This document shows positions 1 through 54,182 of a stretch of DNA of 54,182 nt, piece by piece. The position numbers and the translations under genes were made by a program. Origin of the DNA: Lachnospiraceae bacterium (GTDB lineage: Bacteria; Bacillota; Clostridia; Lachnospirales; Lachnospiraceae); assembly GCA_016282915.1 (NCBI GenBank), contig JAEELW010000011.1, positions 1 through 54,182 of the forward strand, read 5' to 3'. Under the pieces are notes generated by a model that searched no databases, was not told where the DNA came from, and saw nothing but the letters and a program-made list of their open reading frames with translations. Position 1 is the first letter of the stretch. Every line of letters begins with the position of its first letter.

Positions 1-274
1 CCCGCTGGTACCCGTCCACACTTCCGAAGCCCAGATCCATGGCGACATCCAGAACGGTCACCTTTTCGTCTCTCAGTTTTAACGCGGACTTTGACAGTTT
101 CAGGCGCCTGATGTAAACTGCCGGTGACATATTCAGATATTTCTGGAACAGGCGTCTTGCATGCCAGGCGGAAAACGCCGATACTTCCGCAAGATCTTCG
201 ATCCTGATATTCTCCTGAATATGTTCGCGGATATAGTCCTGCATTTTTCTGACCGCTTCTCTTTGTTCGTCCAT
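1..274 (-). CDS. AraC-family transcriptional regulator, N-terminal part (runs off the window)
   Basis: The 91 codons visible read leftwards and leave the window at base 1, so the gene is 3'-truncated. The peptide starts MDEQREAVRKMQDYI and continues through a helix-turn-helix typical of AraC/XylS DNA-binding domains: IEDLAEVSAFS followed by ARRLFQKYLNMSP and a second HTH segment (VLDVAMDLGFGSVDGY). Here the DNA-binding domain is N-terminal, as in Rob/SoxS-like regulators that carry a C-terminal effector-binding (GyrI-like) domain; that second domain, if present, lies outside the window. The start is supported by AAGGAG 8 nt upstream of the ATG. Target genes cannot be inferred. Confidence 0.85.
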   Translation of the reverse strand, partial: MDEQREAVRKMQDYIREHIQENIRIEDLAEVSAFSAWHARRLFQKYLNMSPAVYIRRLKLSKSALKLRDEKVTVLDVAMDLGFGSVDGYQR

Positions 275-545
275 CTGCTTAACTCCTTGTGAGCCTATAT
301 TACTCTCTCACGTTTTATTTCTCTCGACTTTTTTTGCTTTCTTAGGGATTGTTCATAACAAAAGCGTTTATTTCTTTTTGTGATATCGCAAGTATATATT
401 GCTTTTCTTATATCATCAATTGCAAGCATAGGTAATGGAGGGTTTACTATTGTTAAAAAAATGCTAAAGTCTGATATATTAAGGAAATCACGGGAGAGAG
501 GATATATCGAGCTGATACCTGTGAAGGAACTGTCATAATATAACA
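275..545. other. AT-rich intergenic stretch between the AraC-type gene and the acidic-protein gene
   Basis: This stretch holds the upstream region of the leftward AraC-type gene. No convincing promoter pair was found. A short imperfect dyad (GATATcGCAA...TTGC...ATATC) sits at about 383-415. A 25-codon ORF at 461-538 (MLKSDILRKSRERGYIELI...) follows a GGAGG that is about 18 nt away, which is too far for comfort. It may be chance, so it is mentioned but not called as a gene. Confidence 0.4.
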
Positions 546-569
546 GACCGGGAGTATTTCATCCCGGTC
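546..569 (-). terminator. Hairpin terminator candidate for the acidic-protein gene
   Basis: A perfect 8-bp inverted repeat, GACCGGGA / TCCCGGTC with an 8-nt loop, lies about 20 nt past the stop of the leftward gene. On that strand it is followed by a T-rich but interrupted tract (TGTTATATTAT), so it is a weak to moderate intrinsic terminator. Confidence 0.5.
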
Positions 570-590
570 CCTTTCCTGTGATGGTAAAGA

Positions 591-1202
591 TCAGTCGTTC
601 AGAATGCTGTAGAAGGTCTCTGCCTCGTCTTCCGTAAGGTGTGAAGCGGCATAGATAGTTCCGTCGGAAAGATCGATGATATAAACATCCTCGTCATCAT
701 CAACGTATCCGAGGCTCAGACCGCCGACCGTTATCTCGATGTATTCCGTACCGTCGTCAAGTTCGGCATTTTCAACGGTATACTGGTCTATGGCTTCATC
801 AGTACCATCATGAACATATGCATAGTCGCCTTCGTCAGATTCGTAGAAGAGTATGACGAAATCCCTGCCGTTTCCGTCTGCGGCGTAAAGACCATCTACA
901 TAACTCATTTCCACGTCATCATCGTCATCTTCATCGTCGACAATGCTCATTCTGTCTACAATGCCCCCGAGAGCCTCGATAAGGGTGATCATGCTGTCAT
1001 TTATCTGGATCATATCGTCTTCGCTTTCGAAATCGTTTTCATCTAGATCGCCCATCTCATCCATGACTTCCTTTGTGGACTCAAGAAGATCTTCGACATC
1101 ATCGTCCTGAGTTATGCCGTCATTGTGCAGATACAGATCTTCCACGGTCTGATAAAGATCGGAAAGTGTTGCAAAATTCTGCTGTAAGGTTCTCATATTC
1201 AT
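591..1202 (-). CDS. Highly acidic protein of unknown function (203 aa)
   Basis: The family is not recognised. The N-terminal half (about residues 1-95) is predicted helical and very rich in Asp/Glu (VDDEDDDDDVEM). The C-terminal half (about 98-203) reads as short beta strands ending in a helix (FVILFYESDEGDYAYV, EYIEITVGGLSLGYV, LTEDEAETFYSIL), suggesting a small alpha/beta domain. No signal peptide or membrane segment is seen, so it is probably cytoplasmic. The start is supported by GGAGGGG about 8 nt upstream and by a good promoter. The gene is monocistronic: promoter at 1276-1304, hairpin after the stop. The promoter is bracketed by a 14-bp inverted repeat, hinting at dedicated control. 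Confidence 0.8.
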   Translation of the reverse strand: MNMRTLQQNFATLSDLYQTVEDLYLHNDGITQDDDVEDLLESTKEVMDEMGDLDENDFESEDDMIQINDSMITLIEALGGIVDRMSIVDDEDDDDDVEMSYVDGLYAADGNGRDFVILFYESDEGDYAYVHDGTDEAIDQYTVENAELDDGTEYIEITVGGLSLGYVDDDEDVYIIDLSDGTIYAASHLTEDEAETFYSILND

Positions 1203-1236
1203 TTTTGTACCCCTCCATTAAAAAGAATGATTAAGT

Positions 1237-1322
1237 CGTCCCGATATGATTGTAAAGTCGGACATACACAACTTAATTATATAATATGTATGACGGAAGC
1301 GCAACCGTATCATATCGGGACG
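1237..1322. promoter_or_regulatory. 14-bp inverted repeat bracketing the acidic-protein promoter
   Basis: CGTCCCGATATGAT at 1237-1250 is the exact reverse complement of ATCATATCGGGACG at 1309-1322. The arms lie 58 nt apart on either side of the promoter at 1276-1304. The distal arm is upstream of the -35 box and is not transcribed with the gene, so the arrangement suits two operator half-sites rather than an RNA hairpin. Confidence 0.5.
1276..1304 (-). promoter_or_regulatory. Sigma-A-type promoter of the acidic-protein gene
   Basis: On the minus strand: -35 TTGCGC (1299-1304), 17-nt spacer, -10 TATAAT (1276-1281). The implied 5' leader is about 65 nt. Confidence 0.7.
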
Positions 1323-1422
1323 GGGGGCATTTAAGACCGCCTGCGGCTGCTCTTTTTTGTGTACTTTTAGCTCTTTTTATGGTATCCTCATTACTGTTGC
1401 GGTATGTGATATTGAGAGCAGC

Positions 1423-1451
1423 TTGATGGCCGTCTGTTTGGCCGGTAATAT
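1423..1451 (+). promoter_or_regulatory. Promoter of uvrB
   Basis: -35 TTGATG (1423-1428), 17-nt spacer, -10 TAATAT (1446-1451), about 33 nt before the uvrB start. I looked for a Gram-positive LexA box (GAAC-N4-GTTC) and saw none nearby. Confidence 0.6.
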
Positions 1452-1484
1452 GCTGTTTCAGAGAGAATAAGGGGTTTTAAGGGG

Positions 1485-3467
1485 ATGAACTTTAAACTTC
1501 ACAGCGAATACAAGCCCACCGGCGACCAGCCTGAGGCCATAAAACAGCTGGTCGAGGGATTCAAAAAAGGCAATCAATTTCAGACTTTACTGGGGGTTAC
1601 GGGTTCCGGCAAGACCTTCACCATGGCCAATGTGATCGAGCAGCTGAACAAGCCGACATTGGTGCTTGCGCATAACAAGACCCTGGCGGCCCAACTGTAT
1701 TCAGAATTCAAAGAATTTTTCCCTGAGAATGCGGTGGAGTATTTTGTATCCTACTACGACTACTACCAGCCCGAAGCTTATGTTCCGTCGACGGATACCT
1801 ATATCGAGAAGGATTCCGATGTCAATGATGAAATCGACAAGCTGCGGCTGTCGGCGACGGCGTCGCTGGCAGAGCGGAAGGATGTGATCGTGGTATCGAG
1901 TGTTTCCTGCATCTATGGCCTGGGAATGCCCGAAGAGTACATGAACCTGATCGTAAACCTCCGGCCGGGACAGCAGAAGGACCGGGACGAGGTGATACGG
2001 GAACTGGTGGGGATACAGTATGACCGAAACGATATGGATCTGAACCGCGGCTGCTTCCGCGTACACGGAGATGTGCTGGAGATCAATCCCGCTGAGCAGG
2101 GAGATGTGATCTACAGGGTCGAGTTTTTTGGGGACGAGATCGACCGTATCACACAGCTGGATCCGGTGACCTACAGACCGAAATGTACGCTGGAGCATGT
2201 GAGCATCTTTCCGGCCTCTCATTATGTGGTGGGGCAGGAACGCCTGCTGAAGGCCTGCGATGCCATCGAAGAGGAAGCCAGGGAGAGAGTTGCCTGGTTT
2301 AAGAAAGAAGACAAGCTGATCGAGGCACAGCGCATTTTCGAGCGCTCTGCCTTTGATGTGGAAATGCTGAGAGAGACCGGTGTCTGTTCCGGTATCGAGA
2401 ATTATTCAAGACACCTGACCGGTATGCCGGCGGGGCAGCATCCATATTGTTTATTGGATTTCTTCCCGGATGATTTTCTGATGATCGTGGATGAGTCGCA
2501 TATGACGATCCCGCAGGTGCGCGGTATGTATAACGGTGACCGTTCCAGGAAGACGACACTGGTGGATTACGGCTTCCGCCTGCCTTCCGCCTTGGATAAC
2601 CGGCCGCTCAATTTTGAGGAATTCGAATCCTATATCGATCAGATGCTCTTTGTATCGGCAACGCCCTCCGACTATGAAGCGGAGCATGAACTGTTGCGTG
2701 CGGAGCAGATCATAAGGCCGACGGGGCTTCTGGATCCCGAGATCTCGGTGCGTCCTGTGGAGGGACAGATCGATGATCTGCTGGGAGAGATACGAAAAGA
2801 GACTCAGAAAAAAAACAAGGTGATGATCACCACGCTGACCAAGCGTATGGCGGAAGATCTGAACGATTATCTGCATGATGTGGGCGTGCGCGTGAAATAC
2901 CTGCATTCCGACATCGATACCCTGGAACGTGCCGAGATCATCCGTGATCTGCGTCTGGATGTCTTTGACGTGATCGTCGGTATCAATCTGTTAAGAGAAG
3001 GACTGGATATCCCGGAGGTCACGCTGGTGGCGATCCTGGATGCGGATAAGGAAGGCTTCCTTCGTTCAGCCACATCACTGATCCAGACCGTGGGACGCGC
3101 GGCGCGTAATGCTGACGGGCATGTGATCATGTATGCCGATACGATGACGGATTCGATGCGCATCTGTATTGAAGAGACCGAGCGCCGCCGCAGGATACAG
3201 ATGAAGTATAATGAGGAGCACGGCATCACGCCTACCACGATCAAGAAGGCCGTGCGGGACGTGATCGCCATCAGTAAGAGCATTGCGGATGCGGAGACAA
3301 GGCTGGATAAGGATCCGGAATCCATGGACGAAAAGGAACTCAAAAAACTCATCGCCGACACGGAAAAACAGATGCGCAAAGCAGCGGCCGAGCTGAATTT
3401 CGAGGTGGCGGCCGAGCTGCGTGACAAGCTGATCGAACTGAAAAAATATGCGGAGGATCAGCGATGA
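1485..3467 (+). CDS. uvrB: UvrABC excinuclease subunit B
   Basis: DNA-damage-loading helicase-like subunit of nucleotide excision repair. It receives damaged DNA from UvrA and recruits UvrC. The protein is 660 residues, the normal length. It begins with the typical [19 protein letters not shown] segment. Walker A is GVTGSGKT (37-44). The beta-hairpin that clamps the DNA strand is visible as [12 protein letters not shown] (90-101). The DEAD-like box is VDESH (about 334-338), motif SATPSDYE follows at about 390, and the helicase C-terminal motifs include [13 protein letters not shown] domain ([15 protein letters not shown]...) closes the C-terminus at about 620-655, where UvrC binds. uvrA and uvrC are not in the window. 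The stop codon overlaps the start of the downstream asparaginase-like gene (ATGA), so the two are translationally coupled. Confidence 0.97.
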
Positions 3468-4345
3468 TCACGGAGATCCACACCGGCGGAACGATCGGAA
3501 GCCGTATCAACGAAAAGGGAGTAGCCGTCCCGGAAGCGGCGGCGGAAGGAAGAAGACCCTATACGATACTCAGTGAAAATCTCTGTGCGGAATATCTGAA
3601 CCTGCTTCTGGAGGAGGTGGGGGATGTGCTCCGTGATCCGGAGACGGAGGGGATCGTGATCACGCATGGCACCGACACGCTGCAATACAGTGCGGCAATG
3701 CTTCAGGAAGTGTTTGCGAATGCAGCCTGTCCCATCATGCTGGTATCTGCCAACTATGTACCGGAGGATCCGCGGAGCAACGGAGCGGTCAACCGGGAAT
3801 ACGCATACCGTTTTATCCGTGAAAAACGGGGCTGCGGTGTATTTGTCTCTTACCAAAATCCCAGGGAAGCACTTACCATCCATGCGGGAGACCGGCTTCT
3901 GGAACATGAGGTCTTTTCGGACCGTGTGGAAAGTCTGCCGGGGCAGTGGTACGGGAAGTACTCGCCCGAGGACGGTACGTATACCGCAAATCCGGAGTAC
4001 GGAAGAAATGAGAGTAAAGCGGACGGAAAGCATCCGAAGCTTTCGGACGGGACGGTTCTGTGGCTGAGACCCTATCCGGGGATGTTATATCCGTCGATCC
4101 CGAAAGAGACGCGGGCAGTTCTTCTCGGAAGCTATCATTCGGGAACCATAGCGGTCAATGACGGCCTGAGGAGCTTTCTGAAAGAGGCTTCGGAGCGGAA
4201 GATCCCGCTTTATCTTTGCGGGCTTTCGCGTGCTGCGACCGTATACGAAACGAGCGCTGCCTATGAAAGCCTGGGGATCCTGCCCATTTACGATGAAAGC
4301 CCCATAACGGCGTATTGCCGTCTGTGGCTCCGGTATTCGGTCTGA
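3464..4345 (+). CDS. Short asparaginase-family amidohydrolase
   Basis: The N-terminus carries both signature motifs of the bacterial asparaginase/glutaminase family: HTGGTIGS (6-13, with the nucleophilic Thr in GGTI) and THGTDT (about 67-72, the second catalytic Thr-Asp pair). Family members convert L-asparagine to aspartate and ammonia, or act on related amides. At 293 residues it is about 30-40 shorter than usual type I/II enzymes. The second half (GSYHSGTI, then [18 protein letters not shown]) matches the smaller C-terminal domain. There is no signal peptide, so it is cytoplasmic. It overlaps uvrB by 4 nt (ATGA), an unexpected operon partner. Substrate is uncertain; the family call is firm. 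Confidence 0.85.
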
Positions 4346-4371
4346 ATAGTATCGTAAGCACTGCTTTTTTC

Positions 4372-4400
4372 TTGCTAAAAGGTGTGCGCTGTGTTAAACT
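4372..4400 (+). promoter_or_regulatory. Promoter of glgP
   Basis: -35 TTGCTA (4372-4377), 17-nt spacer, -10 TAAACT (4395-4400), 45 nt before the chosen glgP start. This also argues against the longer frame that opens at 4382. Confidence 0.55.
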
Positions 4401-4444
4401 GGACTTTATATTTCGGATCATTCGGTGACAAAAGGGGGGATAAA

Positions 4445-6769
4445 ATGAACGTGGAAATGAATCTCCAGAGAAGAGTGCTGGAGGAGAGACTGGACGAACG
4501 CCTGGAGGAACTGGCAGATTCCCTGTACCACAGGAGCATTACGGACTGCACGGATGTGCAGGTCTTTGACTGCGTTCTGCAGATGACCAAGCGGCTGATG
4601 CAGGCGACGGACCGCATTGAAGGAGAGAAAAAGCTTTATTATATTTCTGCGGAGTTTCTGATCGGAAAACTTCTGTCCAATAATCTGATCAATCTGGGGA
4701 TCTATGACCGCCTGGAGAAGATCCTGCGTGAAAAGGGACATGAGCTGTCCCGGATCGAAGAACTGGAGGATGAACCGTCGCTCGGAAACGGCGGCCTTGG
4801 ACGGCTTGCCGCCTGTTTTATCGATTCGATCTCCACGCTGGGATTGCCCGGGGAAGGCGTGGGACTCTGCTATCATCTGGGGCTTTTTAAGCAGGTCTTT
4901 CGTGAGCGTCTGCAGTGCGCGGAGAAAAATGACTGGATGGGCGAACCGTCCTGGCTGACAAAGACCGATACGAGCTTTACGGTGTCATTCGGAAAGAAGA
5001 AAGTCAGCTCCCGTCTTTACGAACTGGATGTGGTCGGTTATGGGAATGCCGTGAACAAGCTGCATCTCTTCGATCTGGAAAGTGTTGACGAGGGGCTTGT
5101 TAAACAGGGCATTGATTTTAATAAGAAGAATATCGATAAAAATCTCACTCTTTTCCTGTATCCGGACGATTCCGACGAGGCGGGAAACCTGCTGCGCATC
5201 TACCAGCAGTATTTCATGGTGAGCAATGCGGCACAGCTGATCCTTTCGGATATGAAGGCGCATGATTATGATCTGCGCAGACTCAATGAACATGCGGTGA
5301 TACAGATCAACGATACGCATCCTACCCTGATCATTCCCGAGCTGATACGCATCCTGGTCAATGACAAGGCCTTCACGATGGATGAGGCGATCGAGGTGGT
5401 GCGCAAGACCTGTGCATACACGAACCATACGATCCTTGCGGAAGCTCTGGAGAAGTGGCCTCTGAGATATCTGCAGAAGGTCGTTCCGCAGCTGGTACCG
5501 ATCATAAAGGAACTGGACCGGCGCGTGAAAAAGCAGTACAAGGATCCGAAGGTGCAGATCATCGATGCCGACAAACGCGTACATATGGCGCATATCGATA
5601 TTCATTACGGTTTTTCGGTAAACGGCGTGGCACAGATCCATACGGATATCCTGAAGAACACGGAGCTGCATCATTTTTACGAGCTTTATCCCGAGAAGTT
5701 CAACAACAAGACCAACGGTATCACATTCCGGCGCTGGCTTCTTTCCTGTAACCGGAGACTTACTTCCTATCTGGATGAGCTGATCGGAAAGGATTATAAG
5801 GAAAATGCCGATGCGCTGGAGGGACTTTTAAAGTACCGTAATGATAAAAAGGTGCTTTCCCGTCTTGAAGGGATCAAAAGGCTGAACAAACAGGATCTCG
5901 CCGATTACATCCTTGAGCATGAGGGTGTGGAACTTGAACCTTCCTCCATCTTTGACGTACAGATCAAGCGTCTGCATGAGTATAAGCGGCAGCAGATGAA
6001 CGCGCTGTATATCATACACCGTTATCTCGAGATCAAGGGCGGGAAAAAGCCCGTACGTCCGGTGAGCTTTATCTTCGGTGCAAAAGCGGCTCCGGCCTAT
6101 GTCATCGCGCAGGATATCATCCATCTGCTTCTCGTTCTGCAGGAGATCGTGAATAACGATCCGGAGGTAAGTCCTTACATGAAGGTGGTCATGGTAGAGA
6201 ATTACAACGTGACATACGCGGAAAAGCTTATCCCCGCAGCGGATATCTCCGAGCAGATCTCGCTGGCAAGCAAGGAAGCCAGCGGTACCGGAAATATGAA
6301 GATGATGCTGAACGGTGCGGTGACGCTGGGAACCGCAGACGGAGCGAACGTGGAGATCCGTGATCTCGTGGGCAGCGAAAACATCTATGAATTCGGCATG
6401 GATGCCGATACCGTGATCGCGCATTATGCCAATGCCGATTATGTATCAAAGGATTATTATAAGAAGAGTCCGGTGATCAAAGAGGCCGTGGATTTCATCA
6501 CGGGAAAACAGGCGCTGAAGGTTGGTCATAAGGAGAATCTGGACCGCCTGAAAAAGGAGCTGCTGAATAAGGACTGGTTCATGACCCTTGCAGATCTGGA
6601 AGAGTATATCCGTGTGAAGGATAAGATGCTTGAGGATTATGAGGATCGTGAGAAGTGGATGAAGATGAGCCTGGTCAATATCGCGAAGGCCGGCTACTTC
6701 TCATCCGACCGGACCATCGCACAATATAATGAAGATATCTGGAAACTGAAGAACGCTGACGAAGCATAA
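4445..6769 (+). CDS. glgP: Glycogen/alpha-glucan phosphorylase
   Basis: Phosphorolysis of glycogen or maltodextrin to glucose-1-phosphate, using pyridoxal phosphate. With the start at 4445 the protein has 774 residues, in the usual range. That ATG follows GGGGGG at a 5-nt distance; the frame is open 21 codons further upstream, but that start would lie on the promoter. The PLP-lysine signature [13 protein letters not shown] is present with Lys619, followed by the family hallmark [10 protein letters not shown]. Other conserved blocks are [14 protein letters not shown] (about 112-125), NDTHPTL and [16 protein letters not shown]. malQ about 7 kb downstream provides the complementary glucanotransferase, so the genome is equipped for glycogen/maltodextrin breakdown. 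An acyl-CoA synthetase gene follows after 17 nt. Confidence 0.96.
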
Positions 6770-6786
6770 ACTAAAGGAGAGAGACA

Positions 6787-8421
6787 ATGCCTATCACAGA
6801 TTATCTGGAGCGGAATCATGAACTGTATGGCGATGAGGTGGCACTTATCGAACTGAATCCGGAACAGAAGGAGACCCGGAGGATCAGCTGGAAAGAGTAT
6901 TCGCTGATCCAGCAGACGGATGACCAGCCTTATCGCAGGGAGATCACATGGAAGGTCTTTGATGAAAAGGCAAACCGTATGGCAAATATGCTGCTTTCGC
7001 GCGGAGTGAAACGCGGCGACAAGGTGGCGATCCTGATGATGAACTGCCTGGAATGGCTTCCGATCTATATGGGCATACTGAAGACAGGAGCGCTGGCCGT
7101 TCCTTTCAACTTCCGTTATTCCGCAGATGAGATACAGTACTGTGCGGATCTTGCCGAGGTGGATGTGCTGCTCTTCGGACCGGAATTCATCGGACGTATC
7201 GAGTCCATCGTGGATACGCTTTCCAAGAACCGCCTGCTGATCTACGTGGGAGAGGGCTGTCCGACATTTGCGGAGAGCTACCGCGAACTGGTGGCTGACT
7301 GTTCGAGCGAGAAACCGGATATCGAGATCAAGGATTCCGATGATGGAGCGATCTATTTTTCATCCGGTACCACAGGTTTCCCGAAAGCGATACTGCATAA
7401 ACACCTGAGCCTGATGACGGCGGCCGAGGTGGAACATCATCATCATGGTACAAATCGTGACGACTGCTTCCTCTGTATTCCGCCCCTGTATCATACCGGG
7501 GCAAAGATGCACTGGATGGGCAGTCTGGTAGCGGGTTCGCGTGCCGTGCTGCTGCGCGGTACAAAACCGCAGTATATCTTTGATGCGGTTTCGAGAGAGC
7601 ATTGCACGATCGTCTGGCTGCTGGTGCCCTGGGCGCAGGATATCCTGGATGCGCTGGATTCGGGCGCGCTGCGTATGGAAGATTATGAACTGAAGCAGTG
7701 GCGTCTGATGCATATCGGTGCGCAGCCCGTACCGCCTTCGCTGATCAAGCGCTGGATGGCGTATTTCCCGCATCATCAGTATGATACCAACTACGGTCTG
7801 AGCGAGTCCATCGGACCGGGCTGCGTACATCTGGGCGTGGAGAACATCCACAAGGTGGGTGCGATCGGTGTTCCCGGTTATGGCTGGCAGTGCAAGATCA
7901 TTGATGAGAACGGAAATGAAGTGAAACGCGGCGAGGCCGGAGAACTCTGCGTTAAGGGTAACGGCGTGATGGAGTGCTATTACCGCAACCCTGAGGCGAC
8001 CGCAGAGGTGCTGAAGGACGGCTGGCTCCTGACCGGTGACGTGGCGATGCAGGATGAAGACGGCTTCTACTTCCTTGTAGACCGCAAAAAGGACGTGATC
8101 GTATCGGGCGGTGAGAACCTTTATCCCGTGCAGATCGAGGATTATCTGCGGCAGTACGACAAGATCAGCGATGTGGCGGTCATCGGTCTGCCGGATCCGA
8201 GACTCGGAGAGATCGCGGGCGCCATCATTCAGGTCAAGGAGGGCATGGAATGCACCGAAGAAGAGATCATGGATTTCTGCAACGGCATGCCCCGTTATAA
8301 ACGTCCGCGCAGGATCATCTTTGCCGATGTTCCGCGAAACGCTACGGGCAAGATCGAAAAGCCGCTGCTGCGCAAGCGCTACAGTGTGGAACGTCTGGTA
8401 GAACGTGAGAACGAGGGCTGA
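6787..8421 (+). CDS. AMP-forming acyl-CoA synthetase
   Basis: ANL-superfamily adenylating enzyme (544 aa) that activates a carboxylic acid as acyl-AMP and transfers it to CoA. Visible motifs: the P-loop SSGTTGFPKAI (about 190-200), the A5 box YGLSES (about 338-343), LTGDVAMQDEDGFYFLVDR (A7/A8 region) and the catalytic lysine region NATGKIEK (about 517-524). The insert near residue 215 contains a run of histidines (EHHHHG), which is unusual. The chain-length substrate cannot be read from motifs; medium/long-chain fatty acid or an aryl acid are both possible. The start has AAAGGAGAG 7 nt upstream. It is cotranscribed with the downstream hotdog thioesterase (3-nt gap), a pairing that suggests acyl-CoA pool control or degradation of a specific acid. 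Confidence 0.9.
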   Translation: MPITDYLERNHELYGDEVALIELNPEQKETRRISWKEYSLIQQTDDQPYRREITWKVFDEKANRMANMLLSRGVKRGDKVAILMMNCLEWLPIYMGILKTGALAVPFNFRYSADEIQYCADLAEVDVLLFGPEFIGRIESIVDTLSKNRLLIYVGEGCPTFAESYRELVADCSSEKPDIEIKDSDDGAIYFSSGTTGFPKAILHKHLSLMTAAEVEHHHHGTNRDDCFLCIPPLYHTGAKMHWMGSLVAGSRAVLLRGTKPQYIFDAVSREHCTIVWLLVPWAQDILDALDSGALRMEDYELKQWRLMHIGAQPVPPSLIKRWMAYFPHHQYDTNYGLSESIGPGCVHLGVENIHKVGAIGVPGYGWQCKIIDENGNEVKRGEAGELCVKGNGVMECYYRNPEATAEVLKDGWLLTGDVAMQDEDGFYFLVDRKKDVIVSGGENLYPVQIEDYLRQYDKISDVAVIGLPDPRLGEIAGAIIQVKEGMECTEEEIMDFCNGMPRYKRPRRIIFADVPRNATGKIEKPLLRKRYSVERLVERENEG

Positions 8422-8424
8422 GTA

Positions 8425-8829
8425 ATGAAAACGATCGAGGAGATCCGCGCGTTTTTTGACCGGGATCGTTTTGCCTGCGGGCTGACCGGTATTTATATAG
8501 AAGAAGCGTCTCCGGGTTTCAGCAGGCTGAGCCTTACGATAGAGGACAAGCATCTGAACGGAAGCGGCCATGTGATGGGAGGCGTTTACTTTACGCTGGC
8601 CGATCTGGCCGTAGCCGTTGCAGCCAATCAGGATTTTGACAATGAGATCTCGGTAGCCGTGAATTCGCAGATCAGTTTTATCTCATCCGTAAGTGAGGGA
8701 AAGATCTTTGCCGAGGCTCATATCGTAAAAGACGGGAGAAAGATCCTCTTCTGCGAAGTGAAGATCACGGATGCGGACGGGATGCTTCTTGCCACAAACT
8801 CTACCACTTCATACAGGATAAAGAAATAA
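8425..8829 (+). CDS. PaaI-type hotdog acyl-CoA thioesterase
   Basis: A 134-residue hotdog-fold protein. The PaaI/4HBT motif is clear as GHVMGGVYFTLADLAVAVAA (about 48-67), where the Gly-Gly and the acidic residue on the central helix shape the active site. Such enzymes hydrolyse acyl- or aryl-CoA thioesters in the cytoplasm, usually as tetramers. The gene follows the AMP-forming ligase with only 3 nt between stop and start, so the two likely act on the same acid. A strong terminator follows. Confidence 0.88.
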   Translation: MKTIEEIRAFFDRDRFACGLTGIYIEEASPGFSRLSLTIEDKHLNGSGHVMGGVYFTLADLAVAVAANQDFDNEISVAVNSQISFISSVSEGKIFAEAHIVKDGRKILFCEVKITDADGMLLATNSTTSYRIKK

Positions 8830-8927
8830 AAAAACTGCTTATGCCGAAGCTTTCAGCTGTGTGCGACCGGGAATAAGCAGGCACGGGAATTTAAGAACCG
8901 TTATACTTAAATACACTGAGGAAAAAC

Positions 8928-8956
8928 GGGGGGACCAAAACGGCTCCCCCTTTTTT
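8928..8956. terminator. Bidirectional terminator between the thioesterase and capA-like genes
   Basis: The stem GGGGGGACC / GGCTCCCCC (one mismatch, one G-T) is followed by six T on the plus strand; the opposite strand has a T5 tract after the same stem. The stop codon of the leftward CapA-like gene lies inside the T-run, so the convergent genes share this terminator. Confidence 0.85.
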
Positions 8957-10286
8957 ATTCTTCGGAAGGGCTTCCCAGCACATCGGAACGTTTCAGTGCA
9001 TATTCGCCCAGAAGCTGCAGTTCCCATTTCTGGAAATCACTCATATGGGGCGTGCGTCCCGTGCGCGCGACAAGTCCGTGCTTCAGGCAGAGATCTTCGC
9101 TGTAATCCTCCAGAAGATAGACATGTTCAAAGAGCATGGGGCCGTAAGAATAATGATTGATCAGGGAAAGGGCGCCGCTCTTTTCTTTTACGATGTGCAG
9201 CCCGCTCCCGTCCATCGGATCCTCAAAGCTTACCCAGGCCATGGCTTCGTAAACGCGTTCCGGATAATCCTGCGTGGAGGTGTAATTTCCGAGAGAATAA
9301 TAACAGAGAGCGGTGTTGCCGCTGTCGGTGGTGATCCATTCCACGGGCTCCACCACATGCGGGTGCGCGCCGATGATCAGATCTGCGCCGGCGTCGATCA
9401 TCTGCTGTGCCATGGTGGTCTGGTAAGGCATGGGAGTGAAGGTATATTCCACGCCCCAGTGCGGGCAGACGATGACCATATCGGCAAGCGTATCGGCTTC
9501 CCGTATATCCTCCAGTACCTGATCGGATACTTTCGTCATATCGAGCTTGCGCGAATTGTCATAGGGACAGAGAAAATCCAGATGACCGATGGCGTCCGAT
9601 GCAACACTTTCCCAGTTGTGACTGTAGGTTGCATTGATGAACGCGAAAGTATAGCCTTTTATCTCGAGCAGATAGATGCGCGGGTTTTTATCCGGATCCG
9701 GCGTCTCGCTGCCGTGAATGCCGCAGAGCAGGATCTCGGGATGCGCATTGTGATAGTAATCGGCGAAATGGATCAGACCGCTGTAACCCTGGTCGTATGC
9801 GTGGTTGGTGGCGCCGAGCACCACGTTGAAGCCGGCTTTTGCTTCGGCATCCGCTACCGCGGTCGGCGAGTTGAACGTGGGATAACTGGTAAAGGGACGG
9901 TCATCACCGCCGATGGGGGTTTCCTGATTGATGATCGCGATGTCCGCGGCATCGATGAATTCTTTGATATCCTGAAATTCAAAATCAAAGTTGTAGCTGC
10001 CGTCAGCCTGCTTGCCGGTATTTAAGATGCCGGTATGAAGCAGGTTATCGCCGACCATCATCAGGCTCACGCGCACCGGCTCTGGTGTGGGGGTCGGTGT
10101 GGGCGTGGCTTTGCTGAGGTCGATAAATTCGATCTCTTCCTCAGGGGCGATCGTATCTGTCAGGTCGTACGGAGTCGGCTGCGCCGACGGCTCGGCATGA
10201 TCACTGCCGCTGTCCGTTCCGCAGGCAGATATAAAAAGCGCGGTTCCGCAGACGAGCAGAAGGCGCAGGAAATTATGGCTTTTCAT
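8955..10286 (-). CDS. CapA-family (poly-gamma-glutamate synthesis-like) lipoprotein
   Basis: The chosen start at 10286 gives a 443-residue protein with a lipoprotein signal peptide (MKSHNFLRLLLVCGTALF, lipobox ISAC, Cys22). The open frame reaches 34 codons further up, but those codons would overlap the promoter. After a linker with a (TP)4 repeat (about 61-68) comes the CapA metallophosphatase-like domain: MMVGDNLLH (about 75), INQETP, GATNHAYD, CPHWGVEY, GAHPHVVEP and YSLGNY. CapA proteins take part in poly-gamma-glutamate capsule export or retention, but many stand-alone members have unknown roles. No capB/capC neighbours are present, so a capsule function is not supported by context. It faces the NlpC/P60 gene across divergent promoters. 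Confidence 0.88.
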   Translation of the reverse strand: MKSHNFLRLLLVCGTALFISACGTDSGSDHAEPSAQPTPYDLTDTIAPEEEIEFIDLSKATPTPTPTPEPVRVSLMMVGDNLLHTGILNTGKQADGSYNFDFEFQDIKEFIDAADIAIINQETPIGGDDRPFTSYPTFNSPTAVADAEAKAGFNVVLGATNHAYDQGYSGLIHFADYYHNAHPEILLCGIHGSETPDPDKNPRIYLLEIKGYTFAFINATYSHNWESVASDAIGHLDFLCPYDNSRKLDMTKVSDQVLEDIREADTLADMVIVCPHWGVEYTFTPMPYQTTMAQQMIDAGADLIIGAHPHVVEPVEWITTDSGNTALCYYSLGNYTSTQDYPERVYEAMAWVSFEDPMDGSGLHIVKEKSGALSLINHYSYGPMLFEHVYLLEDYSEDLCLKHGLVARTGRTPHMSDFQKWELQLLGEYALKRSDVLGSPSEE

Positions 10287-10346
10287 TTTCTTCTCTTTCC
10301 GTTCTATATGTAAGTTATGTATACCATCTATAGGGTTTCTTTGGGC

Positions 10347-10374
10347 ATTATAACACAAGATAGGCAAATTGCAA
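10347..10374 (-). promoter_or_regulatory. Promoter of the CapA-like gene
   Basis: Minus strand: -35 TTGCAA (10369-10374), 16-nt spacer, -10 TATAAT (10347-10352). It is back to back with the rightward promoter starting at 10383. Confidence 0.7.
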
Positions 10375-10382
10375 AAATAAAC

Positions 10383-10410
10383 TTGCATTTTTTATGTAAT
10401 CATGTATAAT
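10383..10410 (+). promoter_or_regulatory. Promoter of the SH3/NlpC-P60 gene
   Basis: -35 TTGCAT (10383-10388), 16-nt spacer, -10 TATAAT (10405-10410). The -35 boxes of the two divergent promoters are 8 nt apart. The leader then contains a 7-bp hairpin, ACGCCGT / ACGGCGT (10449-10455 and 10461-10467), ending 4 nt before the likely start codon. Confidence 0.7.
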
Positions 10411-10471
10411 GTTACAAAAATGTTACAAATGTTTTAAAAATGTTAAGCACGCCGTCGCGTACGGCGTTCAG

Positions 10472-11854
10472 ATGAAAAGGACTTATATCTCAGCTTATAT
10501 GACTTATAAGAAGAAACGTAAAAATATCTATCGCTTTGCCGCAAAACTTAAGTGTGTCTGGCTGCCGGCCGGAGCGATGACAGCTATGCTGCTCGGAGGT
10601 GCCGAGCCTGTATCGGCAACGGAAAGCGAAACAACGGCAGTTGATGCGGAAAGCGAAGCGGTACAGGTAGTACAGCTGAATGTGAAGGACAGTACACCCG
10701 TTATCATGACTGAGACCGAAGACGGGATCGGACTGATGGGCGGTGCCGCTCTTGATACGGAATATATCGCGCTGGATGACATCCGGGATCAGGAAGGGGA
10801 GTTTGCACTTCCTCTTGCCGGTGCAGCGGACGGAATAGAGATCAAAGAAAAAGAAGCAATGGAAGCTGCTGCGGAAGCGGCGGAAAATCTTCAGGAAGAA
10901 CATAACGAGTACGAAAATCTTGCGATCGCAAATGTTTCCTATGATTTCGTAAATGTAAGAAGCGGCCCAAGTACCGATTCCGTGATCGTCGGAAAGATGT
11001 ATGACGGTTCGGTCGCCGAGATCCTCGACCGTTACGAGCAGGAAGACGGCCTCTGGTTCCAGGTGAGCAGCGGCAGTGTGGAAGGCTTTATCAAGGCTGA
11101 GTATTTTTATTATGATGAGGATCTGATCGGTGTGATCGATCAGTACGTTACGCACAGTGCCGTCATACAGGCCAACGTTCTGAACGTCCGTAATGAGGCG
11201 GGAATGGACGGAGCCGTCATCGGTTATCTGACAGCCGGTGAGAAAGCAAAGGTTATTGAAGAAGACGGAGAGTGGATCAAAGTCGAGTATTCCAATAAGA
11301 CGGGCTATATCGCAGCGCAGTATGCGATGATCGAAGAAGATTATATCACTGCGAAATCTCTCGAAGAAGAACGTAAGGAACTGGAAGAAAAGAAAAAGAA
11401 AGAGCAGCGTGAACAGGCAGCCCGGCTTGCGGCAGTACAGGAAGATGTGACGCTTGCGGTGAATGCGGCGGCAGCAAATTATTCCAGCAATCCGGAACTT
11501 CGTCAGGCGATCATCAACTATGCGATGCAGTTTGTCGGGAACCGTTATGTGATGGGTGGACAGAGTCTTGCGGGAGGAACGGACTGTTCCGGCTTCACCT
11601 GCTATGTATACCGTGCCTTTGGATACAGCCTGAGCCGTACACCTTCGGGGCAGCTCGCAACGGCGGGGCGCCCGATCTCTCTGGCAGAGGTTCAGCCGGG
11701 TGATATCATCTGTTACGGTTACGGCGGATGCTCGCATGTGGCTATGTATATCGGTAACGGCCAGATCGTTCATGAAGCAAATTCAAGAATGGGATGTATC
11801 GTATCTTCGATCAATTTCGAACCGATCGTCGGTGTAAAGAATGTGATCGACTGA
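10472..11854 (+). CDS. Secreted SH3-NlpC/P60 peptidoglycan endopeptidase
   Basis: Exported cell-wall hydrolase, 460 aa from this start. An open frame 21 codons longer begins inside the promoter, so it is rejected. A start at 10499 is also possible, because no strong RBS precedes either. Order of domains: basic signal sequence (hydrophobic AGAMTAMLLGG, cleavage near EPVSA); an acidic Ala/Glu-rich segment; two bacterial SH3 domains (about 153-212, VNVRSGPSTDS; about 231-290, LNVRNEAG); a Lys/Glu coiled coil (about 297-325); and NlpC/P60. Catalytic residues are visible: Cys372 (TDCSGF), His422 (CSHVAMY) and His434 (VHEANS). It probably cleaves the stem peptide between D-iGlu and the diamino acid. 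A strong terminator follows. Confidence 0.93.
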   Translation: MKRTYISAYMTYKKKRKNIYRFAAKLKCVWLPAGAMTAMLLGGAEPVSATESETTAVDAESEAVQVVQLNVKDSTPVIMTETEDGIGLMGGAALDTEYIALDDIRDQEGEFALPLAGAADGIEIKEKEAMEAAAEAAENLQEEHNEYENLAIANVSYDFVNVRSGPSTDSVIVGKMYDGSVAEILDRYEQEDGLWFQVSSGSVEGFIKAEYFYYDEDLIGVIDQYVTHSAVIQANVLNVRNEAGMDGAVIGYLTAGEKAKVIEEDGEWIKVEYSNKTGYIAAQYAMIEEDYITAKSLEEERKELEEKKKKEQREQAARLAAVQEDVTLAVNAAAANYSSNPELRQAIINYAMQFVGNRYVMGGQSLAGGTDCSGFTCYVYRAFGYSLSRTPSGQLATAGRPISLAEVQPGDIICYGYGGCSHVAMYIGNGQIVHEANSRMGCIVSSINFEPIVGVKNVID

Positions 11855-11865
11855 AAATGATCTGA

Positions 11866-11894
11866 ACCGGGAGGACGGACCTCCCGGTTTTTTT
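11866..11894 (+). terminator. Intrinsic terminator after the NlpC/P60 gene
   Basis: A perfect 9-bp stem, ACCGGGAGG / CCTCCCGGT, with a 5-nt loop is followed by a run of T. Confidence 0.93.
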
Positions 11895-12001
11895 ATTTTC
11901 ATTTGAAAAACGGATGTGTTACAATGAGCTTTGTAAAAGCGAACGGATAAGAATCCATATCAGCATCTGAAACGTTTTATGAAAGAAAAGGAGAAATGAA
12001 A

Positions 12002-12808
12002 ATGACAGTCGAAATGATTCCTTCAGCATCGATCACGGGTATGATCTTTTCATGTGCGATCTCAGTCGTGCTGCCGGTTGCGCTTGCGGTCTTTGCGATG
12101 GTGAGACTGAAAGCAAAACTGCTCAGTTTTTTTATCGGTGCATTATGCTTTCTGCTTTCCTCAATGGTGCTGGAATCCATGCTGCACCGGTATGTGATCG
12201 CTGCAGTCGGAAACAGTTTTTTTGAGGAGCACATTATACTCTATGCGCTGTACGGCGGACTGACTGCTGCAGTGTTTGAGGAGACGGGACGTTTTCTGAT
12301 GATGAAGTATCTGATGAAAAACAGATCTTCGAAAGAAAACGCGGTCCTGTTCGGTATCGGACATGGCGGTCTTGAAGCAATGCTTATTGTAGGACTGACA
12401 TATCTTTCCAATCTTATGATCGCATTTGTGATCAATGAAGGAAGAATAGACCAGCTCCTGTCTGTCATTGATGAATCGATGAGAGAAGAAACGGTGAAAC
12501 AGCTTTCCGTTTTGTGGACGACGCCTTCGGCAGAAATGTTTCTTCCGGGGATCGAACGTATCAGTGCGATCGTATTACAGGTCTGTTTATCTGTGATCAT
12601 TTATCGCGCGGTTTCCGAAAAAAAATGGATCTATTATGTGTATGCATTCCTGATCCACATGTTTGTTGATACGGGAGTTGTGTTGATGTTAAGCGCTGTA
12701 TCGCCTTATATTATTGAGATTGTGGTGTTTGCGGAAACTGCAGTGATCGCGTTTTTTACATATCGCATGTATAAAAACATGCCGAAGAATGAGATGGAAA
12801 ACGCTTAA
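12002..12808 (+). CDS. YhfC-family intramembrane metalloprotease-like protein (copy 1)
   Basis: Polytopic membrane protein of 268 aa with about seven hydrophobic segments. It has the signature residues of YhfC-type (CPBP/Rce1-related) putative proteases: EETGR (93-97) at a membrane helix end, IGHGG (119-123) and a late HMFVD near 218. In CPBP proteases the Glu-Glu and His residues bind the catalytic metal; for YhfC no substrate is known. The start at 12002 is preferred because AAGGAG lies 8 nt upstream; an in-frame ATG at 11996 is only 2 nt from it. A TACAAT at 11920 may be a -10, but its -35 is weak. A paralogue with the same layout is encoded at 42202-43050. Confidence 0.85.
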   Translation: MTVEMIPSASITGMIFSCAISVVLPVALAVFAMVRLKAKLLSFFIGALCFLLSSMVLESMLHRYVIAAVGNSFFEEHIILYALYGGLTAAVFEETGRFLMMKYLMKNRSSKENAVLFGIGHGGLEAMLIVGLTYLSNLMIAFVINEGRIDQLLSVIDESMREETVKQLSVLWTTPSAEMFLPGIERISAIVLQVCLSVIIYRAVSEKKWIYYVYAFLIHMFVDTGVVLMLSAVSPYIIEIVVFAETAVIAFFTYRMYKNMPKNEMENA

Positions 12809-12834
12809 AATATTGAAAAAATAAGAAAAAACGC

Positions 12835-12863
12835 TTGATTTGTTAACATAAATAAGGTAAACT
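12835..12863 (+). promoter_or_regulatory. Promoter of the histone-H1-like gene
   Basis: -35 TTGATT (12835-12840), 17-nt spacer, -10 TAAACT (12858-12863), about 60 nt before the start codon. Confidence 0.6.
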
Positions 12864-12923
12864 AAACACGATTTAACGGAGAATAATAAAGCACGATCAT
12901 CATTTGAAATGGAGGAGAGAAAA

Positions 12924-13520
12924 ATGGCAGAAGAAAAGAAAACAACTGCAGCAAAGAAAACTGCTGCAAAAAAAGAGACAGCTGTGAAGAAGGCTGCTGC
13001 ACCGAAGAAGGCAGCGACCGCGAAGAAGGCGGAGACCGCAAAGAAAGCAACGACTGCTAAGAAGGCAGCGACTGCAAAGAAGGCAGAGCCTGCAAAGAAA
13101 GCAGCGACCGCAAAGAAGGCAGAGACCGCAAAGAAAGCAACGACCGCAAAGAAGGCAACGACCGCAAAGAAGGCAGAGCCTGCAAAGAAGGCAACGACCG
13201 CAAAGAAAGCGACGACTGCAAAGAAGGCAGAGCCTGCAAAGAAGGCAACGACCGCAAAGAAGGCAACGACTGCAAAGAAGGCAGAGCCTGCAAAGAAGGC
13301 AACGACCGCAAAGAAGGCGACGACTGCAAAGAAAGCGACGACCGCTAAGAAGGCAACGACCGCTAAGAAGGCAACGACCGCAAAGAAAGCAGAGCCTGCA
13401 AAGAAGGCAACGACCGCAAAGAAAGCGACGACCGCAAAGAAAGCGACGACCGCAAAGAAGGCAACAACTGCAAAGAAGCCGGCAGCGAAGAAGACGACTG
13501 CAAAGAAAACGGATAAATAA
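12924..13520 (+). CDS. Histone-H1-like Lys/Ala/Thr repeat protein
   Basis: A 198-residue protein made almost wholly of AKKA-based repeats (TAKKA, AEPAKKA, TTAKKA), ending in KPAAKKTTAKKTDK. Composition resembles eukaryotic histone H1 tails and bacterial H1-like proteins such as HctB, AlgP and BpH1-type proteins, which bind and condense nucleic acid non-specifically. It has no folded domain, so the whole chain is probably a disordered polycation. Only the first residues (MAEEKK) are acidic. The start at 12924 follows GGAGGAGAG at a good distance; an in-frame ATG at 12909 lies in the RBS itself. It has its own promoter and an 11-bp-stem terminator, so it is a separate, probably well-expressed unit. 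Confidence 0.9.
   Translation: MAEEKKTTAAKKTAAKKETAVKKAAAPKKAATAKKAETAKKATTAKKAATAKKAEPAKKAATAKKAETAKKATTAKKATTAKKAEPAKKATTAKKATTAKKAEPAKKATTAKKATTAKKAEPAKKATTAKKATTAKKATTAKKATTAKKATTAKKAEPAKKATTAKKATTAKKATTAKKATTAKKPAAKKTTAKKTDK
12990..13500 (+). repeat. 15-bp-unit tandem repeat inside the H1-like gene
   Basis: The coding sequence is a tandem array of 15-bp units encoding five residues (core GCAAAGAAGGC plus ACGACC, GAGCCT or similar), with higher-order 30-45-bp blocks repeated several times (for example around 13145-13320). Such arrays change length by slippage or recombination, so copy number probably varies between strains. Confidence 0.85.
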
Positions 13521-13556
13521 ATCGCTGCTTGCAGGACAATAATATCGGAATGAATG

Positions 13557-13588
13557 AGTGCCGAAACGGAAAAGGTTTCGGCACTTTT
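13557..13588 (+). terminator. Intrinsic terminator after the H1-like gene
   Basis: An 11-bp perfect stem, AGTGCCGAAAC / GTTTCGGCACT, with a 7-nt loop is followed by T-rich sequence. Confidence 0.85.
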
Positions 13589-13639
13589 AACAGGAAGGAA
13601 AAGAACGTCTTTTCCGGCTGAAAATATGAGGGATCAGAA

Positions 13640-15139
13640 ATGGAAAAAAAACGTGGAAGCGGAATCCTGTTACCGGTTACGGCTTTACCGTCGAAATACG
13701 GGATCGGATGTTTTTCAAAAGAGGCATATGATTTTGTGGATTTTCTTGCTGAAGCCGGACAGAGCTTCTGGCAGGTACTTCCGCTGGGGCCGACGGGATA
13801 CGGGGATTCACCGTATCAGTCTTTTTCCACGTTTGCAGGGAATCCCTATCTGATCGATCTGACGGAACTGATCGATCTGGGTTTTCTCACGGAAAAGGAA
13901 TGCAATGCAAAGAAATGGGGAAAGGATCCCACGCAGGTTGATTATGAAAAGATCTGGCAGTATCGATTCGATCTTCTGAAAAAAGCATTTCATAACAGCG
14001 GGATCACAAAGAAAAAAGAATATCGTGAATTTGTGCGCGACAATGCGTTCTGGCTTGATGATTACGCAATGTACATGGCATTGAAAGAAAAACACCACGG
14101 CCTGAGTTTTACATGCTGGGAAGAAGATCTGCGTCTGCACAGAACAGCTGCGCTGAAGCGTGCAAAGGCTGATCCGGAAATAAAAAAAGAAGCAGATGCT
14201 TTCCGCTTTATGCAGTTTTTCTTTTTCCGCCAGTGGCATGCGCTGAAGAAATATGCTAATGAAAAAGGAATACGCATCATCGGAGATGTGCCGATCTATG
14301 TTGCATTTGACAGTGCGGACAGCTGGTCGCATCCGGAACTTTTCCGGCTGGATGAAAAAGGTTTTCCCTTAGCAGTCGCAGGCTGCCCTCCGGATTATTT
14401 TTCGAAAACGGGACAGCTGTGGGGAAATCCTCTGTACCGTTGGGACTATCATCAGGAAACAGGGTATGAATGGTGGATGCAGAGACTGGCATTCTGCTTT
14501 GATATGTACGATGTGGTGAGGATCGATCATTTCCGCGGATTTGAAGCGTATTATTCGATCCCCTACGGAGATGCCACGGCAGAATTCGGACACTGGGAAA
14601 AAGGACCTGGGTATTCGCTGTTCAGGGTAATGAAGCAGAAACTCGGCGAGAAAGAGATCATTGCGGAGGACCTTGGTTTTCTTACGCCCGGAGTCAAGCG
14701 TCTGGTAAAACGCTGCGGATATCCGGGAATGAAGATCCTTGAATTTGCATTTGACAGTGCGGAGGATAATGATTATCTTCCTCACAATTATGAAACGAAC
14801 TGTGTGGTATATACGGGAACGCATGATAACGATACGGTTCTTGGCTGGTATTCCCGGCTGAGAAAGAAAGACCGTGATTTTGTAAAAGAGTATCTCGGGA
14901 TAAAGAACACAAAACAGATCGGCTGGGAACTGATCCGTGTTGCGCTGTCCTCCGTGGCGGATACCGCGATCATTCCGCTGCAGGATTATCTGGAGCTTGG
15001 AAGTGAGGCGCGCATCAATACGCCCTCTACCCTGGGAGATAACTGGAACTGGCGCATGCAGAAAGGTATGCTGACGGAGGAACTTGCCCGCAGGATACGA
15101 AGAATGAATGCGCTCTACGGAAGGTGTTCGGATAAATAA
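13640..15139 (+). CDS. malQ: 4-alpha-glucanotransferase (amylomaltase, GH77)
   Basis: Transfers alpha-1,4-glucan segments between maltodextrins and releases glucose. The 499-residue length is normal for GH77. Motifs: WQVLPLGPTGYGDSPYQ near the N-terminus, the nucleophile region VRIDHFRGFE, the acid/base region IIAEDLGFLT and YTGTHDNDT. Together with glgP it forms a glycogen/maltodextrin degradation pair. A GAGGG about 9 nt upstream supports the start. Its last 25 nt overlap the end of the convergent CYTH gene. Confidence 0.95.
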   Translation: MEKKRGSGILLPVTALPSKYGIGCFSKEAYDFVDFLAEAGQSFWQVLPLGPTGYGDSPYQSFSTFAGNPYLIDLTELIDLGFLTEKECNAKKWGKDPTQVDYEKIWQYRFDLLKKAFHNSGITKKKEYREFVRDNAFWLDDYAMYMALKEKHHGLSFTCWEEDLRLHRTAALKRAKADPEIKKEADAFRFMQFFFFRQWHALKKYANEKGIRIIGDVPIYVAFDSADSWSHPELFRLDEKGFPLAVAGCPPDYFSKTGQLWGNPLYRWDYHQETGYEWWMQRLAFCFDMYDVVRIDHFRGFEAYYSIPYGDATAEFGHWEKGPGYSLFRVMKQKLGEKEIIAEDLGFLTPGVKRLVKRCGYPGMKILEFAFDSAEDNDYLPHNYETNCVVYTGTHDNDTVLGWYSRLRKKDRDFVKEYLGIKNTKQIGWELIRVALSSVADTAIIPLQDYLELGSEARINTPSTLGDNWNWRMQKGMLTEELARRIRRMNALYGRCSDK

Positions 15140-15567
15140 GAATTCGAGTAATGCCTGTCTTCGGTCACATCATCCCCGAACCAGTCGGGGGGCGTGAAGG
15201 CCTGCGCTTCATCAATGTTCTCAAATTCTACTTCCGCCAGTACCAGCGGAGCAAAGGGCGGATCAAAAACATCCAGTTCTATAGTGAGAGAGCTGTTTTC
15301 CAGAGGGATCAGGTAGCGGGTTTTGGAAATGACGTTACCATCCGCCTTGGAAGAGAGCTTTTCATAAGCCTCCCGGTTCAGAGGGAGATTGTATTCCTCA
15401 CGGGCAAGAAAGCCTTTTCCTTTATAGGTCAGATAAAAATCGTTATTGTCCTGCCGTACCCGTACGACCGGATCGGTACACAGATAAGCCTGGCTGATCT
15501 GCCGTGATGGATATGATGCGAGGTCCGCGGGCAATTCCCGGACCAGAAATTTGCGTTCGATCTCCAT
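15115..15567 (-). CDS. CYTH-domain protein (putative triphosphatase)
   Basis: A 150-residue protein starting MEIERKFLV, the EXEXK signature of the CYTH superfamily (adenylate cyclase class IV / thiamine triphosphatase / inorganic triphosphatase). Further conserved strands: VVRVRQDNNDFYLTYKG, ISKTRYLIP, TIELDVFDPPFAPLVLAEVEFE. The family hydrolyses triphosphate substrates using divalent metals in a beta-barrel tunnel; the bacterial short forms are often tripolyphosphatases. The RBS AGAGGT precedes the ATG. The 3' end overlaps the end of malQ antisense by 25 nt (15115-15139). Confidence 0.9.
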   Translation of the reverse strand: MEIERKFLVRELPADLASYPSRQISQAYLCTDPVVRVRQDNNDFYLTYKGKGFLAREEYNLPLNREAYEKLSSKADGNVISKTRYLIPLENSSLTIELDVFDPPFAPLVLAEVEFENIDEAQAFTPPDWFGDDVTEDRHYSNSYLSEHLP

Positions 15568-15737
15568 AAAAAACTACCTCTTTTCATTTGGCTGGGAATA
15601 GTGTAAACTGTTTGGGGTAAAACATCAAGAGCCCTTTCGGGGGCAGGCGGTGTATATACAGAAAAAAAACATAAAAGCCATAAAAAAAAGAATGGCAGCC
15701 GTATCATTATATGAAAAGGCTGCGAAGAGGAAAAAAC

Positions 15738-16277
15738 GTGAATGATGAAAGATTTGCGCAATGTATGAAAAGCATTGCCGAAGGAGATAAGACAGCCTTA
15801 AAGGAAATATATGAAGAGTATCTCCCTTATCTGTATTCGGTAGTGTATGGCGTTGTGCAGCAAAAAGAAGCAGCTGAAGATGTGACCAGCGAGGTGTTTT
15901 TGCGCATCTGGAAAACGGCAGAGAAATACCGGCCCGGAAACGGACATAAAGGCTATCTGGCCACGATCGCACGGAATATGGCGATCGATGAACTGCGAAA
16001 GCATAAGCGGGAAGTACTTCCGGATGATGACGAGAATGATATCATCTCGTCTGCAGCGTCCGAGGAACAGGGACCGGAAGAACTGATCGTCGAAAATCTT
16101 TCCGTTCAGGAGGCATTGGATCGTCTGAAGCCGGCAGAGCGGGAAGTGGTGAGTATGAAGATACTTTCGGAGATGACCTTCCAGGAGATCGCCGATACTC
16201 TTCAGACCCCTCTGGGAACCGTGACCTGGCGTTACCAGGCGGCAATGAAAAAGTTAAGGAGTTGCGGATATGAATAA
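15738..16277 (+). CDS. ECF-type RNA polymerase sigma factor
   Basis: A 179-residue sigma-70 family protein of the extracytoplasmic-function group. Region 2 spans about residues 20-95 (YLYSVVYGVVQQKEAAEDV, FLRIWKTAEKYRP). Region 4 is at about 120-175 (ERE-VVSMKILSEMTFQEIA, then TPLGTVTWRYQAAMKKL). The GTG at 15738 is chosen because AAGAGG lies 6-7 nt upstream. The in-frame ATG at 15711 has no RBS. A possible upstream promoter (TTTTCA at 15581, TAAACT at 15604) is weak. The following gene overlaps by 8 nt and encodes a single-pass membrane protein, the usual position of the cognate anti-sigma factor. Confidence 0.92.
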   Translation: MNDERFAQCMKSIAEGDKTALKEIYEEYLPYLYSVVYGVVQQKEAAEDVTSEVFLRIWKTAEKYRPGNGHKGYLATIARNMAIDELRKHKREVLPDDDENDIISSAASEEQGPEELIVENLSVQEALDRLKPAEREVVSMKILSEMTFQEIADTLQTPLGTVTWRYQAAMKKLRSCGYE

Positions 16278-17319
16278 GGATTTTGAGAAAGAATACAAAA
16301 AACTGATCGAGGAAGATCCGCCTGCGCTTTGGGACCGTATAGAAAAAATGGTCGATGCGGCGATCGCCGAAGGGCCGACAGCAGCGGAAGAAGCTGAAAC
16401 GGGCACGGAAGCGGTAAGTGAGACGGAAGAAGATGAAGCGGTGCTGGCAGCAGGCGTGGCTGAAGTTCTCGGAGGAGCAGAACAGAAGACGGAAATGCTT
16501 TCCGAAGAAAAAAAGGACGATGAAAGCGGCAGCGAAGCTGACGACGAGGCGAAGGGCGTTATCGCAGGGGTGTTCGGAGCATCGGCTTCCGAAAAGGCTG
16601 CAGATGCGAAGGAAGGATCGGGCAAAAAGAAAAAGGTCTTTAACTGGCGGCGCTGGGTGCTGCCGGCGGCGGCTCTCCTGTGCGTAGCGATCATGATCCC
16701 CGTTGTGATCACAATAATGAACGGCCGCACGAAGCAGAACGAGACCGGCGCTCCGATGGCAGCCGCAGACAACAGTGTTATGGCGGATATGGCGATGGCC
16801 GAGGCATCCACAGATGCTGCCGCGGAAGTGGGTGAAGATAAGCAATCCTTACGCGGGGAAACGCAGGGAGTATCGTTGGTTCCGCAGAACAAGGATAATG
16901 GAAAAACCGTTCAGCCGGAAAACGGCGATATCTCCATTGAGGTCGTGACAGAAGCGGCCGGTGAAGATGCGGCGGAAGAAGAGGAAGAAGACCCGGATGA
17001 AGAAATTGATATAGAAGAAGATGATGAGGATTATGATGAAGACTATGATGATGAAGAAGACTGGGACGAGGATGAGGAAGAAGAGGAAGAGCTTGTAAAT
17101 GCGATCATCTACATCACCATCGATGAGGATACTCCGGCATCCGTGATCGATGAGATCGCGGCACAGTTCGGCCTGAGCAATCAGGGGTATGATGAGGAAT
17201 ATGACGAATATCATCTGGCAGTACCGAGTGCCATGACGGAGGAAGCACTGGATGACCTGGTAGATGCCATTGATGAAAATGAGAATGTGTGGAGCGTTTA
17301 CTGGGATTACGCCGAATGA
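16270..17319 (+). CDS. Putative membrane anti-sigma factor with acidic outer segment
   Basis: A 349-residue single-pass protein. The N-terminal part (1-125) is predicted cytoplasmic, begins NKDFEKEYKKLIEEDPPALWDRIE and is rich in Ala/Glu. One transmembrane helix lies at about 129-151 (VLPAAALLCVAIMIPVVIT). The outer part contains a very acidic run at about 232-275, almost only D, E and Y, and a small C-terminal domain (NAIIYITIDEDTPASVID ... VWSVYWDYAE). Its overlap with the ECF sigma gene by 8 nt argues for an anti-sigma role. No zinc-binding HxxxCxxC motif is seen, so it is not a ZAS-type anti-sigma. The acidic tract could sense divalent cations or cationic peptides (inference). Confidence 0.65.
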   Translation: MNKDFEKEYKKLIEEDPPALWDRIEKMVDAAIAEGPTAAEEAETGTEAVSETEEDEAVLAAGVAEVLGGAEQKTEMLSEEKKDDESGSEADDEAKGVIAGVFGASASEKAADAKEGSGKKKKVFNWRRWVLPAAALLCVAIMIPVVITIMNGRTKQNETGAPMAAADNSVMADMAMAEASTDAAAEVGEDKQSLRGETQGVSLVPQNKDNGKTVQPENGDISIEVVTEAAGEDAAEEEEEDPDEEIDIEEDDEDYDEDYDDEEDWDEDEEEEEELVNAIIYITIDEDTPASVIDEIAAQFGLSNQGYDEEYDEYHLAVPSAMTEEALDDLVDAIDENENVWSVYWDYAE

Positions 17320-17336
17320 TAAAGAAGGAGTCTGCC

Positions 17337-18776
17337 ATGACGAAAGATCATCCTTTTCTCGGAGCGTGCATGCTCCCCCATCCGCCCATCATCCTTCCGG
17401 AGGTGGGACATGGGGAAGAAAAAAAGATCAGCGCAACGGCTGAAGCATTTTCAAAAGCAGCGGATATGATCGCTTCGCTGCATCCGGATACCATTGTGAT
17501 CTCGAGTCCGCATACTGTGATGTATGCGGACTATTTTCATATCTCACCGGGAAAAGAGGCGCATGGGGATATGGGACGATTCGGCGCAGCGCAAGTGGAA
17601 ATGAGCGTGGAATATGATGCGGAACTTGCGGAGCTGGTCGCGGGACTTGCGGAGATGGAAGGGATCCCTGCGGGAGGCGACGGGCAGCGTGATCCTTCCC
17701 TGGATCACGGAGTGATGGTGCCGCTGTATTTCATTCTTCCGAAGTACTCCGAATTCAAACTGCTGCGGGTGGGACTTTCCGGACTGCCGCTTTCCGAGCA
17801 TTATCGTCTGGGGCAGTGCATCACGCAGGCACTTGCCCAGCTGGGACGCAGGGCTGTTTATGTGGCGAGCGGCGATCTGTCCCACAAACAGAAAGAGGAC
17901 GGACCCTACGGTCTGGCTCCCGAAGGACCGCAATACGATGAGCGCATCATGCGGGTCATGGGCAGCGGAAATTTTGGAGAATTATTCGATTTTGATGAGA
18001 GTTTCTGCGACAAGGCGGCGGAATGCGGACACCGTTCCTTCGTGATGATGGCGGGAGCGCTGGACGGCCGCGCGGTAATCGCGGAGGAACTGTCTCATGA
18101 AGCGACCTTCGGCGTGGGGTACGGTATCTGTCTTTTCCATCCGCAGGGAGCTGTGGAGGAGAGACGTTTTCTGAAGATAAGGGAAGAAAAAATGCTTTCG
18201 GAGATCAAAGCGGCCCATGATAAACAGGATCCTTTTGTACGGCTGGCGCGGATGTCGCTGGAAAGTTATGTGAGGGACGGTATACGCCTGGCGGATGCTG
18301 CCGCTGCGGTAAAAAAGGTGCTGGAAAACGAAGCGGAAGCGGAGGAACTGCGGGAGCAGCTTTTGGAGAAACAGGCAGGGGCTTTTGTATCCCTGCATAA
18401 GGACGGACAGCTCAGGGGCTGTATCGGGACCATACTTCCGGTGCGCAGCTGCCTCGCGGAGGAACTGCTGCGTAATGCCATAAGTGCGGGAACCGAGGAT
18501 CCGCGTTTTTCGCCGCTGCGTCCGGAGGAGCTGCCTTATCTGGAATACAGCGTGGACGTGCTGGGGGAGCCTGAAGATATCGCGGGACCGGAAGCGCTGG
18601 ATGTGAAACGCTACGGAGTGATCGTAAGCAAGGGTTTCCGACGGGGGCTGCTCCTGCCGGATCTGGACGGGATCGATACCGTGGAGGAGCAGATCGCCAT
18701 CGCAAAACGCAAAGCCGGGATAGGCCCCGGGGAGGAAGTGAGCCTGCAGCGTTTTGAAGTGGTGAGGCACCATTGA
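17337..18776 (+). CDS. MEMO1/LigB-like and AMMECR1 domain fusion
   Basis: A 479-residue protein joining two families usually annotated as AmmeMemoRadiSam system proteins B and A. Residues 1 to about 280 form a class III extradiol-dioxygenase/MEMO fold: ACMLPHPPIILPEVGHGE, VISSPHTVMYADYFHIS, GDLSHKQKEDGPYG. Residues about 300-479 are AMMECR1, with the hallmark LRGCIGTI at about 359 and FSPLRPEELPYLEYSVDVL. Biochemical function of the bacterial fusion is unknown. The third usual partner, a radical SAM enzyme of the AmrS type, is not adjacent. AAGGAG 6-7 nt upstream supports the start at 17337, 17 nt after the anti-sigma candidate, so it may be co-transcribed with the sigma operon. Confidence 0.92.
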   Translation: MTKDHPFLGACMLPHPPIILPEVGHGEEKKISATAEAFSKAADMIASLHPDTIVISSPHTVMYADYFHISPGKEAHGDMGRFGAAQVEMSVEYDAELAELVAGLAEMEGIPAGGDGQRDPSLDHGVMVPLYFILPKYSEFKLLRVGLSGLPLSEHYRLGQCITQALAQLGRRAVYVASGDLSHKQKEDGPYGLAPEGPQYDERIMRVMGSGNFGELFDFDESFCDKAAECGHRSFVMMAGALDGRAVIAEELSHEATFGVGYGICLFHPQGAVEERRFLKIREEKMLSEIKAAHDKQDPFVRLARMSLESYVRDGIRLADAAAAVKKVLENEAEAEELREQLLEKQAGAFVSLHKDGQLRGCIGTILPVRSCLAEELLRNAISAGTEDPRFSPLRPEELPYLEYSVDVLGEPEDIAGPEALDVKRYGVIVSKGFRRGLLLPDLDGIDTVEEQIAIAKRKAGIGPGEEVSLQRFEVVRHH

Positions 18777-18792
18777 TCCGTATCGTATCTGC

Positions 18793-18821
18793 TTGACGAA
18801 AACATCTGTCCGTAATACAAT
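18793..18821 (+). promoter_or_regulatory. Promoter of the reverse rubrerythrin gene
   Basis: -35 TTGACG (18793-18798), 17-nt spacer, -10 TACAAT (18816-18821); close to consensus. No clear PerR box was seen. Confidence 0.75.
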
Positions 18822-18867
18822 GGTCTCATGCTGAAAGGCAAATATAATACGGCAGGAGGTGTTTCCA

Positions 18868-19407
18868 ATGAAATTTGTATGTTCGGTATGTGGTTACGTT
18901 TTTGAAGGCGATAATCCCCCTGCAGAGTGCCCGATCTGTCATGCACCTGCAGAGAAGTTCAAAGCACAGGAAGGAGAGAAGACCTGGGCTGCAGAGCACG
19001 TGGTGGGAGTAGCAAAGGGTGCACCCGAGGATATCATCAAGGATCTGCGTGCAAACTTTGAAGGTGAGTGCAGCGAAGTCGGTATGTATCTGGCAATGGC
19101 ACGTGTTGCCATGCGTGAAGGCTACCCCGAGGTGGGTATGTATTATGAGAAAGCCGCTTTTGAAGAGGCAGAGCATGCTGCCAAGTTTGCGGAGCTTCTG
19201 GGTGAGGTGGTGACGGATTCCACCAAAAAGAACCTTGAGATGCGTGTGGATGCCGAAAACGGCGCTACCGCAGGCAAGACGGATCTGGCAAAGCGCGCGA
19301 AGGAACTTAATCTGGATGCGATCCATGATACCGTTCATGAGATGGCCCGTGACGAAGCAAGGCACGGCAAGGCTTTTGAGGGGCTCCTGAAGAGATATTT
19401 CGGCTGA
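18868..19407 (+). CDS. Reverse rubrerythrin (peroxide reductase)
   Basis: A 179-residue non-haem iron peroxide scavenger. The rubredoxin-like FeS4 domain comes first (CSVCGY at 5-10 and CPICHA), followed by the four-helix ferritin-like diiron domain with [28 protein letters not shown] and [12 protein letters not shown] supplying Glu/His ligands. This order is that of the reverse rubrerythrins of clostridia, which reduce H2O2 (and O2) using electrons from NADH through rubredoxin-type carriers. The start at 18868 follows AGGAGGT by 7 nt; the upstream GTG at 18859 overlaps that RBS. Monocistronic, with promoter and terminator visible. Confidence 0.93.
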
Positions 19408-19430
19408 TAAAGGACGTAACGCAGCAAAGA

Positions 19431-19459
19431 CATGCTCCACGTTGTGGGGCATGTTTTTT
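19431..19459 (+). terminator. Intrinsic terminator after the rubrerythrin gene
   Basis: CATGCTCCAC / GTGGGGCATG stem (10 bp, one G-U) with a 3-nt loop, followed by six T. Confidence 0.93.
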
Positions 19460-19477
19460 ACTGTATAGGAAAATGCT

Positions 19478-19524
19478 GCCGGGCAAGCGCGTCCGGCGCG
19501 GGCATGCCGCAAGCGGCATGCTTG
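19478..19524. other. GC-rich double hairpin between terminator and kinase promoter
   Basis: Two stems sit here: GCCGG / CCGGC (about 19478-19497) and the perfect 8-bp GCATGCCG / CGGCATGC with a 4-nt loop (19502-19521), which ends in TTGTTTT. It lies between a complete terminator and the next promoter, so it is not needed for either. It could be a second terminator or a small palindromic repeat. Confidence 0.45.
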
Positions 19525-19544
19525 TTTTATATATCGGAAATTGC

Positions 19545-19572
19545 TTGCAGATATCTGTTTGTACTGTATAAT
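19545..19572 (+). promoter_or_regulatory. Promoter of the hybrid-kinase operon
   Basis: -35 TTGCAG (19545-19550), 16-nt spacer, -10 TATAAT (19567-19572), 44 nt upstream of the first kinase gene. No other strong promoter or terminator was seen until about 30.0 kb. Confidence 0.65.
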
Positions 19573-19616
19573 AATATTGGCATGTTTTAACATTGATCCA
19601 TTAAGGAAGGTCGTGC

Positions 19617-21668
19617 ATGAGTCAGAAGAGTAATGAGAAATTCATTATTTTTGTCGCTACACTTGCATCGGTAGGACTGATCGTAGAGAATTTCGTGATG
19701 GGCTGGGAATTCTGGGTCCCGGTTGTAGTCGTTGTCGGTATCCTGTCCCTGTGGACGGTATATTTTATGGACAGGCTCGACCCCGGCATCCGTAAGTATT
19801 TCTATTTTGCCGTAGCTGTTCTTCTGCTGTTTTATCATGGCATACACAAGACCAGTCTTTTCGACATCGCGCTGGCTGTGGTTCTGGTCATGATTACCTT
19901 TTCCATACTAAACAGCGTTTATATGATGAATACGCTTCTATTGGAATTTTTCATCCTGCTGGGCATACATTTTCTGAATCTGCCCGGAGGCGATCCTCTC
20001 GTATACGACAGCCTTACCATATCCAGGATACTGCTACATGTGTCGATCGTTCTGCTGGTATATTCCATCAGCGTCAGAATGATCCGCGAAAGGCGCGAGG
20101 ATGAGGAAGAGAACAGGCGGAAGGAAGCGCGTATTGCCGCAAATGACGCAAGCATGGAGGATTTCCTGTCAAATATCTCCCATGAACTGCGCACACCGGT
20201 CAATGTCGTAAACGGTATGTCCGATCTGCTGATACGGAGAGGGGCGGGACAGGAAGCTGATGCCATCAGGTCGGCGGGAGTAAGGCTGGCGAACCAGATT
20301 GAAGATATCCAGGATTACACGGAATGCAAAAGGAAAAAGATCTTTCTTGAGGAAGAAAACTATATGAGTACCTCGCTGATCAATGATGTGGTCATGGGCT
20401 TCCGTTTGAGTGATAAGGCTGATGAGCTGGAACTGGTCGTGGATCTGGACCCGCAGACGCCCGCAATGATGAAAGGGGATATCAAGAAGCTTCATAAGAT
20501 CTTCCGGCATCTGCTGGAGAATGCAGTCAAGTTTACGAGACAGGGCGGTATCTCCGTAAAGATGTACAGCGAGAACACGGATTACGGGGTAAACCTGAGC
20601 ATAGAGGTGACGGATACAGGCATCGGTATGGACCGGAATGCGGTCCACTCGGTCACCGAGGGGATGTATCAGGAGAATAAAAAAAGAAACCGCAGTTCGG
20701 GAGGTATCGGTCTCGGACTGTTTATCGTGTATGGTTTTGCACACAGGATGGGCGGCTTCGTAAGGATCGAAAGCGAGAAAGGAAACGGGACGACGATACG
20801 GGTAACGATCCCGCAGAAGGTTGTGGACGCGAAACCCTGTCTGTCTCTGGAAAAGAACTTTGACGGAGCGGTCCTTTTCCATGTACGGCCGGATAAATAT
20901 AAGGTTCCGAGATTACGTGATTTCTATCGCGGCATGGCATCAAAACTTGCCATGGGCGTACATGTGCCTTTATATCCTGCGGAAACGGTTTACGAAGTGG
21001 AGCGGCTGAAGGGAAAACTGAATGTAAGCCATGTGTTTATGGGGCAGGAGGAATATGAGGAGAACAGGGGGTATTTTGAGGCTCTTGCCAAAGAAGGTAT
21101 CGTGGTGGCGGTTTCTGCGGGGAACGATCTGAAACTTCCCGAGAACAGCGGGGTCATGCTGCTGCCTAAGCCTTTATATGCTTATCCTGTGCTTAAGATC
21201 CTGAACGAAGGCAGGAATGCAAAAGATACGGACGGTGTTGAAAATACCGAGAAACCGGTATTCAGAGGAGTGCGGGCACTGGTCGTGGATGATGAACCGA
21301 TGAATCTTGTTGTGGCGACATCGCTCTTTCGTAATTACGAGATGATCATTGAAACCGCAGCAAGCGGAAAAGAGGCGATCCGTAAATACCGGGAGAATGA
21401 TTATGACCTGATCTTCATGGATCATATGATGCCGGAGATGGACGGCGTGGAAGCCATGAAGCAGATCAAGGGACTGGCGGAATCCCTGAACAGGGAGACC
21501 CCTGTCATCGCGCTCACGGCAAACGCTGTATCCGGTGCAAGGGAAATGTTCCTGCAGGAAGGCTTTGACGGCTTTATCGCAAAACCGATCAATATGGCGG
21601 ATTTTGAACGGGTGGTGCAGAGGGTACTCGGCAGTTCCCGCAAAGGCAGAGGAGGTGAGCGCAAATGA
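19617..21668 (+). CDS. Membrane hybrid histidine kinase with C-terminal receiver
   Basis: 683 aa. The N-terminus has about five hydrophobic helices (residues 8-155) with short loops, an unidentified membrane sensor. Then HisKA with the phospho-accepting His189 (SNISHELRTPVNVV), the N box LENAVKFT (about 300), the G boxes DTGIGMD (about 331) and GGIGLGLFIVYG (about 362). Residues about 400-540 look like a degenerate receiver (ends in LLPKPLYAYPVLKIL, no clear phospho-Asp). A canonical receiver follows (about 553-680): LVVDDEPMNL, phospho-Asp about 602 in FMDHMMPEMDG, ALTANA and FIAKPI. It has no Hpt domain of its own; one is supplied by the next gene. Start with AAGGAAGGT upstream; the stop overlaps the second kinase by 4 nt. 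Confidence 0.92.
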   Translation: MSQKSNEKFIIFVATLASVGLIVENFVMGWEFWVPVVVVVGILSLWTVYFMDRLDPGIRKYFYFAVAVLLLFYHGIHKTSLFDIALAVVLVMITFSILNSVYMMNTLLLEFFILLGIHFLNLPGGDPLVYDSLTISRILLHVSIVLLVYSISVRMIRERREDEEENRRKEARIAANDASMEDFLSNISHELRTPVNVVNGMSDLLIRRGAGQEADAIRSAGVRLANQIEDIQDYTECKRKKIFLEEENYMSTSLINDVVMGFRLSDKADELELVVDLDPQTPAMMKGDIKKLHKIFRHLLENAVKFTRQGGISVKMYSENTDYGVNLSIEVTDTGIGMDRNAVHSVTEGMYQENKKRNRSSGGIGLGLFIVYGFAHRMGGFVRIESEKGNGTTIRVTIPQKVVDAKPCLSLEKNFDGAVLFHVRPDKYKVPRLRDFYRGMASKLAMGVHVPLYPAETVYEVERLKGKLNVSHVFMGQEEYEENRGYFEALAKEGIVVAVSAGNDLKLPENSGVMLLPKPLYAYPVLKILNEGRNAKDTDGVENTEKPVFRGVRALVVDDEPMNLVVATSLFRNYEMIIETAASGKEAIRKYRENDYDLIFMDHMMPEMDGVEAMKQIKGLAESLNRETPVIALTANAVSGAREMFLQEGFDGFIAKPINMADFERVVQRVLGSSRKGRGGERK

Positions 21669-24600
21669 GACTGATCAAAGCTGCCTTTGATGCCGTAAAG
21701 GATCCGGAAAGGGACTTTATTGAACGGATCTTCCTGATCCTGACCTTCATGTCGGAAGTAACGGTGTTCATCGCCTTTATCGGCGATCTGATCACCGGTG
21801 AAAATCTGTATGAACTGATCATACTGGGTCTGACGATCACTCTGGTGCCGCTCATCGTTCTGATCTGCCTGCACTTTGATAAGCTGAAACTCGCGATCCG
21901 GCTAATCGTGATCGCTCTTGTGTTTGCCATCCTGCCGACGCTGTTCTTTTTCGGCGGCGGCCTGGAAGGCGGCGGCGTGCTCTGGATCATCTTCGCCTTT
22001 ATGTATGTCGGGCTTCTGCTCCGGGGCAAATGGCGCATGGTCATGTTTCTGCTGATCACGCTGCTGACCTTTGCCTGTTTCTTTACGGCCTATTGTTATC
22101 CGGAGACGGTATATCAGCATAGCCGGGAAATGTTCTATGTGGATTCCTTCCTTTCGCTGATCATGGTGGGCGTGCTCTGCTTTGTCATGACCTGGTCCCA
22201 GGGGCGTCTCTTTGCCCAGGAGAACGAGCGTGCGAAAAAGGAAGCGGAAAGAGCGGAGGAACTGACCCGCTCCCAGAACCGCTTTTTTTCCAGCATGAGC
22301 CATGAGATCCGTACGCCGATCAATTCCATCCTGGGGCTCAATGAACTGATACTCCGGGATCAGGAGGCTTCCGATGAGATCATCCGCGATGCTTTGGGGA
22401 TACAGGGATCGGGGAAAATGCTTCTGGCATTGATCAATGATATCCTCGATTTTTCCAAGATAGAGGCCGGAAGCATGGATATCGTTCCCGTTGATTACCG
22501 GATCGGGGATATGCTTTCGGAGATCGTTAATATGATGTGGCTCAGAGCGCATGATAAAGGGCTCGGTTTCGAAGTGAGCGTGGATCCGGAAGTACCACAG
22601 CTTTTGTACGGGGATGAAGTGCGTATCAAGCAGGTGATCATCAACCTGCTCAATAACGCGGTCAAATATACAAAGGAAGGCCACGTTGGTCTTCGTGTCG
22701 AAAGCAGGGAAGCCGAAGAGGATATGGTAGAGCTGCTGATCTCCGTGTCGGATACGGGAATGGGGATCCGGAAGGAAGATCTTCCTTATCTTTTTGACGC
22801 CTTTAAGAGAGTGGACGAAGGAAAGAACCGGCATATCGAGGGTACGGGACTGGGACTCAGTATCGTAAAGCAGCTGACAGAGCTCATGGACGGGAATGTC
22901 ACCGTGAGCAGTATCTACGGTGAGGGTTCTACGTTTTCGGTCAGTCTCCGGCAGAAGGTTTCCGATCACGGGAAGATAGGGGAGCTGAACATCCACAATC
23001 AGCAGGTGGTGAAGAGAAGTGTTTATGAGAGCAGCTTTCTGGCGCCTGAGGTCCGTATCCTGATCGTGGATGACAATGAGATGAACCTGGAAGTGGAGCG
23101 GAGACTTCTGGAAGATACCGATATGGCTATCGATAAGGCGCTGAGCGGGAAAGCAGCGCTGGATATGTGCCAGAAAGCGCATTATGACGCCATCTTCATG
23201 GACCATCTGATGCCGGAGATGGATGGTATCGAATGTCTGAAACTCCTGCGGGAACAGGCAGGCGGCCTGAACCGGAATACGCCGGTCATCGTGCTTACGG
23301 CGAATGCGGGAAGTGAGAACAGAGAACTGTATAACCGGGCAGGTTTTGACGGATATCTTGTAAAACCGGTTTCCGGTACGGCTATGGAGGAGATCCTGAT
23401 CCGGCATATCTCCAGGGAGAAGATCATACTCCGGAATGTAATGATGGGAGATGACAGCGAGATCCATACATCGGATAAGTATGCGGAAAAACTTCCGGTC
23501 GTCATCACCAGTTCGAATATGTGTGATCTGCCCGATCCTGTGATCCGCAAGATGCATATCCCCGTCATGCCTTTCCGCATCCGTACCGAAGAGGGCGTTT
23601 TCAAGGATGGCGTTCACATAGATGCTTATGAGCTGATCCGTCATGTATCCGAGGGCAAAGAAGCTGTTTCCGAGGTGCCGGATGAGGCTGAGTACACGGA
23701 ATTTTTTGCGGAGGCATTGAAAAAGGCTCATCATCTGATATATATCGCGCTCACGTCGAACATGAGTAAGGACTACAGGACGGCTTGTGAGGCAGCGAGG
23801 GCATTTGATAATGTTACGGTGATCAACTCGGAGGTGCTTTCCAGCGCTACCGGAATACTGGTGATGGTCGCCTGCAAGCTGGCGCAGCAGGGACTGTCGG
23901 TCAGTGATATCGTTTCCGAGCTGGAAAAGGTAAAAAAACAGCTGAGATGCAGCTTTATCATTGATACGACGGAATACATGGCAAGGAAGGGGCTGGTCAG
24001 CCGCAGGCTTCACGGGGTCGCAAAAGTACTGAACCTTCATCCGGCGCTGCGCGTCCGGAAAGACAGGACAGGCATCCAGGGATTCTGGTTTGGAAAAACG
24101 AAAAGAGCTTACCGGGGTTATATCAAAACAGCACTTCCGGCTGATGTGATCCCGGATCCGGAGCTGGTGTTTGTTACCTATGTGGATATCCCGGAAGAAA
24201 CACTTTCGTGGATCGAGGAGGAGATCGGGAAAGCGGCACGTTTTGAGCATGTGGTCTTTCAGCAGGCTTCGGCAGCCATTTCCACAAACTCCGGTCCCGG
24301 GACCTTTGGGATCCTGTATTTTACAAAATCGGACAAATCGTACAATATTGCATCCTTTATAGACGATGTGACCGCGGAGGAGAGAGCTGTGGAGAGCAGG
24401 GAAAGCATAGAGGAGCAGGCTCCGGAAAGCGATACGGAGGAAACAGAGCTTTCTGAGGCAGAGGAAGAACTGCAGCCCGTGCCGGAGGAACGGACGGAAC
24501 TGCTTGAAGAAACGGAGGATACATGGTATAAGGAACTGAAGTGTATCGATACGGAGGCGGCGATACGAAACAGCGGCTCCGCTGATGCATTTAAGGCGGT

Positions 24601-25111
24601 ATTGAAGATCTTCTTTGATTCTGTTACGAATAAGCATGAGGAACTGGAAAAGATTTATTCTGCAGAAGACTGGGAGGATTATACGATACGGATCCATGCA
24701 CTGAAGAGTTCGGCCAGACTGGTAGGGGCAACGGAACTCGGAGAAAAGGCAGAGCTGCTGGAGAATGCCGGGAAAGAAAAGGATACCGCTTACATCAGGG
24801 AACATCATCCGTCCGTTATGAAAGAGTATCTGGCCCTCCGGGACTCTCTTGCCCCGGTATTTACGCAGGAGCGGAACGGAGATGAAGGGAAAGAGAAAAA
24901 CAGGCCTGTAGCGGACAGTTACCTTATGGAAAGCATATATGAAGGGCTGCGTGAAGCTGCGGAGGCGATGGACTGTGACATGGTAGAAGAGATCCTGAAA
25001 GAGATTGATGGCTATGCCATACCTGAAGCGGAAAAGGAAAGATTCCTGCTGCTCCGGGGAAAGGCAGAGGCGCTGGATTATGAAGGAATGCTGGAAGTGC
25101 TGAAAGGATAA
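21665..25111 (+). CDS. Hybrid histidine kinase fused to a DegV lipid-binding domain and Hpt
   Basis: 1148 aa, an unusual composite. Order: six hydrophobic helices (about 20-190); HisKA with His213 (SSMSHEIRTPINS); HATPase (NLLNNAVKYT, DTGMGI, GTGLGLSIVKQL); receiver about 463-585 with phospho-Asp513 (FMDHLMPEMDG); then residues about 611-886 match the DegV/EDD fold: VVITSSNMCDLP at its start, ALTSNMSKDYRTACEAA, VINSEVLSSATGILVMVA, FIIDTTEYMARKGLVSRR and the terminal NSGPGTFGILYF. DegV (FakB) proteins bind a free fatty acid. A Glu-rich linker (about 895-945) leads to an Hpt domain with His1011 (HALKSSARLVGA), then a helical tail (about 1080-1148). The likely chain is His213 to Asp513 to His1011 to a separate receiver. 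A lipid sensor role is inference. Confidence 0.9.
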   Translation: MRLIKAAFDAVKDPERDFIERIFLILTFMSEVTVFIAFIGDLITGENLYELIILGLTITLVPLIVLICLHFDKLKLAIRLIVIALVFAILPTLFFFGGGLEGGGVLWIIFAFMYVGLLLRGKWRMVMFLLITLLTFACFFTAYCYPETVYQHSREMFYVDSFLSLIMVGVLCFVMTWSQGRLFAQENERAKKEAERAEELTRSQNRFFSSMSHEIRTPINSILGLNELILRDQEASDEIIRDALGIQGSGKMLLALINDILDFSKIEAGSMDIVPVDYRIGDMLSEIVNMMWLRAHDKGLGFEVSVDPEVPQLLYGDEVRIKQVIINLLNNAVKYTKEGHVGLRVESREAEEDMVELLISVSDTGMGIRKEDLPYLFDAFKRVDEGKNRHIEGTGLGLSIVKQLTELMDGNVTVSSIYGEGSTFSVSLRQKVSDHGKIGELNIHNQQVVKRSVYESSFLAPEVRILIVDDNEMNLEVERRLLEDTDMAIDKALSGKAALDMCQKAHYDAIFMDHLMPEMDGIECLKLLREQAGGLNRNTPVIVLTANAGSENRELYNRAGFDGYLVKPVSGTAMEEILIRHISREKIILRNVMMGDDSEIHTSDKYAEKLPVVITSSNMCDLPDPVIRKMHIPVMPFRIRTEEGVFKDGVHIDAYELIRHVSEGKEAVSEVPDEAEYTEFFAEALKKAHHLIYIALTSNMSKDYRTACEAARAFDNVTVINSEVLSSATGILVMVACKLAQQGLSVSDIVSELEKVKKQLRCSFIIDTTEYMARKGLVSRRLHGVAKVLNLHPALRVRKDRTGIQGFWFGKTKRAYRGYIKTALPADVIPDPELVFVTYVDIPEETLSWIEEEIGKAARFEHVVFQQASAAISTNSGPGTFGILYFTKSDKSYNIASFIDDVTAEERAVESRESIEEQAPESDTEETELSEAEEELQPVPEERTELLEETEDTWYKELKCIDTEAAIRNSGSADAFKAVLKIFFDSVTNKHEELEKIYSAEDWEDYTIRIHALKSSARLVGATELGEKAELLENAGKEKDTAYIREHHPSVMKEYLALRDSLAPVFTQERNGDEGKEKNRPVADSYLMESIYEGLREAAEAMDCDMVEEILKEIDGYAIPEAEKERFLLLRGKAEALDYEGMLEVLKG

Positions 25112-25129
25112 AGAAAGAGGAGGAGACGA

Positions 25130-25348
25130 ATGGAAGATAACATACGGGGAAAGCTGGAAAAGATCCTTCGGGGTGAACTGAAATACACATCGATGAATCT
25201 GGCTTTTAACATGCTGATCACAAAGCTGAAAAAGAAAGTACAGGCAGATCCCGGGAGCATGGACGCGTGTATGAAGGAGATGGAGGAATTCCTCTCGAAA
25301 TACACGATCGTTGCAAAGGTGGATCTGGCGAATATTGCTGCGCTTTGA
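25130..25348 (+). CDS. Small helical protein in the kinase operon (72 aa)
   Basis: Not recognised. The 72 residues are charged and predicted helical: MEDNIRGKLEKILRGELKY, MLITKLKKKVQADP, MEEFLSKYTIVAKVDLANI. There is no signal peptide or membrane segment. An AGGAGGAG lies about 8 nt before the ATG and the gene starts 18 nt after the DegV-containing kinase, so it is very likely real and co-expressed. It could be a small partner or connector of the phosphorelay, but nothing in the sequence proves this. Confidence 0.75.
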   Translation: MEDNIRGKLEKILRGELKYTSMNLAFNMLITKLKKKVQADPGSMDACMKEMEEFLSKYTIVAKVDLANIAAL

Positions 25349-25384
25349 TAAAGACAGAGTCTGTTAAATAAGGAGGTTACGCTT

Positions 25385-26350
25385 ATGCTCAAGAGTTTGG
25401 AAGAAACGATCGCCCTGATCAACGAAGGAAAGGTATTACATATTGCGGCAGACGATACGCTGCTCCGGAAGCTTCCGAAGGGGAAGTGGATCGGCGGGAC
25501 TACGCCGTACTTTATCAGTGAAGATGGGGGCGTTTTTTCAAAAGACAGACTTTTTGTGAACGTTATCGATCAGGCTGAGGATGTCCGTATCGCGGTATAC
25601 GGAAAGTATAATATCTTTCAGATCGTGGAAGAGTGTTATGATAACGGCCTTACGATGCTCATCATGCCCTTCGGATCAGCGGTGGCGATGAAATATGCCA
25701 GGGAGGCTCCCGATGTGGAAGAACTGCTCATGCATCCGGTCATCGGCTGGATCGCGGGTGCGGATCTGGATGATGGCGGAGAGATCAGGGTATATGACGG
25801 GAGCAGCGGAGAGTCCTATACCGATAAAGCGGTCGTCCTGTATATAAAGCTTCCCGAGGGAAAGAGCGCCATGATCAATATGATCAATATCTTCAGCGAC
25901 GACAAGACCGATCCTGTGATCCGCTTCTATGACAATGAACTGAACGTCACGAGGTGCAGTGTGAACGGTCAGGATGTGAGTTTTGCGGAGTATATCGGAA
26001 AGAAGGGCTTTGATGCGAAGATGCCTCTGGTGGCGGATTATAACGGCTCCTATATCAATACATCCATAAAGGAAGTGGGAGACGGAAAGGTCAGTTTTTA
26101 TGCCCCGGTATTTAAGGACATCGAATACCGTTTTGCCGTGCCGGTGGAGGATTATGCTGTGGAGTTTAAGAAACAGATCGACGCCGCGGGGGCTCGCAAT
26201 CCCGTCATTTCCTTTAACTGTATCCTGAATTATCTGTATTGCGGGCTGAACGGGAAGAAGACGCCGCCGTATACGGGGCCGGTCACTTTCGGGGAGGTGG
26301 CTTACCAGCTTATGAACCAGACCCTTGTTTATTACGAGATTTTAGGGTAG
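25385..26350 (+). CDS. Unknown protein, faintly FIST-like, in the kinase operon
   Basis: 321 aa, cytoplasmic (no signal, no membrane helix). The opening, SLEETIALINEGKVLHIAAD then LLRKLPKGKWIGGTTPYF, suggests a ligand-binding alpha/beta protein. Two regions recall FIST sensory proteins: the middle VIGWIAGADL followed by DKAVVLYIKL, and the end VISFNCILNYLYCGL then GPVTFGEVAYQLMNQTLV, comparable with the FIST C-terminal ending (GE...NQT). FIST proteins are small-ligand sensors often next to histidine kinases, which would suit this place, but the similarity is weak and read by eye. AGGAGGT precedes the ATG. The spacing to both neighbours is 36 nt. Confidence 0.6.
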   Translation: MLKSLEETIALINEGKVLHIAADDTLLRKLPKGKWIGGTTPYFISEDGGVFSKDRLFVNVIDQAEDVRIAVYGKYNIFQIVEECYDNGLTMLIMPFGSAVAMKYAREAPDVEELLMHPVIGWIAGADLDDGGEIRVYDGSSGESYTDKAVVLYIKLPEGKSAMINMINIFSDDKTDPVIRFYDNELNVTRCSVNGQDVSFAEYIGKKGFDAKMPLVADYNGSYINTSIKEVGDGKVSFYAPVFKDIEYRFAVPVEDYAVEFKKQIDAAGARNPVISFNCILNYLYCGLNGKKTPPYTGPVTFGEVAYQLMNQTLVYYEILG

Positions 26351-26386
26351 TATAGTGTCGATTATCTCACAGGAGGAAAAGTAACG

Positions 26387-27166
26387 ATGGGAGCTGCCGA
26401 CAGTAAGGAGATCGTCATTCTCATGTTTCAGTACAGTGTCATAGTCAAGGGCATTGAACGGAAACTTGCAGAGCTGGAATACAGTGTCGAAACGGTTACG
26501 GAAAACATTGAAGAAGCAGCGCTCCGCCTTGTGGACAGGGCAGCATTGTTTATGTTCTATCTGCCCGGCGATATCATGGAGGATATTCTGAAAAAGAATG
26601 TCCTGCTCAGGGTCAGCGAGATCATCAGAGACAGCGGTCAGCGGATGATCATATTCGGAGAGAAGAAGTATCATGAGGAACTGATCGCGGATATCCCGCA
26701 GGCTGCCGGTTTTGGCTGGATGGACCGCCCTGTGGATATGAATGCTCTGGAGGCGATGGTACACAGGGAGTTAAACCGGGTTACGGAAGCCGTGACAAAA
26801 AAACGTATCCTGATCGTTGATGATGATCCTTCCTATGCCAAGATGGTCAGGGAATGGATCAGGGATGACTACAGGGTGGATATCGTGACAGCCGGGATGC
26901 AGGCGATCAGCTTCCTGCTCAGGGTACCCGAGAACGAAAAGGTGGATCTGATCCTTCTGGATTATGAGATGCCTGTCGTGGACGGGCCGCAGGTGCTGCA
27001 GATGCTCAGACAGGAAGCAGCTACGGAACATATCCCGGTGATCTTTCTCACCGGCATAGGGACAAAGGAAGCGGTATCCCGGGTCATGAGCCTGAAACCG
27101 GACGGATATCTCCTGAAGTCTACGACCAGGGCGGAGATCCTGAGTTTCCTTAAAAAGAAGATCTGA
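26387..27166 (+). CDS. Double-receiver response regulator without output domain
   Basis: 259 aa. Residues 1-130 look like a degenerate receiver: EIVILMFQYSVIVKGIERKL at the start, no canonical acidic pair, and a final FGWMDRPVDMNALEAMV resembling the KP-helix5 end. Residues about 137-259 form an intact receiver: ILIVDDDPSYAKMVREWI, phospho-Asp in LILLDYEMPVVDG, the Thr in FLTGIG and Lys in YLLKSTT. No DNA-binding or enzyme domain follows, so it should act by protein interaction, as single-domain regulators do. Its place downstream of a kinase with an Hpt domain makes it a candidate end acceptor of that relay. RBS AGGAGG is clear. Confidence 0.88.
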   Translation: MGAADSKEIVILMFQYSVIVKGIERKLAELEYSVETVTENIEEAALRLVDRAALFMFYLPGDIMEDILKKNVLLRVSEIIRDSGQRMIIFGEKKYHEELIADIPQAAGFGWMDRPVDMNALEAMVHRELNRVTEAVTKKRILIVDDDPSYAKMVREWIRDDYRVDIVTAGMQAISFLLRVPENEKVDLILLDYEMPVVDGPQVLQMLRQEAATEHIPVIFLTGIGTKEAVSRVMSLKPDGYLLKSTTRAEILSFLKKKI

Positions 27167-27173
27167 GGCAGAA

Positions 27174-29081
27174 ATGATGAAACGATCATATATAGCTTCC
27201 GCAGCTGCGGTATTTGCGCTTTCGGCAATGCTGCTGACAGGCTGTGGGGATGATGAAGCGCAGAGAGTGCTGGCGGAGGCGGCGACCGAGCCGGCCGAAA
27301 TGCAGGCGGGCGGGCAGCAGCCGGCAGCAGAAGAAAAAAGCAGTGACAACACAGCTTATGAAAAAGGAAGCGTGATCCGCATTTCCTGTGCAACGGACGG
27401 ACAACAGGGCCGTATGCGTTTTACGGAGGATATGCAGATCGACGGACGGAGCTATCACAGAGGTGATCTGAAACCCGAATGGGCAGCATTACAGGACCGG
27501 CTGGATATCGTGATCGAAGACCACTACGGCGGGGAGACGGATACGGAGTGTTTTCAGCGCTGGCAGGAAAAGCTGGACAGCATTGATATGCTGTCAGTCT
27601 CGGGATTGCAGATGAAGGAAGCCGGGGAAGCCGGGGAACTGGCAGATCTGTCGGAATACCTTGACAGGATGCCGCATTTTGCTGCTTTTCTTGAGGAAAA
27701 TCCCGTTGTACGCATGAGCATCTCGCTTTCGACGGATGAAGACCATGCAGGAGCCATTTATGCGGTTCCTTATCTTTCCGATCCGAAAAAGATCGAAAAA
27801 CTTCCTTATATGCGGGCCGACTGGGTAAAGATCCTTCTTGACGGTAAGGATGAATTTGCACCGCAGATGAGCGGAAGGACAGCGCTTCCCGTTTATCAGC
27901 CTTTCATGCCGCTTGAAGGAAAGCTCAGCGTGGAAGTGGTGAAAGCGGACGGCAGCGGTACGGAAACGATCAGCAAAAATTATGATGCAGCCGGAAATAT
28001 CATTGCAAAGATGAATGCAGCCGGAGCCATGAGCGGAACGGATGCGGTGAACATGTTCCGCAGCTATATCGATGAAGCTTATAACGGCTATTACGGAACA
28101 AAACGCTCCGATCTTTTCCTTGGCAGGAACGCAGCCTGGGATGCGGATGAGCTGGTGGCGCTGCTTCGCTGTACGCTCGCAAATACCGCGACGCTTTCTC
28201 CGGAGGGAAATGTAACGGGGCTGTTTGCGCCGCGGGAAGACAGCAATGCGAGCCGGGCCGGGCTGTATCAGCTTGCAGGAATGCTTTTCGGTGTGCGGGG
28301 GCTGAACAGCGATGCTTATCTCTATATCGACAGGAACGGCGTGCTGCATGACGCGCGCTGTGAACAGGGCAGCTATGATGTGCTGCTGAAGATGAACGAA
28401 ATGAACAGGGAAGGTCTGATCAGTTCCTTCTATGTGAACGGCGGGCAGAATATGCTGAATAACGCGGAACCGGTGACATATCAGGGCCTGATGACTTATG
28501 CCGGGCGGGATCCGCAGCTTATTGACGTGGAAGGAGAAGCGGATGAGGGTTGTATCCCGGTCATGATCCCGCTGTCCCTTTGGGATGACGGCAGCGGCAG
28601 CAGCTGCATGCGTTTCACTGAAAATGTGGGAAAGATCCTTCCCGGCGGCTGGGCGATCTCCGCCAAAGCCGTGAAGGATGATGAAAACAGACTGAATGCC
28701 TGTCTGGCACTGATCGATCAGCTCTATGCGGATGCAGCCGGGGAGGAGCAGGAAGAGGAAACGATCGACCTTGCTTTGCGGCTGGAAACGGTACGACAGA
28801 CTGTTCCTGCGATTGAGGGAGATTTATGGTACACAACGCCGCCGTCGGCTTTTGCGGTGACAAACACTGAAGACGAGGCGCTTCTCGGTCTTAACACGCT
28901 GGAGGAAGGTTTTTCTCAGGAACGGGTCGGAAACGGAGAGAATATATTGATCAATGTGATGCTCCGGGCGGATACCGGCACTCCGGGAGGAGAAGCGGCT
29001 GCGGCGGAGTACTTTGGCGGCCGCGGCGGCAGCCGAAGGCTCGGGATCCTGCAGGCAGCCTGGGACGGGATGCGGAAATGA
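27174..29081 (+). CDS. Large extracytoplasmic lipoprotein, solute-binding-protein-like
   Basis: 635 aa. A lipoprotein signal peptide ends in the lipobox LTGC with Cys24 (MMKRSYIASAAAVFALSAM...). An Ala/Glu/Gln-rich linker follows to about residue 60. The remainder resembles family 1 / LipO-type extracellular solute-binding proteins: IRISCATDG, LADLSEYLDRMPHFAAFLEEN, IYAVPYLSD, YMRADWVKILLDG and an aromatic-rich C-terminal lobe. No ABC permease genes are adjacent, so it may serve the upstream kinases as a sensor rather than a transporter component (inference). It starts 7 nt after the response regulator and its end overlaps the radical SAM gene by 4 nt. Confidence 0.75.
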   Translation: MMKRSYIASAAAVFALSAMLLTGCGDDEAQRVLAEAATEPAEMQAGGQQPAAEEKSSDNTAYEKGSVIRISCATDGQQGRMRFTEDMQIDGRSYHRGDLKPEWAALQDRLDIVIEDHYGGETDTECFQRWQEKLDSIDMLSVSGLQMKEAGEAGELADLSEYLDRMPHFAAFLEENPVVRMSISLSTDEDHAGAIYAVPYLSDPKKIEKLPYMRADWVKILLDGKDEFAPQMSGRTALPVYQPFMPLEGKLSVEVVKADGSGTETISKNYDAAGNIIAKMNAAGAMSGTDAVNMFRSYIDEAYNGYYGTKRSDLFLGRNAAWDADELVALLRCTLANTATLSPEGNVTGLFAPREDSNASRAGLYQLAGMLFGVRGLNSDAYLYIDRNGVLHDARCEQGSYDVLLKMNEMNREGLISSFYVNGGQNMLNNAEPVTYQGLMTYAGRDPQLIDVEGEADEGCIPVMIPLSLWDDGSGSSCMRFTENVGKILPGGWAISAKAVKDDENRLNACLALIDQLYADAAGEEQEEETIDLALRLETVRQTVPAIEGDLWYTTPPSAFAVTNTEDEALLGLNTLEEGFSQERVGNGENILINVMLRADTGTPGGEAAAAEYFGGRGGSRRLGILQAAWDGMRK

Positions 29082-30016
29082 CCCTGGAAAAAACGCAGGG
29101 CTGCATGCTGTGTCCGCGGCGCTGTAATGCTGACCGTGCTGCGGGAGAGAAGGGGTTTTGCGGAGGCGGGACCCTGCCGGTGCTCGCGAGGGCGGCATTG
29201 CATTTCTGGGAGGAACCCTGTATCTCCGGGGAGAGCGGCAGCGGAGCTGTTTTCTTTTCGGGATGTAACCTGGGCTGTGTTTTCTGCCAGAATCACAGGA
29301 TATCACGTATGCGGGACGGAGAACTCTTCGGCAGGTCCGTAAGTCCGGAACGTCTGTGTGAGATCTTTTATGAGCTTAAGGAGCAGGGGGCGGCCAATAT
29401 CAATCTGGTCACCGGCGATATCTATATTCCGGCGTTGGCGGATGCCATCGGCCGGGCGAAGCGGCAGGGTTTTTCTCTGCCTTTTGTGTTTAACAGCTCG
29501 GCTTATCTTGAGAAGGAAGCTCTTCATATGCTGGAAGGACGGATCGATGTCTATCTTCCGGATATGAAGTTTTATTCGAAAAAGCGCGCGGAAAGATACT
29601 GCCATGCGGCGGACTATCCGGAGAAGGCGGCAGCGGCCATAAGGGAGATGTTCCGTCAGACGGGAGAATGCCGTTTTGATGAAAAAGGTATGATAAAAAA
29701 GGGACTGATCCTCCGGCATCTGCTTTTGCCGGGAGGGCTGCTGGAAGCAAAGCTGATCCTGAAAAAGGCATACCGTGAATACGGAGATGCCGTGTATTTT
29801 TCCCTGCTGAACCAGTATACGCCGATGCAGGGACAGCTGACGGCATTTCCCGAACTGCAGGAGCGCGTGCCGGGGCGCGAATATGATGAACTGGTGGAAT
29901 ATGCGCTTTCCCTGGGGATACACAACGCCTGGATACAGGAGGACAGCAGCGGGGAGGATTATATCCCGGAATTTGATATGACGGGGGTGCTGTGTCCCGA
30001 AACGCAGGTATCATAG
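29078..30016 (+). CDS. PflX-like radical SAM protein
   Basis: 312 aa. The radical SAM cluster motif CX3CX2C is visible as CNLGCVFCQNH (about 66-76), with the gly-rich NLVTGD stretch after it. An N-terminal CMLCPRRCNADR and GFCGGG add further cysteines, as in the COG1313 PflX group related to pyruvate-formate-lyase activating enzymes. It is distinct from the AmmeMemoRadiSam radical SAM type, which has a different spacing and extra N-terminal region. Substrate is unknown; a glycyl-radical or other modification target is possible. It is the last gene of the kinase operon by spacing (ATGA overlap). Confidence 0.85.
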   Translation: MTLEKTQGCMLCPRRCNADRAAGEKGFCGGGTLPVLARAALHFWEEPCISGESGSGAVFFSGCNLGCVFCQNHRISRMRDGELFGRSVSPERLCEIFYELKEQGAANINLVTGDIYIPALADAIGRAKRQGFSLPFVFNSSAYLEKEALHMLEGRIDVYLPDMKFYSKKRAERYCHAADYPEKAAAAIREMFRQTGECRFDEKGMIKKGLILRHLLLPGGLLEAKLILKKAYREYGDAVYFSLLNQYTPMQGQLTAFPELQERVPGREYDELVEYALSLGIHNAWIQEDSSGEDYIPEFDMTGVLCPETQVS

Positions 30017-30022
30017 GGGTGC

Positions 30023-30051
30023 TTGTGGGAGCTGCCGTTTTATGGTATGAT
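30023..30051 (+). promoter_or_regulatory. Promoter of the small membrane protein gene
   Basis: -35 TTGTGG (30023-30028), 17-nt spacer, -10 TATGAT (30046-30051). In the leader a perfect 9-bp inverted repeat, TTTATGCTT / AAGCATAAA (30080-30088, 30094-30102), with a 5-nt loop and no T-run follows. Confidence 0.55.
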
Positions 30052-30144
30052 GACTGCAGGGTCGGAAGCTCGTGTGCCATTTATGCTTACGGGAAGCATA
30101 AAGCAGATTCCTGAGAGGGCGGAAGATCCTGAAGGAGGCCCTGT

Positions 30145-30381
30145 ATGAACAAAAAAGGAAATGGCAGTCCGATCATGCTCGTTTTTCTGCTGATCTCCGT
30201 GGCAGTGATCATCCTGCTCGCCGTGATCTCGGCGCAGAAAGATGTGGAACAGATGCAGAAGCTTAAAGAAGCTGAGGTGATACAGAATCAGCGGACCGAA
30301 GAGCTGAGAGACGCCATGCAGGGGATCAAGAACGATATCGAGGCAGGTTATGGGGATCTGGATCTCCAGATCGATCAATGA
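30145..30381 (+). CDS. Small single-pass membrane protein with coiled coil (78 aa)
   Basis: Family not recognised. After a short basic start (MNKKGNG) comes one hydrophobic helix (about 10-28, MLVFLLISVAVIILLAVIS), then a charged helical region likely to form a coiled coil (KDVEQMQKLKEAEVIQ ... LRDAMQGIKNDIEAGYGD). GAAGGAGG sits 6-7 nt before the ATG. It has its own promoter. It may be an assembly or regulatory micro-protein; no function can be assigned. Confidence 0.75.
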   Translation: MNKKGNGSPIMLVFLLISVAVIILLAVISAQKDVEQMQKLKEAEVIQNQRTEELRDAMQGIKNDIEAGYGDLDLQIDQ

Positions 30382-30419
30382 GATCTTTCCGCTTGCAAAG
30401 ACGTATCCTGTGTCCGAAT

Positions 30420-30556
30420 GTTACTGTTCAGTGGCCTGCCAGCCACTGAACGTAACAAGCTTGCCGCCATGCAAAATCGGCTTCGCCGATGGGCGGCATG
30501 CATGCAGACCAAAGTATCGGCCCGTAGCCACGCAGCAAGTGCGTGGCTCGGGTCTG
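30420..30556. repeat. Three-hairpin intergenic element
   Basis: Three consecutive strong stems with no T-run: (1) GTTAC-t-GTTCAGTGGC / GCCACTGAAC-GTAAC (30420-30456); (2) GCCGCC ... GGCGGC enclosing ATCGGC TTC GCCGAT (30463-30497); (3) CAGACC ... GGTCTG (30505-30556) enclosing AGCCACGCA / TGCGTGGCT. The element lies between the small membrane gene and the ldhA promoter and is flanked by CCGAAT words (about 30414 and 30568). It looks like a palindromic mobile/REP-type element or a structured RNA, not a terminator. Confidence 0.6.
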
Positions 30557-30586
30557 AAAAGTAACATCCGAATACGTTCTGTCAGG

Positions 30587-30615
30587 TTTACATAATCGGA
30601 TTATTGTGCTATGAT
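30587..30615 (+). promoter_or_regulatory. Promoter of ldhA
   Basis: -35 TTTACA (30587-30592), 17-nt spacer, -10 TATGAT (30610-30615). The leader to the ATG is about 140 nt. It includes GAACCG / CGGTTC at about 30696-30729, but no known riboswitch was recognised. Confidence 0.65.
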
Positions 30616-30760
30616 TATACGATGCGGGGCGGGATCCGCTGTGTTCCGTCCTTAAAAAAGCACCTGTCATAGCTTTTTTCAATTGCAGCCGATACAGAAC
30701 CGGGAAAGAGTACGGTTCGATACTGTTTTGTCCTGAGAGGATGAAAGGGGGGATGAGAGT

Positions 30761-31750
30761 ATGAGACTACTGTTTTACGCGGCAAAGGTTTACGACAAAA
30801 AATCCTTTGATCCTGTGATCGAAAACGATCCTGATGTGGAGATCGATTATATCGAACATGAGCTGGAGCCCCGGACGGCTGCGCTGGCTGCGGGTTATGA
30901 TGCGATCTGTGCTTTTGTGAGTGCGGATGTGGGCGCGAAAACACTGGAGATCCTTAAAGAAAACGGTGTGAACATCGTGCTGATGCGCTGTGCCGGGTAT
31001 AATAACGTGGACGTGGAGAAAGCGAAAGAGCTGGGGATCACGGTCAAGATCGTACCGGGCTATTCACCGGAGGCGGTGGCGGAACTGGCCATGGGACTTG
31101 CACTGGCGGTAAACCGGCGGCTTTATAAGGCGTACAACAAGGTGCGCGAAAATGATTACAGCTTAAGAGGCCTGCGCGGTGTGAATTTTTATCAGAAGAC
31201 CGCGGGGATCGTCGGCACGGGGCGCATCGGTGCGGCAATGTGCCGGATCTGCAACGGTTTTGGCATGAAGGTGATCGCTTATGATATGTACCACAATCCT
31301 GCACTTGCGGATTTTGTGGAATATGTCGAACTGGATGAACTGTTTGCCCGCAGCGATCTGATCTCGCTGCATTGTCCGCTGCTGGAATCCACATACCATA
31401 TGATCAATCTGGAAAACATCAAGAAGATGAAGGATGATGTGATACTGGTGAATACCTCACGCGGTGCTCTGGTAGATACCGATCAGCTGATCGAAGGGAT
31501 ACGTCTGAACAAATTTCTTGGCGTGGGGCTGGATGTTTATGAGGAGGAGACCGGGAACGTATATGAGGACCGTTCGGACGAGATCATGGCACATTCGGTG
31601 ACGGCGCGTCTGCTTTCGTTCCCGAATGTGATGATCACCTCACATCAGGGATTTTATACCAAAGAAGCGCTGGAGGCCATCGCCGAGACGACGATCGGAA
31701 ACCTTCGGGATGCTGCGGAGGGGAAACGCAGCAATAATGACGTGGCCTGA
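30761..31750 (+). CDS. ldhA: D-lactate dehydrogenase (D-2-hydroxyacid dehydrogenase)
   Basis: Reduces pyruvate to D-lactate with NADH, or acts on a closely related 2-oxoacid. 329 aa, the normal length. It aligns by eye with E. coli LdhA throughout: MRCAGYNNVDVEKAKELGI, PGYSPEAVAELAMG, the Rossmann motif GIVGTGRIGAAM (about 147-158), the catalytic Arg in VNTSRGALVDTD, the Glu region LDVYEEETG and the catalytic His in SHQGFYTKEAL. GGGGGG precedes the ATG. It is a fermentation end-product gene, consistent with an anaerobic, mixed-acid lifestyle. The LRR-protein gene follows after 30 nt. Confidence 0.93.
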   Translation: MRLLFYAAKVYDKKSFDPVIENDPDVEIDYIEHELEPRTAALAAGYDAICAFVSADVGAKTLEILKENGVNIVLMRCAGYNNVDVEKAKELGITVKIVPGYSPEAVAELAMGLALAVNRRLYKAYNKVRENDYSLRGLRGVNFYQKTAGIVGTGRIGAAMCRICNGFGMKVIAYDMYHNPALADFVEYVELDELFARSDLISLHCPLLESTYHMINLENIKKMKDDVILVNTSRGALVDTDQLIEGIRLNKFLGVGLDVYEEETGNVYEDRSDEIMAHSVTARLLSFPNVMITSHQGFYTKEALEAIAETTIGNLRDAAEGKRSNNDVA

Positions 31751-31780
31751 GAAAGGCGGGCGTCCGTAGGGGGAGATAAG

Positions 31781-32821
31781 ATGAAAGCGAAATGGCGTTA
31801 CGCCGTATATCTGCTTTTGTTTCTGCTGATGCCAAAACTCTGCGTGCATGCGACGGATGAGCAGGCGGAAGAGGTACAGGAAGAAGCCGCGGTGGATGAC
31901 AGCACGGATGACGCAGATAATGGTGCGGATGACGGAAGCGATGATGCCGGGGGAGAGCAGCAGGAAGAACTGCTGATAGCGGAAGAGCCTGAGGAAGAAG
32001 AACCCTATGTATTTGAAGGGGAAGAAGGGAATACCGTGCTGCTCGGGGAGCGGCGTATCCCGCTGAAGGCCGTGAAGCTGAATCTGTCGGGGATGAACCT
32101 GAGCGGCTACAACGTGGATGCCCTGTTTTCACGCATGCCTAATCTGAAATATGTTGAAATGATCGGCTGCGGACTCGGTAATGACGAGTATGCAAAACTG
32201 CAGGATGATCATCCGGGGATCCGGATACTGTGGGAGATCCGCTATGCGACGAGGGTGCTCCGTACCGATGCCGTGGGCTGGTCCACCTTCCGCGGAATGC
32301 ATGGTCCAATGGATCTGCCTATGTCGGACGCAGAAACAAAATATCTGAAATATTGCCGTGACCTGATCTGTGTGGATCTGGGACATAATTATATCCGTGA
32401 TATCAGCTTTGTACAGTATATGCCGAATCTTCAGATCTTTATCGCGGTGGATAACGGCGGTCTGTGGGATCTTTCGGTGCTGAAATACTGTCCGAAGCTC
32501 CGTTATATCGAGATCTTTGTGAACCGGGTGAGTGATCTGAGCGTCTTCCGTTATCTGCATCAGCTGGAGGACGTCAATATCAGCTACAATCCCATCCGCA
32601 GCAACGAGTATCTGAAGGATCTGCCGAATCTTCAGAAGCTTTGGCTGGAAGCAACGCTGATCCCGGGGGATCAGGTTCAGGAGCTGCGGGAGCTTTATCC
32701 CGGCGTTCCCGTAGTTAATGTGGGTTCGGGATCGGTGGACCAGGGCTGGAGGTCCGGATCGCATTATGTCGGGATGCGTGACCTTGTCTGGAAAAACGTA
32801 ACAAACGATGTATATCATTGA
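31781..32821 (+). CDS. Secreted leucine-rich-repeat protein
   Basis: 346 aa. Signal peptide (MKAKWRYAVYLLLFLLMP, cleavage near CVHA). Then a low-complexity Asp/Glu segment (about residues 25-75). From about 85 the chain carries LRR-type repeats: LNLSGMNLSGYNVDALFSRM, PNLKYVEMIGC, CVDLGHNYIRDISFV, KLRYIEIFVNRVSDLSVF, LEDVNISYNPI, PNLQKLWLEATLI. These suggest a small solenoid outside the membrane for protein binding. It sits 15 nt before the MoxR gene and is probably co-transcribed with the MoxR/DUF58/transglutaminase set, so it may be their extracellular partner. Confidence 0.8.
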   Translation: MKAKWRYAVYLLLFLLMPKLCVHATDEQAEEVQEEAAVDDSTDDADNGADDGSDDAGGEQQEELLIAEEPEEEEPYVFEGEEGNTVLLGERRIPLKAVKLNLSGMNLSGYNVDALFSRMPNLKYVEMIGCGLGNDEYAKLQDDHPGIRILWEIRYATRVLRTDAVGWSTFRGMHGPMDLPMSDAETKYLKYCRDLICVDLGHNYIRDISFVQYMPNLQIFIAVDNGGLWDLSVLKYCPKLRYIEIFVNRVSDLSVFRYLHQLEDVNISYNPIRSNEYLKDLPNLQKLWLEATLIPGDQVQELRELYPGVPVVNVGSGSVDQGWRSGSHYVGMRDLVWKNVTNDVYH

Positions 32822-32836
32822 GTCTCGGAGAGTTAT

Positions 32837-33805
32837 ATGAGTGAAGGAAAAAAGACGGAAGAGAGCAGAAACGGGGCGGAAGGAGAACTGAAGCGCTTTC
32901 GTGAACAGATGAACGCCTTTTTTGTGGGAAAGAGCGAGATCGTTGAAAACGTGCTCTGCTGTTTTCTCGCCGGCGGTCATGTCCTTCTGGAGGATGTGCC
33001 GGGAGTCGGAAAAACGACGCTGGCGAGGAGTTTTGCAGCCTCCATGGGGCTGAGCTTCGGGCGTATCCAGTTCACACCCGATACCATGCCCGGGGATGTG
33101 ACGGGGATTTCCGTGTATAATATGAAGAGCGGCGAGTTTGAGCATCGTCCCGGAGCCGTGATGAAGAACATCGTGCTTGCGGATGAGCTGAACCGTACTT
33201 CGCCCAAGACACAGTCTGCCCTGTTGGAAGCAATGGCGGAGAGCCAGGTCACGGTGGATGGAAAGATCTATCCGCTGCCGCAGCCCTTCATGGTGATCGC
33301 TACGCAGAATCCCATCAGCTTTACCGGAACCTATCCTCTGCCGGAAGCCCAGCTGGACCGTTTCATGATGCGCCTTTCCGTCGGTTATCCTTCTGCGGAA
33401 GAGGAGATCCGTATGACGCGCGCCCATGCGGAGGGAAAAGCGGCAGAAAAGCCGGAGGCAGTCCTGAAAGAGGCGGATGTACTGCGTCTGAAGGAAGCGG
33501 TGACCGGAGTTCATATCAGCGAGGGGATGTACTCCTATATGCAGCAGATCATCGAAGTTACGCGAAACGACGGGGCGTTTGCACTGGGGGCGAGTCCCCG
33601 TGCATTGATCCATCTGATGCTTGCCAGCCGTGCAAAGGCTTATCTGGCCGGACGTGATTTTGTCAAACCGGATGATGTGAAGGAGACCGCGCTGTGTGTT
33701 CTGCCCCACAGGCTGGCGCTTACGACCGAAGCGCGTCTGGAAAAGAAGGAAGCAAGGGCGATCCTGAATTCACTGATCCCCAAGGTCCGTATCCCTATGG
33801 AATAA
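32837..33805 (+). CDS. MoxR-family AAA+ ATPase
   Basis: 322 aa. Walker A GVGKTTLARS (about 55-64), Walker B VLADELNRTSPKTQ, sensor 1 ATQNP, and the family-typical FTGTYPLPEAQLDRFMM. MoxR ATPases work as chaperones that assemble or activate partner proteins, typically together with a DUF58 protein and a transglutaminase or VWA protein, as here. A basic C-terminal AAA lid domain ends in ALNSLIPKVRIP-type sequence. The downstream DUF58 gene begins 6 nt after the stop. Confidence 0.94.
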   Translation: MSEGKKTEESRNGAEGELKRFREQMNAFFVGKSEIVENVLCCFLAGGHVLLEDVPGVGKTTLARSFAASMGLSFGRIQFTPDTMPGDVTGISVYNMKSGEFEHRPGAVMKNIVLADELNRTSPKTQSALLEAMAESQVTVDGKIYPLPQPFMVIATQNPISFTGTYPLPEAQLDRFMMRLSVGYPSAEEEIRMTRAHAEGKAAEKPEAVLKEADVLRLKEAVTGVHISEGMYSYMQQIIEVTRNDGAFALGASPRALIHLMLASRAKAYLAGRDFVKPDDVKETALCVLPHRLALTTEARLEKKEARAILNSLIPKVRIPME

Positions 33806-33811
33806 AAAAAT

Positions 33812-34966
33812 ATGTTGAGGAATAAACGTTTCCTGATCCTTTTTGCACTTTTTGTTCTTTCGCTGGTGGGGATCTCCTTTTACGGAGGACCCGTCAGCTA
33901 TACTTTTTTCTGGCTGTGCGTTTCGATCCCGCTGATCCTTCTTCTGTATATTTTTCTTGTGATCGTATCCCTGCGGATCTACCAGAAGCCCGAAGGCCGC
34001 AATATGGTCTGCGGGAGCCCCAGCGATTTTTACATCACCCTGCAGAATGAGGGCTTCTTTTCGTTTTCGTCCCTGCGTATCATTTTTTTCTCTTCTTTTT
34101 CCACCATTATGGGACTGGAGGACAGCGTAGTGTATGAACTGCCGCCGCATTCCTCGGTCACGAAGAAAACACAGCTGGTCTGCCGTTACCGCGGGCAGTA
34201 TGAGGTGGGGATCAAGGCTGTGGTCGTAAAGGACTTTCTCGGTGTGTTCAGTATTAGCTGGAAGCTGCCGGAAACGCTTAATGTCATTGTTGCACCGGCG
34301 GTGGTGAGGATCTCGGGGAGCCGGGCAGAGGCATTCTTTTCCGATGCGGACAGGGAAAATGCGATGCAGAAGACCGAAGCGGATATCCCGGTGCGCGACT
34401 ATATCGCCGGGGATGAACTGCGTTTTATCCAGTGGAAAGCCAGCGCGGCCATGCAGAAGCTTATGGTACGTGAGAGAACGGGTGAGGAAAAAAGCGGGAT
34501 CGCGCTGATCCTGGATCCGAAACGCTGCGGGGAGAGTACGGAGGAATACCTGGCACCCGAAAACAGCATGATCGAATGTGTGCTGGCATTGGCACTTTAT
34601 TACATGGAAAAGAACATCCCCGTTGATGTGTTTTATTATGAGGGACGCGCGCAGAAATGCGTGGTACAGAATGCGGAGGGATTCGAGCGGCTTTACACGA
34701 AAATGCTCTCCTACAGCTTCCGTGAAGATGCGGGACTCCTTGCGCTTCTGACAGAGCCGGGAAGTCTGGCTTCCTATCGGATGCTTATGTTTGTCGGGCA
34801 GGAATGGACAGCGGAATGTGAGACAGTGATCGGACGGGAAAACCTGGGTGTCATTCCCTGTCGGGTTTTTCTGGCCGGCGGGCGGCAGACGGATCTGGAT
34901 GACAGGGAGCGGCGGATCGCTTTTGTGCCGATCGATACGGACCGGCCTTTGAGGGAGCAGCTATGA
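33812..34966 (+). CDS. DUF58-domain membrane-anchored protein
   Basis: 384 aa. Two closely spaced N-terminal hydrophobic helices (about 5-23 and 29-53) anchor it. The conserved DUF58 motif is seen as DYIAGDELRFIQWKASA (about 194-210), which in the family leads to a degenerate VWA-like fold. The rest (IALILDPKRCG ... VDVFYYEG ... MLMFVG) is VWA-like without a clear MIDAS. DUF58 proteins accompany MoxR in several bacteria; a role in the cell surface is likely. The end overlaps the next gene by 4 nt. Confidence 0.9.
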   Translation: MLRNKRFLILFALFVLSLVGISFYGGPVSYTFFWLCVSIPLILLLYIFLVIVSLRIYQKPEGRNMVCGSPSDFYITLQNEGFFSFSSLRIIFFSSFSTIMGLEDSVVYELPPHSSVTKKTQLVCRYRGQYEVGIKAVVVKDFLGVFSISWKLPETLNVIVAPAVVRISGSRAEAFFSDADRENAMQKTEADIPVRDYIAGDELRFIQWKASAAMQKLMVRERTGEEKSGIALILDPKRCGESTEEYLAPENSMIECVLALALYYMEKNIPVDVFYYEGRAQKCVVQNAEGFERLYTKMLSYSFREDAGLLALLTEPGSLASYRMLMFVGQEWTAECETVIGRENLGVIPCRVFLAGGRQTDLDDRERRIAFVPIDTDRPLREQL

Positions 34967-37200
34967 TCATTGCATTGGTCTACGATCTCTTATTTGTACT
35001 TCCGCTGTCGCTTGCAGCGGCGTCTTTTCTGCACCCTTATCTGGCGCCGGAGGAAGTGCGGGAGCTTTGGTTCTGTCTGCCCGTTATTGTGCCGGCCGTT
35101 CTTTGTATCGCATTCTTAAAGCATGGCAGGATACGGCTGCGCATTCTGATCGCCGGGCTGGCAGTGACGGCATTTCTGGCCGTGCTTCTTCTGATCCCGC
35201 GGGAGGAACGGCTTGATTTTCTCGGCTCCTGTGTCTGGATCTTTCAGGAGATCTGCGTTGCAGTCGCTGTCTTTCTGCTTTCGGAGATCCTGGAACGTTT
35301 CCGTAAATTACGGACAGTACTGGCCGCTGCCGGCGTTCTCCTGCTGCCGGTATTGATGATAAGCGGCAGGGAAGTACAGAAACTCAGCGTTCTTTCGATC
35401 TTTCTCTACGGTCTGCTCTGCCTGGCGGATCTCGTACAGCGGCGTTCCGTTAAGGAAGGGGACAGCGACCCTAAAAAACATCTCGTATTTATCTCGCCGT
35501 TTCTGCTCGTGGTGTTTGCCATAGCGGCGCCCGTCAAAGCTCCGGAGGAGCCTTACGGCTGGCCGGTGACAAGGCGCATCTATGCGCTGGTGAAGGAGGC
35601 GGTCGTTACGTTGATCGACGATCTGTTTTCGGGAAACGGCTGGGATTCCGATACTCCCGTCATCGGTTTTTCCGACCGGGGAGATCTGGGCGGAGATCTG
35701 TCTCATGCGCCCCGTACGGTAATGACTCTGAAGAGCAGCAATGTCAGTGATGTGAGGCTTTATCTGGGAGGGAGGAGCTTTGACAGCTTCAGCGGACAGG
35801 GGTGGACCCAAAGCACCCTGTCGATGCCGGACGACTGCGGCCTGGATACGCTTGAGACCATGAGTGCGGTCCTGGATTTTCAGGAAGGAGCGCCGACAGA
35901 GGATCTGATGAGGGGCGCCTCGCTCCGTGTGGAACATAAGAATATCCGTTCCGCCTGTGCATTTGCACCGGCCAAGATGCTGTCCTGCAAGGGAAAAGAC
36001 GGCAGCTTTGCGCTGGCGGAGAACAGGGAGCTTCGATTTGAAGGCGATGAGGACGATTGGAATCCCTATTATATCGTTTACTATCGTATCAACCGTAATC
36101 ATCCTCTTTTTGAGGAGATGCTCGCCGCAGAACATGAGGTGACGGAAGAAAGCTGGCAGGCGGCGCTTAGGGAGTGCCATCTGCCGGATACGGCAGCATA
36201 CGCTTATACGGCTTATCTTTCCTACCGTGAGGCGATCCGGGATGCCTATCTTCCGGAAACGGAACTGTCCCCCCGGCTCAAAGCCTATATGGATGAGCAT
36301 CTTTCCGGGGCGGATACGGATTATGAAAAGCTTTTGCGGTTCGAAGAGCTGCTCCGTTCTTTCCGTTACACGGAAAGACCCGGAGATCTGCCGGATACTC
36401 TTGGGAGTGCAGCGGATTATCTTGATTATTTTGTGCTGGAAAAGCAGGAAGGCTATTGCAGTTATTTCGCTACGGCTTTTGTGCTGCTGGCTAGAGGTTA
36501 TGGGATTCCCGCGCGGTATGTGCAGGGCTTCAATGTGCCGATGGGGCGTCTGAATGAGACGGAGGTGAGTTCGGATACTGCCCATGCCTGGCCGGAAGCG
36601 TATCTGGAGGGCGTCGGCTGGATCGCTTTTGAACCCACGCCGGGATATGATAACCGGGTGCGCTGGGAGACGGCGGCGGAAAAAGAAAAAAGAGAAGAAG
36701 AGAAGAAAAACAACAGGCAGGGTTATTATCCCGGCAGAGAGGAGGCGTCGGATCCGGCGGCGCTTCAGGAAGAGGAACTGCCGGAGGAGCACGGCTTTGT
36801 CCTGCGCTGGTATCAGGTAGTGATCCCGCTGTGTGCCGGCTGTGCATTTGCTCTTTTTGTTTATATCCTTGACCGTATCCTCAAAAAGAGGCATTATCGA
36901 AAAATGAATGAAAGAGACAAGTGTCTCTGGCTCTGTAAACGTTATCTCCAGTATCTGAAACGGAGAGGCGCCGGGAAAGCAGAGCAGGAGACGCTGGAGG
37001 AATATGCGCTGCGGCTGGAGAAGGACTATCCCCAGGCCAGTCCGGCATTTCTTGAAACTTACCAGTATATCCTGTATTCCGGAAAAGAAGTCACGCAGGA
37101 TGAGAGGATAGCACTGGAAGAGGAAAAGGAAAACTTCCGGGAAAGCTTATTCGGAAGCATCTTCGGCAGGCGCTGGATACCGGCCGGGGAAGAAGAATAG
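34963..37200 (+). CDS. TgpA-like membrane transglutaminase-domain protein
   Basis: 745 aa. Several hydrophobic helices occupy residues 1 to about 195, then a long extracytoplasmic region, the transglutaminase core, and a final transmembrane helix (about 607-630) followed by a charged tail. The core shows Cys499 (GYCSYFATAF), His541 (TAHAWPEAYL) and the acidic third position as Glu in FEPTPG, where Asp is more common. These enzymes act on peptides or the wall outside the membrane; the substrate is unknown. It completes the common MoxR/DUF58/transglutaminase trio. Confidence 0.92.
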   Translation: MIIALVYDLLFVLPLSLAAASFLHPYLAPEEVRELWFCLPVIVPAVLCIAFLKHGRIRLRILIAGLAVTAFLAVLLLIPREERLDFLGSCVWIFQEICVAVAVFLLSEILERFRKLRTVLAAAGVLLLPVLMISGREVQKLSVLSIFLYGLLCLADLVQRRSVKEGDSDPKKHLVFISPFLLVVFAIAAPVKAPEEPYGWPVTRRIYALVKEAVVTLIDDLFSGNGWDSDTPVIGFSDRGDLGGDLSHAPRTVMTLKSSNVSDVRLYLGGRSFDSFSGQGWTQSTLSMPDDCGLDTLETMSAVLDFQEGAPTEDLMRGASLRVEHKNIRSACAFAPAKMLSCKGKDGSFALAENRELRFEGDEDDWNPYYIVYYRINRNHPLFEEMLAAEHEVTEESWQAALRECHLPDTAAYAYTAYLSYREAIRDAYLPETELSPRLKAYMDEHLSGADTDYEKLLRFEELLRSFRYTERPGDLPDTLGSAADYLDYFVLEKQEGYCSYFATAFVLLARGYGIPARYVQGFNVPMGRLNETEVSSDTAHAWPEAYLEGVGWIAFEPTPGYDNRVRWETAAEKEKREEEKKNNRQGYYPGREEASDPAALQEEELPEEHGFVLRWYQVVIPLCAGCAFALFVYILDRILKKRHYRKMNERDKCLWLCKRYLQYLKRRGAGKAEQETLEEYALRLEKDYPQASPAFLETYQYILYSGKEVTQDERIALEEEKENFRESLFGSIFGRRWIPAGEEE

Positions 37201-37223
37201 TATTGCAAAATCAAGGTTTTCGG

Positions 37224-37252
37224 TTGCCAGAGCGTGAGGGATATTGTATAAT
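37224..37252 (+). promoter_or_regulatory. Promoter of the coiled-coil protein gene
   Basis: -35 TTGCCA (37224-37229), 17-nt spacer, -10 TATAAT (37247-37252). The leader of about 110 nt has short GC-rich stems (for example GTTCCC / GGGGAC near 37279-37293), but no recognised riboswitch. Confidence 0.7.
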
Positions 37253-37369
37253 TTATTCACATATACGGATCGCTCGGCCGGTTCCCGCGGGGGACGGTCT
37301 GTTTATCATGTTTGAAAGGCATTGGATCCGGGAGGATCTGAACGGATACTCAGAAAGGAGGAAGTGCTT

Positions 37370-38212
37370 ATGGCGGAAGTGAACGGGATCGGAGCAGTGA
37401 GTGCGGGAATGGGAGTCATGCCTGTTGCGGACATGTCCGCAGGATCGCGCGTGACACGTACGCAGGAAACGCAGAATACACCGGATGTGCGTAAGGCTGC
37501 GGAAGAAAGCAGTGCGAAGCGGCAGCAGCTGGAGCAGGAAAGCCAGGAAAAACGGCAGCGTATTCTTGAAAATGTGATATCCACCTCGAAGGACGGGGAT
37601 ACGGTCCAGGCCTCAAAAGAAGCGATCGAGCAGCTGAAAGAGGATGAAGAAGACGGCCGTGTGGTTGACAAGAACAGTCTGATGGCGCAGAAAGAAGTAA
37701 CGACGGTCGCCGGTTCGGACAGGGAGCGCACGGATGCGGTAAAAGAAGCGAAAGAGGAAGCGGAAGCCAGAAAAGCGGAGCTTGAGCAAAGCAGAGCGGA
37801 GCAGGAAGCAAGAAGAGAGAAGCTTGCCGCCGCAAACGAAAAGATATTGGATGTGAAAAAAGGGCCGGAAAACGAAACAGAGGATGCGGAGAAGCAGGAA
37901 CGCGCCGCTTCGTTTAATTCGTATTCCGATGCACAGCTGAAGGAGATGTATCTGAAAGGGGATATCTCCAGACAGTCCTACGAGCAGGAAGTTGAAAAGC
38001 GTGACAGTAAGCTGGAGGAAACGCAGAAGCAGAATGCGGAGTTCCAGAAGGAAGGGGCGCAGAATGCGGGCCGTCTGAATGAAAATGCGCGGGATGCCGT
38101 GGAGATCAAAAATCTGGAGTCTCCGGATTCCACGGAGGAACCGGGTGCGATGATGCGGGCGATGGTCCTCCAGTCTCTGGATGCAAACGCGATATTTAAC
38201 GAGAACCAGTAA
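37370..38212 (+). CDS. Coiled-coil protein of unknown function (280 aa)
   Basis: Not recognised. The N-terminus is Gly/Met/Ala-rich (MAEVNGIGAVSAGMGVMPV) and lacks a clear signal peptide. From about residue 45 it is a highly charged helical protein with long coiled-coil stretches (EESSAKRQQLEQESQEKR, EEAEARKAELEQSRAEQE, KRDSKLEETQKQNAEF). A short conserved-looking segment (FNSYSDAQLKEMYLKGDISR, about 184-203) breaks the coiled coil and may be the functional part. The AAAGGAGGAAG RBS decides the ATG at 37370 over the upstream frame start. Monocistronic, with promoter and terminator. Confidence 0.8.
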   Translation: MAEVNGIGAVSAGMGVMPVADMSAGSRVTRTQETQNTPDVRKAAEESSAKRQQLEQESQEKRQRILENVISTSKDGDTVQASKEAIEQLKEDEEDGRVVDKNSLMAQKEVTTVAGSDRERTDAVKEAKEEAEARKAELEQSRAEQEARREKLAAANEKILDVKKGPENETEDAEKQERAASFNSYSDAQLKEMYLKGDISRQSYEQEVEKRDSKLEETQKQNAEFQKEGAQNAGRLNENARDAVEIKNLESPDSTEEPGAMMRAMVLQSLDANAIFNENQ

Positions 38213-38227
38213 ATAAATCGCAGGGAG

Positions 38228-38255
38228 AGCCGTCTCCTGTACGGGAGCGGCTTTT
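38228..38255 (+). terminator. Terminator after the coiled-coil gene
   Basis: Stem AGCCG-t-CTCC / GGGAG-CGGCT with a loop of about 5 nt is followed by TTTT. Confidence 0.75.
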
Positions 38256-38295
38256 CTGCGGAAATCTATAAAAAAGAAAGGTAAGGTATCAGGAA

Positions 38296-39723
38296 ATGAG
38301 TGAAAGTGCACAGAAGACAGGGGGGTGGCGCAGCAACAAATGGGTTCGGGCGGCAATCCCCGCATTACTGCTGCATTGCAGTATCGGTACGGTGTATTGC
38401 TGGTCGCTGTTCAGCCAGGAGATCGCTGACTACATCGGCTTTTCAAAGGAATCTACGGAGTGGGCGTTCTCCTTCGCCATCTTCTTCCTGGGCATGAGCG
38501 CCGCGTTTCTCGGAAACATTGTTGAAAAGGATATCCACAAGTCGTCGCTGATCGCTACGATCTGCTTTGCGGCAGGTATGGCACTGACCGGTTTCTTTAT
38601 CTATTACGGAGGCCAGAACAAAGGCAATGTGCTTGCGTTGATCGGTATCTATGTAAGCTATGGCTTTATCATGGGCGTGGGACTCGGTACCGGATATCTC
38701 TCGCCGGTAAAGACACTGATGCTCTGGTTCCAGGACCGTAAGGGACTTGCTACCGGACTGGCGGTTGCGGGCTTCGGTGCGGCAAAGGCCATCGCATCAC
38801 CGATCATGACCGCGATGCTGGATGGTCTGGGCGAAGGCGGTATCTACAAGATGTTCCTGATCCTTGCAGCGGTATATTTCGTGATGATGTTTGTCGGCCA
38901 TCTGCTTCTGGCAAAGCCTGCCGGCTGGCATGAGCCTCAGGGCAAGGGCGAAAAGCCGAGTATCATGGCAACCATCAAGACCAAGCCTATTGCGAATTAC
39001 ATCGGTATCTGGCTGATGTTCTATATCAACATTACCTGCGGTCTGGCGCTGATCAGTCAGGAAAAGATGATCTTCAAATGCCTCGGTTTTGCGGGCATTG
39101 CCGGTATCCTTTCCACGGTTTCCGCAGTCTTTAATGCCGGTGGCCGTCTGGGCTTCTCCTCCTGGGCAGATACCATGAAGGACAGAAATACGATCTATAA
39201 GCTGATCTTCGTTCTGTCCATCGCCTTCACCGCGATCGTCATGCTCACCAAGGGTATCGAGACCGGCGCGGGGAATATGCTTCTGGCCGTAATTGTGCTT
39301 GCACTTGTTTATATCGTAAATGCCGGATACGGCGGAGGTTTCTCCAATGTACCGACGCTGCTTTCCGACCATTACGGTATGGGCAGCATTTCGGCGATCC
39401 ACGGTATCACACTTTCCGCATGGGCATTTGCGGGTCTGACCGGTAACCAGGTAGCCAGTCTGATCGTGAAGAATACCGGAAGTTATCAGTTCATGTACAA
39501 TAAGATCCTTTACGCGGAGGAGGCTGCTGCCAAAGCGGCTGCGCTGGCAGGAGGCGTAAGCGAAGCGGATCTTTCGAATGCCATCTCCAAGGTAAATCCG
39601 GTCGGCTACCAGAATGTGCTCATCTTTACCGTCATCCTGTATGTGATCGCGCTGTTCTGCTGCCTGTTCCTGGTAAAACCCACGGATAAGGCGCTGGAGG
39701 CCAAAAAGGCAAAGAAAGCATAA
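38296..39723 (+). CDS. OFA-family MFS transporter
   Basis: 475 aa, about 12 transmembrane helices. The first helix pattern (AIPALLLHCSIGTVYCWSLF, then EIADYIGFSKESTEWAFSF) and GTGYLSPVKTLMLWFQDRKGLATG are typical of the oxalate/formate antiporter (OFA) family of the major facilitator superfamily. Substrates in this family include oxalate/formate, lactate/pyruvate and other monocarboxylates, so export or uptake of a fermentation acid is plausible here. A cytoplasmic C-terminal tail is Lys/Ala-rich. The terminator at 39764 follows. Confidence 0.9.
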   Translation: MSESAQKTGGWRSNKWVRAAIPALLLHCSIGTVYCWSLFSQEIADYIGFSKESTEWAFSFAIFFLGMSAAFLGNIVEKDIHKSSLIATICFAAGMALTGFFIYYGGQNKGNVLALIGIYVSYGFIMGVGLGTGYLSPVKTLMLWFQDRKGLATGLAVAGFGAAKAIASPIMTAMLDGLGEGGIYKMFLILAAVYFVMMFVGHLLLAKPAGWHEPQGKGEKPSIMATIKTKPIANYIGIWLMFYINITCGLALISQEKMIFKCLGFAGIAGILSTVSAVFNAGGRLGFSSWADTMKDRNTIYKLIFVLSIAFTAIVMLTKGIETGAGNMLLAVIVLALVYIVNAGYGGGFSNVPTLLSDHYGMGSISAIHGITLSAWAFAGLTGNQVASLIVKNTGSYQFMYNKILYAEEAAAKAAALAGGVSEADLSNAISKVNPVGYQNVLIFTVILYVIALFCCLFLVKPTDKALEAKKAKKA

Positions 39724-39763
39724 GGATATGCTTTCGGCGAAAATGATCTGAGAAAAGTATTTC

Positions 39764-39795
39764 AATTCAGCGGCCGCAACGGGCCGCTGAATTTT
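39764..39795 (+). terminator. Terminator after the OFA transporter
   Basis: A 12-bp perfect stem, AATTCAGCGGCC / GGCCGCTGAATT, with a 6-nt loop; the T-run is short (TTTTAC). Confidence 0.8.
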
Positions 39796-39851
39796 ACAAA
39801 AAGACCGTTTGAACGGTCGTGGTATAGAGTAAAGGATAAAGGAGAGAGAAC

Positions 39852-41636
39852 ATGGACCGACCTTTTGTGATCGAAGATGCAAAGCGGCGTTTTGACAGCT
39901 TTTCCGATGGGAAAGTGTTTTCCGGAAAAAAGAGAGGACGCCTGCCGGCCATGGGCTGGAATAGCTGGAATGCCTTCGGCAGCGGAAATACCGAGGCACT
40001 GACCAAAGCGATGGCGGAACGCATCGTGGAGCTGGGGCTGGACAAGCTGGGCTATCGCTATGTGGTGCTGGATGACGGCTGCTATCGGCCGGAGCGTGTG
40101 GACGGAAAGCTTGCGAATGAGGAAGTGAAGTTTCCTTCCGGCTTCCGTGTATTGTCGGACTATATCCATTCCAAAGGCCTGAAATTCGGCATGTATAACG
40201 ATATCGGCACCAATCTCTGTGCCGGTGCCGCTGTGGGAACCTGCGGGCACGAGGCGGAAGACGCCCGTTCCTATGTGAGCTGGGGAGTGGATTTCCTTAA
40301 GGTGGATAATTGCTATTACCTTTGGGATAATGCGACCTTTTCAAATCCGGAAAATGCAAGATATACCTATGCGCCGCGGATCCGCGAAGTGACGGTCAGC
40401 GGTAACGGGAAAGAATTTCTGTTTGCGGCCGAGGCGGACGGCGTTCTCTTTGGCAGGGGAGTAGAGATCCGTAACGGCTATGCGGGCAATATCGGTACCT
40501 TTGACGGCACCGGACCGGATCATACGCCGGTTGGGGAGATGAGCGGGGAGCTGCGTTTTGTCTGTACCGTGGAGACCGAAGGCGAATATGCCCTGAAGCT
40601 GGAATATGCGACGGGGCGCGAAAGCGGTGTGGGAGAGTGGCTCCAGCTGGCCGTGGATCATGAAGGAGGCACGGAATATTTCTACGATGATCTTCTTCCG
40701 CAGACGGAGGGAACGGAAGCCTTTGTCCGCTCCGGAGAGATCGGCATAAGGCTTCGGAAAGGAAAGAATATCATCCGCCTGATGAATCACCGGCGGCAGG
40801 AGAATACGCTCTGTTCCTATGCAACGCTTCTGGATGAGATCTATAAGATCAGCGGTACGGATGAACTGCTCCTTTCCATCTGTGAATGGGGAAAGACCCA
40901 GCCGCAGAACTGGGGCTACAAGGTCGGCGATTCCTGGAGGATACTCAATGATATCACCTTCCAGGTGGGCGCGGACGGTGATCCCGGGCACGGTGCATGG
41001 GAGAGCGATTATACGCCCGGTGTGGCCTGCCAGTACAATAAAGCGGTCATAATGGATGAATTTGCGGGCCTTGAGAAAGGCTGGAACGATCCAGATATGC
41101 TGATGGTCGGTATGGACGGTCTGGATCTGACTATGTGCCGGACACATTTTGCCATGTGGTGCATGATGAATTCGCCTTTAATGCTGGGACTGGACCTGCG
41201 CAGGGTAGAGCCCGGCGATGAACTGCACAAGATCATCTCGAACGAGGCTCTGATCGCACTGAACCAGGATCCGCTGGGTGTGCAGGCAAAGCGTGTGTTT
41301 TCCACTGCAGCGCAGGAGCGGCCGGATAAGGAATACATACGTGACAATGAGCGCGTGGATATACTTGCCAAGCCTCTGGCGGACGGCAGCATCGCCGTAT
41401 CCTTCTTTAATCTGAGCGGGCATGCATGGGAAGAAGCGCTTTCGGTCAGCCTGGATCGTGTGCTTTCTTTTATCGGAAGCAGGCTTCCGGAGGAAGTGCG
41501 TTTCCGTTCGGCTGCGGAGTATGTGCTGACGGATCTGTGGAGCGGCGAGGAAAGAGTGGTCAGCGGGAAAGAGATCTGTGCGGAAGGATTGGCAGCCCAC
41601 GGAAACGTATGTTACCGGATACGCCCGGTAGCCTGA
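39852..41636 (+). CDS. GH27 alpha-galactosidase with an inserted beta-sandwich-like domain
   Basis: 594 aa, cytoplasmic (no signal peptide). It hydrolyses terminal alpha-galactosides such as melibiose or raffinose. The GH27 barrel starts at MGWNSWNAFG (about 36-45), continues with YVVLDDGCY and FGMYNDIGT, and the nucleophile is Asp152 in KVDNCY. The acid/base is Asp367 in WRILNDI. In typical GH27 enzymes these two Asp are about 60 residues apart, here 215. The extra 150 or so residues (about 175-325: VTVSGNGKEFLFAAEADGV, GEYALKLEYATGRES, IGIRLRKGKNIIRLMN) look like a CBM6/35-like beta sandwich inserted in the barrel. A C-terminal beta domain (FFNLSGHAWEEALSVSL) is standard. GGAGAGAG precedes the ATG. 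Confidence 0.93.
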   Translation: MDRPFVIEDAKRRFDSFSDGKVFSGKKRGRLPAMGWNSWNAFGSGNTEALTKAMAERIVELGLDKLGYRYVVLDDGCYRPERVDGKLANEEVKFPSGFRVLSDYIHSKGLKFGMYNDIGTNLCAGAAVGTCGHEAEDARSYVSWGVDFLKVDNCYYLWDNATFSNPENARYTYAPRIREVTVSGNGKEFLFAAEADGVLFGRGVEIRNGYAGNIGTFDGTGPDHTPVGEMSGELRFVCTVETEGEYALKLEYATGRESGVGEWLQLAVDHEGGTEYFYDDLLPQTEGTEAFVRSGEIGIRLRKGKNIIRLMNHRRQENTLCSYATLLDEIYKISGTDELLLSICEWGKTQPQNWGYKVGDSWRILNDITFQVGADGDPGHGAWESDYTPGVACQYNKAVIMDEFAGLEKGWNDPDMLMVGMDGLDLTMCRTHFAMWCMMNSPLMLGLDLRRVEPGDELHKIISNEALIALNQDPLGVQAKRVFSTAAQERPDKEYIRDNERVDILAKPLADGSIAVSFFNLSGHAWEEALSVSLDRVLSFIGSRLPEEVRFRSAAEYVLTDLWSGEERVVSGKEICAEGLAAHGNVCYRIRPVA

Positions 41637-42041
41637 ATGGGAATGGAAAAGGTCAGTGACTTCATACGGCGGCTGTATCAGCTGAAAGAGGGCGAAGACG
41701 GAGCTGATCCTGTCGCACAGGCTCTGCAGGAAGGCTGGGTCGCTGCCGAAGACACATACGATGCCGAAAGAAGCCTTGACCGGCAGACAGCGGCACGGAT
41801 CGTGCACGGATATATACGGATCGTTCAGGGAGCGGAGGATCTGCCGGACATTACGGCGGCCTCCTTCCTGCGGGATCTTTATGATTGCCGGCTTTGCGTG
41901 AATCATATCGCACAGGTCTGTCTGCGGGGCATCATGGATGCCCGGAAGATACCCGGGATCTCGGATCGCGGGTTTTTTATATTCGATCACAGAGCGGAAG
42001 TATCGGAGGAAGAGGCGGAGGAGATCCTTTCCCGCCTCTGA
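41637..42041 (+). CDS. Small protein of unknown function following the alpha-galactosidase
   Basis: 134 aa, not assigned to a function. Its ATG follows the alpha-galactosidase stop directly, so it is probably translated by coupling; a second ATG at 41643 could be the start. It has charged helices (SDFIRRLYQLKEGEDGADPV, AARIVHGYIRIVQGAED) and a segment FLRDLYDCRLCVNHIAQVCLRGIM (about 84-107) that I recall from other Lachnospiraceae proteins but cannot name. It has no signal peptide. It may be a partner of the galactosidase or an independent conserved protein. Confidence 0.7.
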   Translation: MGMEKVSDFIRRLYQLKEGEDGADPVAQALQEGWVAAEDTYDAERSLDRQTAARIVHGYIRIVQGAEDLPDITAASFLRDLYDCRLCVNHIAQVCLRGIMDARKIPGISDRGFFIFDHRAEVSEEEAEEILSRL

Positions 42042-42072
42042 GAGAAGGATCGCGGATTTTTCCCAAATGGTA

Positions 42073-42101
42073 TTGACAGGGAAGGAGCTTTGTTGTATAT
42101 T
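42073..42101 (+). promoter_or_regulatory. Promoter of the second YhfC-type gene
   Basis: -35 TTGACA (42073-42078), 17-nt spacer, -10 TATATT (42096-42101); near consensus. Transcription should start near 42108. Confidence 0.8.
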
Positions 42102-42119
42102 TTATGTATGATTAACAGT

Positions 42120-42155
42120 AATACAAAGAATACATGGAATACAAGAGATACAAAC
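42120..42155 (+). repeat. Four 9-bp direct repeats in the leader of the second YhfC-type gene
   Basis: AATACAAAG, AATACATGG, AATACAAGA and GATACAAAC follow each other with an exact 9-bp period, starting about 12 nt after the predicted transcription start. Core ATACA is invariant. They could be operator half-sites or an RNA-binding-protein target. Confidence 0.6.
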
Positions 42156-42201
42156 AAAGAAGACAGGACAGATTTTATAGTATATGAAAGGAGACATAGA
42201 T

Positions 42202-43050
42202 ATGGAATTTGAAAAAGTGGGAAGCGCACAGATCGCATTGCTCGTTATAGGGACGCTGCTGTTCCTGATCATCCCGCCGCTGATCGCCATCATCTGGACG
42301 AAAAAGAAAAAAGAAAAGTTTACGACGGTACTGGTGGGGGCTGCGACCTTTCTTCTGTTCGCCATCATACTGGAAAAACCTTTACAGAACATCCTGGTCT
42401 TTCCTGTGCAGATGGGGCTTCCCGAGCATGCGGCGGCAAAGTTCATCAGCGCAAGACCCGTATTGTGGGCTCTGATCCTGGGTCTTTTCCCGGGAGTATT
42501 TGAAGAGACCGGACGTCTGGTGGCATTTAAGACGATCCTGAAGAAAAGAAAGAATCGTGAGACGGGCGTATCGCACGGCATCGGACACGGCGGCTTTGAG
42601 GTGATGTTTGCGCTTGGGATCAATTACATCATTTATATCGTTTATGCATCCATGATCAATGCGGGCACTTTTGGGGATCTGGTAACACAGCTGGAAGCGC
42701 AGGCACCGGGACAGGCAGAAGCGGGTTATACGATCGCCGCACAGCTGGCTTCATTTTCGGCGGGAGATCTGCTATTGGGCATCGTAGAGCGCATATTCGC
42801 ATTTATGTATCATACCGGTGCTTCGATGCTCGTATTTTATGCCTGCAAAGATAAAAAGAAATTCTGGCTGTATCCGCTGGCCATTCTGATCCATACCCTG
42901 ATAGATGCCAGTGCGGGATTGCATATGGCAGGTGTGATCAGCTTTTCACCGCTGATGCAGGAAGCGATCGTTGCGGTTTCCGGCAGCGCGGTATTCTTCG
43001 GGGCTTATTTCTTTCTGTATAAGAAGGACAGGGGTAACGGGCAGGCCTGA
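42202..43050 (+). CDS. YhfC-family intramembrane metalloprotease-like protein (copy 2)
   Basis: 282 aa, about eight hydrophobic segments. The conserved residues of the family recur: EETGR (101-105), SHGIGHGG (124-131) and the late LIHTLIDAS. Layout matches the copy at 12002: short lumenal/outer N-terminus, two helices, basic loop KKKKEKFTT, then the EETGR helix. Substrate unknown; membrane protease activity is inferred from the CPBP relationship. AAAGGAGA precedes the ATG at 42202; the upstream frame start is not credible. It has its own near-consensus promoter. The gene's stop lies inside REP-like element A. Confidence 0.85.
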   Translation: MEFEKVGSAQIALLVIGTLLFLIIPPLIAIIWTKKKKEKFTTVLVGAATFLLFAIILEKPLQNILVFPVQMGLPEHAAAKFISARPVLWALILGLFPGVFEETGRLVAFKTILKKRKNRETGVSHGIGHGGFEVMFALGINYIIYIVYASMINAGTFGDLVTQLEAQAPGQAEAGYTIAAQLASFSAGDLLLGIVERIFAFMYHTGASMLVFYACKDKKKFWLYPLAILIHTLIDASAGLHMAGVISFSPLMQEAIVAVSGSAVFFGAYFFLYKKDRGNGQA

Positions 43051-43086
43051 AGACAGGGGGACGGTTCTTCTGTCTTCAGAAGAACC
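43047..43086. repeat. REP-like element A
   Basis: CTGAAGACAG (43047-43056) and CTGTCTTCAG (43070-43079) form a perfect 10-bp dyad around GGGGACGGTTCTT. An alternative dyad, GGTTCTTCTG / CAGAAGAACC (43063-43072, 43077-43086), overlaps it. The core GGGGACGGTTCTTCTGTC is like those of REP elements I know from Firmicutes. Confidence 0.7.
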
Positions 43087-43149
43087 GGGACGGACCCGGT
43101 GGTTTTTGAACGGAGTAAAGGATTTATCAAACGGAGGAGGATATTTGAT

Positions 43150-43872
43150 ATGAAAGCGGTATTGGAGATAAAGAACTATACAAAGGTATACGGCGGAGGA
43201 AAGAAGGCGGCGGATAATGTGTGCCTGACGGTGGAAGCCGGAGATATCTACGGATTTATCGGACACAACGGTGCCGGCAAATCCACTACCATACGTGCCG
43301 TGGTGGGAGTGCTTGATTTCACGGAAGGCGAGATCTATATTGATGGGCATTCGGTGAAAGATGAAGCGCTGGAATGCAAAAAGATCACAGCCTACATTCC
43401 CGACAATCCGGATCTCTATGAAAACCTGAGCGGGATACAGTATCTGGATTTTATCGCGGATGTTTTCCGGATTGATGGCAATAAGCGTCAAGAGGTCCTG
43501 AAGAAGTATGCGGACGCCTTCGAGATCACGGATTCGCTGGGAGATCTGATCAGTTCCTATTCCCATGGAATGAAGCAGAAGCTGGCGATCATATCGGCTC
43601 TGATCCACGAGCCGAAGCTGATCGTGATGGATGAGCCTTTTGTGGGCCTGGATCCCAAGGCCGCATATACCCTGAAACAGATCATGCATGAGATGTGCAA
43701 AAAGGGAACGGCGATCTTTTTCTCAACGCACGTACTGGATGTGGCCGAAAAGCTCTGCAATAAGGTGGCGATCATAAAGGGAGGAAAGATCATCGATTCC
43801 GGCAGTATGGAAGAGCTCGTTGGAAAGAAGTCGCTGGAAGAGGTATTTCTGGAGGTGCAGGATGAACAATAG
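43150..43872 (+). CDS. ABC transporter ATP-binding protein
   Basis: 240 aa. Walker A GHNGAGKSTT (about 38-47), a variant signature SHGMKQKLAI, Walker B LIVMDEPFVGLDP and the switch His in FFSTHVLD. This is the type paired with separate multi-span permeases (YhaQ/NatA/BcrA-like), used for drug, bacteriocin or Na+ export. Start chosen at 43150 with GGAGGA upstream; the frame is open 17 codons further, but those fall within the leader. It overlaps the permease gene by 11 nt. Confidence 0.93.
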   Translation: MKAVLEIKNYTKVYGGGKKAADNVCLTVEAGDIYGFIGHNGAGKSTTIRAVVGVLDFTEGEIYIDGHSVKDEALECKKITAYIPDNPDLYENLSGIQYLDFIADVFRIDGNKRQEVLKKYADAFEITDSLGDLISSYSHGMKQKLAIISALIHEPKLIVMDEPFVGLDPKAAYTLKQIMHEMCKKGTAIFFSTHVLDVAEKLCNKVAIIKGGKIIDSGSMEELVGKKSLEEVFLEVQDEQ

Positions 43873-45457
43873 TATGGTTCTTCTTAAAAATCTGCTCAGA
43901 TCCACGAGTCAGTGGAATCAATACAGACACACAAGGGACAGGAGGAAAAAAGGACGCATCATAGGGAATTTCATCGGGTATAGCGTATTATACCTGATGC
44001 TGATGGCATATTGCGTTTCCAGCTGTATCGGATACGGAAAGATCGGGATCGCGGAGGTGATACCGATCCTGTGCGCGATCACAATTTCATTGCTGTCCTT
44101 TTTATTGACCCTGTTTAAGACAAACGGTTATCTGTTCAATTTTAAGGAATACGACATGCTCATGTCACTTCCTTTTATGCCGGGTACCGTGGCGGGCTGC
44201 AAGTTCCTGTATATGTATGTGAAAAGCCTGCCCTGGAACTTAAGCATTTCGATCGCGATGCTGATCGGATACGCGCTTTATGCAAAGCCTGCGGTGAGTG
44301 CGGTTATGGCATGGATCGTGTTATCGTTCTTCCTCCCGCTGATCCCCATGCTGGCTGCAGCCTTTCTTGGCTTCCTCATAGCAAAGATCAGTGCGGGATT
44401 TAAAAAGAAAAGCATCATTCAGACAGTATTGTCTTTTCTTGTCGTGCTATTTGTATTTGCACTGCGTTTTATCGTAGAGGCCGTGGGCCGGAGCGGTCGG
44501 ATCGAGCTCGTCCTTACGGAAATGTCGGGATATATAAAGGACATAACGGCATATTATCCGCCTGCTGCCTGGTTTAGCAGGGCAGCAGCGGAGGGAGATC
44601 TGCTTTATATGCTGCTTCTGGCCGGAGTGAGCATTGCGCTTTTTGAGATCGTTTTCCTTCTGGTAGGCAGGAATTACAGCAGTATCAATTCGAAACTGAA
44701 GTCTCATGCCGCAGCAGGGAAATTTTCCATGAAGGCACAGAAAAGCCGCAGCATATATAACGCGATCGCATATAAGGAATTCCGCAGGATGACCGGTTCG
44801 AGCGTCTATATGACCAATGTGGGCATGGGAGAACTGATGGCTCTGATATTGGGGATCGTTATTCTGTTCGTGGATGTGGATCAGCTGTTAGGAAAAATGT
44901 TCAATGGGGTATCGCTGACAAAGGAGATGCTGTATCCGGCCATCCCGCTGGTCGTGCATCTCATTGTCGGTATGGTCGCGACAACGGTAGTATCTCCCTC
45001 TCTGGAGGGAAAGAACTTCTGGATCGTCAGAAGTCTTCCTATCTCCGGAAAGCAGCTTTATCAGGGAAAGATGCTTTTCAATATGTATCTGATGGTGCCT
45101 TTCTCGCTTTTTGCTACGATATGCATCTGTATATCGGCCGCTGCGCCTTTGCTGACCGGGATCCTGTGCGTGACTCTGAGTTTCTGTCTTTGCGCGCTTT
45201 CTACGGCCTGGGGCTGCGTGTGCGGGATCAGACATATGAAGCTGGAATGGGAAAATGAGATCGAGGTGATCAAGCAGGGGGCAGCAGTTATGATCTATCT
45301 GTTCCCGAATATGCTCGTGAGTATCGGAATGATCGTTTTGTCGGTGTTTCTGGGAACGAAGATCGACAGGAATATCATACTCGCGGCTCTCATAGCGCTC
45401 GTATCGATTCTTGCCGCCTTCTGCTACAGAAGAGCATGTTCTCTTGCGGAAAAATAA
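43862..45457 (+). CDS. ABC transporter permease
   Basis: 531 aa, about ten or more transmembrane helices in two halves, with a central cytoplasmic segment (RNYSSINSKLKSHAAAGKF, KSRSIYNAIAYKEFRRM). No enzymatic motif. It starts with the ATG at 43862, which follows GGAGGTGCAGG, inside the end of the ATPase gene. The pair forms one exporter of unknown cargo. There is no clear terminator after the stop before the next promoter at 45465. Confidence 0.88.
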   Translation: MNNSMVLLKNLLRSTSQWNQYRHTRDRRKKGRIIGNFIGYSVLYLMLMAYCVSSCIGYGKIGIAEVIPILCAITISLLSFLLTLFKTNGYLFNFKEYDMLMSLPFMPGTVAGCKFLYMYVKSLPWNLSISIAMLIGYALYAKPAVSAVMAWIVLSFFLPLIPMLAAAFLGFLIAKISAGFKKKSIIQTVLSFLVVLFVFALRFIVEAVGRSGRIELVLTEMSGYIKDITAYYPPAAWFSRAAAEGDLLYMLLLAGVSIALFEIVFLLVGRNYSSINSKLKSHAAAGKFSMKAQKSRSIYNAIAYKEFRRMTGSSVYMTNVGMGELMALILGIVILFVDVDQLLGKMFNGVSLTKEMLYPAIPLVVHLIVGMVATTVVSPSLEGKNFWIVRSLPISGKQLYQGKMLFNMYLMVPFSLFATICICISAAAPLLTGILCVTLSFCLCALSTAWGCVCGIRHMKLEWENEIEVIKQGAAVMIYLFPNMLVSIGMIVLSVFLGTKIDRNIILAALIALVSILAAFCYRRACSLAEK

Positions 45458-45464
45458 AAGATGC

Positions 45465-45493
45465 TTGCAAAAAAAAATTATATATGTTATGAT
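45465..45493 (+). promoter_or_regulatory. Promoter of the ABC-F leader transcript
   Basis: -35 TTGCAA (45465-45470), 17-nt A/T-only spacer, -10 TATGAT (45488-45493). It begins 8 nt after the permease stop and drives a leader of about 325 nt before the ABC-F start. Confidence 0.75.
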
Positions 45494-45542
45494 TCCGCTT
45501 GAATAGAAAGAAAGGGCGCGAAAGCGCGCAGGTGTGAGATAG

Positions 45543-45557
45543 ATGCGTATCAGATAA
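45543..45557 (+). CDS. Leader mini-ORF MRIR upstream of the ABC-F gene
   Basis: Four codons plus stop. AGGTG lies 8 nt upstream, a good Shine-Dalgarno distance. The Arg-Ile-Arg sequence fits the +X+ motif at which macrolide-bound ribosomes stall. It is too short for statistical support; the call depends on RBS, motif, terminator and neighbour together. Confidence 0.5.
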   Translation: MRIR

Positions 45558-45677
45558 TTTGGTTTGAGTTTACACGATCGTTTTAAAAGGGTTGCACTTG
45601 ACTGCAGCTTGTTTGTGTACGCTTATCCGGATTATCATGCGTTTATCACCTGTTTGAATATAGGGTGTTTTATTGTG

Positions 45678-45715
45678 TGAGTCTGTTTTGCGTACGTGAA
45701 ACAGACTCATTTTTT
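45678..45715 (+). terminator. Intrinsic terminator within the ABC-F leader
   Basis: An 11-bp perfect stem, TGAGTCTGTTT / AAACAGACTCA, with a 10-nt loop is followed by six T. It lies about 108 nt before the ABC-F start and so would block its expression unless avoided. An upstream segment (45611-45622) is complementary to its loop and 3' arm (45690-45702). Confidence 0.85.
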
Positions 45716-45733
45716 GTGCAGTCCGGAAGACAG

Positions 45734-45762
45734 GAGGACAGGGGGACGGTCCTGCTGTCCTC
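45734..45762. repeat. REP-like element B
   Basis: GAGGACAG / CTGTCCTC (45734-45741, 45755-45762) around GGGGACGGTCCTG. Same family as the elements at 43047, 47412, 48340, 48377 and 48414. Confidence 0.7.
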
Positions 45763-45823
45763 AACGAAAGAGGGATACGGGATGGAGTTTCGGACCGGTA
45801 CCTCCTGAAAGCAGGTGACAGAT

Positions 45824-47371
45824 ATGTTTCAGATAAAGAATTTAACACTTGTACATAGAAAAGATCTGAGGACCATCCTGGAGGATTTCTCGCTGGTCCT
45901 GAACGACGGTGACCGGGCAGTGCTGATCGGGGAAGAAGGAAACGGCAAATCCACACTGATGAAATGGATATATGATCCGGAAATGGTGGAGGATTATATC
46001 GAGTCGAAAGGCGAAAAGGTGATGAGCGGGGAAAAGCTCGGATATCTGCCGCAGGAGCTTCCGGAGAATGATAAGGAAAAAACAGTGTATGAGTTTTTCA
46101 CAGAGAAAGAAGGAGCTTCCGGTTATACGCCGGGGGAACTTGCAAAGCTGACAAATGAGTTCGGGCTGGAGAAGGAGTTTTTCTACAGGGAGCAGAAGAT
46201 GCGGACGCTGTCCGGCGGCGAGCGCGTGAAGGCACAGATGATGTGTATCCTGACAGAGAAGCCGACGATTCTTCTTCTGGATGAGCCGTCCAATGATATC
46301 GACATTGAAACGCTGGAACTGATGGAGAAGCTGATCAGCGGATGGAAAGGAGCAGTACTTTTTATCTCTCATGACGAGACTCTGATCGAGCATACGGCAA
46401 ACCGCGTGGTACATTTTGAGCAGATCCGCAGAAAAACAAAGTGCCGTCATACCGTTGCGAATATGCCATACCGGCAGTATGTGGACGAGCGGCTGAACAC
46501 ATTTGAAAAGCAGGAGATGCTGGCTCTTGGAGAGCGGAGGGAAAAAAAGATCCGGGATGAGAAGCTGCGGAAGATGGAGCAGAGTGTGGGTGCCAGGCTC
46601 GATAATATCTCGCATGCAGACAGGGATATGATCGGAAGGCTTCTGAAAAAGAAGATGAAAAATGTAAAGGCCATGGAGAAACGCTTTGAACGTGAAGACG
46701 CGGAAATGACGGAAATGCCCGAGCAGGAGGAAGCCATCTTTTTCAAACTCGGTGACAGAAACAGTGCGATCCCTTCCGGGAAATGGGTGCTGCAGTATTC
46801 TTCGGATAAGCTGATAAGTGCGGACGGAGGGAGAGTACTGGCTGAGGATATCGAACTGAAGATACGCGGTTCGGAAAAGATAGCGATCGTGGGCACTAAC
46901 GGCTGCGGCAAAACAACGCTTTTGAACCTGCTGGCGGAAGAGCTGCTCGCAAGAGAAGATATCCGGGCGGAATACATGCCGCAGGATTATGAAAAACTTC
47001 TGGACATGGACGAGACGCCGGTGGACTATCTGGATCGCACAGGTGATAAAGAAGAACGGACTCGGATACGGACATATCTGGGATCGCTGAAGTATACGGC
47101 AGATGAGATGGAACATCCGATCCGTGAGCTTTCCGGAGGGCAGAAAGCAAAAGTGCTGCTTCTGAAGCTCAGCATGTCGGGAGCAAATGTGCTGATCCTG
47201 GATGAACCGACACGTAATTTTTCGCCTTTATCCGGACCGGTGATACGAAAGATGCTCAGGGAGTTTCCGGGGGCGGTCATCAGCGTGTCGCATGACAGGA
47301 AATACCTGGCGGAAGTGTGCGATAAGATATACCGTCTGACTCCCGAAGGACTGCGTGAGGAACGACCATAG
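45824..47371 (+). CDS. ABC-F family ATPase (ribosome-associated, possible antibiotic resistance)
   Basis: 515 aa, two ABC domains on one chain and no membrane helices, as in ABC-F proteins that act on the ribosome. Domain 1: Walker A GEEGNGKS (36-43), LSGGERVKAQM, LLLDEPSNDID. A linker of about 105 residues rich in Lys/Arg/Glu joins the domains, the position of the tRNA-contacting arm. Domain 2: Walker A GTNGCGKT (about 356-363), LSGGQKAKVLLLKLSM and an unusual Walker B LILDEPTRNFSPLS, where DEPTNHLD is usual. Resistance-type ABC-F proteins displace drugs from the ribosome; the leader supports this, but the subclass cannot be fixed. ATG at 45824 has AGGTG 6 nt upstream; a GTG at 45815 is possible. 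Confidence 0.9.
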   Translation: MFQIKNLTLVHRKDLRTILEDFSLVLNDGDRAVLIGEEGNGKSTLMKWIYDPEMVEDYIESKGEKVMSGEKLGYLPQELPENDKEKTVYEFFTEKEGASGYTPGELAKLTNEFGLEKEFFYREQKMRTLSGGERVKAQMMCILTEKPTILLLDEPSNDIDIETLELMEKLISGWKGAVLFISHDETLIEHTANRVVHFEQIRRKTKCRHTVANMPYRQYVDERLNTFEKQEMLALGERREKKIRDEKLRKMEQSVGARLDNISHADRDMIGRLLKKKMKNVKAMEKRFEREDAEMTEMPEQEEAIFFKLGDRNSAIPSGKWVLQYSSDKLISADGGRVLAEDIELKIRGSEKIAIVGTNGCGKTTLLNLLAEELLAREDIRAEYMPQDYEKLLDMDETPVDYLDRTGDKEERTRIRTYLGSLKYTADEMEHPIRELSGGQKAKVLLLKLSMSGANVLILDEPTRNFSPLSGPVIRKMLREFPGAVISVSHDRKYLAEVCDKIYRLTPEGLREERP

Positions 47372-47411
47372 TCTTCAAGCCGGGCAAAAAACAGAGTGTG
47401 ACAAGAGGATG

Positions 47412-47442
47412 TGAGGACGGGGGGACAGACCCCGTGTCCTCA
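47412..47442. repeat. REP-like element C
   Basis: TGAGGAC / GTCCTCA (47412-47418, 47436-47442) enclosing GGGG-ACAGA-CCCC, between the ABC-F and GNAT genes. Confidence 0.75.
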
Positions 47443-47469
47443 AGATACGAATGAGTAAAGGAGTTAGAA

Positions 47470-48333
47470 ATGAGTATAAGTATCAGGAGTGATTACAGAG
47501 ATAATGAAGAACTGCGGGCTTCCTTCAATGAGCTTGCCGGGAAAGTATTCGGCCTGGATTTCGAAGGCTGGTACCGGAACGGATTCTGGAAGGAAAACTA
47601 TGATCCATATTCTGTTGTGATCGACGGGAAGGTGGTTTCCAATGTATCTGTTAATAAATGTGATATGAATTATAAAGGACAGATCATCAGGCTTTTGCAG
47701 CTTGGAACCGTAATGACGGATCCCGATCACAGAGGAAAAGGATATTCGCGGATGATCATGGAAAAGATCATGGATGAGTACGAGGATAAAGTTGACGGGA
47801 TCTATCTCTTTGCAAATGATTCCGTAAAAGAGTTCTATCCGAGATTCGGCTTCCGGGAAGGCAGGGAATATCAGTGCGGCAAAGAAGTATCTGTTTCCGC
47901 GGAAAGAAGCGTGATCCCGGTACCGATGAAGACAAAAGAGGATTGGGACAGGATGGTAACGATCCTGAATGGAAGAAGCCAGAACAGTGCAATGTATATG
48001 GTCGGAAACAGCGGACTTTACATGTTTTATCTTTCCCAGTTCATGCAGGAGAATGTATACCGGCTGCCGGAGAAGGATACTTATGTCATTGCCGAAGAAG
48101 AGGATGAAACGCTGATACTCCATGCCGTTATCGGAGAAACTGACATAGATACCGTGATCACGGCATTTGGCGCGGGCGTGAATAAAGTAACGCTCTGTTT
48201 TACGCCAAAGGATGCGGACGGATTCGACCTGCGGGAATTGCATGAAGAAGATACGACCTTATTCGTGAAAGGCAAATTCTTCGATGAGAAAGATGCGGAT
48301 GAATATATGTTCCAGGCGATCACGCATGCATAA
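47470..48333 (+). CDS. GNAT-family N-acetyltransferase
   Basis: 287 aa. The N-terminal half is a GNAT domain: motif A MTDPDHRGKGYSRMIM (about 89-104), with acetyl-CoA pyrophosphate binding in the RGKGYS loop, and motif B LFANDSVKEFYPRFGF. The C-terminal half (from about 150) is beta-rich and may be a second GNAT-like or sterol-carrier-like domain, as in Eis-type enzymes, but this is uncertain. Substrate unknown; an aminoglycoside or other amine is possible given the resistance-type neighbours. AAAGGAG precedes the ATG. Confidence 0.85.
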   Translation: MSISIRSDYRDNEELRASFNELAGKVFGLDFEGWYRNGFWKENYDPYSVVIDGKVVSNVSVNKCDMNYKGQIIRLLQLGTVMTDPDHRGKGYSRMIMEKIMDEYEDKVDGIYLFANDSVKEFYPRFGFREGREYQCGKEVSVSAERSVIPVPMKTKEDWDRMVTILNGRSQNSAMYMVGNSGLYMFYLSQFMQENVYRLPEKDTYVIAEEEDETLILHAVIGETDIDTVITAFGAGVNKVTLCFTPKDADGFDLRELHEEDTTLFVKGKFFDEKDADEYMFQAITHA

Positions 48334-48339
48334 GGATAG

Positions 48340-48370
48340 TGAGGACGCGGGGACAGACCCCATGTCCTCA
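48340..48370. repeat. REP-like element D
   Basis: 31 bp, TGAGGAC ... GTCCTCA, enclosing GGGGACAGACCCC. Identical to element E. Confidence 0.8.
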
Positions 48371-48376
48371 GGAAAA

Positions 48377-48407
48377 TGAGGACGCGGGGACAGACCCCAT
48401 GTCCTCA
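48377..48407. repeat. REP-like element E
   Basis: Exact 31-bp copy of element D, 6 nt after it, in the same orientation. Confidence 0.8.
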
Positions 48408-48413
48408 TGGAAA

Positions 48414-48444
48414 TGAGGACGAAAGGACCGTCCCTGTGTCCTCT
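48414..48444. repeat. REP-like element F (diverged)
   Basis: TGAGGAC / GTCCTCT ends retained, with an inner GGACCGTCC instead of GGGGACAGACCCC. It completes a 37-bp-period triple with D and E. Confidence 0.7.
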
Positions 48445-48473
48445 GAACTGTCCTTATGGAAGCAGGAGGAAAG

Positions 48474-50297
48474 ATGAAGAAAGATAAAAAATACAATATA
48501 TTCCGAAATCTGGGATACTGTCTTGCGGCAGCCTGGCAGGTGTATCCGCAGCTCTGTCTCTTTGCTGCGGGTATAGTTGTGATCAACTGTGCGGTACCGC
48601 TGATCACAACGTATCTGCCCAAGGTGCTTATAGATGAGATCTCAGGAGGGGCGGAACTTAGGCGCGTACTGGCGGTAACAGGGGGCATGACGCTGAGTCT
48701 TGCAGCAGTGAGTGCGATCCAGAAGTATCTGGAAAGGCTCATCTATTGGCATAAGTTTAAGCTGAATGCGTTCTTTCTCCGCAAGGTGACAAAGAAAGGG
48801 CTTACTACGGATTATAAGAATCAGGAGGATGAGCATTTCAGGAAGCTCCAGCACGAAAGCTTTGCAAGCTGTAACGGGAATTTTTCCTACTTCAACCAGA
48901 TCATGGATGCTTCCGTGTCGTTTTTCTCAAATCTGCTTGGCTTTGCGGCGTTTTTCGGGATACTGGCGGCACTGGATCCTCTGATCATTGTTTTTCTGTC
49001 CGCTGCGACTCTGATCGGCTTTTTCTTTAACCGTAAGATCAACAAATGGGTATCGCTTAACACGGAGGAAAAAGCAGGCTACGAACAGCGCATGCAATAT
49101 GTGATAAGCGCTTCCGATGATATGGCTGCAGCAAAGGATATCCGTCTGTACAGCATGGCGAAGTGGCTGAACGCGGTCTATGACAGAAATCTTAAGGGCG
49201 TCCTTAAGTGGTATAAAAAGTATACGGCAAAGCTCTTTGGGGTGTCTTCCGCGGACTGTGCCGTAACGCTTGTCAGGGAAGGACTGACCTATATTTATCT
49301 GCTGTATCTGGTGATGAAGGATGAGATCAGCGTGGCGGATTTTGTACTGTATTTTAATGTGGTCGCAGGCTTTTCGAACTGGCTGGGCAGCATGCTGGGG
49401 CAGCTGGCCAATATAGAGAGGCTGAACCTGTCCGTGAACCGCATAAGGGAGTATCTGGATTATCCGGAAAGCTACAAAAGGGAGGGCGGAAAGCCGATCT
49501 CCGGGACAGCCGGGCCCGCTGAGATACGGCTGGACCATGTCAGTTTCCGGTATAAAGAGAGCGATAAGGATATCCTCAGTAATATCGATCTGACGATAAA
49601 GCCGGGAGAACACCTTGCGATCGTGGGCCTTAACGGAGCAGGCAAAACCACGCTGGTAAAACTGATCTGCGGCCTTACGGAAGCGGATTCCGGAAGCGTG
49701 CTCTATAACGGAACGGACATCAGGGAGTATGACCGTGATGCGTATTACGCTTTGTTCGGGACAGTCTTTCAGGACCATTCGATCCTGCCGGTCACTGTTG
49801 CGGAGATCGTCGCTGAGGATGGCGAAAACGCGGATGAAAAAAAGATTGAGAACTGTTTAAAACATGCCGGTTTATGGGACAGGATAGCAGAACTGAAAGA
49901 AGGCATCCACAGCAGGTATGACAGAGCTTTCTGGGATGATGGCATTGATCTTTCCGGAGGGGAGAAACAGAAACTACTGCTTGCCAGAGCGCTGTACCGG
50001 GAGTCTCCGCTTATCATCCTTGATGAGCCGACGGCTGCGCTGGATCCCATATCGGAAAACCGTCTGTATGAAAGCTACGACGTGATCATGAGAGGCAAGA
50101 CTACGGTCTTTATATCCCACAGACTGGCCTCTACCAGATTCTGCAGCCGCATCATTCTTATCGAAGATGGAAAGATAGCGGAAGAGGGAACGCATGAGGA
50201 CCTGCTGAAAAAGAAGGGGAAGTATCATGAACTGTTTGAGACCCAGGCAAAGTACTACAGGGAAAACCCTGACGGCGCAGAGGATATGGAAAAATGA
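48474..50297 (+). CDS. ABC exporter half-transporter (first of a pair)
   Basis: 607 aa, fused membrane and ATPase domains. Six transmembrane helices span about residues 20-300. The ATPase domain has Walker A GLNGAGKTTLVKL (about 385-397), signature LSGGEKQKLLLARAL, Walker B LIILDEPTAALDP and the switch HRLAS. It is followed by a second gene of the same type, so the two form a heterodimer. In clostridia such pairs export drugs, peptides or lipids; cargo is unknown. ATG at 48474 has a GGAGGAAAG RBS. REP-like elements D-F lie just upstream. Confidence 0.93.
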   Translation: MKKDKKYNIFRNLGYCLAAAWQVYPQLCLFAAGIVVINCAVPLITTYLPKVLIDEISGGAELRRVLAVTGGMTLSLAAVSAIQKYLERLIYWHKFKLNAFFLRKVTKKGLTTDYKNQEDEHFRKLQHESFASCNGNFSYFNQIMDASVSFFSNLLGFAAFFGILAALDPLIIVFLSAATLIGFFFNRKINKWVSLNTEEKAGYEQRMQYVISASDDMAAAKDIRLYSMAKWLNAVYDRNLKGVLKWYKKYTAKLFGVSSADCAVTLVREGLTYIYLLYLVMKDEISVADFVLYFNVVAGFSNWLGSMLGQLANIERLNLSVNRIREYLDYPESYKREGGKPISGTAGPAEIRLDHVSFRYKESDKDILSNIDLTIKPGEHLAIVGLNGAGKTTLVKLICGLTEADSGSVLYNGTDIREYDRDAYYALFGTVFQDHSILPVTVAEIVAEDGENADEKKIENCLKHAGLWDRIAELKEGIHSRYDRAFWDDGIDLSGGEKQKLLLARALYRESPLIILDEPTAALDPISENRLYESYDVIMRGKTTVFISHRLASTRFCSRIILIEDGKIAEEGTHEDLLKKKGKYHELFETQAKYYRENPDGAEDMEK

Positions 50298-50372
50298 TGA
50301 CGCCCTGTGCCGGCAAAGGTGGAGCTGTACAGACGAGGGAATGCAGTACATAAACGGAAACGGAGGATGCGG

Positions 50373-52220
50373 ATGAAACTGAATAAACGGATAAAACTGA
50401 CGATGCGGGGATACGGACTTTTGAAAGAATACTGTCCGGGACTGATCGCGGCCAAAGTATGGGCTGCGGCGGCCGATGCGCTTTCGCCTTTTGTTACCAT
50501 ATGGTTTTCCGCCTGTATCATCAACGAGATCGCGGGAGCAGGAAATGTGACAAGGCTGGGGATATATGTCCTTCTGACGGTGATCATCAATTTTGCTTTA
50601 TCCATGATAAAAAACGCACTGAATAAAGTAGTTGATGAAAAAGAATCTGGAATGTGGAATTACTTTCCAAAGATATTTGCGGATAAGCAGATGAGCATGG
50701 ATTACGCGGATCTGGAGGATCAGGATATACAGAAGAAAAAGCAGAAGGCGCAGGAAAATCTGTTCATGTTCGGAAACGGTCTGGGACAGCTGGTATGGGA
50801 TACTGCCGGAATCGTGCAGGTTATTGTGGGGATCATAGCATCGGTATCTTTAACTGCGTCGTTATTCGTATCGCACAGCGGTAATGCGCTGCTTGATTCG
50901 TGGATCTGGCTGCCGGCCGGAGCGGTGATCGTACTGATCGCAGGTATAAGCACCGGGAAGCTGAGGCAGAGAGCCGGTAAAGCATTTGATGACTGGACTG
51001 TCGGAACCGTATGGTATAACCGCGCATTTATGTTTTACGGACATGAACTCTATGATGATCTGTCCAGAGCAAAGGATGTGCGGATATACCGTCAGGACAG
51101 GATCGCTGACCGAGAAATGGAAAAACTGAATACCCATAATAAAGATGATAGGCAGAATATAAGAAAGATGAGCCGCGATCCCGCACTGATCGTTTTCATC
51201 CAGGGAATCTGCAATGCGCTGTGTTACGCCTTTGTGGCCGCAAAGGCTGCAATGGGGGCATTTGCGATAGGAAGCATCGTGCAGTATGCCGGGGCTTTGA
51301 TCAAACTTGTACAGAGTATCGGAGAGCTTGTAGATGCAAATTACGAGAATGTCATATATACCGGCCATCTTGAAAAACTCTTCGAATATCTGGATATAGA
51401 AAACGGCAGGCACCGGGGAGAGCTTGTGCCTGATGCGGGCAGTAACGCAGAGCATAGGATCGAGTTTAAAAATGTTTCCTTCCGTTATCCCGGCAGTGAC
51501 AGATATGCATTAAAAAGAGTAAATGCTTTGATCACTTCAGGAAAAAAACAGGCGCTTGTCGGAGCGAACGGAGCCGGAAAGACCACATTCGTAAAGCTTC
51601 TGTGCAGGCTGTATGATCCGGAGGAAGGAGAGATACTCCTGGACGGTAAGGATATCAGAGAGTATAACTACGAAGAGTACCTGAAGCTTTTTGCATATGT
51701 TTTTCAGGATTTTAAACTCTTCTCTTTAAGCCTGGGGGAGAATATAGCGGCAGCTGCGGAGTATGATCTCCAAAAACTTGAAGAATGCATATCAAGGGCA
51801 TGTTTTGAGGAAAGGTACCGTACAATGTCTGCGGGAGCTGAGACTTATCTGTATAAGGATATCGCAGAGGATGGCGTGATGATCTCGGGCGGAGAGGCGC
51901 AGAAGATCGCGCTGGCAAGGGCGCTTTATAAGGATGCGCCTGTGATGATCCTTGACGAGCCTACGGCAGCGCTTGATCCGATCGCGGAAGCTCAGGTATA
52001 TTCGGATTTTGACCGCATCATCCGCGATAAAACGGCGATATACGTCAGTCACAGATTATCCTCCTGCAGATTCTGCGATGAGATCATGGTCTTTGATGAA
52101 GGATCGATCGTTCAGAAAGGAAGCCACGAGGAACTGTGTAAAGATATGGACGGAGTGTATTACGGACTGTGGAATGCACAGGCACGGTATTATCAGAATG
52201 ATGACAAACAATGCTATTGA
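50373..52220 (+). CDS. ABC exporter half-transporter (second of the pair)
   Basis: 615 aa. Membrane domain in the first 330 residues. ATPase: Walker A GANGAGKTTFVKL (about 395-407), signature ISGGEAQKIALARAL, Walker B VMILDEPTAALDP and switch HRLSS. Both partners have complete catalytic motifs, so the pair may be symmetric in ATP hydrolysis. The RBS GGAGG lies 6 nt before the ATG at 50373; an ATG two codons upstream overlaps that RBS. The gap to the first exporter gene is 75 nt and holds no promoter that I could see. Confidence 0.93.
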   Translation: MKLNKRIKLTMRGYGLLKEYCPGLIAAKVWAAAADALSPFVTIWFSACIINEIAGAGNVTRLGIYVLLTVIINFALSMIKNALNKVVDEKESGMWNYFPKIFADKQMSMDYADLEDQDIQKKKQKAQENLFMFGNGLGQLVWDTAGIVQVIVGIIASVSLTASLFVSHSGNALLDSWIWLPAGAVIVLIAGISTGKLRQRAGKAFDDWTVGTVWYNRAFMFYGHELYDDLSRAKDVRIYRQDRIADREMEKLNTHNKDDRQNIRKMSRDPALIVFIQGICNALCYAFVAAKAAMGAFAIGSIVQYAGALIKLVQSIGELVDANYENVIYTGHLEKLFEYLDIENGRHRGELVPDAGSNAEHRIEFKNVSFRYPGSDRYALKRVNALITSGKKQALVGANGAGKTTFVKLLCRLYDPEEGEILLDGKDIREYNYEEYLKLFAYVFQDFKLFSLSLGENIAAAAEYDLQKLEECISRACFEERYRTMSAGAETYLYKDIAEDGVMISGGEAQKIALARALYKDAPVMILDEPTAALDPIAEAQVYSDFDRIIRDKTAIYVSHRLSSCRFCDEIMVFDEGSIVQKGSHEELCKDMDGVYYGLWNAQARYYQNDDKQCY

Positions 52221-52237
52221 CCAAAAGGAGGGAGCTT

Positions 52238-53593
52238 ATGAACTATTTTATTGAAGGAATACAGGGAGCGGGAAAGAGTACTCTGACAGGGCGACTGACA
52301 GAGCGGTTTCCGGAGTATCAGGTTTTCCGCGAAGGAGATCATAACCCGGTGGAGCTGGCCTGGTGTGCATATATGACAAAGGAGCAGTACGAAAAGATCC
52401 TGTTGAAATATGCTGCGATCGCAGATGAGATAAAAGCGAATGTGGTTTTGGAGGCAGAGCATATCAGGGAGAATGGAGATGATGATAAACGCTATGTTCT
52501 GACCTATACCCGTATCATCACGGATATCCCGGGTTTTCATAAGGATCTGGAGCAGTATGAGATCTACAACGGAAGGGTTTCGCGCAGGGATTTTGAGCAG
52601 ATCATCTTCTCACGTTATGCTGAATGGAAGGGGGATGATCAGATATTTGAATGCTCGATCTTTCAGAATGTCATTGAGAGTCAGATCCTGTATTATGAGA
52701 TGGATGATGAAGAGATCATCACTTTTTACAGGCGCCTGAAGGAGGTGCTGGGAGACCGGAAATACAGGATACTCTATCTTAAAGTGGACGATATAGCCGG
52801 GAGTCTGGATATCATCCGAAAAGAGCGCGTTGATCGGGAAGGTAACGAGATGTGGTATCCGCTGATAATGGAATATCTGAAGCAGAGTCCATACGGACAG
52901 CATCATGGGTGGGAGGATTTTGAAGATCTGGTATCGCATCTTGAGCATCGCATGGCTTTGGAACTTCAGATAGTTAAGGAAGTTTTTCAGGAACATGCCG
53001 TGATACTTAAGTCGAAGTCTTATGATCTGTCGGTGGAGCTGGTCAGCGCAGAACAGTGGGCCGGTGTATTTAGTGAGATACATCCGGGTTTTTTTGACAG
53101 GGATTATGTAAAAAGAGTAGCGGATGATGAGCCGGCTTCAGAGATGTTTATGGGACTCGAAAATATAGACGCATGCAGCTATGAAAAGAGTTTTCCGGCA
53201 GATATCACATTCGGGTATTATGAAGGTGATACGGAAGAACTGAAAGCTGCGGTAGAAAAAGTCATTCCGCACTGGGTACCTTTATTTACGGAGAATTCCA
53301 GGGTATACTGCGGATTTGCGGACGGGAAGATCGCAAGTTTCTGTATGATCGAAAACTTTGGAGAACATATGATAGGCGGAAGAATATGCAGGATCGGAGG
53401 ACCGGGCTGTGTCGGTACCGTACCGGAATACCGTAACCGTGGCATAGGGCTAACCATGGTCAGGAACGTAACAAGGATCCTTCGGGAGGAAGAGTTTGAC
53501 TATAGCTATATCCATTACACATATGAGACGGCATGGTATGGGAAACTCGGATACAGAACAGTGTTACGCTGGAACGGAAAGGGATTTGTATAG
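52238..53593 (+). CDS. P-loop kinase-like and GNAT acetyltransferase fusion
   Basis: 451 aa. Residues 1 to about 260 start with a Walker A GIQGAGKS (7-14) and read as a nucleoside/deoxynucleotide-kinase-like P-loop protein (YRILYLKVDDIAGSLDII, RKERVDREGN). Residues about 290-451 end in a GNAT domain with acetyl-CoA loop VPEYRNRGIGLTMVRNV and YIHYTYETAWYGKLGYR. Neither substrate is known. A phosphotransferase plus acetyltransferase on one chain recalls bifunctional resistance enzymes such as AAC(6')-APH(2''), but the kinase half here is not APH-type and the order is reversed. AGGAGGGAG RBS. Confidence 0.82.
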   Translation: MNYFIEGIQGAGKSTLTGRLTERFPEYQVFREGDHNPVELAWCAYMTKEQYEKILLKYAAIADEIKANVVLEAEHIRENGDDDKRYVLTYTRIITDIPGFHKDLEQYEIYNGRVSRRDFEQIIFSRYAEWKGDDQIFECSIFQNVIESQILYYEMDDEEIITFYRRLKEVLGDRKYRILYLKVDDIAGSLDIIRKERVDREGNEMWYPLIMEYLKQSPYGQHHGWEDFEDLVSHLEHRMALELQIVKEVFQEHAVILKSKSYDLSVELVSAEQWAGVFSEIHPGFFDRDYVKRVADDEPASEMFMGLENIDACSYEKSFPADITFGYYEGDTEELKAAVEKVIPHWVPLFTENSRVYCGFADGKIASFCMIENFGEHMIGGRICRIGGPGCVGTVPEYRNRGIGLTMVRNVTRILREEEFDYSYIHYTYETAWYGKLGYRTVLRWNGKGFV

Positions 53594-53608
53594 AGAGGAG
53601 CTGATATA

Positions 53609-54182
53609 ATGAAAATAGAAAGTGAAAGACTTATGATCCGCTCGATAGAGAAGGGAGACGAAAAAGCATTTGCCGAAATGGCAAAGGACGGAAGCCTTAC
53701 AGAAACAGGTTTTGATGAAACATGTTCCGAATGGATCGGTGACTGGATAGAAGAAGCAAAAGAGCTTGATGAAAAGGATGATCCGAGGCTTGACTACATT
53801 GCAAGTACGGTATGCTTAAAGGAAGACGGAAGGGTGATCGGATCGGTCGGGACTACCTATTATGAGGAAGCGGCAAAGATCGGTATCTGTTATTTTATCG
53901 GAGCGGAATACAGAAACAAAGGTTATGCATCTGAAGCGGTAAAAGCTTTTCTTCCATATTTCTTCGAACATTATAACGAGGATGAGATCGCGGCTGTCAT
54001 TCTTGAATCGAACAAGGCATCGCAAAAGACAGCAGAAAACACGGGTTTTTTATTACATGACAGAAGGATGTATAAAGATATATATGATGAAGAGGAACGC
54101 TTATACTGTTTTTATACAACACAGCGAAAACGTGATCATTTCTATCATGTGATATCTGACAGGCCAAAAGCAGCGGGGGAAC
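53609..54182 (+). CDS. GNAT-family N-acetyltransferase (runs off the window)
   Basis: 191 codons, open at the window end, so partial at the 3' end. The RimJ/RimL-like start MKIESERLMIRSIEKGDEKA is followed by motif A IGAEYRNKGYASEAVKAFL (about 101-119) and motif B ILESNKASQKTAENTGFLL. Such enzymes acetylate ribosomal-protein termini or small amines. Its ATG is preceded by GAGGAG 9 nt upstream and the gene starts 15 nt after the kinase-GNAT gene, so they are probably co-transcribed. Confidence 0.85.
   Translation, partial: MKIESERLMIRSIEKGDEKAFAEMAKDGSLTETGFDETCSEWIGDWIEEAKELDEKDDPRLDYIASTVCLKEDGRVIGSVGTTYYEEAAKIGICYFIGAEYRNKGYASEAVKAFLPYFFEHYNEDEIAAVILESNKASQKTAENTGFLLHDRRMYKDIYDEEERLYCFYTTQRKRDHFYHVISDRPKAAGE

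Follow-up and report, generated by a model that had tools for sequence, protein, structure and literature searches.

The window analysed here, 54,182 nucleotides of contig JAEELW010000011.1 from a Lachnospiraceae bacterium (GCA_016282915.1), carries at positions 21665..25111 a single ATG-started open reading frame for a protein of 1148 amino acids; this and all other features described below lie on the forward strand. The N-terminal membrane region of the protein (residues 1-190, 21665..22234), recognised by eye from its hydrophobic sequence, is followed by a HisKA domain (residues 204-269, 22274..22471; Pfam 4.3e-16) with the phospho-acceptor H213 at the start of the motif HEIRTP, by a HATPase_c domain (residues 316-430, 22610..22954; Pfam 1.5e-27) and by a receiver (Response_reg, residues 465-576, 23057..23392; Pfam 9.4e-25) with D513 in the motif MDHLMPEMDG, which begins at residue 512. 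Next comes a DegV domain (PF02645, residues 613-887, 23501..24325), then a poorly conserved linker (residues 893-965, 24341..24559), and finally an Hpt domain (residues 979-1045, 24599..24799; Pfam 2.1e-08) with H1011 in the motif IHALKS, which begins at residue 1010. The parts of a phosphorelay hybrid kinase (HisKA His, HATPase_c, receiver Asp and Hpt His) are all present, and the kinase also matches the NCBIfam families named TorS, BarA and EvgS, each below its cut-off. A preliminary description had placed a hybrid kinase with H213 and D513, a DegV fold and an Hpt with H1011 on one chain, and all of these are indeed found in the one open frame.

Directly upstream, at 19617..21668, lies the gene of a partner hybrid kinase of 683 amino acids (HisKA-HATPase-REC), the last 4 nt of which are shared with the start of the DegV kinase gene; Pfam gave no Hpt match in this partner. 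Downstream there is a gene for a DUF6976 protein (25385..26350); of 75 named relatives, 36 have a homologue no more than 450 nt downstream. This gene is followed by one for a response regulator (26387..27166), in which Pfam matches a single receiver (residues 141-253) but no output domain; 38 of 53 named relatives encode a homologue within 4.5 kb downstream.

The DegV assignment is supported by several lines of evidence. The PF02645 search proposed in the preliminary description gave a significant match (1.7e-39; 136 bits against a cut-off of 27) covering profile positions 4-279 of 280, so that the claimed full-length fold at about residues 611-886 agrees with the Pfam boundaries. In addition, TIGR00762 was matched with 146 bits against a cut-off of 99.7, and DegV-fold PDB entries were matched in phmmer searches, the best being 2dt8 (7.6e-23). 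An AlphaFold2 model of residues 604-896 had a pLDDT of 87.3 and a pTM of 0.85, and the comparison with FakB, also suggested earlier, showed it to resemble solved DegV/FakB structures with a TM of about 0.8: ranks 1-45 of the best 50 PDB matches in Foldseek are DegV/FakB entries (TMq 0.71-0.86), many of them titled as solved with a fatty acid. A chance profile match is ruled out by the Pfam E-value together with the Foldseek neighbours. The predicted DegV fold is thus full length and real, and a lipid-type candidate ligand is the best guess that such a fold allows. A second model, of receiver, DegV and Hpt together, had a pTM of 0.47 and its domain arrangement is unusable; since residues 591-606 between receiver and DegV also have a pLDDT below 50 in it, a tight coupling of these two domains is unsupported. 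The linker between receiver and DegV is short (approximately 22 residues), and the one between DegV and Hpt is longer, with a pLDDT below 50 at residues 902-951.

Fused DegV kinases were collected as 128 frames, or 121 distinct ones after removal of seven contigs present twice across two genome collections. In the window and its relatives of the first collection, DegV lies within a long frame in 34 ORFs. Among the contigs of named genomes 79 of 80 have the fusion, the remaining frame being cut by the contig end, and the isolate genomes include those of Butyrivibrio sp. VCD2006, XPD2002, MC2021 and NC2007. An assembly artefact is ruled out by the 121 distinct copies across many assemblies, isolates among them. 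Judged by the record titles, a ruminant gut site is the source of 19 of the 80 named loci, and Butyrivibrio that of several others. Two types of fused kinase can be delineated: in the long type DegV is followed by Hpt on the same chain, and in the short type DegV forms the C-terminal end with no Hpt match. In the 81 distinct complete long-type proteins the mean pairwise identity is 77% for the kinase core, 71% for the receiver, 60% for DegV and 57% for Hpt; the membrane part reaches 46% and the linker between DegV and Hpt 26%. A DegV tree, computed in quick mode, places the fused DegVs, together with the DegVs of two loci where the domains are split (L207 and L191), on one side of a branch with SH-aLRT 100.

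A second hybrid kinase gene, here defined as a kinase-like gene of at least 440 amino acids, lies directly upstream of the DegV kinase in 101 of the 105 distinct loci with enough sequence (78/79 long-type and 23/26 short-type). The exceptions are L097, where only a fragment is adjacent, L193, with the kinase in two frames, and L194 and L199 (438 aa, below the limit). The 4-nt overlap occurs in 59 of 78 long-type and 5 of 23 short-type pairs. The Hpt domain was scanned in the window and the loci of the first collection, with 68 partners from named-genome loci outside the scan and L041 (kinase and partner), L035 (cut) and the split partner of L193 not counted. In the long type it was matched in 16 of 18 DegV kinases and 0 of 18 partners, and in the short type in 22 of 24 partners and 0 of 29 DegV kinases, a pattern which according to the tree reflects few independent events, namely one long-type clade and L191. 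Two of the 18 long-type kinases and two of the 24 short-type partners thus lack the expected match. An Hpt on one kinase or the other suggests that the pair works as one phosphorelay with a shared Hpt. The upstream partner and the presence of Hpt on either kinase of the pair are new in the present analysis.

The split loci have further arrangements: at L207 an Hpt-bearing kinase is encoded together with a REC-GGDEF protein and a DegV on its own, the latter with N and L at the changed sites described below, whereas L191 encodes a kinase without Hpt, a DegV-Hpt protein and a REC-GGDEF protein. At both, DegV is absent from the kinase chain. The placement of DegV between receiver and Hpt, which the preliminary description had proposed as a gate on phosphotransfer, is correct for the window protein and its derived clade, to which this order is confined, but not as a rule. 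In the more diverse members the chain stops after DegV and the Hpt belongs to the neighbouring kinase, so that a DegV wedged between the receiver and Hpt of one chain cannot be how these proteins work in general.

The residues of FakB that bind the ligand and serve the fatty-acid kinase tell the fused DegVs apart from the stand-alone ones. In the carboxylate-site network (Thr62-Ser95-His270 of FakB1), the alignment places S669 (23669..23671) at FakB2 Thr61/FakB1 Thr62, a conservative change, S701 (23765..23767) at Ser93/Ser95, which is kept, and N875 (24287..24289) at His266/His270. Two Arg residues, called completely conserved in FakB, are lost: L777 (23993..23995) is aligned with Arg170/Arg173, which belongs to the latch and to Fak catalysis, and F809 (24089..24091), the residue before the conserved G810 in the family motif, corresponds to Arg202/Arg205, although the pairwise alignment puts K811 there and a charge may be kept nearby. 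Counts were made after removal of seven identical segments (161 to 154), of one segment shorter than 230 aa and of L161, a fused copy cut at a contig edge; eight long-type copies that are cut or broken were counted separately. In FakB2 numbering, Arg170 is found in 18 of 113 fused copies versus 27 of 27 counted stand-alone DegVs, the Arg202 equivalent in 0/113 versus 27/27, and His266 in 1/113 (Asn in 104/113) versus 27/27. The Thr61 position is Ser in 97 of 113 fused copies, and the carboxylate-site Ser is mostly kept. The eight separately counted copies agree with the fused type, with Ser, Ser and Asn in 8/8 and Arg in none. The stand-alone L001 611-1477, dropped for its length, has Ser at the Thr61 position with Arg170, Arg202 and His kept in the alignment; with it, Thr61 in the stand-alones would be 27/28. 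Outside the counts, twelve further stand-alones show GGR and His by eye, and three further fused copies show Asn.

The FakB functional residues are consistently changed across the fused DegVs, unlike the stand-alone ones, a pattern consistent with repurposing. The site is nearly fixed in the long type (S669 in 82, S701 in 83 and N875 in 79 of 84 copies) and looser in the short type (Ser in 15/29 at the Thr61 and 18/29 at the Ser93 position, Arg170 kept in 14/29), so the case for repurposing is cleanest in the long type alone. With Asn in place of His and Ser in place of Thr, the pocket may take another ligand or none; FakB proteins mutated in their carboxylate network are described as unstable (PMC8892158). 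Of the two features on which the preliminary description had made its proposal depend, the DegV profile match is significant and some of the pocket residues are changed. Its analogy with presentation of a fatty acid to FakA is unsupported in that form: the loss of Arg170, the Arg202 equivalent and His266 indicates that the fused DegV is probably no FakB serving FakA, and the two Arg positions exclude the window protein from FakB membership.

Response regulators with c-di-GMP domains adjoin a good part of the fused copies, and REC-HD_5 or REC-GGDEF genes are found near several relatives. The contig of the window has no GGDEF match, so a link to c-di-GMP rests on the relatives, and such an output is unsupported for the window copy itself. 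Near stand-alone DegV loci GGDEF was found in 0/4, the four being all those with enough sequence; as these are too few for a control, the 57 GGDEF matches of the 3.85-Mb genome, some of which are two stretches of one frame, were taken as background.

The explanation that we prefer, with a probability of roughly 0.5, is that two kinases, of which this protein is one, form a single phosphorelay, and that the predicted DegV domain, no longer tied to the fatty-acid kinase, serves in the cytoplasm as a receptor for a lipid-like ligand. It draws directly on the domain order, the predicted fold, the near-invariable upstream partner, the one Hpt per pair in most scanned loci and the changes of FakB residues. 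The putative ligand would most likely be a fatty acid or another acyl compound. Both kinases would feed the single shared Hpt (H1011) via their receivers, and phosphate would pass on to a response regulator encoded nearby, presumably the output-less regulator at 26387 in the window and, in a fair share of the relatives, a c-di-GMP enzyme. Loading or emptying of the DegV pocket would shift the balance of the relay, perhaps through the neighbouring receiver or kinase core rather than the Hpt, which hangs on a longer disordered tether, and loss of the two Arg residues would allow a ligand to be held without handover to FakA. More tentatively, we suggest that the fused class as a whole no longer serves fatty-acid metabolism and acts instead as the lipid receptor of a phosphorelay with two kinases and one Hpt that sets c-di-GMP.

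Other readings of the DegV domain have to be weighed. It may possibly, though we doubt it, be a receptor for something other than a fatty acid, a small carboxylate or metabolite in a reshaped pocket; this would suit a head-group site with Asn for His in 104/113 and Ser for Thr in 97/113 fused copies, but the structural neighbours in Foldseek ranks 1-45 of the best 50 are without exception DegV/FakB proteins, many of them with a fatty acid in the solved structure according to the entry title. Domains that follow a receiver on the same chain serve as outputs more often than as sensors, and phosphorylation of the receiver could alter lipid handling by DegV (release, capture or membrane docking), with the relay regulating a lipid carrier. 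DegV does lie C-terminal to the receiver, is the last domain in the short type, as output domains are, and is joined to the receiver by the shorter linker. Since the Arg170 and Arg202 positions are mostly lost, however, output through the Fak pathway is unlikely, and c-di-GMP-domain regulators beside a good part of the copies also speak against DegV as the output, which we hold to be unlikely.

It is improbable as well that DegV is a structural leftover serving dimerisation or spacing with no ligand. The replaced FakB residues and the variable carboxylate site of the short type would agree with this, but the 84 long-type sequences hardly vary at N875, S669 and S701, conservation is higher in DegV than in the membrane region or the linkers, and the domain persists as a separate operon gene in L207. 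Finally, a true FakB that presents a fatty acid to FakA, coupling acyl-phosphate formation to the relay, would have its counterpart at hand, as the same genome encodes a full-length FakA (TIGR03599, 582 bits) as well as four other DegVs, and Arg170 is kept in 18/113 fused copies. With the Arg202 equivalent in 0/113 and His266 in 1/113, this is very improbable.

If DegV does act as a lipid receptor, Lachnospiraceae of the rumen, Butyrivibrio for example, would read the cytoplasmic load of free fatty acids and adjust their lifestyle or detoxification, and a kinase with a predicted lipid-pocket domain may represent a mode of lipid sensing in gut bacteria that has so far gone undescribed. Butyrivibrio fibrisolvens is described as being inhibited by polyunsaturated fatty acids and as biohydrogenating them to survive (excerpt of PMC2836310); a fatty-acid sensor in such bacteria would therefore presumably bear on a process shaping milk and meat fat. 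The clean residue split and the Butyrivibrio isolate genomes with the fusion make the idea directly testable. Hardly any kinases known to us have a folded lipid-binding domain in the cytoplasm, and the role familiar for DegV proteins is that of carriers serving the fatty-acid kinase, not of signalling domains. In agreement with the preliminary description, which knew of no experimental account, no publication on an HK-DegV fusion protein was found among the literature matches listed, judged by titles and abstract beginnings.

The fused DegV shares with S. aureus FakB1 and FakB2 and B. subtilis DegV the full-length fold (TMq about 0.8) and the carboxylate-site Ser, with Thr changed to Ser; unlike them it is part of a hybrid kinase, differs at the Arg173, Arg205 and His270 positions and falls on the other side of a fully supported branch (SH-aLRT 100). 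The tripartite kinases TorS, BarA and EvgS also have HK-REC-Hpt on one chain, as in the long type, but here a DegV of about 280 residues is inserted, a partner gene lies immediately upstream and the Hpt may be on either partner. In the Rcs phosphorelay, two adjacent kinase-like genes (RcsC/RcsD) share one Hpt, as in the present pair; here, in contrast, both proteins match HisKA and HATPase_c and one carries DegV. RpfC has an Hpt and RpfG an HD-GYP domain. An excerpt of PMC5391125 describes RpfC/RpfG of Xanthomonas as a system whose membrane hybrid kinase responds to the fatty acid DSF, bound at a 22-residue N-terminal region of RpfC. With REC-HD_5 or REC-GGDEF genes near several of the present relatives, it is a functional analogue by description only, as DSF is bound at that N-terminal region and not through a DegV domain. 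We know of no DegV domain in SaeS. For the S. aureus two-component system SaeRS, fatty acids are described as negative regulators whose level is set by FA kinase, which, unlike the arrangement proposed here, acts indirectly through the fatty-acid pool (excerpt of PMC5539427).

The DegV kinase gene (21665-25111, + strand) is a single ORF of 1148 aa, in which HisKA (residues 204-269), HATPase_c (316-430), receiver (465-576), DegV (613-887) and Hpt (979-1045) domains are all matched by Pfam. The preliminary description had placed these domains on one chain, and its phosphorelay residues His213, Asp513 and His1011 are found where it put them. The profile search for DegV gave 1.7e-39 with the profile covered almost end to end, and NCBIfam makes the same assignment. 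An AlphaFold2 model of residues 604-896, built with 80 sequences, reached pLDDT 87.3 and pTM 0.85, and its PDB ranks 1-45 were all DegV/FakB entries (TMq 0.71-0.86), confirming the proposed fold by structure prediction; the titles of several of these neighbours name bound palmitic, oleic, vaccenic, stearic or linoleic acid. The start of the gene overlaps by 4 nt the 3' end of a partner hybrid kinase gene (19617-21668), which has HisKA, HATPase_c and receiver domains and no Pfam match to Hpt. Between the ATPase and receiver of the partner, approximately 130 residues (about 408-540) have no Pfam match and are perhaps a degenerate receiver.

The window's genome encodes five DegV genes, among which only the 21665-25111 copy lies in a long frame, as well as a full-length FakA, the fatty-acid kinase. 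Among the matches listed for this genome and its relatives, 21 of 60 genomes, all of the window's genus, have matches reaching into the DegV part, and 11 of those 21 have two or more. Order-wide (392 genomes), at least 34 listed matches in at least 26 genomes fall within frames of at least 650 aa. Class-wide (391 genomes), the fused form is also present in three genomes of another family (f66), and phylum-wide (398 genomes, E 1e-55) no such frame was seen outside the window's family among the matches listed. Scanning named genomes yielded 557 pattern matches including 480 relatives, the best 80 of which were examined for fusion; these are titled Lachnospiraceae or Butyrivibrio except for two Eubacterium sp., one Clostridia and one 'uncultured bacterium', and nine of the loci are from isolate genomes (including Butyrivibrio sp. 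VCD2006, XPD2002, MC2021 and NC2007). Altogether 128 fused frames, 121 of them distinct, were collected. The DegV-kinase system is real and conserved.

Two architectures can be delineated: a long type, HK-REC-DegV-Hpt, of about 1100-1200 aa, and a short type, HK-REC-DegV, mostly of about 890 aa. The position of DegV between receiver and Hpt, as originally claimed, thus holds for the long type, where Pfam (E 0.001) finds Hpt in 16 of 18 DegV kinases and none of 18 partner kinases, but not for the short type, where it is found in none of 29 DegV kinases and in 22 of 24 partners. Hence the kinase pair mostly has one Hpt, on either chain. Counting distinct loci whose upstream sequence extends for at least 2.6 kb, a kinase-like partner (at least 440 aa) lies directly upstream in 78/79 long-type and 23/26 short-type loci, mostly of ~683 aa in the former and ~820-1000 aa in the latter, with the 4-nt overlap in 59/78 and 5/23, respectively. 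Two split loci fit the one-Hpt rule. L207 (2802-7999) comprises a hybrid kinase with Hpt, REC-GGDEF and a separate DegV gene between them, and represents an unfused form of the same system; L191 (1598-5803) has three genes, HK-REC without Hpt, DegV-Hpt (414 aa) and REC-GGDEF. From the single Hpt per pair, the upstream partner and the split loci we infer a single phosphorelay made up of both kinases. In another locus, L041, a long-type gene (7262-10078) ends shortly past DegV with Hpt off frame, which is either real or an assembly error.

Genes for REC-GGDEF and REC-HD_5 proteins lie upstream of many copies (examples confirmed by Pfam). A same-strand GGDEF-motif gene is present no more than 4.5 kb upstream in 30/72 long-type and 7/18 short-type distinct loci, against a background of 57 GGDEF matches in the 3.85 Mb of the window's genome; the window's own contig has no GGDEF match. 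Downstream, a DUF6976 (PF22396) gene (25385-26350) recurs within 450 nt of the kinase in 36/75 named loci, and homologues of the response regulator at 26387, which has no output-domain match in Pfam, lie within 4.5 kb in 38/53. A 635-aa putative lipoprotein (27174-29081; signal plus LTGC, by eye) has no Pfam match at E 1, and none of the 53 named relatives has a homologue of it within 4.5 kb downstream. Flanking the kinase region, 17289-18776 and 29078-30016 resemble by eye the Memo/AMMECR1 and radical-SAM members of the AmmeMemoRadiSam set. In L040 (5020-6543) and L043 (2162-3685) the kinase (or DUF6976) is separated from the regulator by a 507-aa membrane protein, which by eye looks like a sodium/alanine symporter.

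In a quick IQ-TREE of 111 rows, made up of 108 DegV domains plus three solved proteins (midpoint root for drawing only), a branch with SH-aLRT 100 separates all fused domains and those of L191 and L207 from 38 other stand-alone domains and the solved proteins. The long type is nested as a group of 36 rows, including three cut copies (SH-aLRT 99), and Hpt on the DegV chain therefore looks derived; the DegV-Hpt protein of L191 would represent another event of this kind, the second.

Pocket sites were mapped through FakB2, whose Thr61, Ser93, Arg170, Arg202 and His266 we take to be the equivalents of the FakB1 sites, in agreement with the motifs. According to work on FakB1 (PMC8892158, PMC9136124), Thr62, Ser95, Ser171 and His270 form the carboxylate network, Arg173 acts as a latch that the Fak reaction requires but fatty-acid exchange does not, Arg205 is located at the membrane-contact patch, and complete conservation in FakB is described for both arginines. 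The corresponding residues in the window are S669, S701, L777, F809 (K811 by pairwise alignment) and N875; the serine is thus kept (S701), Thr is conservatively replaced (S669), and the two Arg and the His are changed (L777, F809 or K811, N875). Stand-alone proteins (n = 27) invariably have Thr at the Thr61 site, Arg170, the Arg202-equivalent and His at the His266 site, with Ser (25) or Thr (2) at the Ser93 site. The long type (n = 84) has Ser at the Thr61 site in 82 and at the Ser93 site in 83, Arg170 in 4, the Arg202-equivalent in 0, and Asn in 79 and His in 0 at the His266 site; the corresponding values for the short type (n = 29) are 15, 18, 14, 0, 25 and 1. Loss of the arginines suggests that the domain may hold a ligand without handing it over to FakA. 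Since the free DegV of L207, in a kinase operon, shows fused-type letters at the mapped sites, including Asn/Leu, the residue change tracks signalling context rather than fusion itself.

In our preferred reading the DegV pocket would take a lipid-type ligand, which tunes a two-kinase relay converging on one Hpt; ligand identity, direction of control and target are inferred, and the fatty-acid part is hypothetical. The main mechanistic rival is that DegV is an output, controlled by the receiver. In the receiver-DegV-Hpt model the individual domains are good, the overall pTM is 0.47, and pLDDT falls below 50 at 591-606 (receiver to DegV), 902-951 (DegV to Hpt) and 1069-1078. Both linkers are thus of low confidence; the receiver-DegV linker (~22 residues) is shorter than the poorly conserved DegV-Hpt linker (~70 residues), which weakly favors DegV possibly acting on the receiver/kinase side over its being a receiver-Hpt gate.

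Judged by titles and abstract starts, none of the literature matches listed deals with a DegV protein of this kind, and a diverged DegV domain built into a hybrid-kinase phosphorelay is undescribed in the literature searched. The fatty-acid-responsive kinases already known are different: RpfC has its DSF-binding site in a short N-terminal region (PMC5391125), and SaeRS is regulated by fatty acids whose level is set by FA kinase (PMC5539427).
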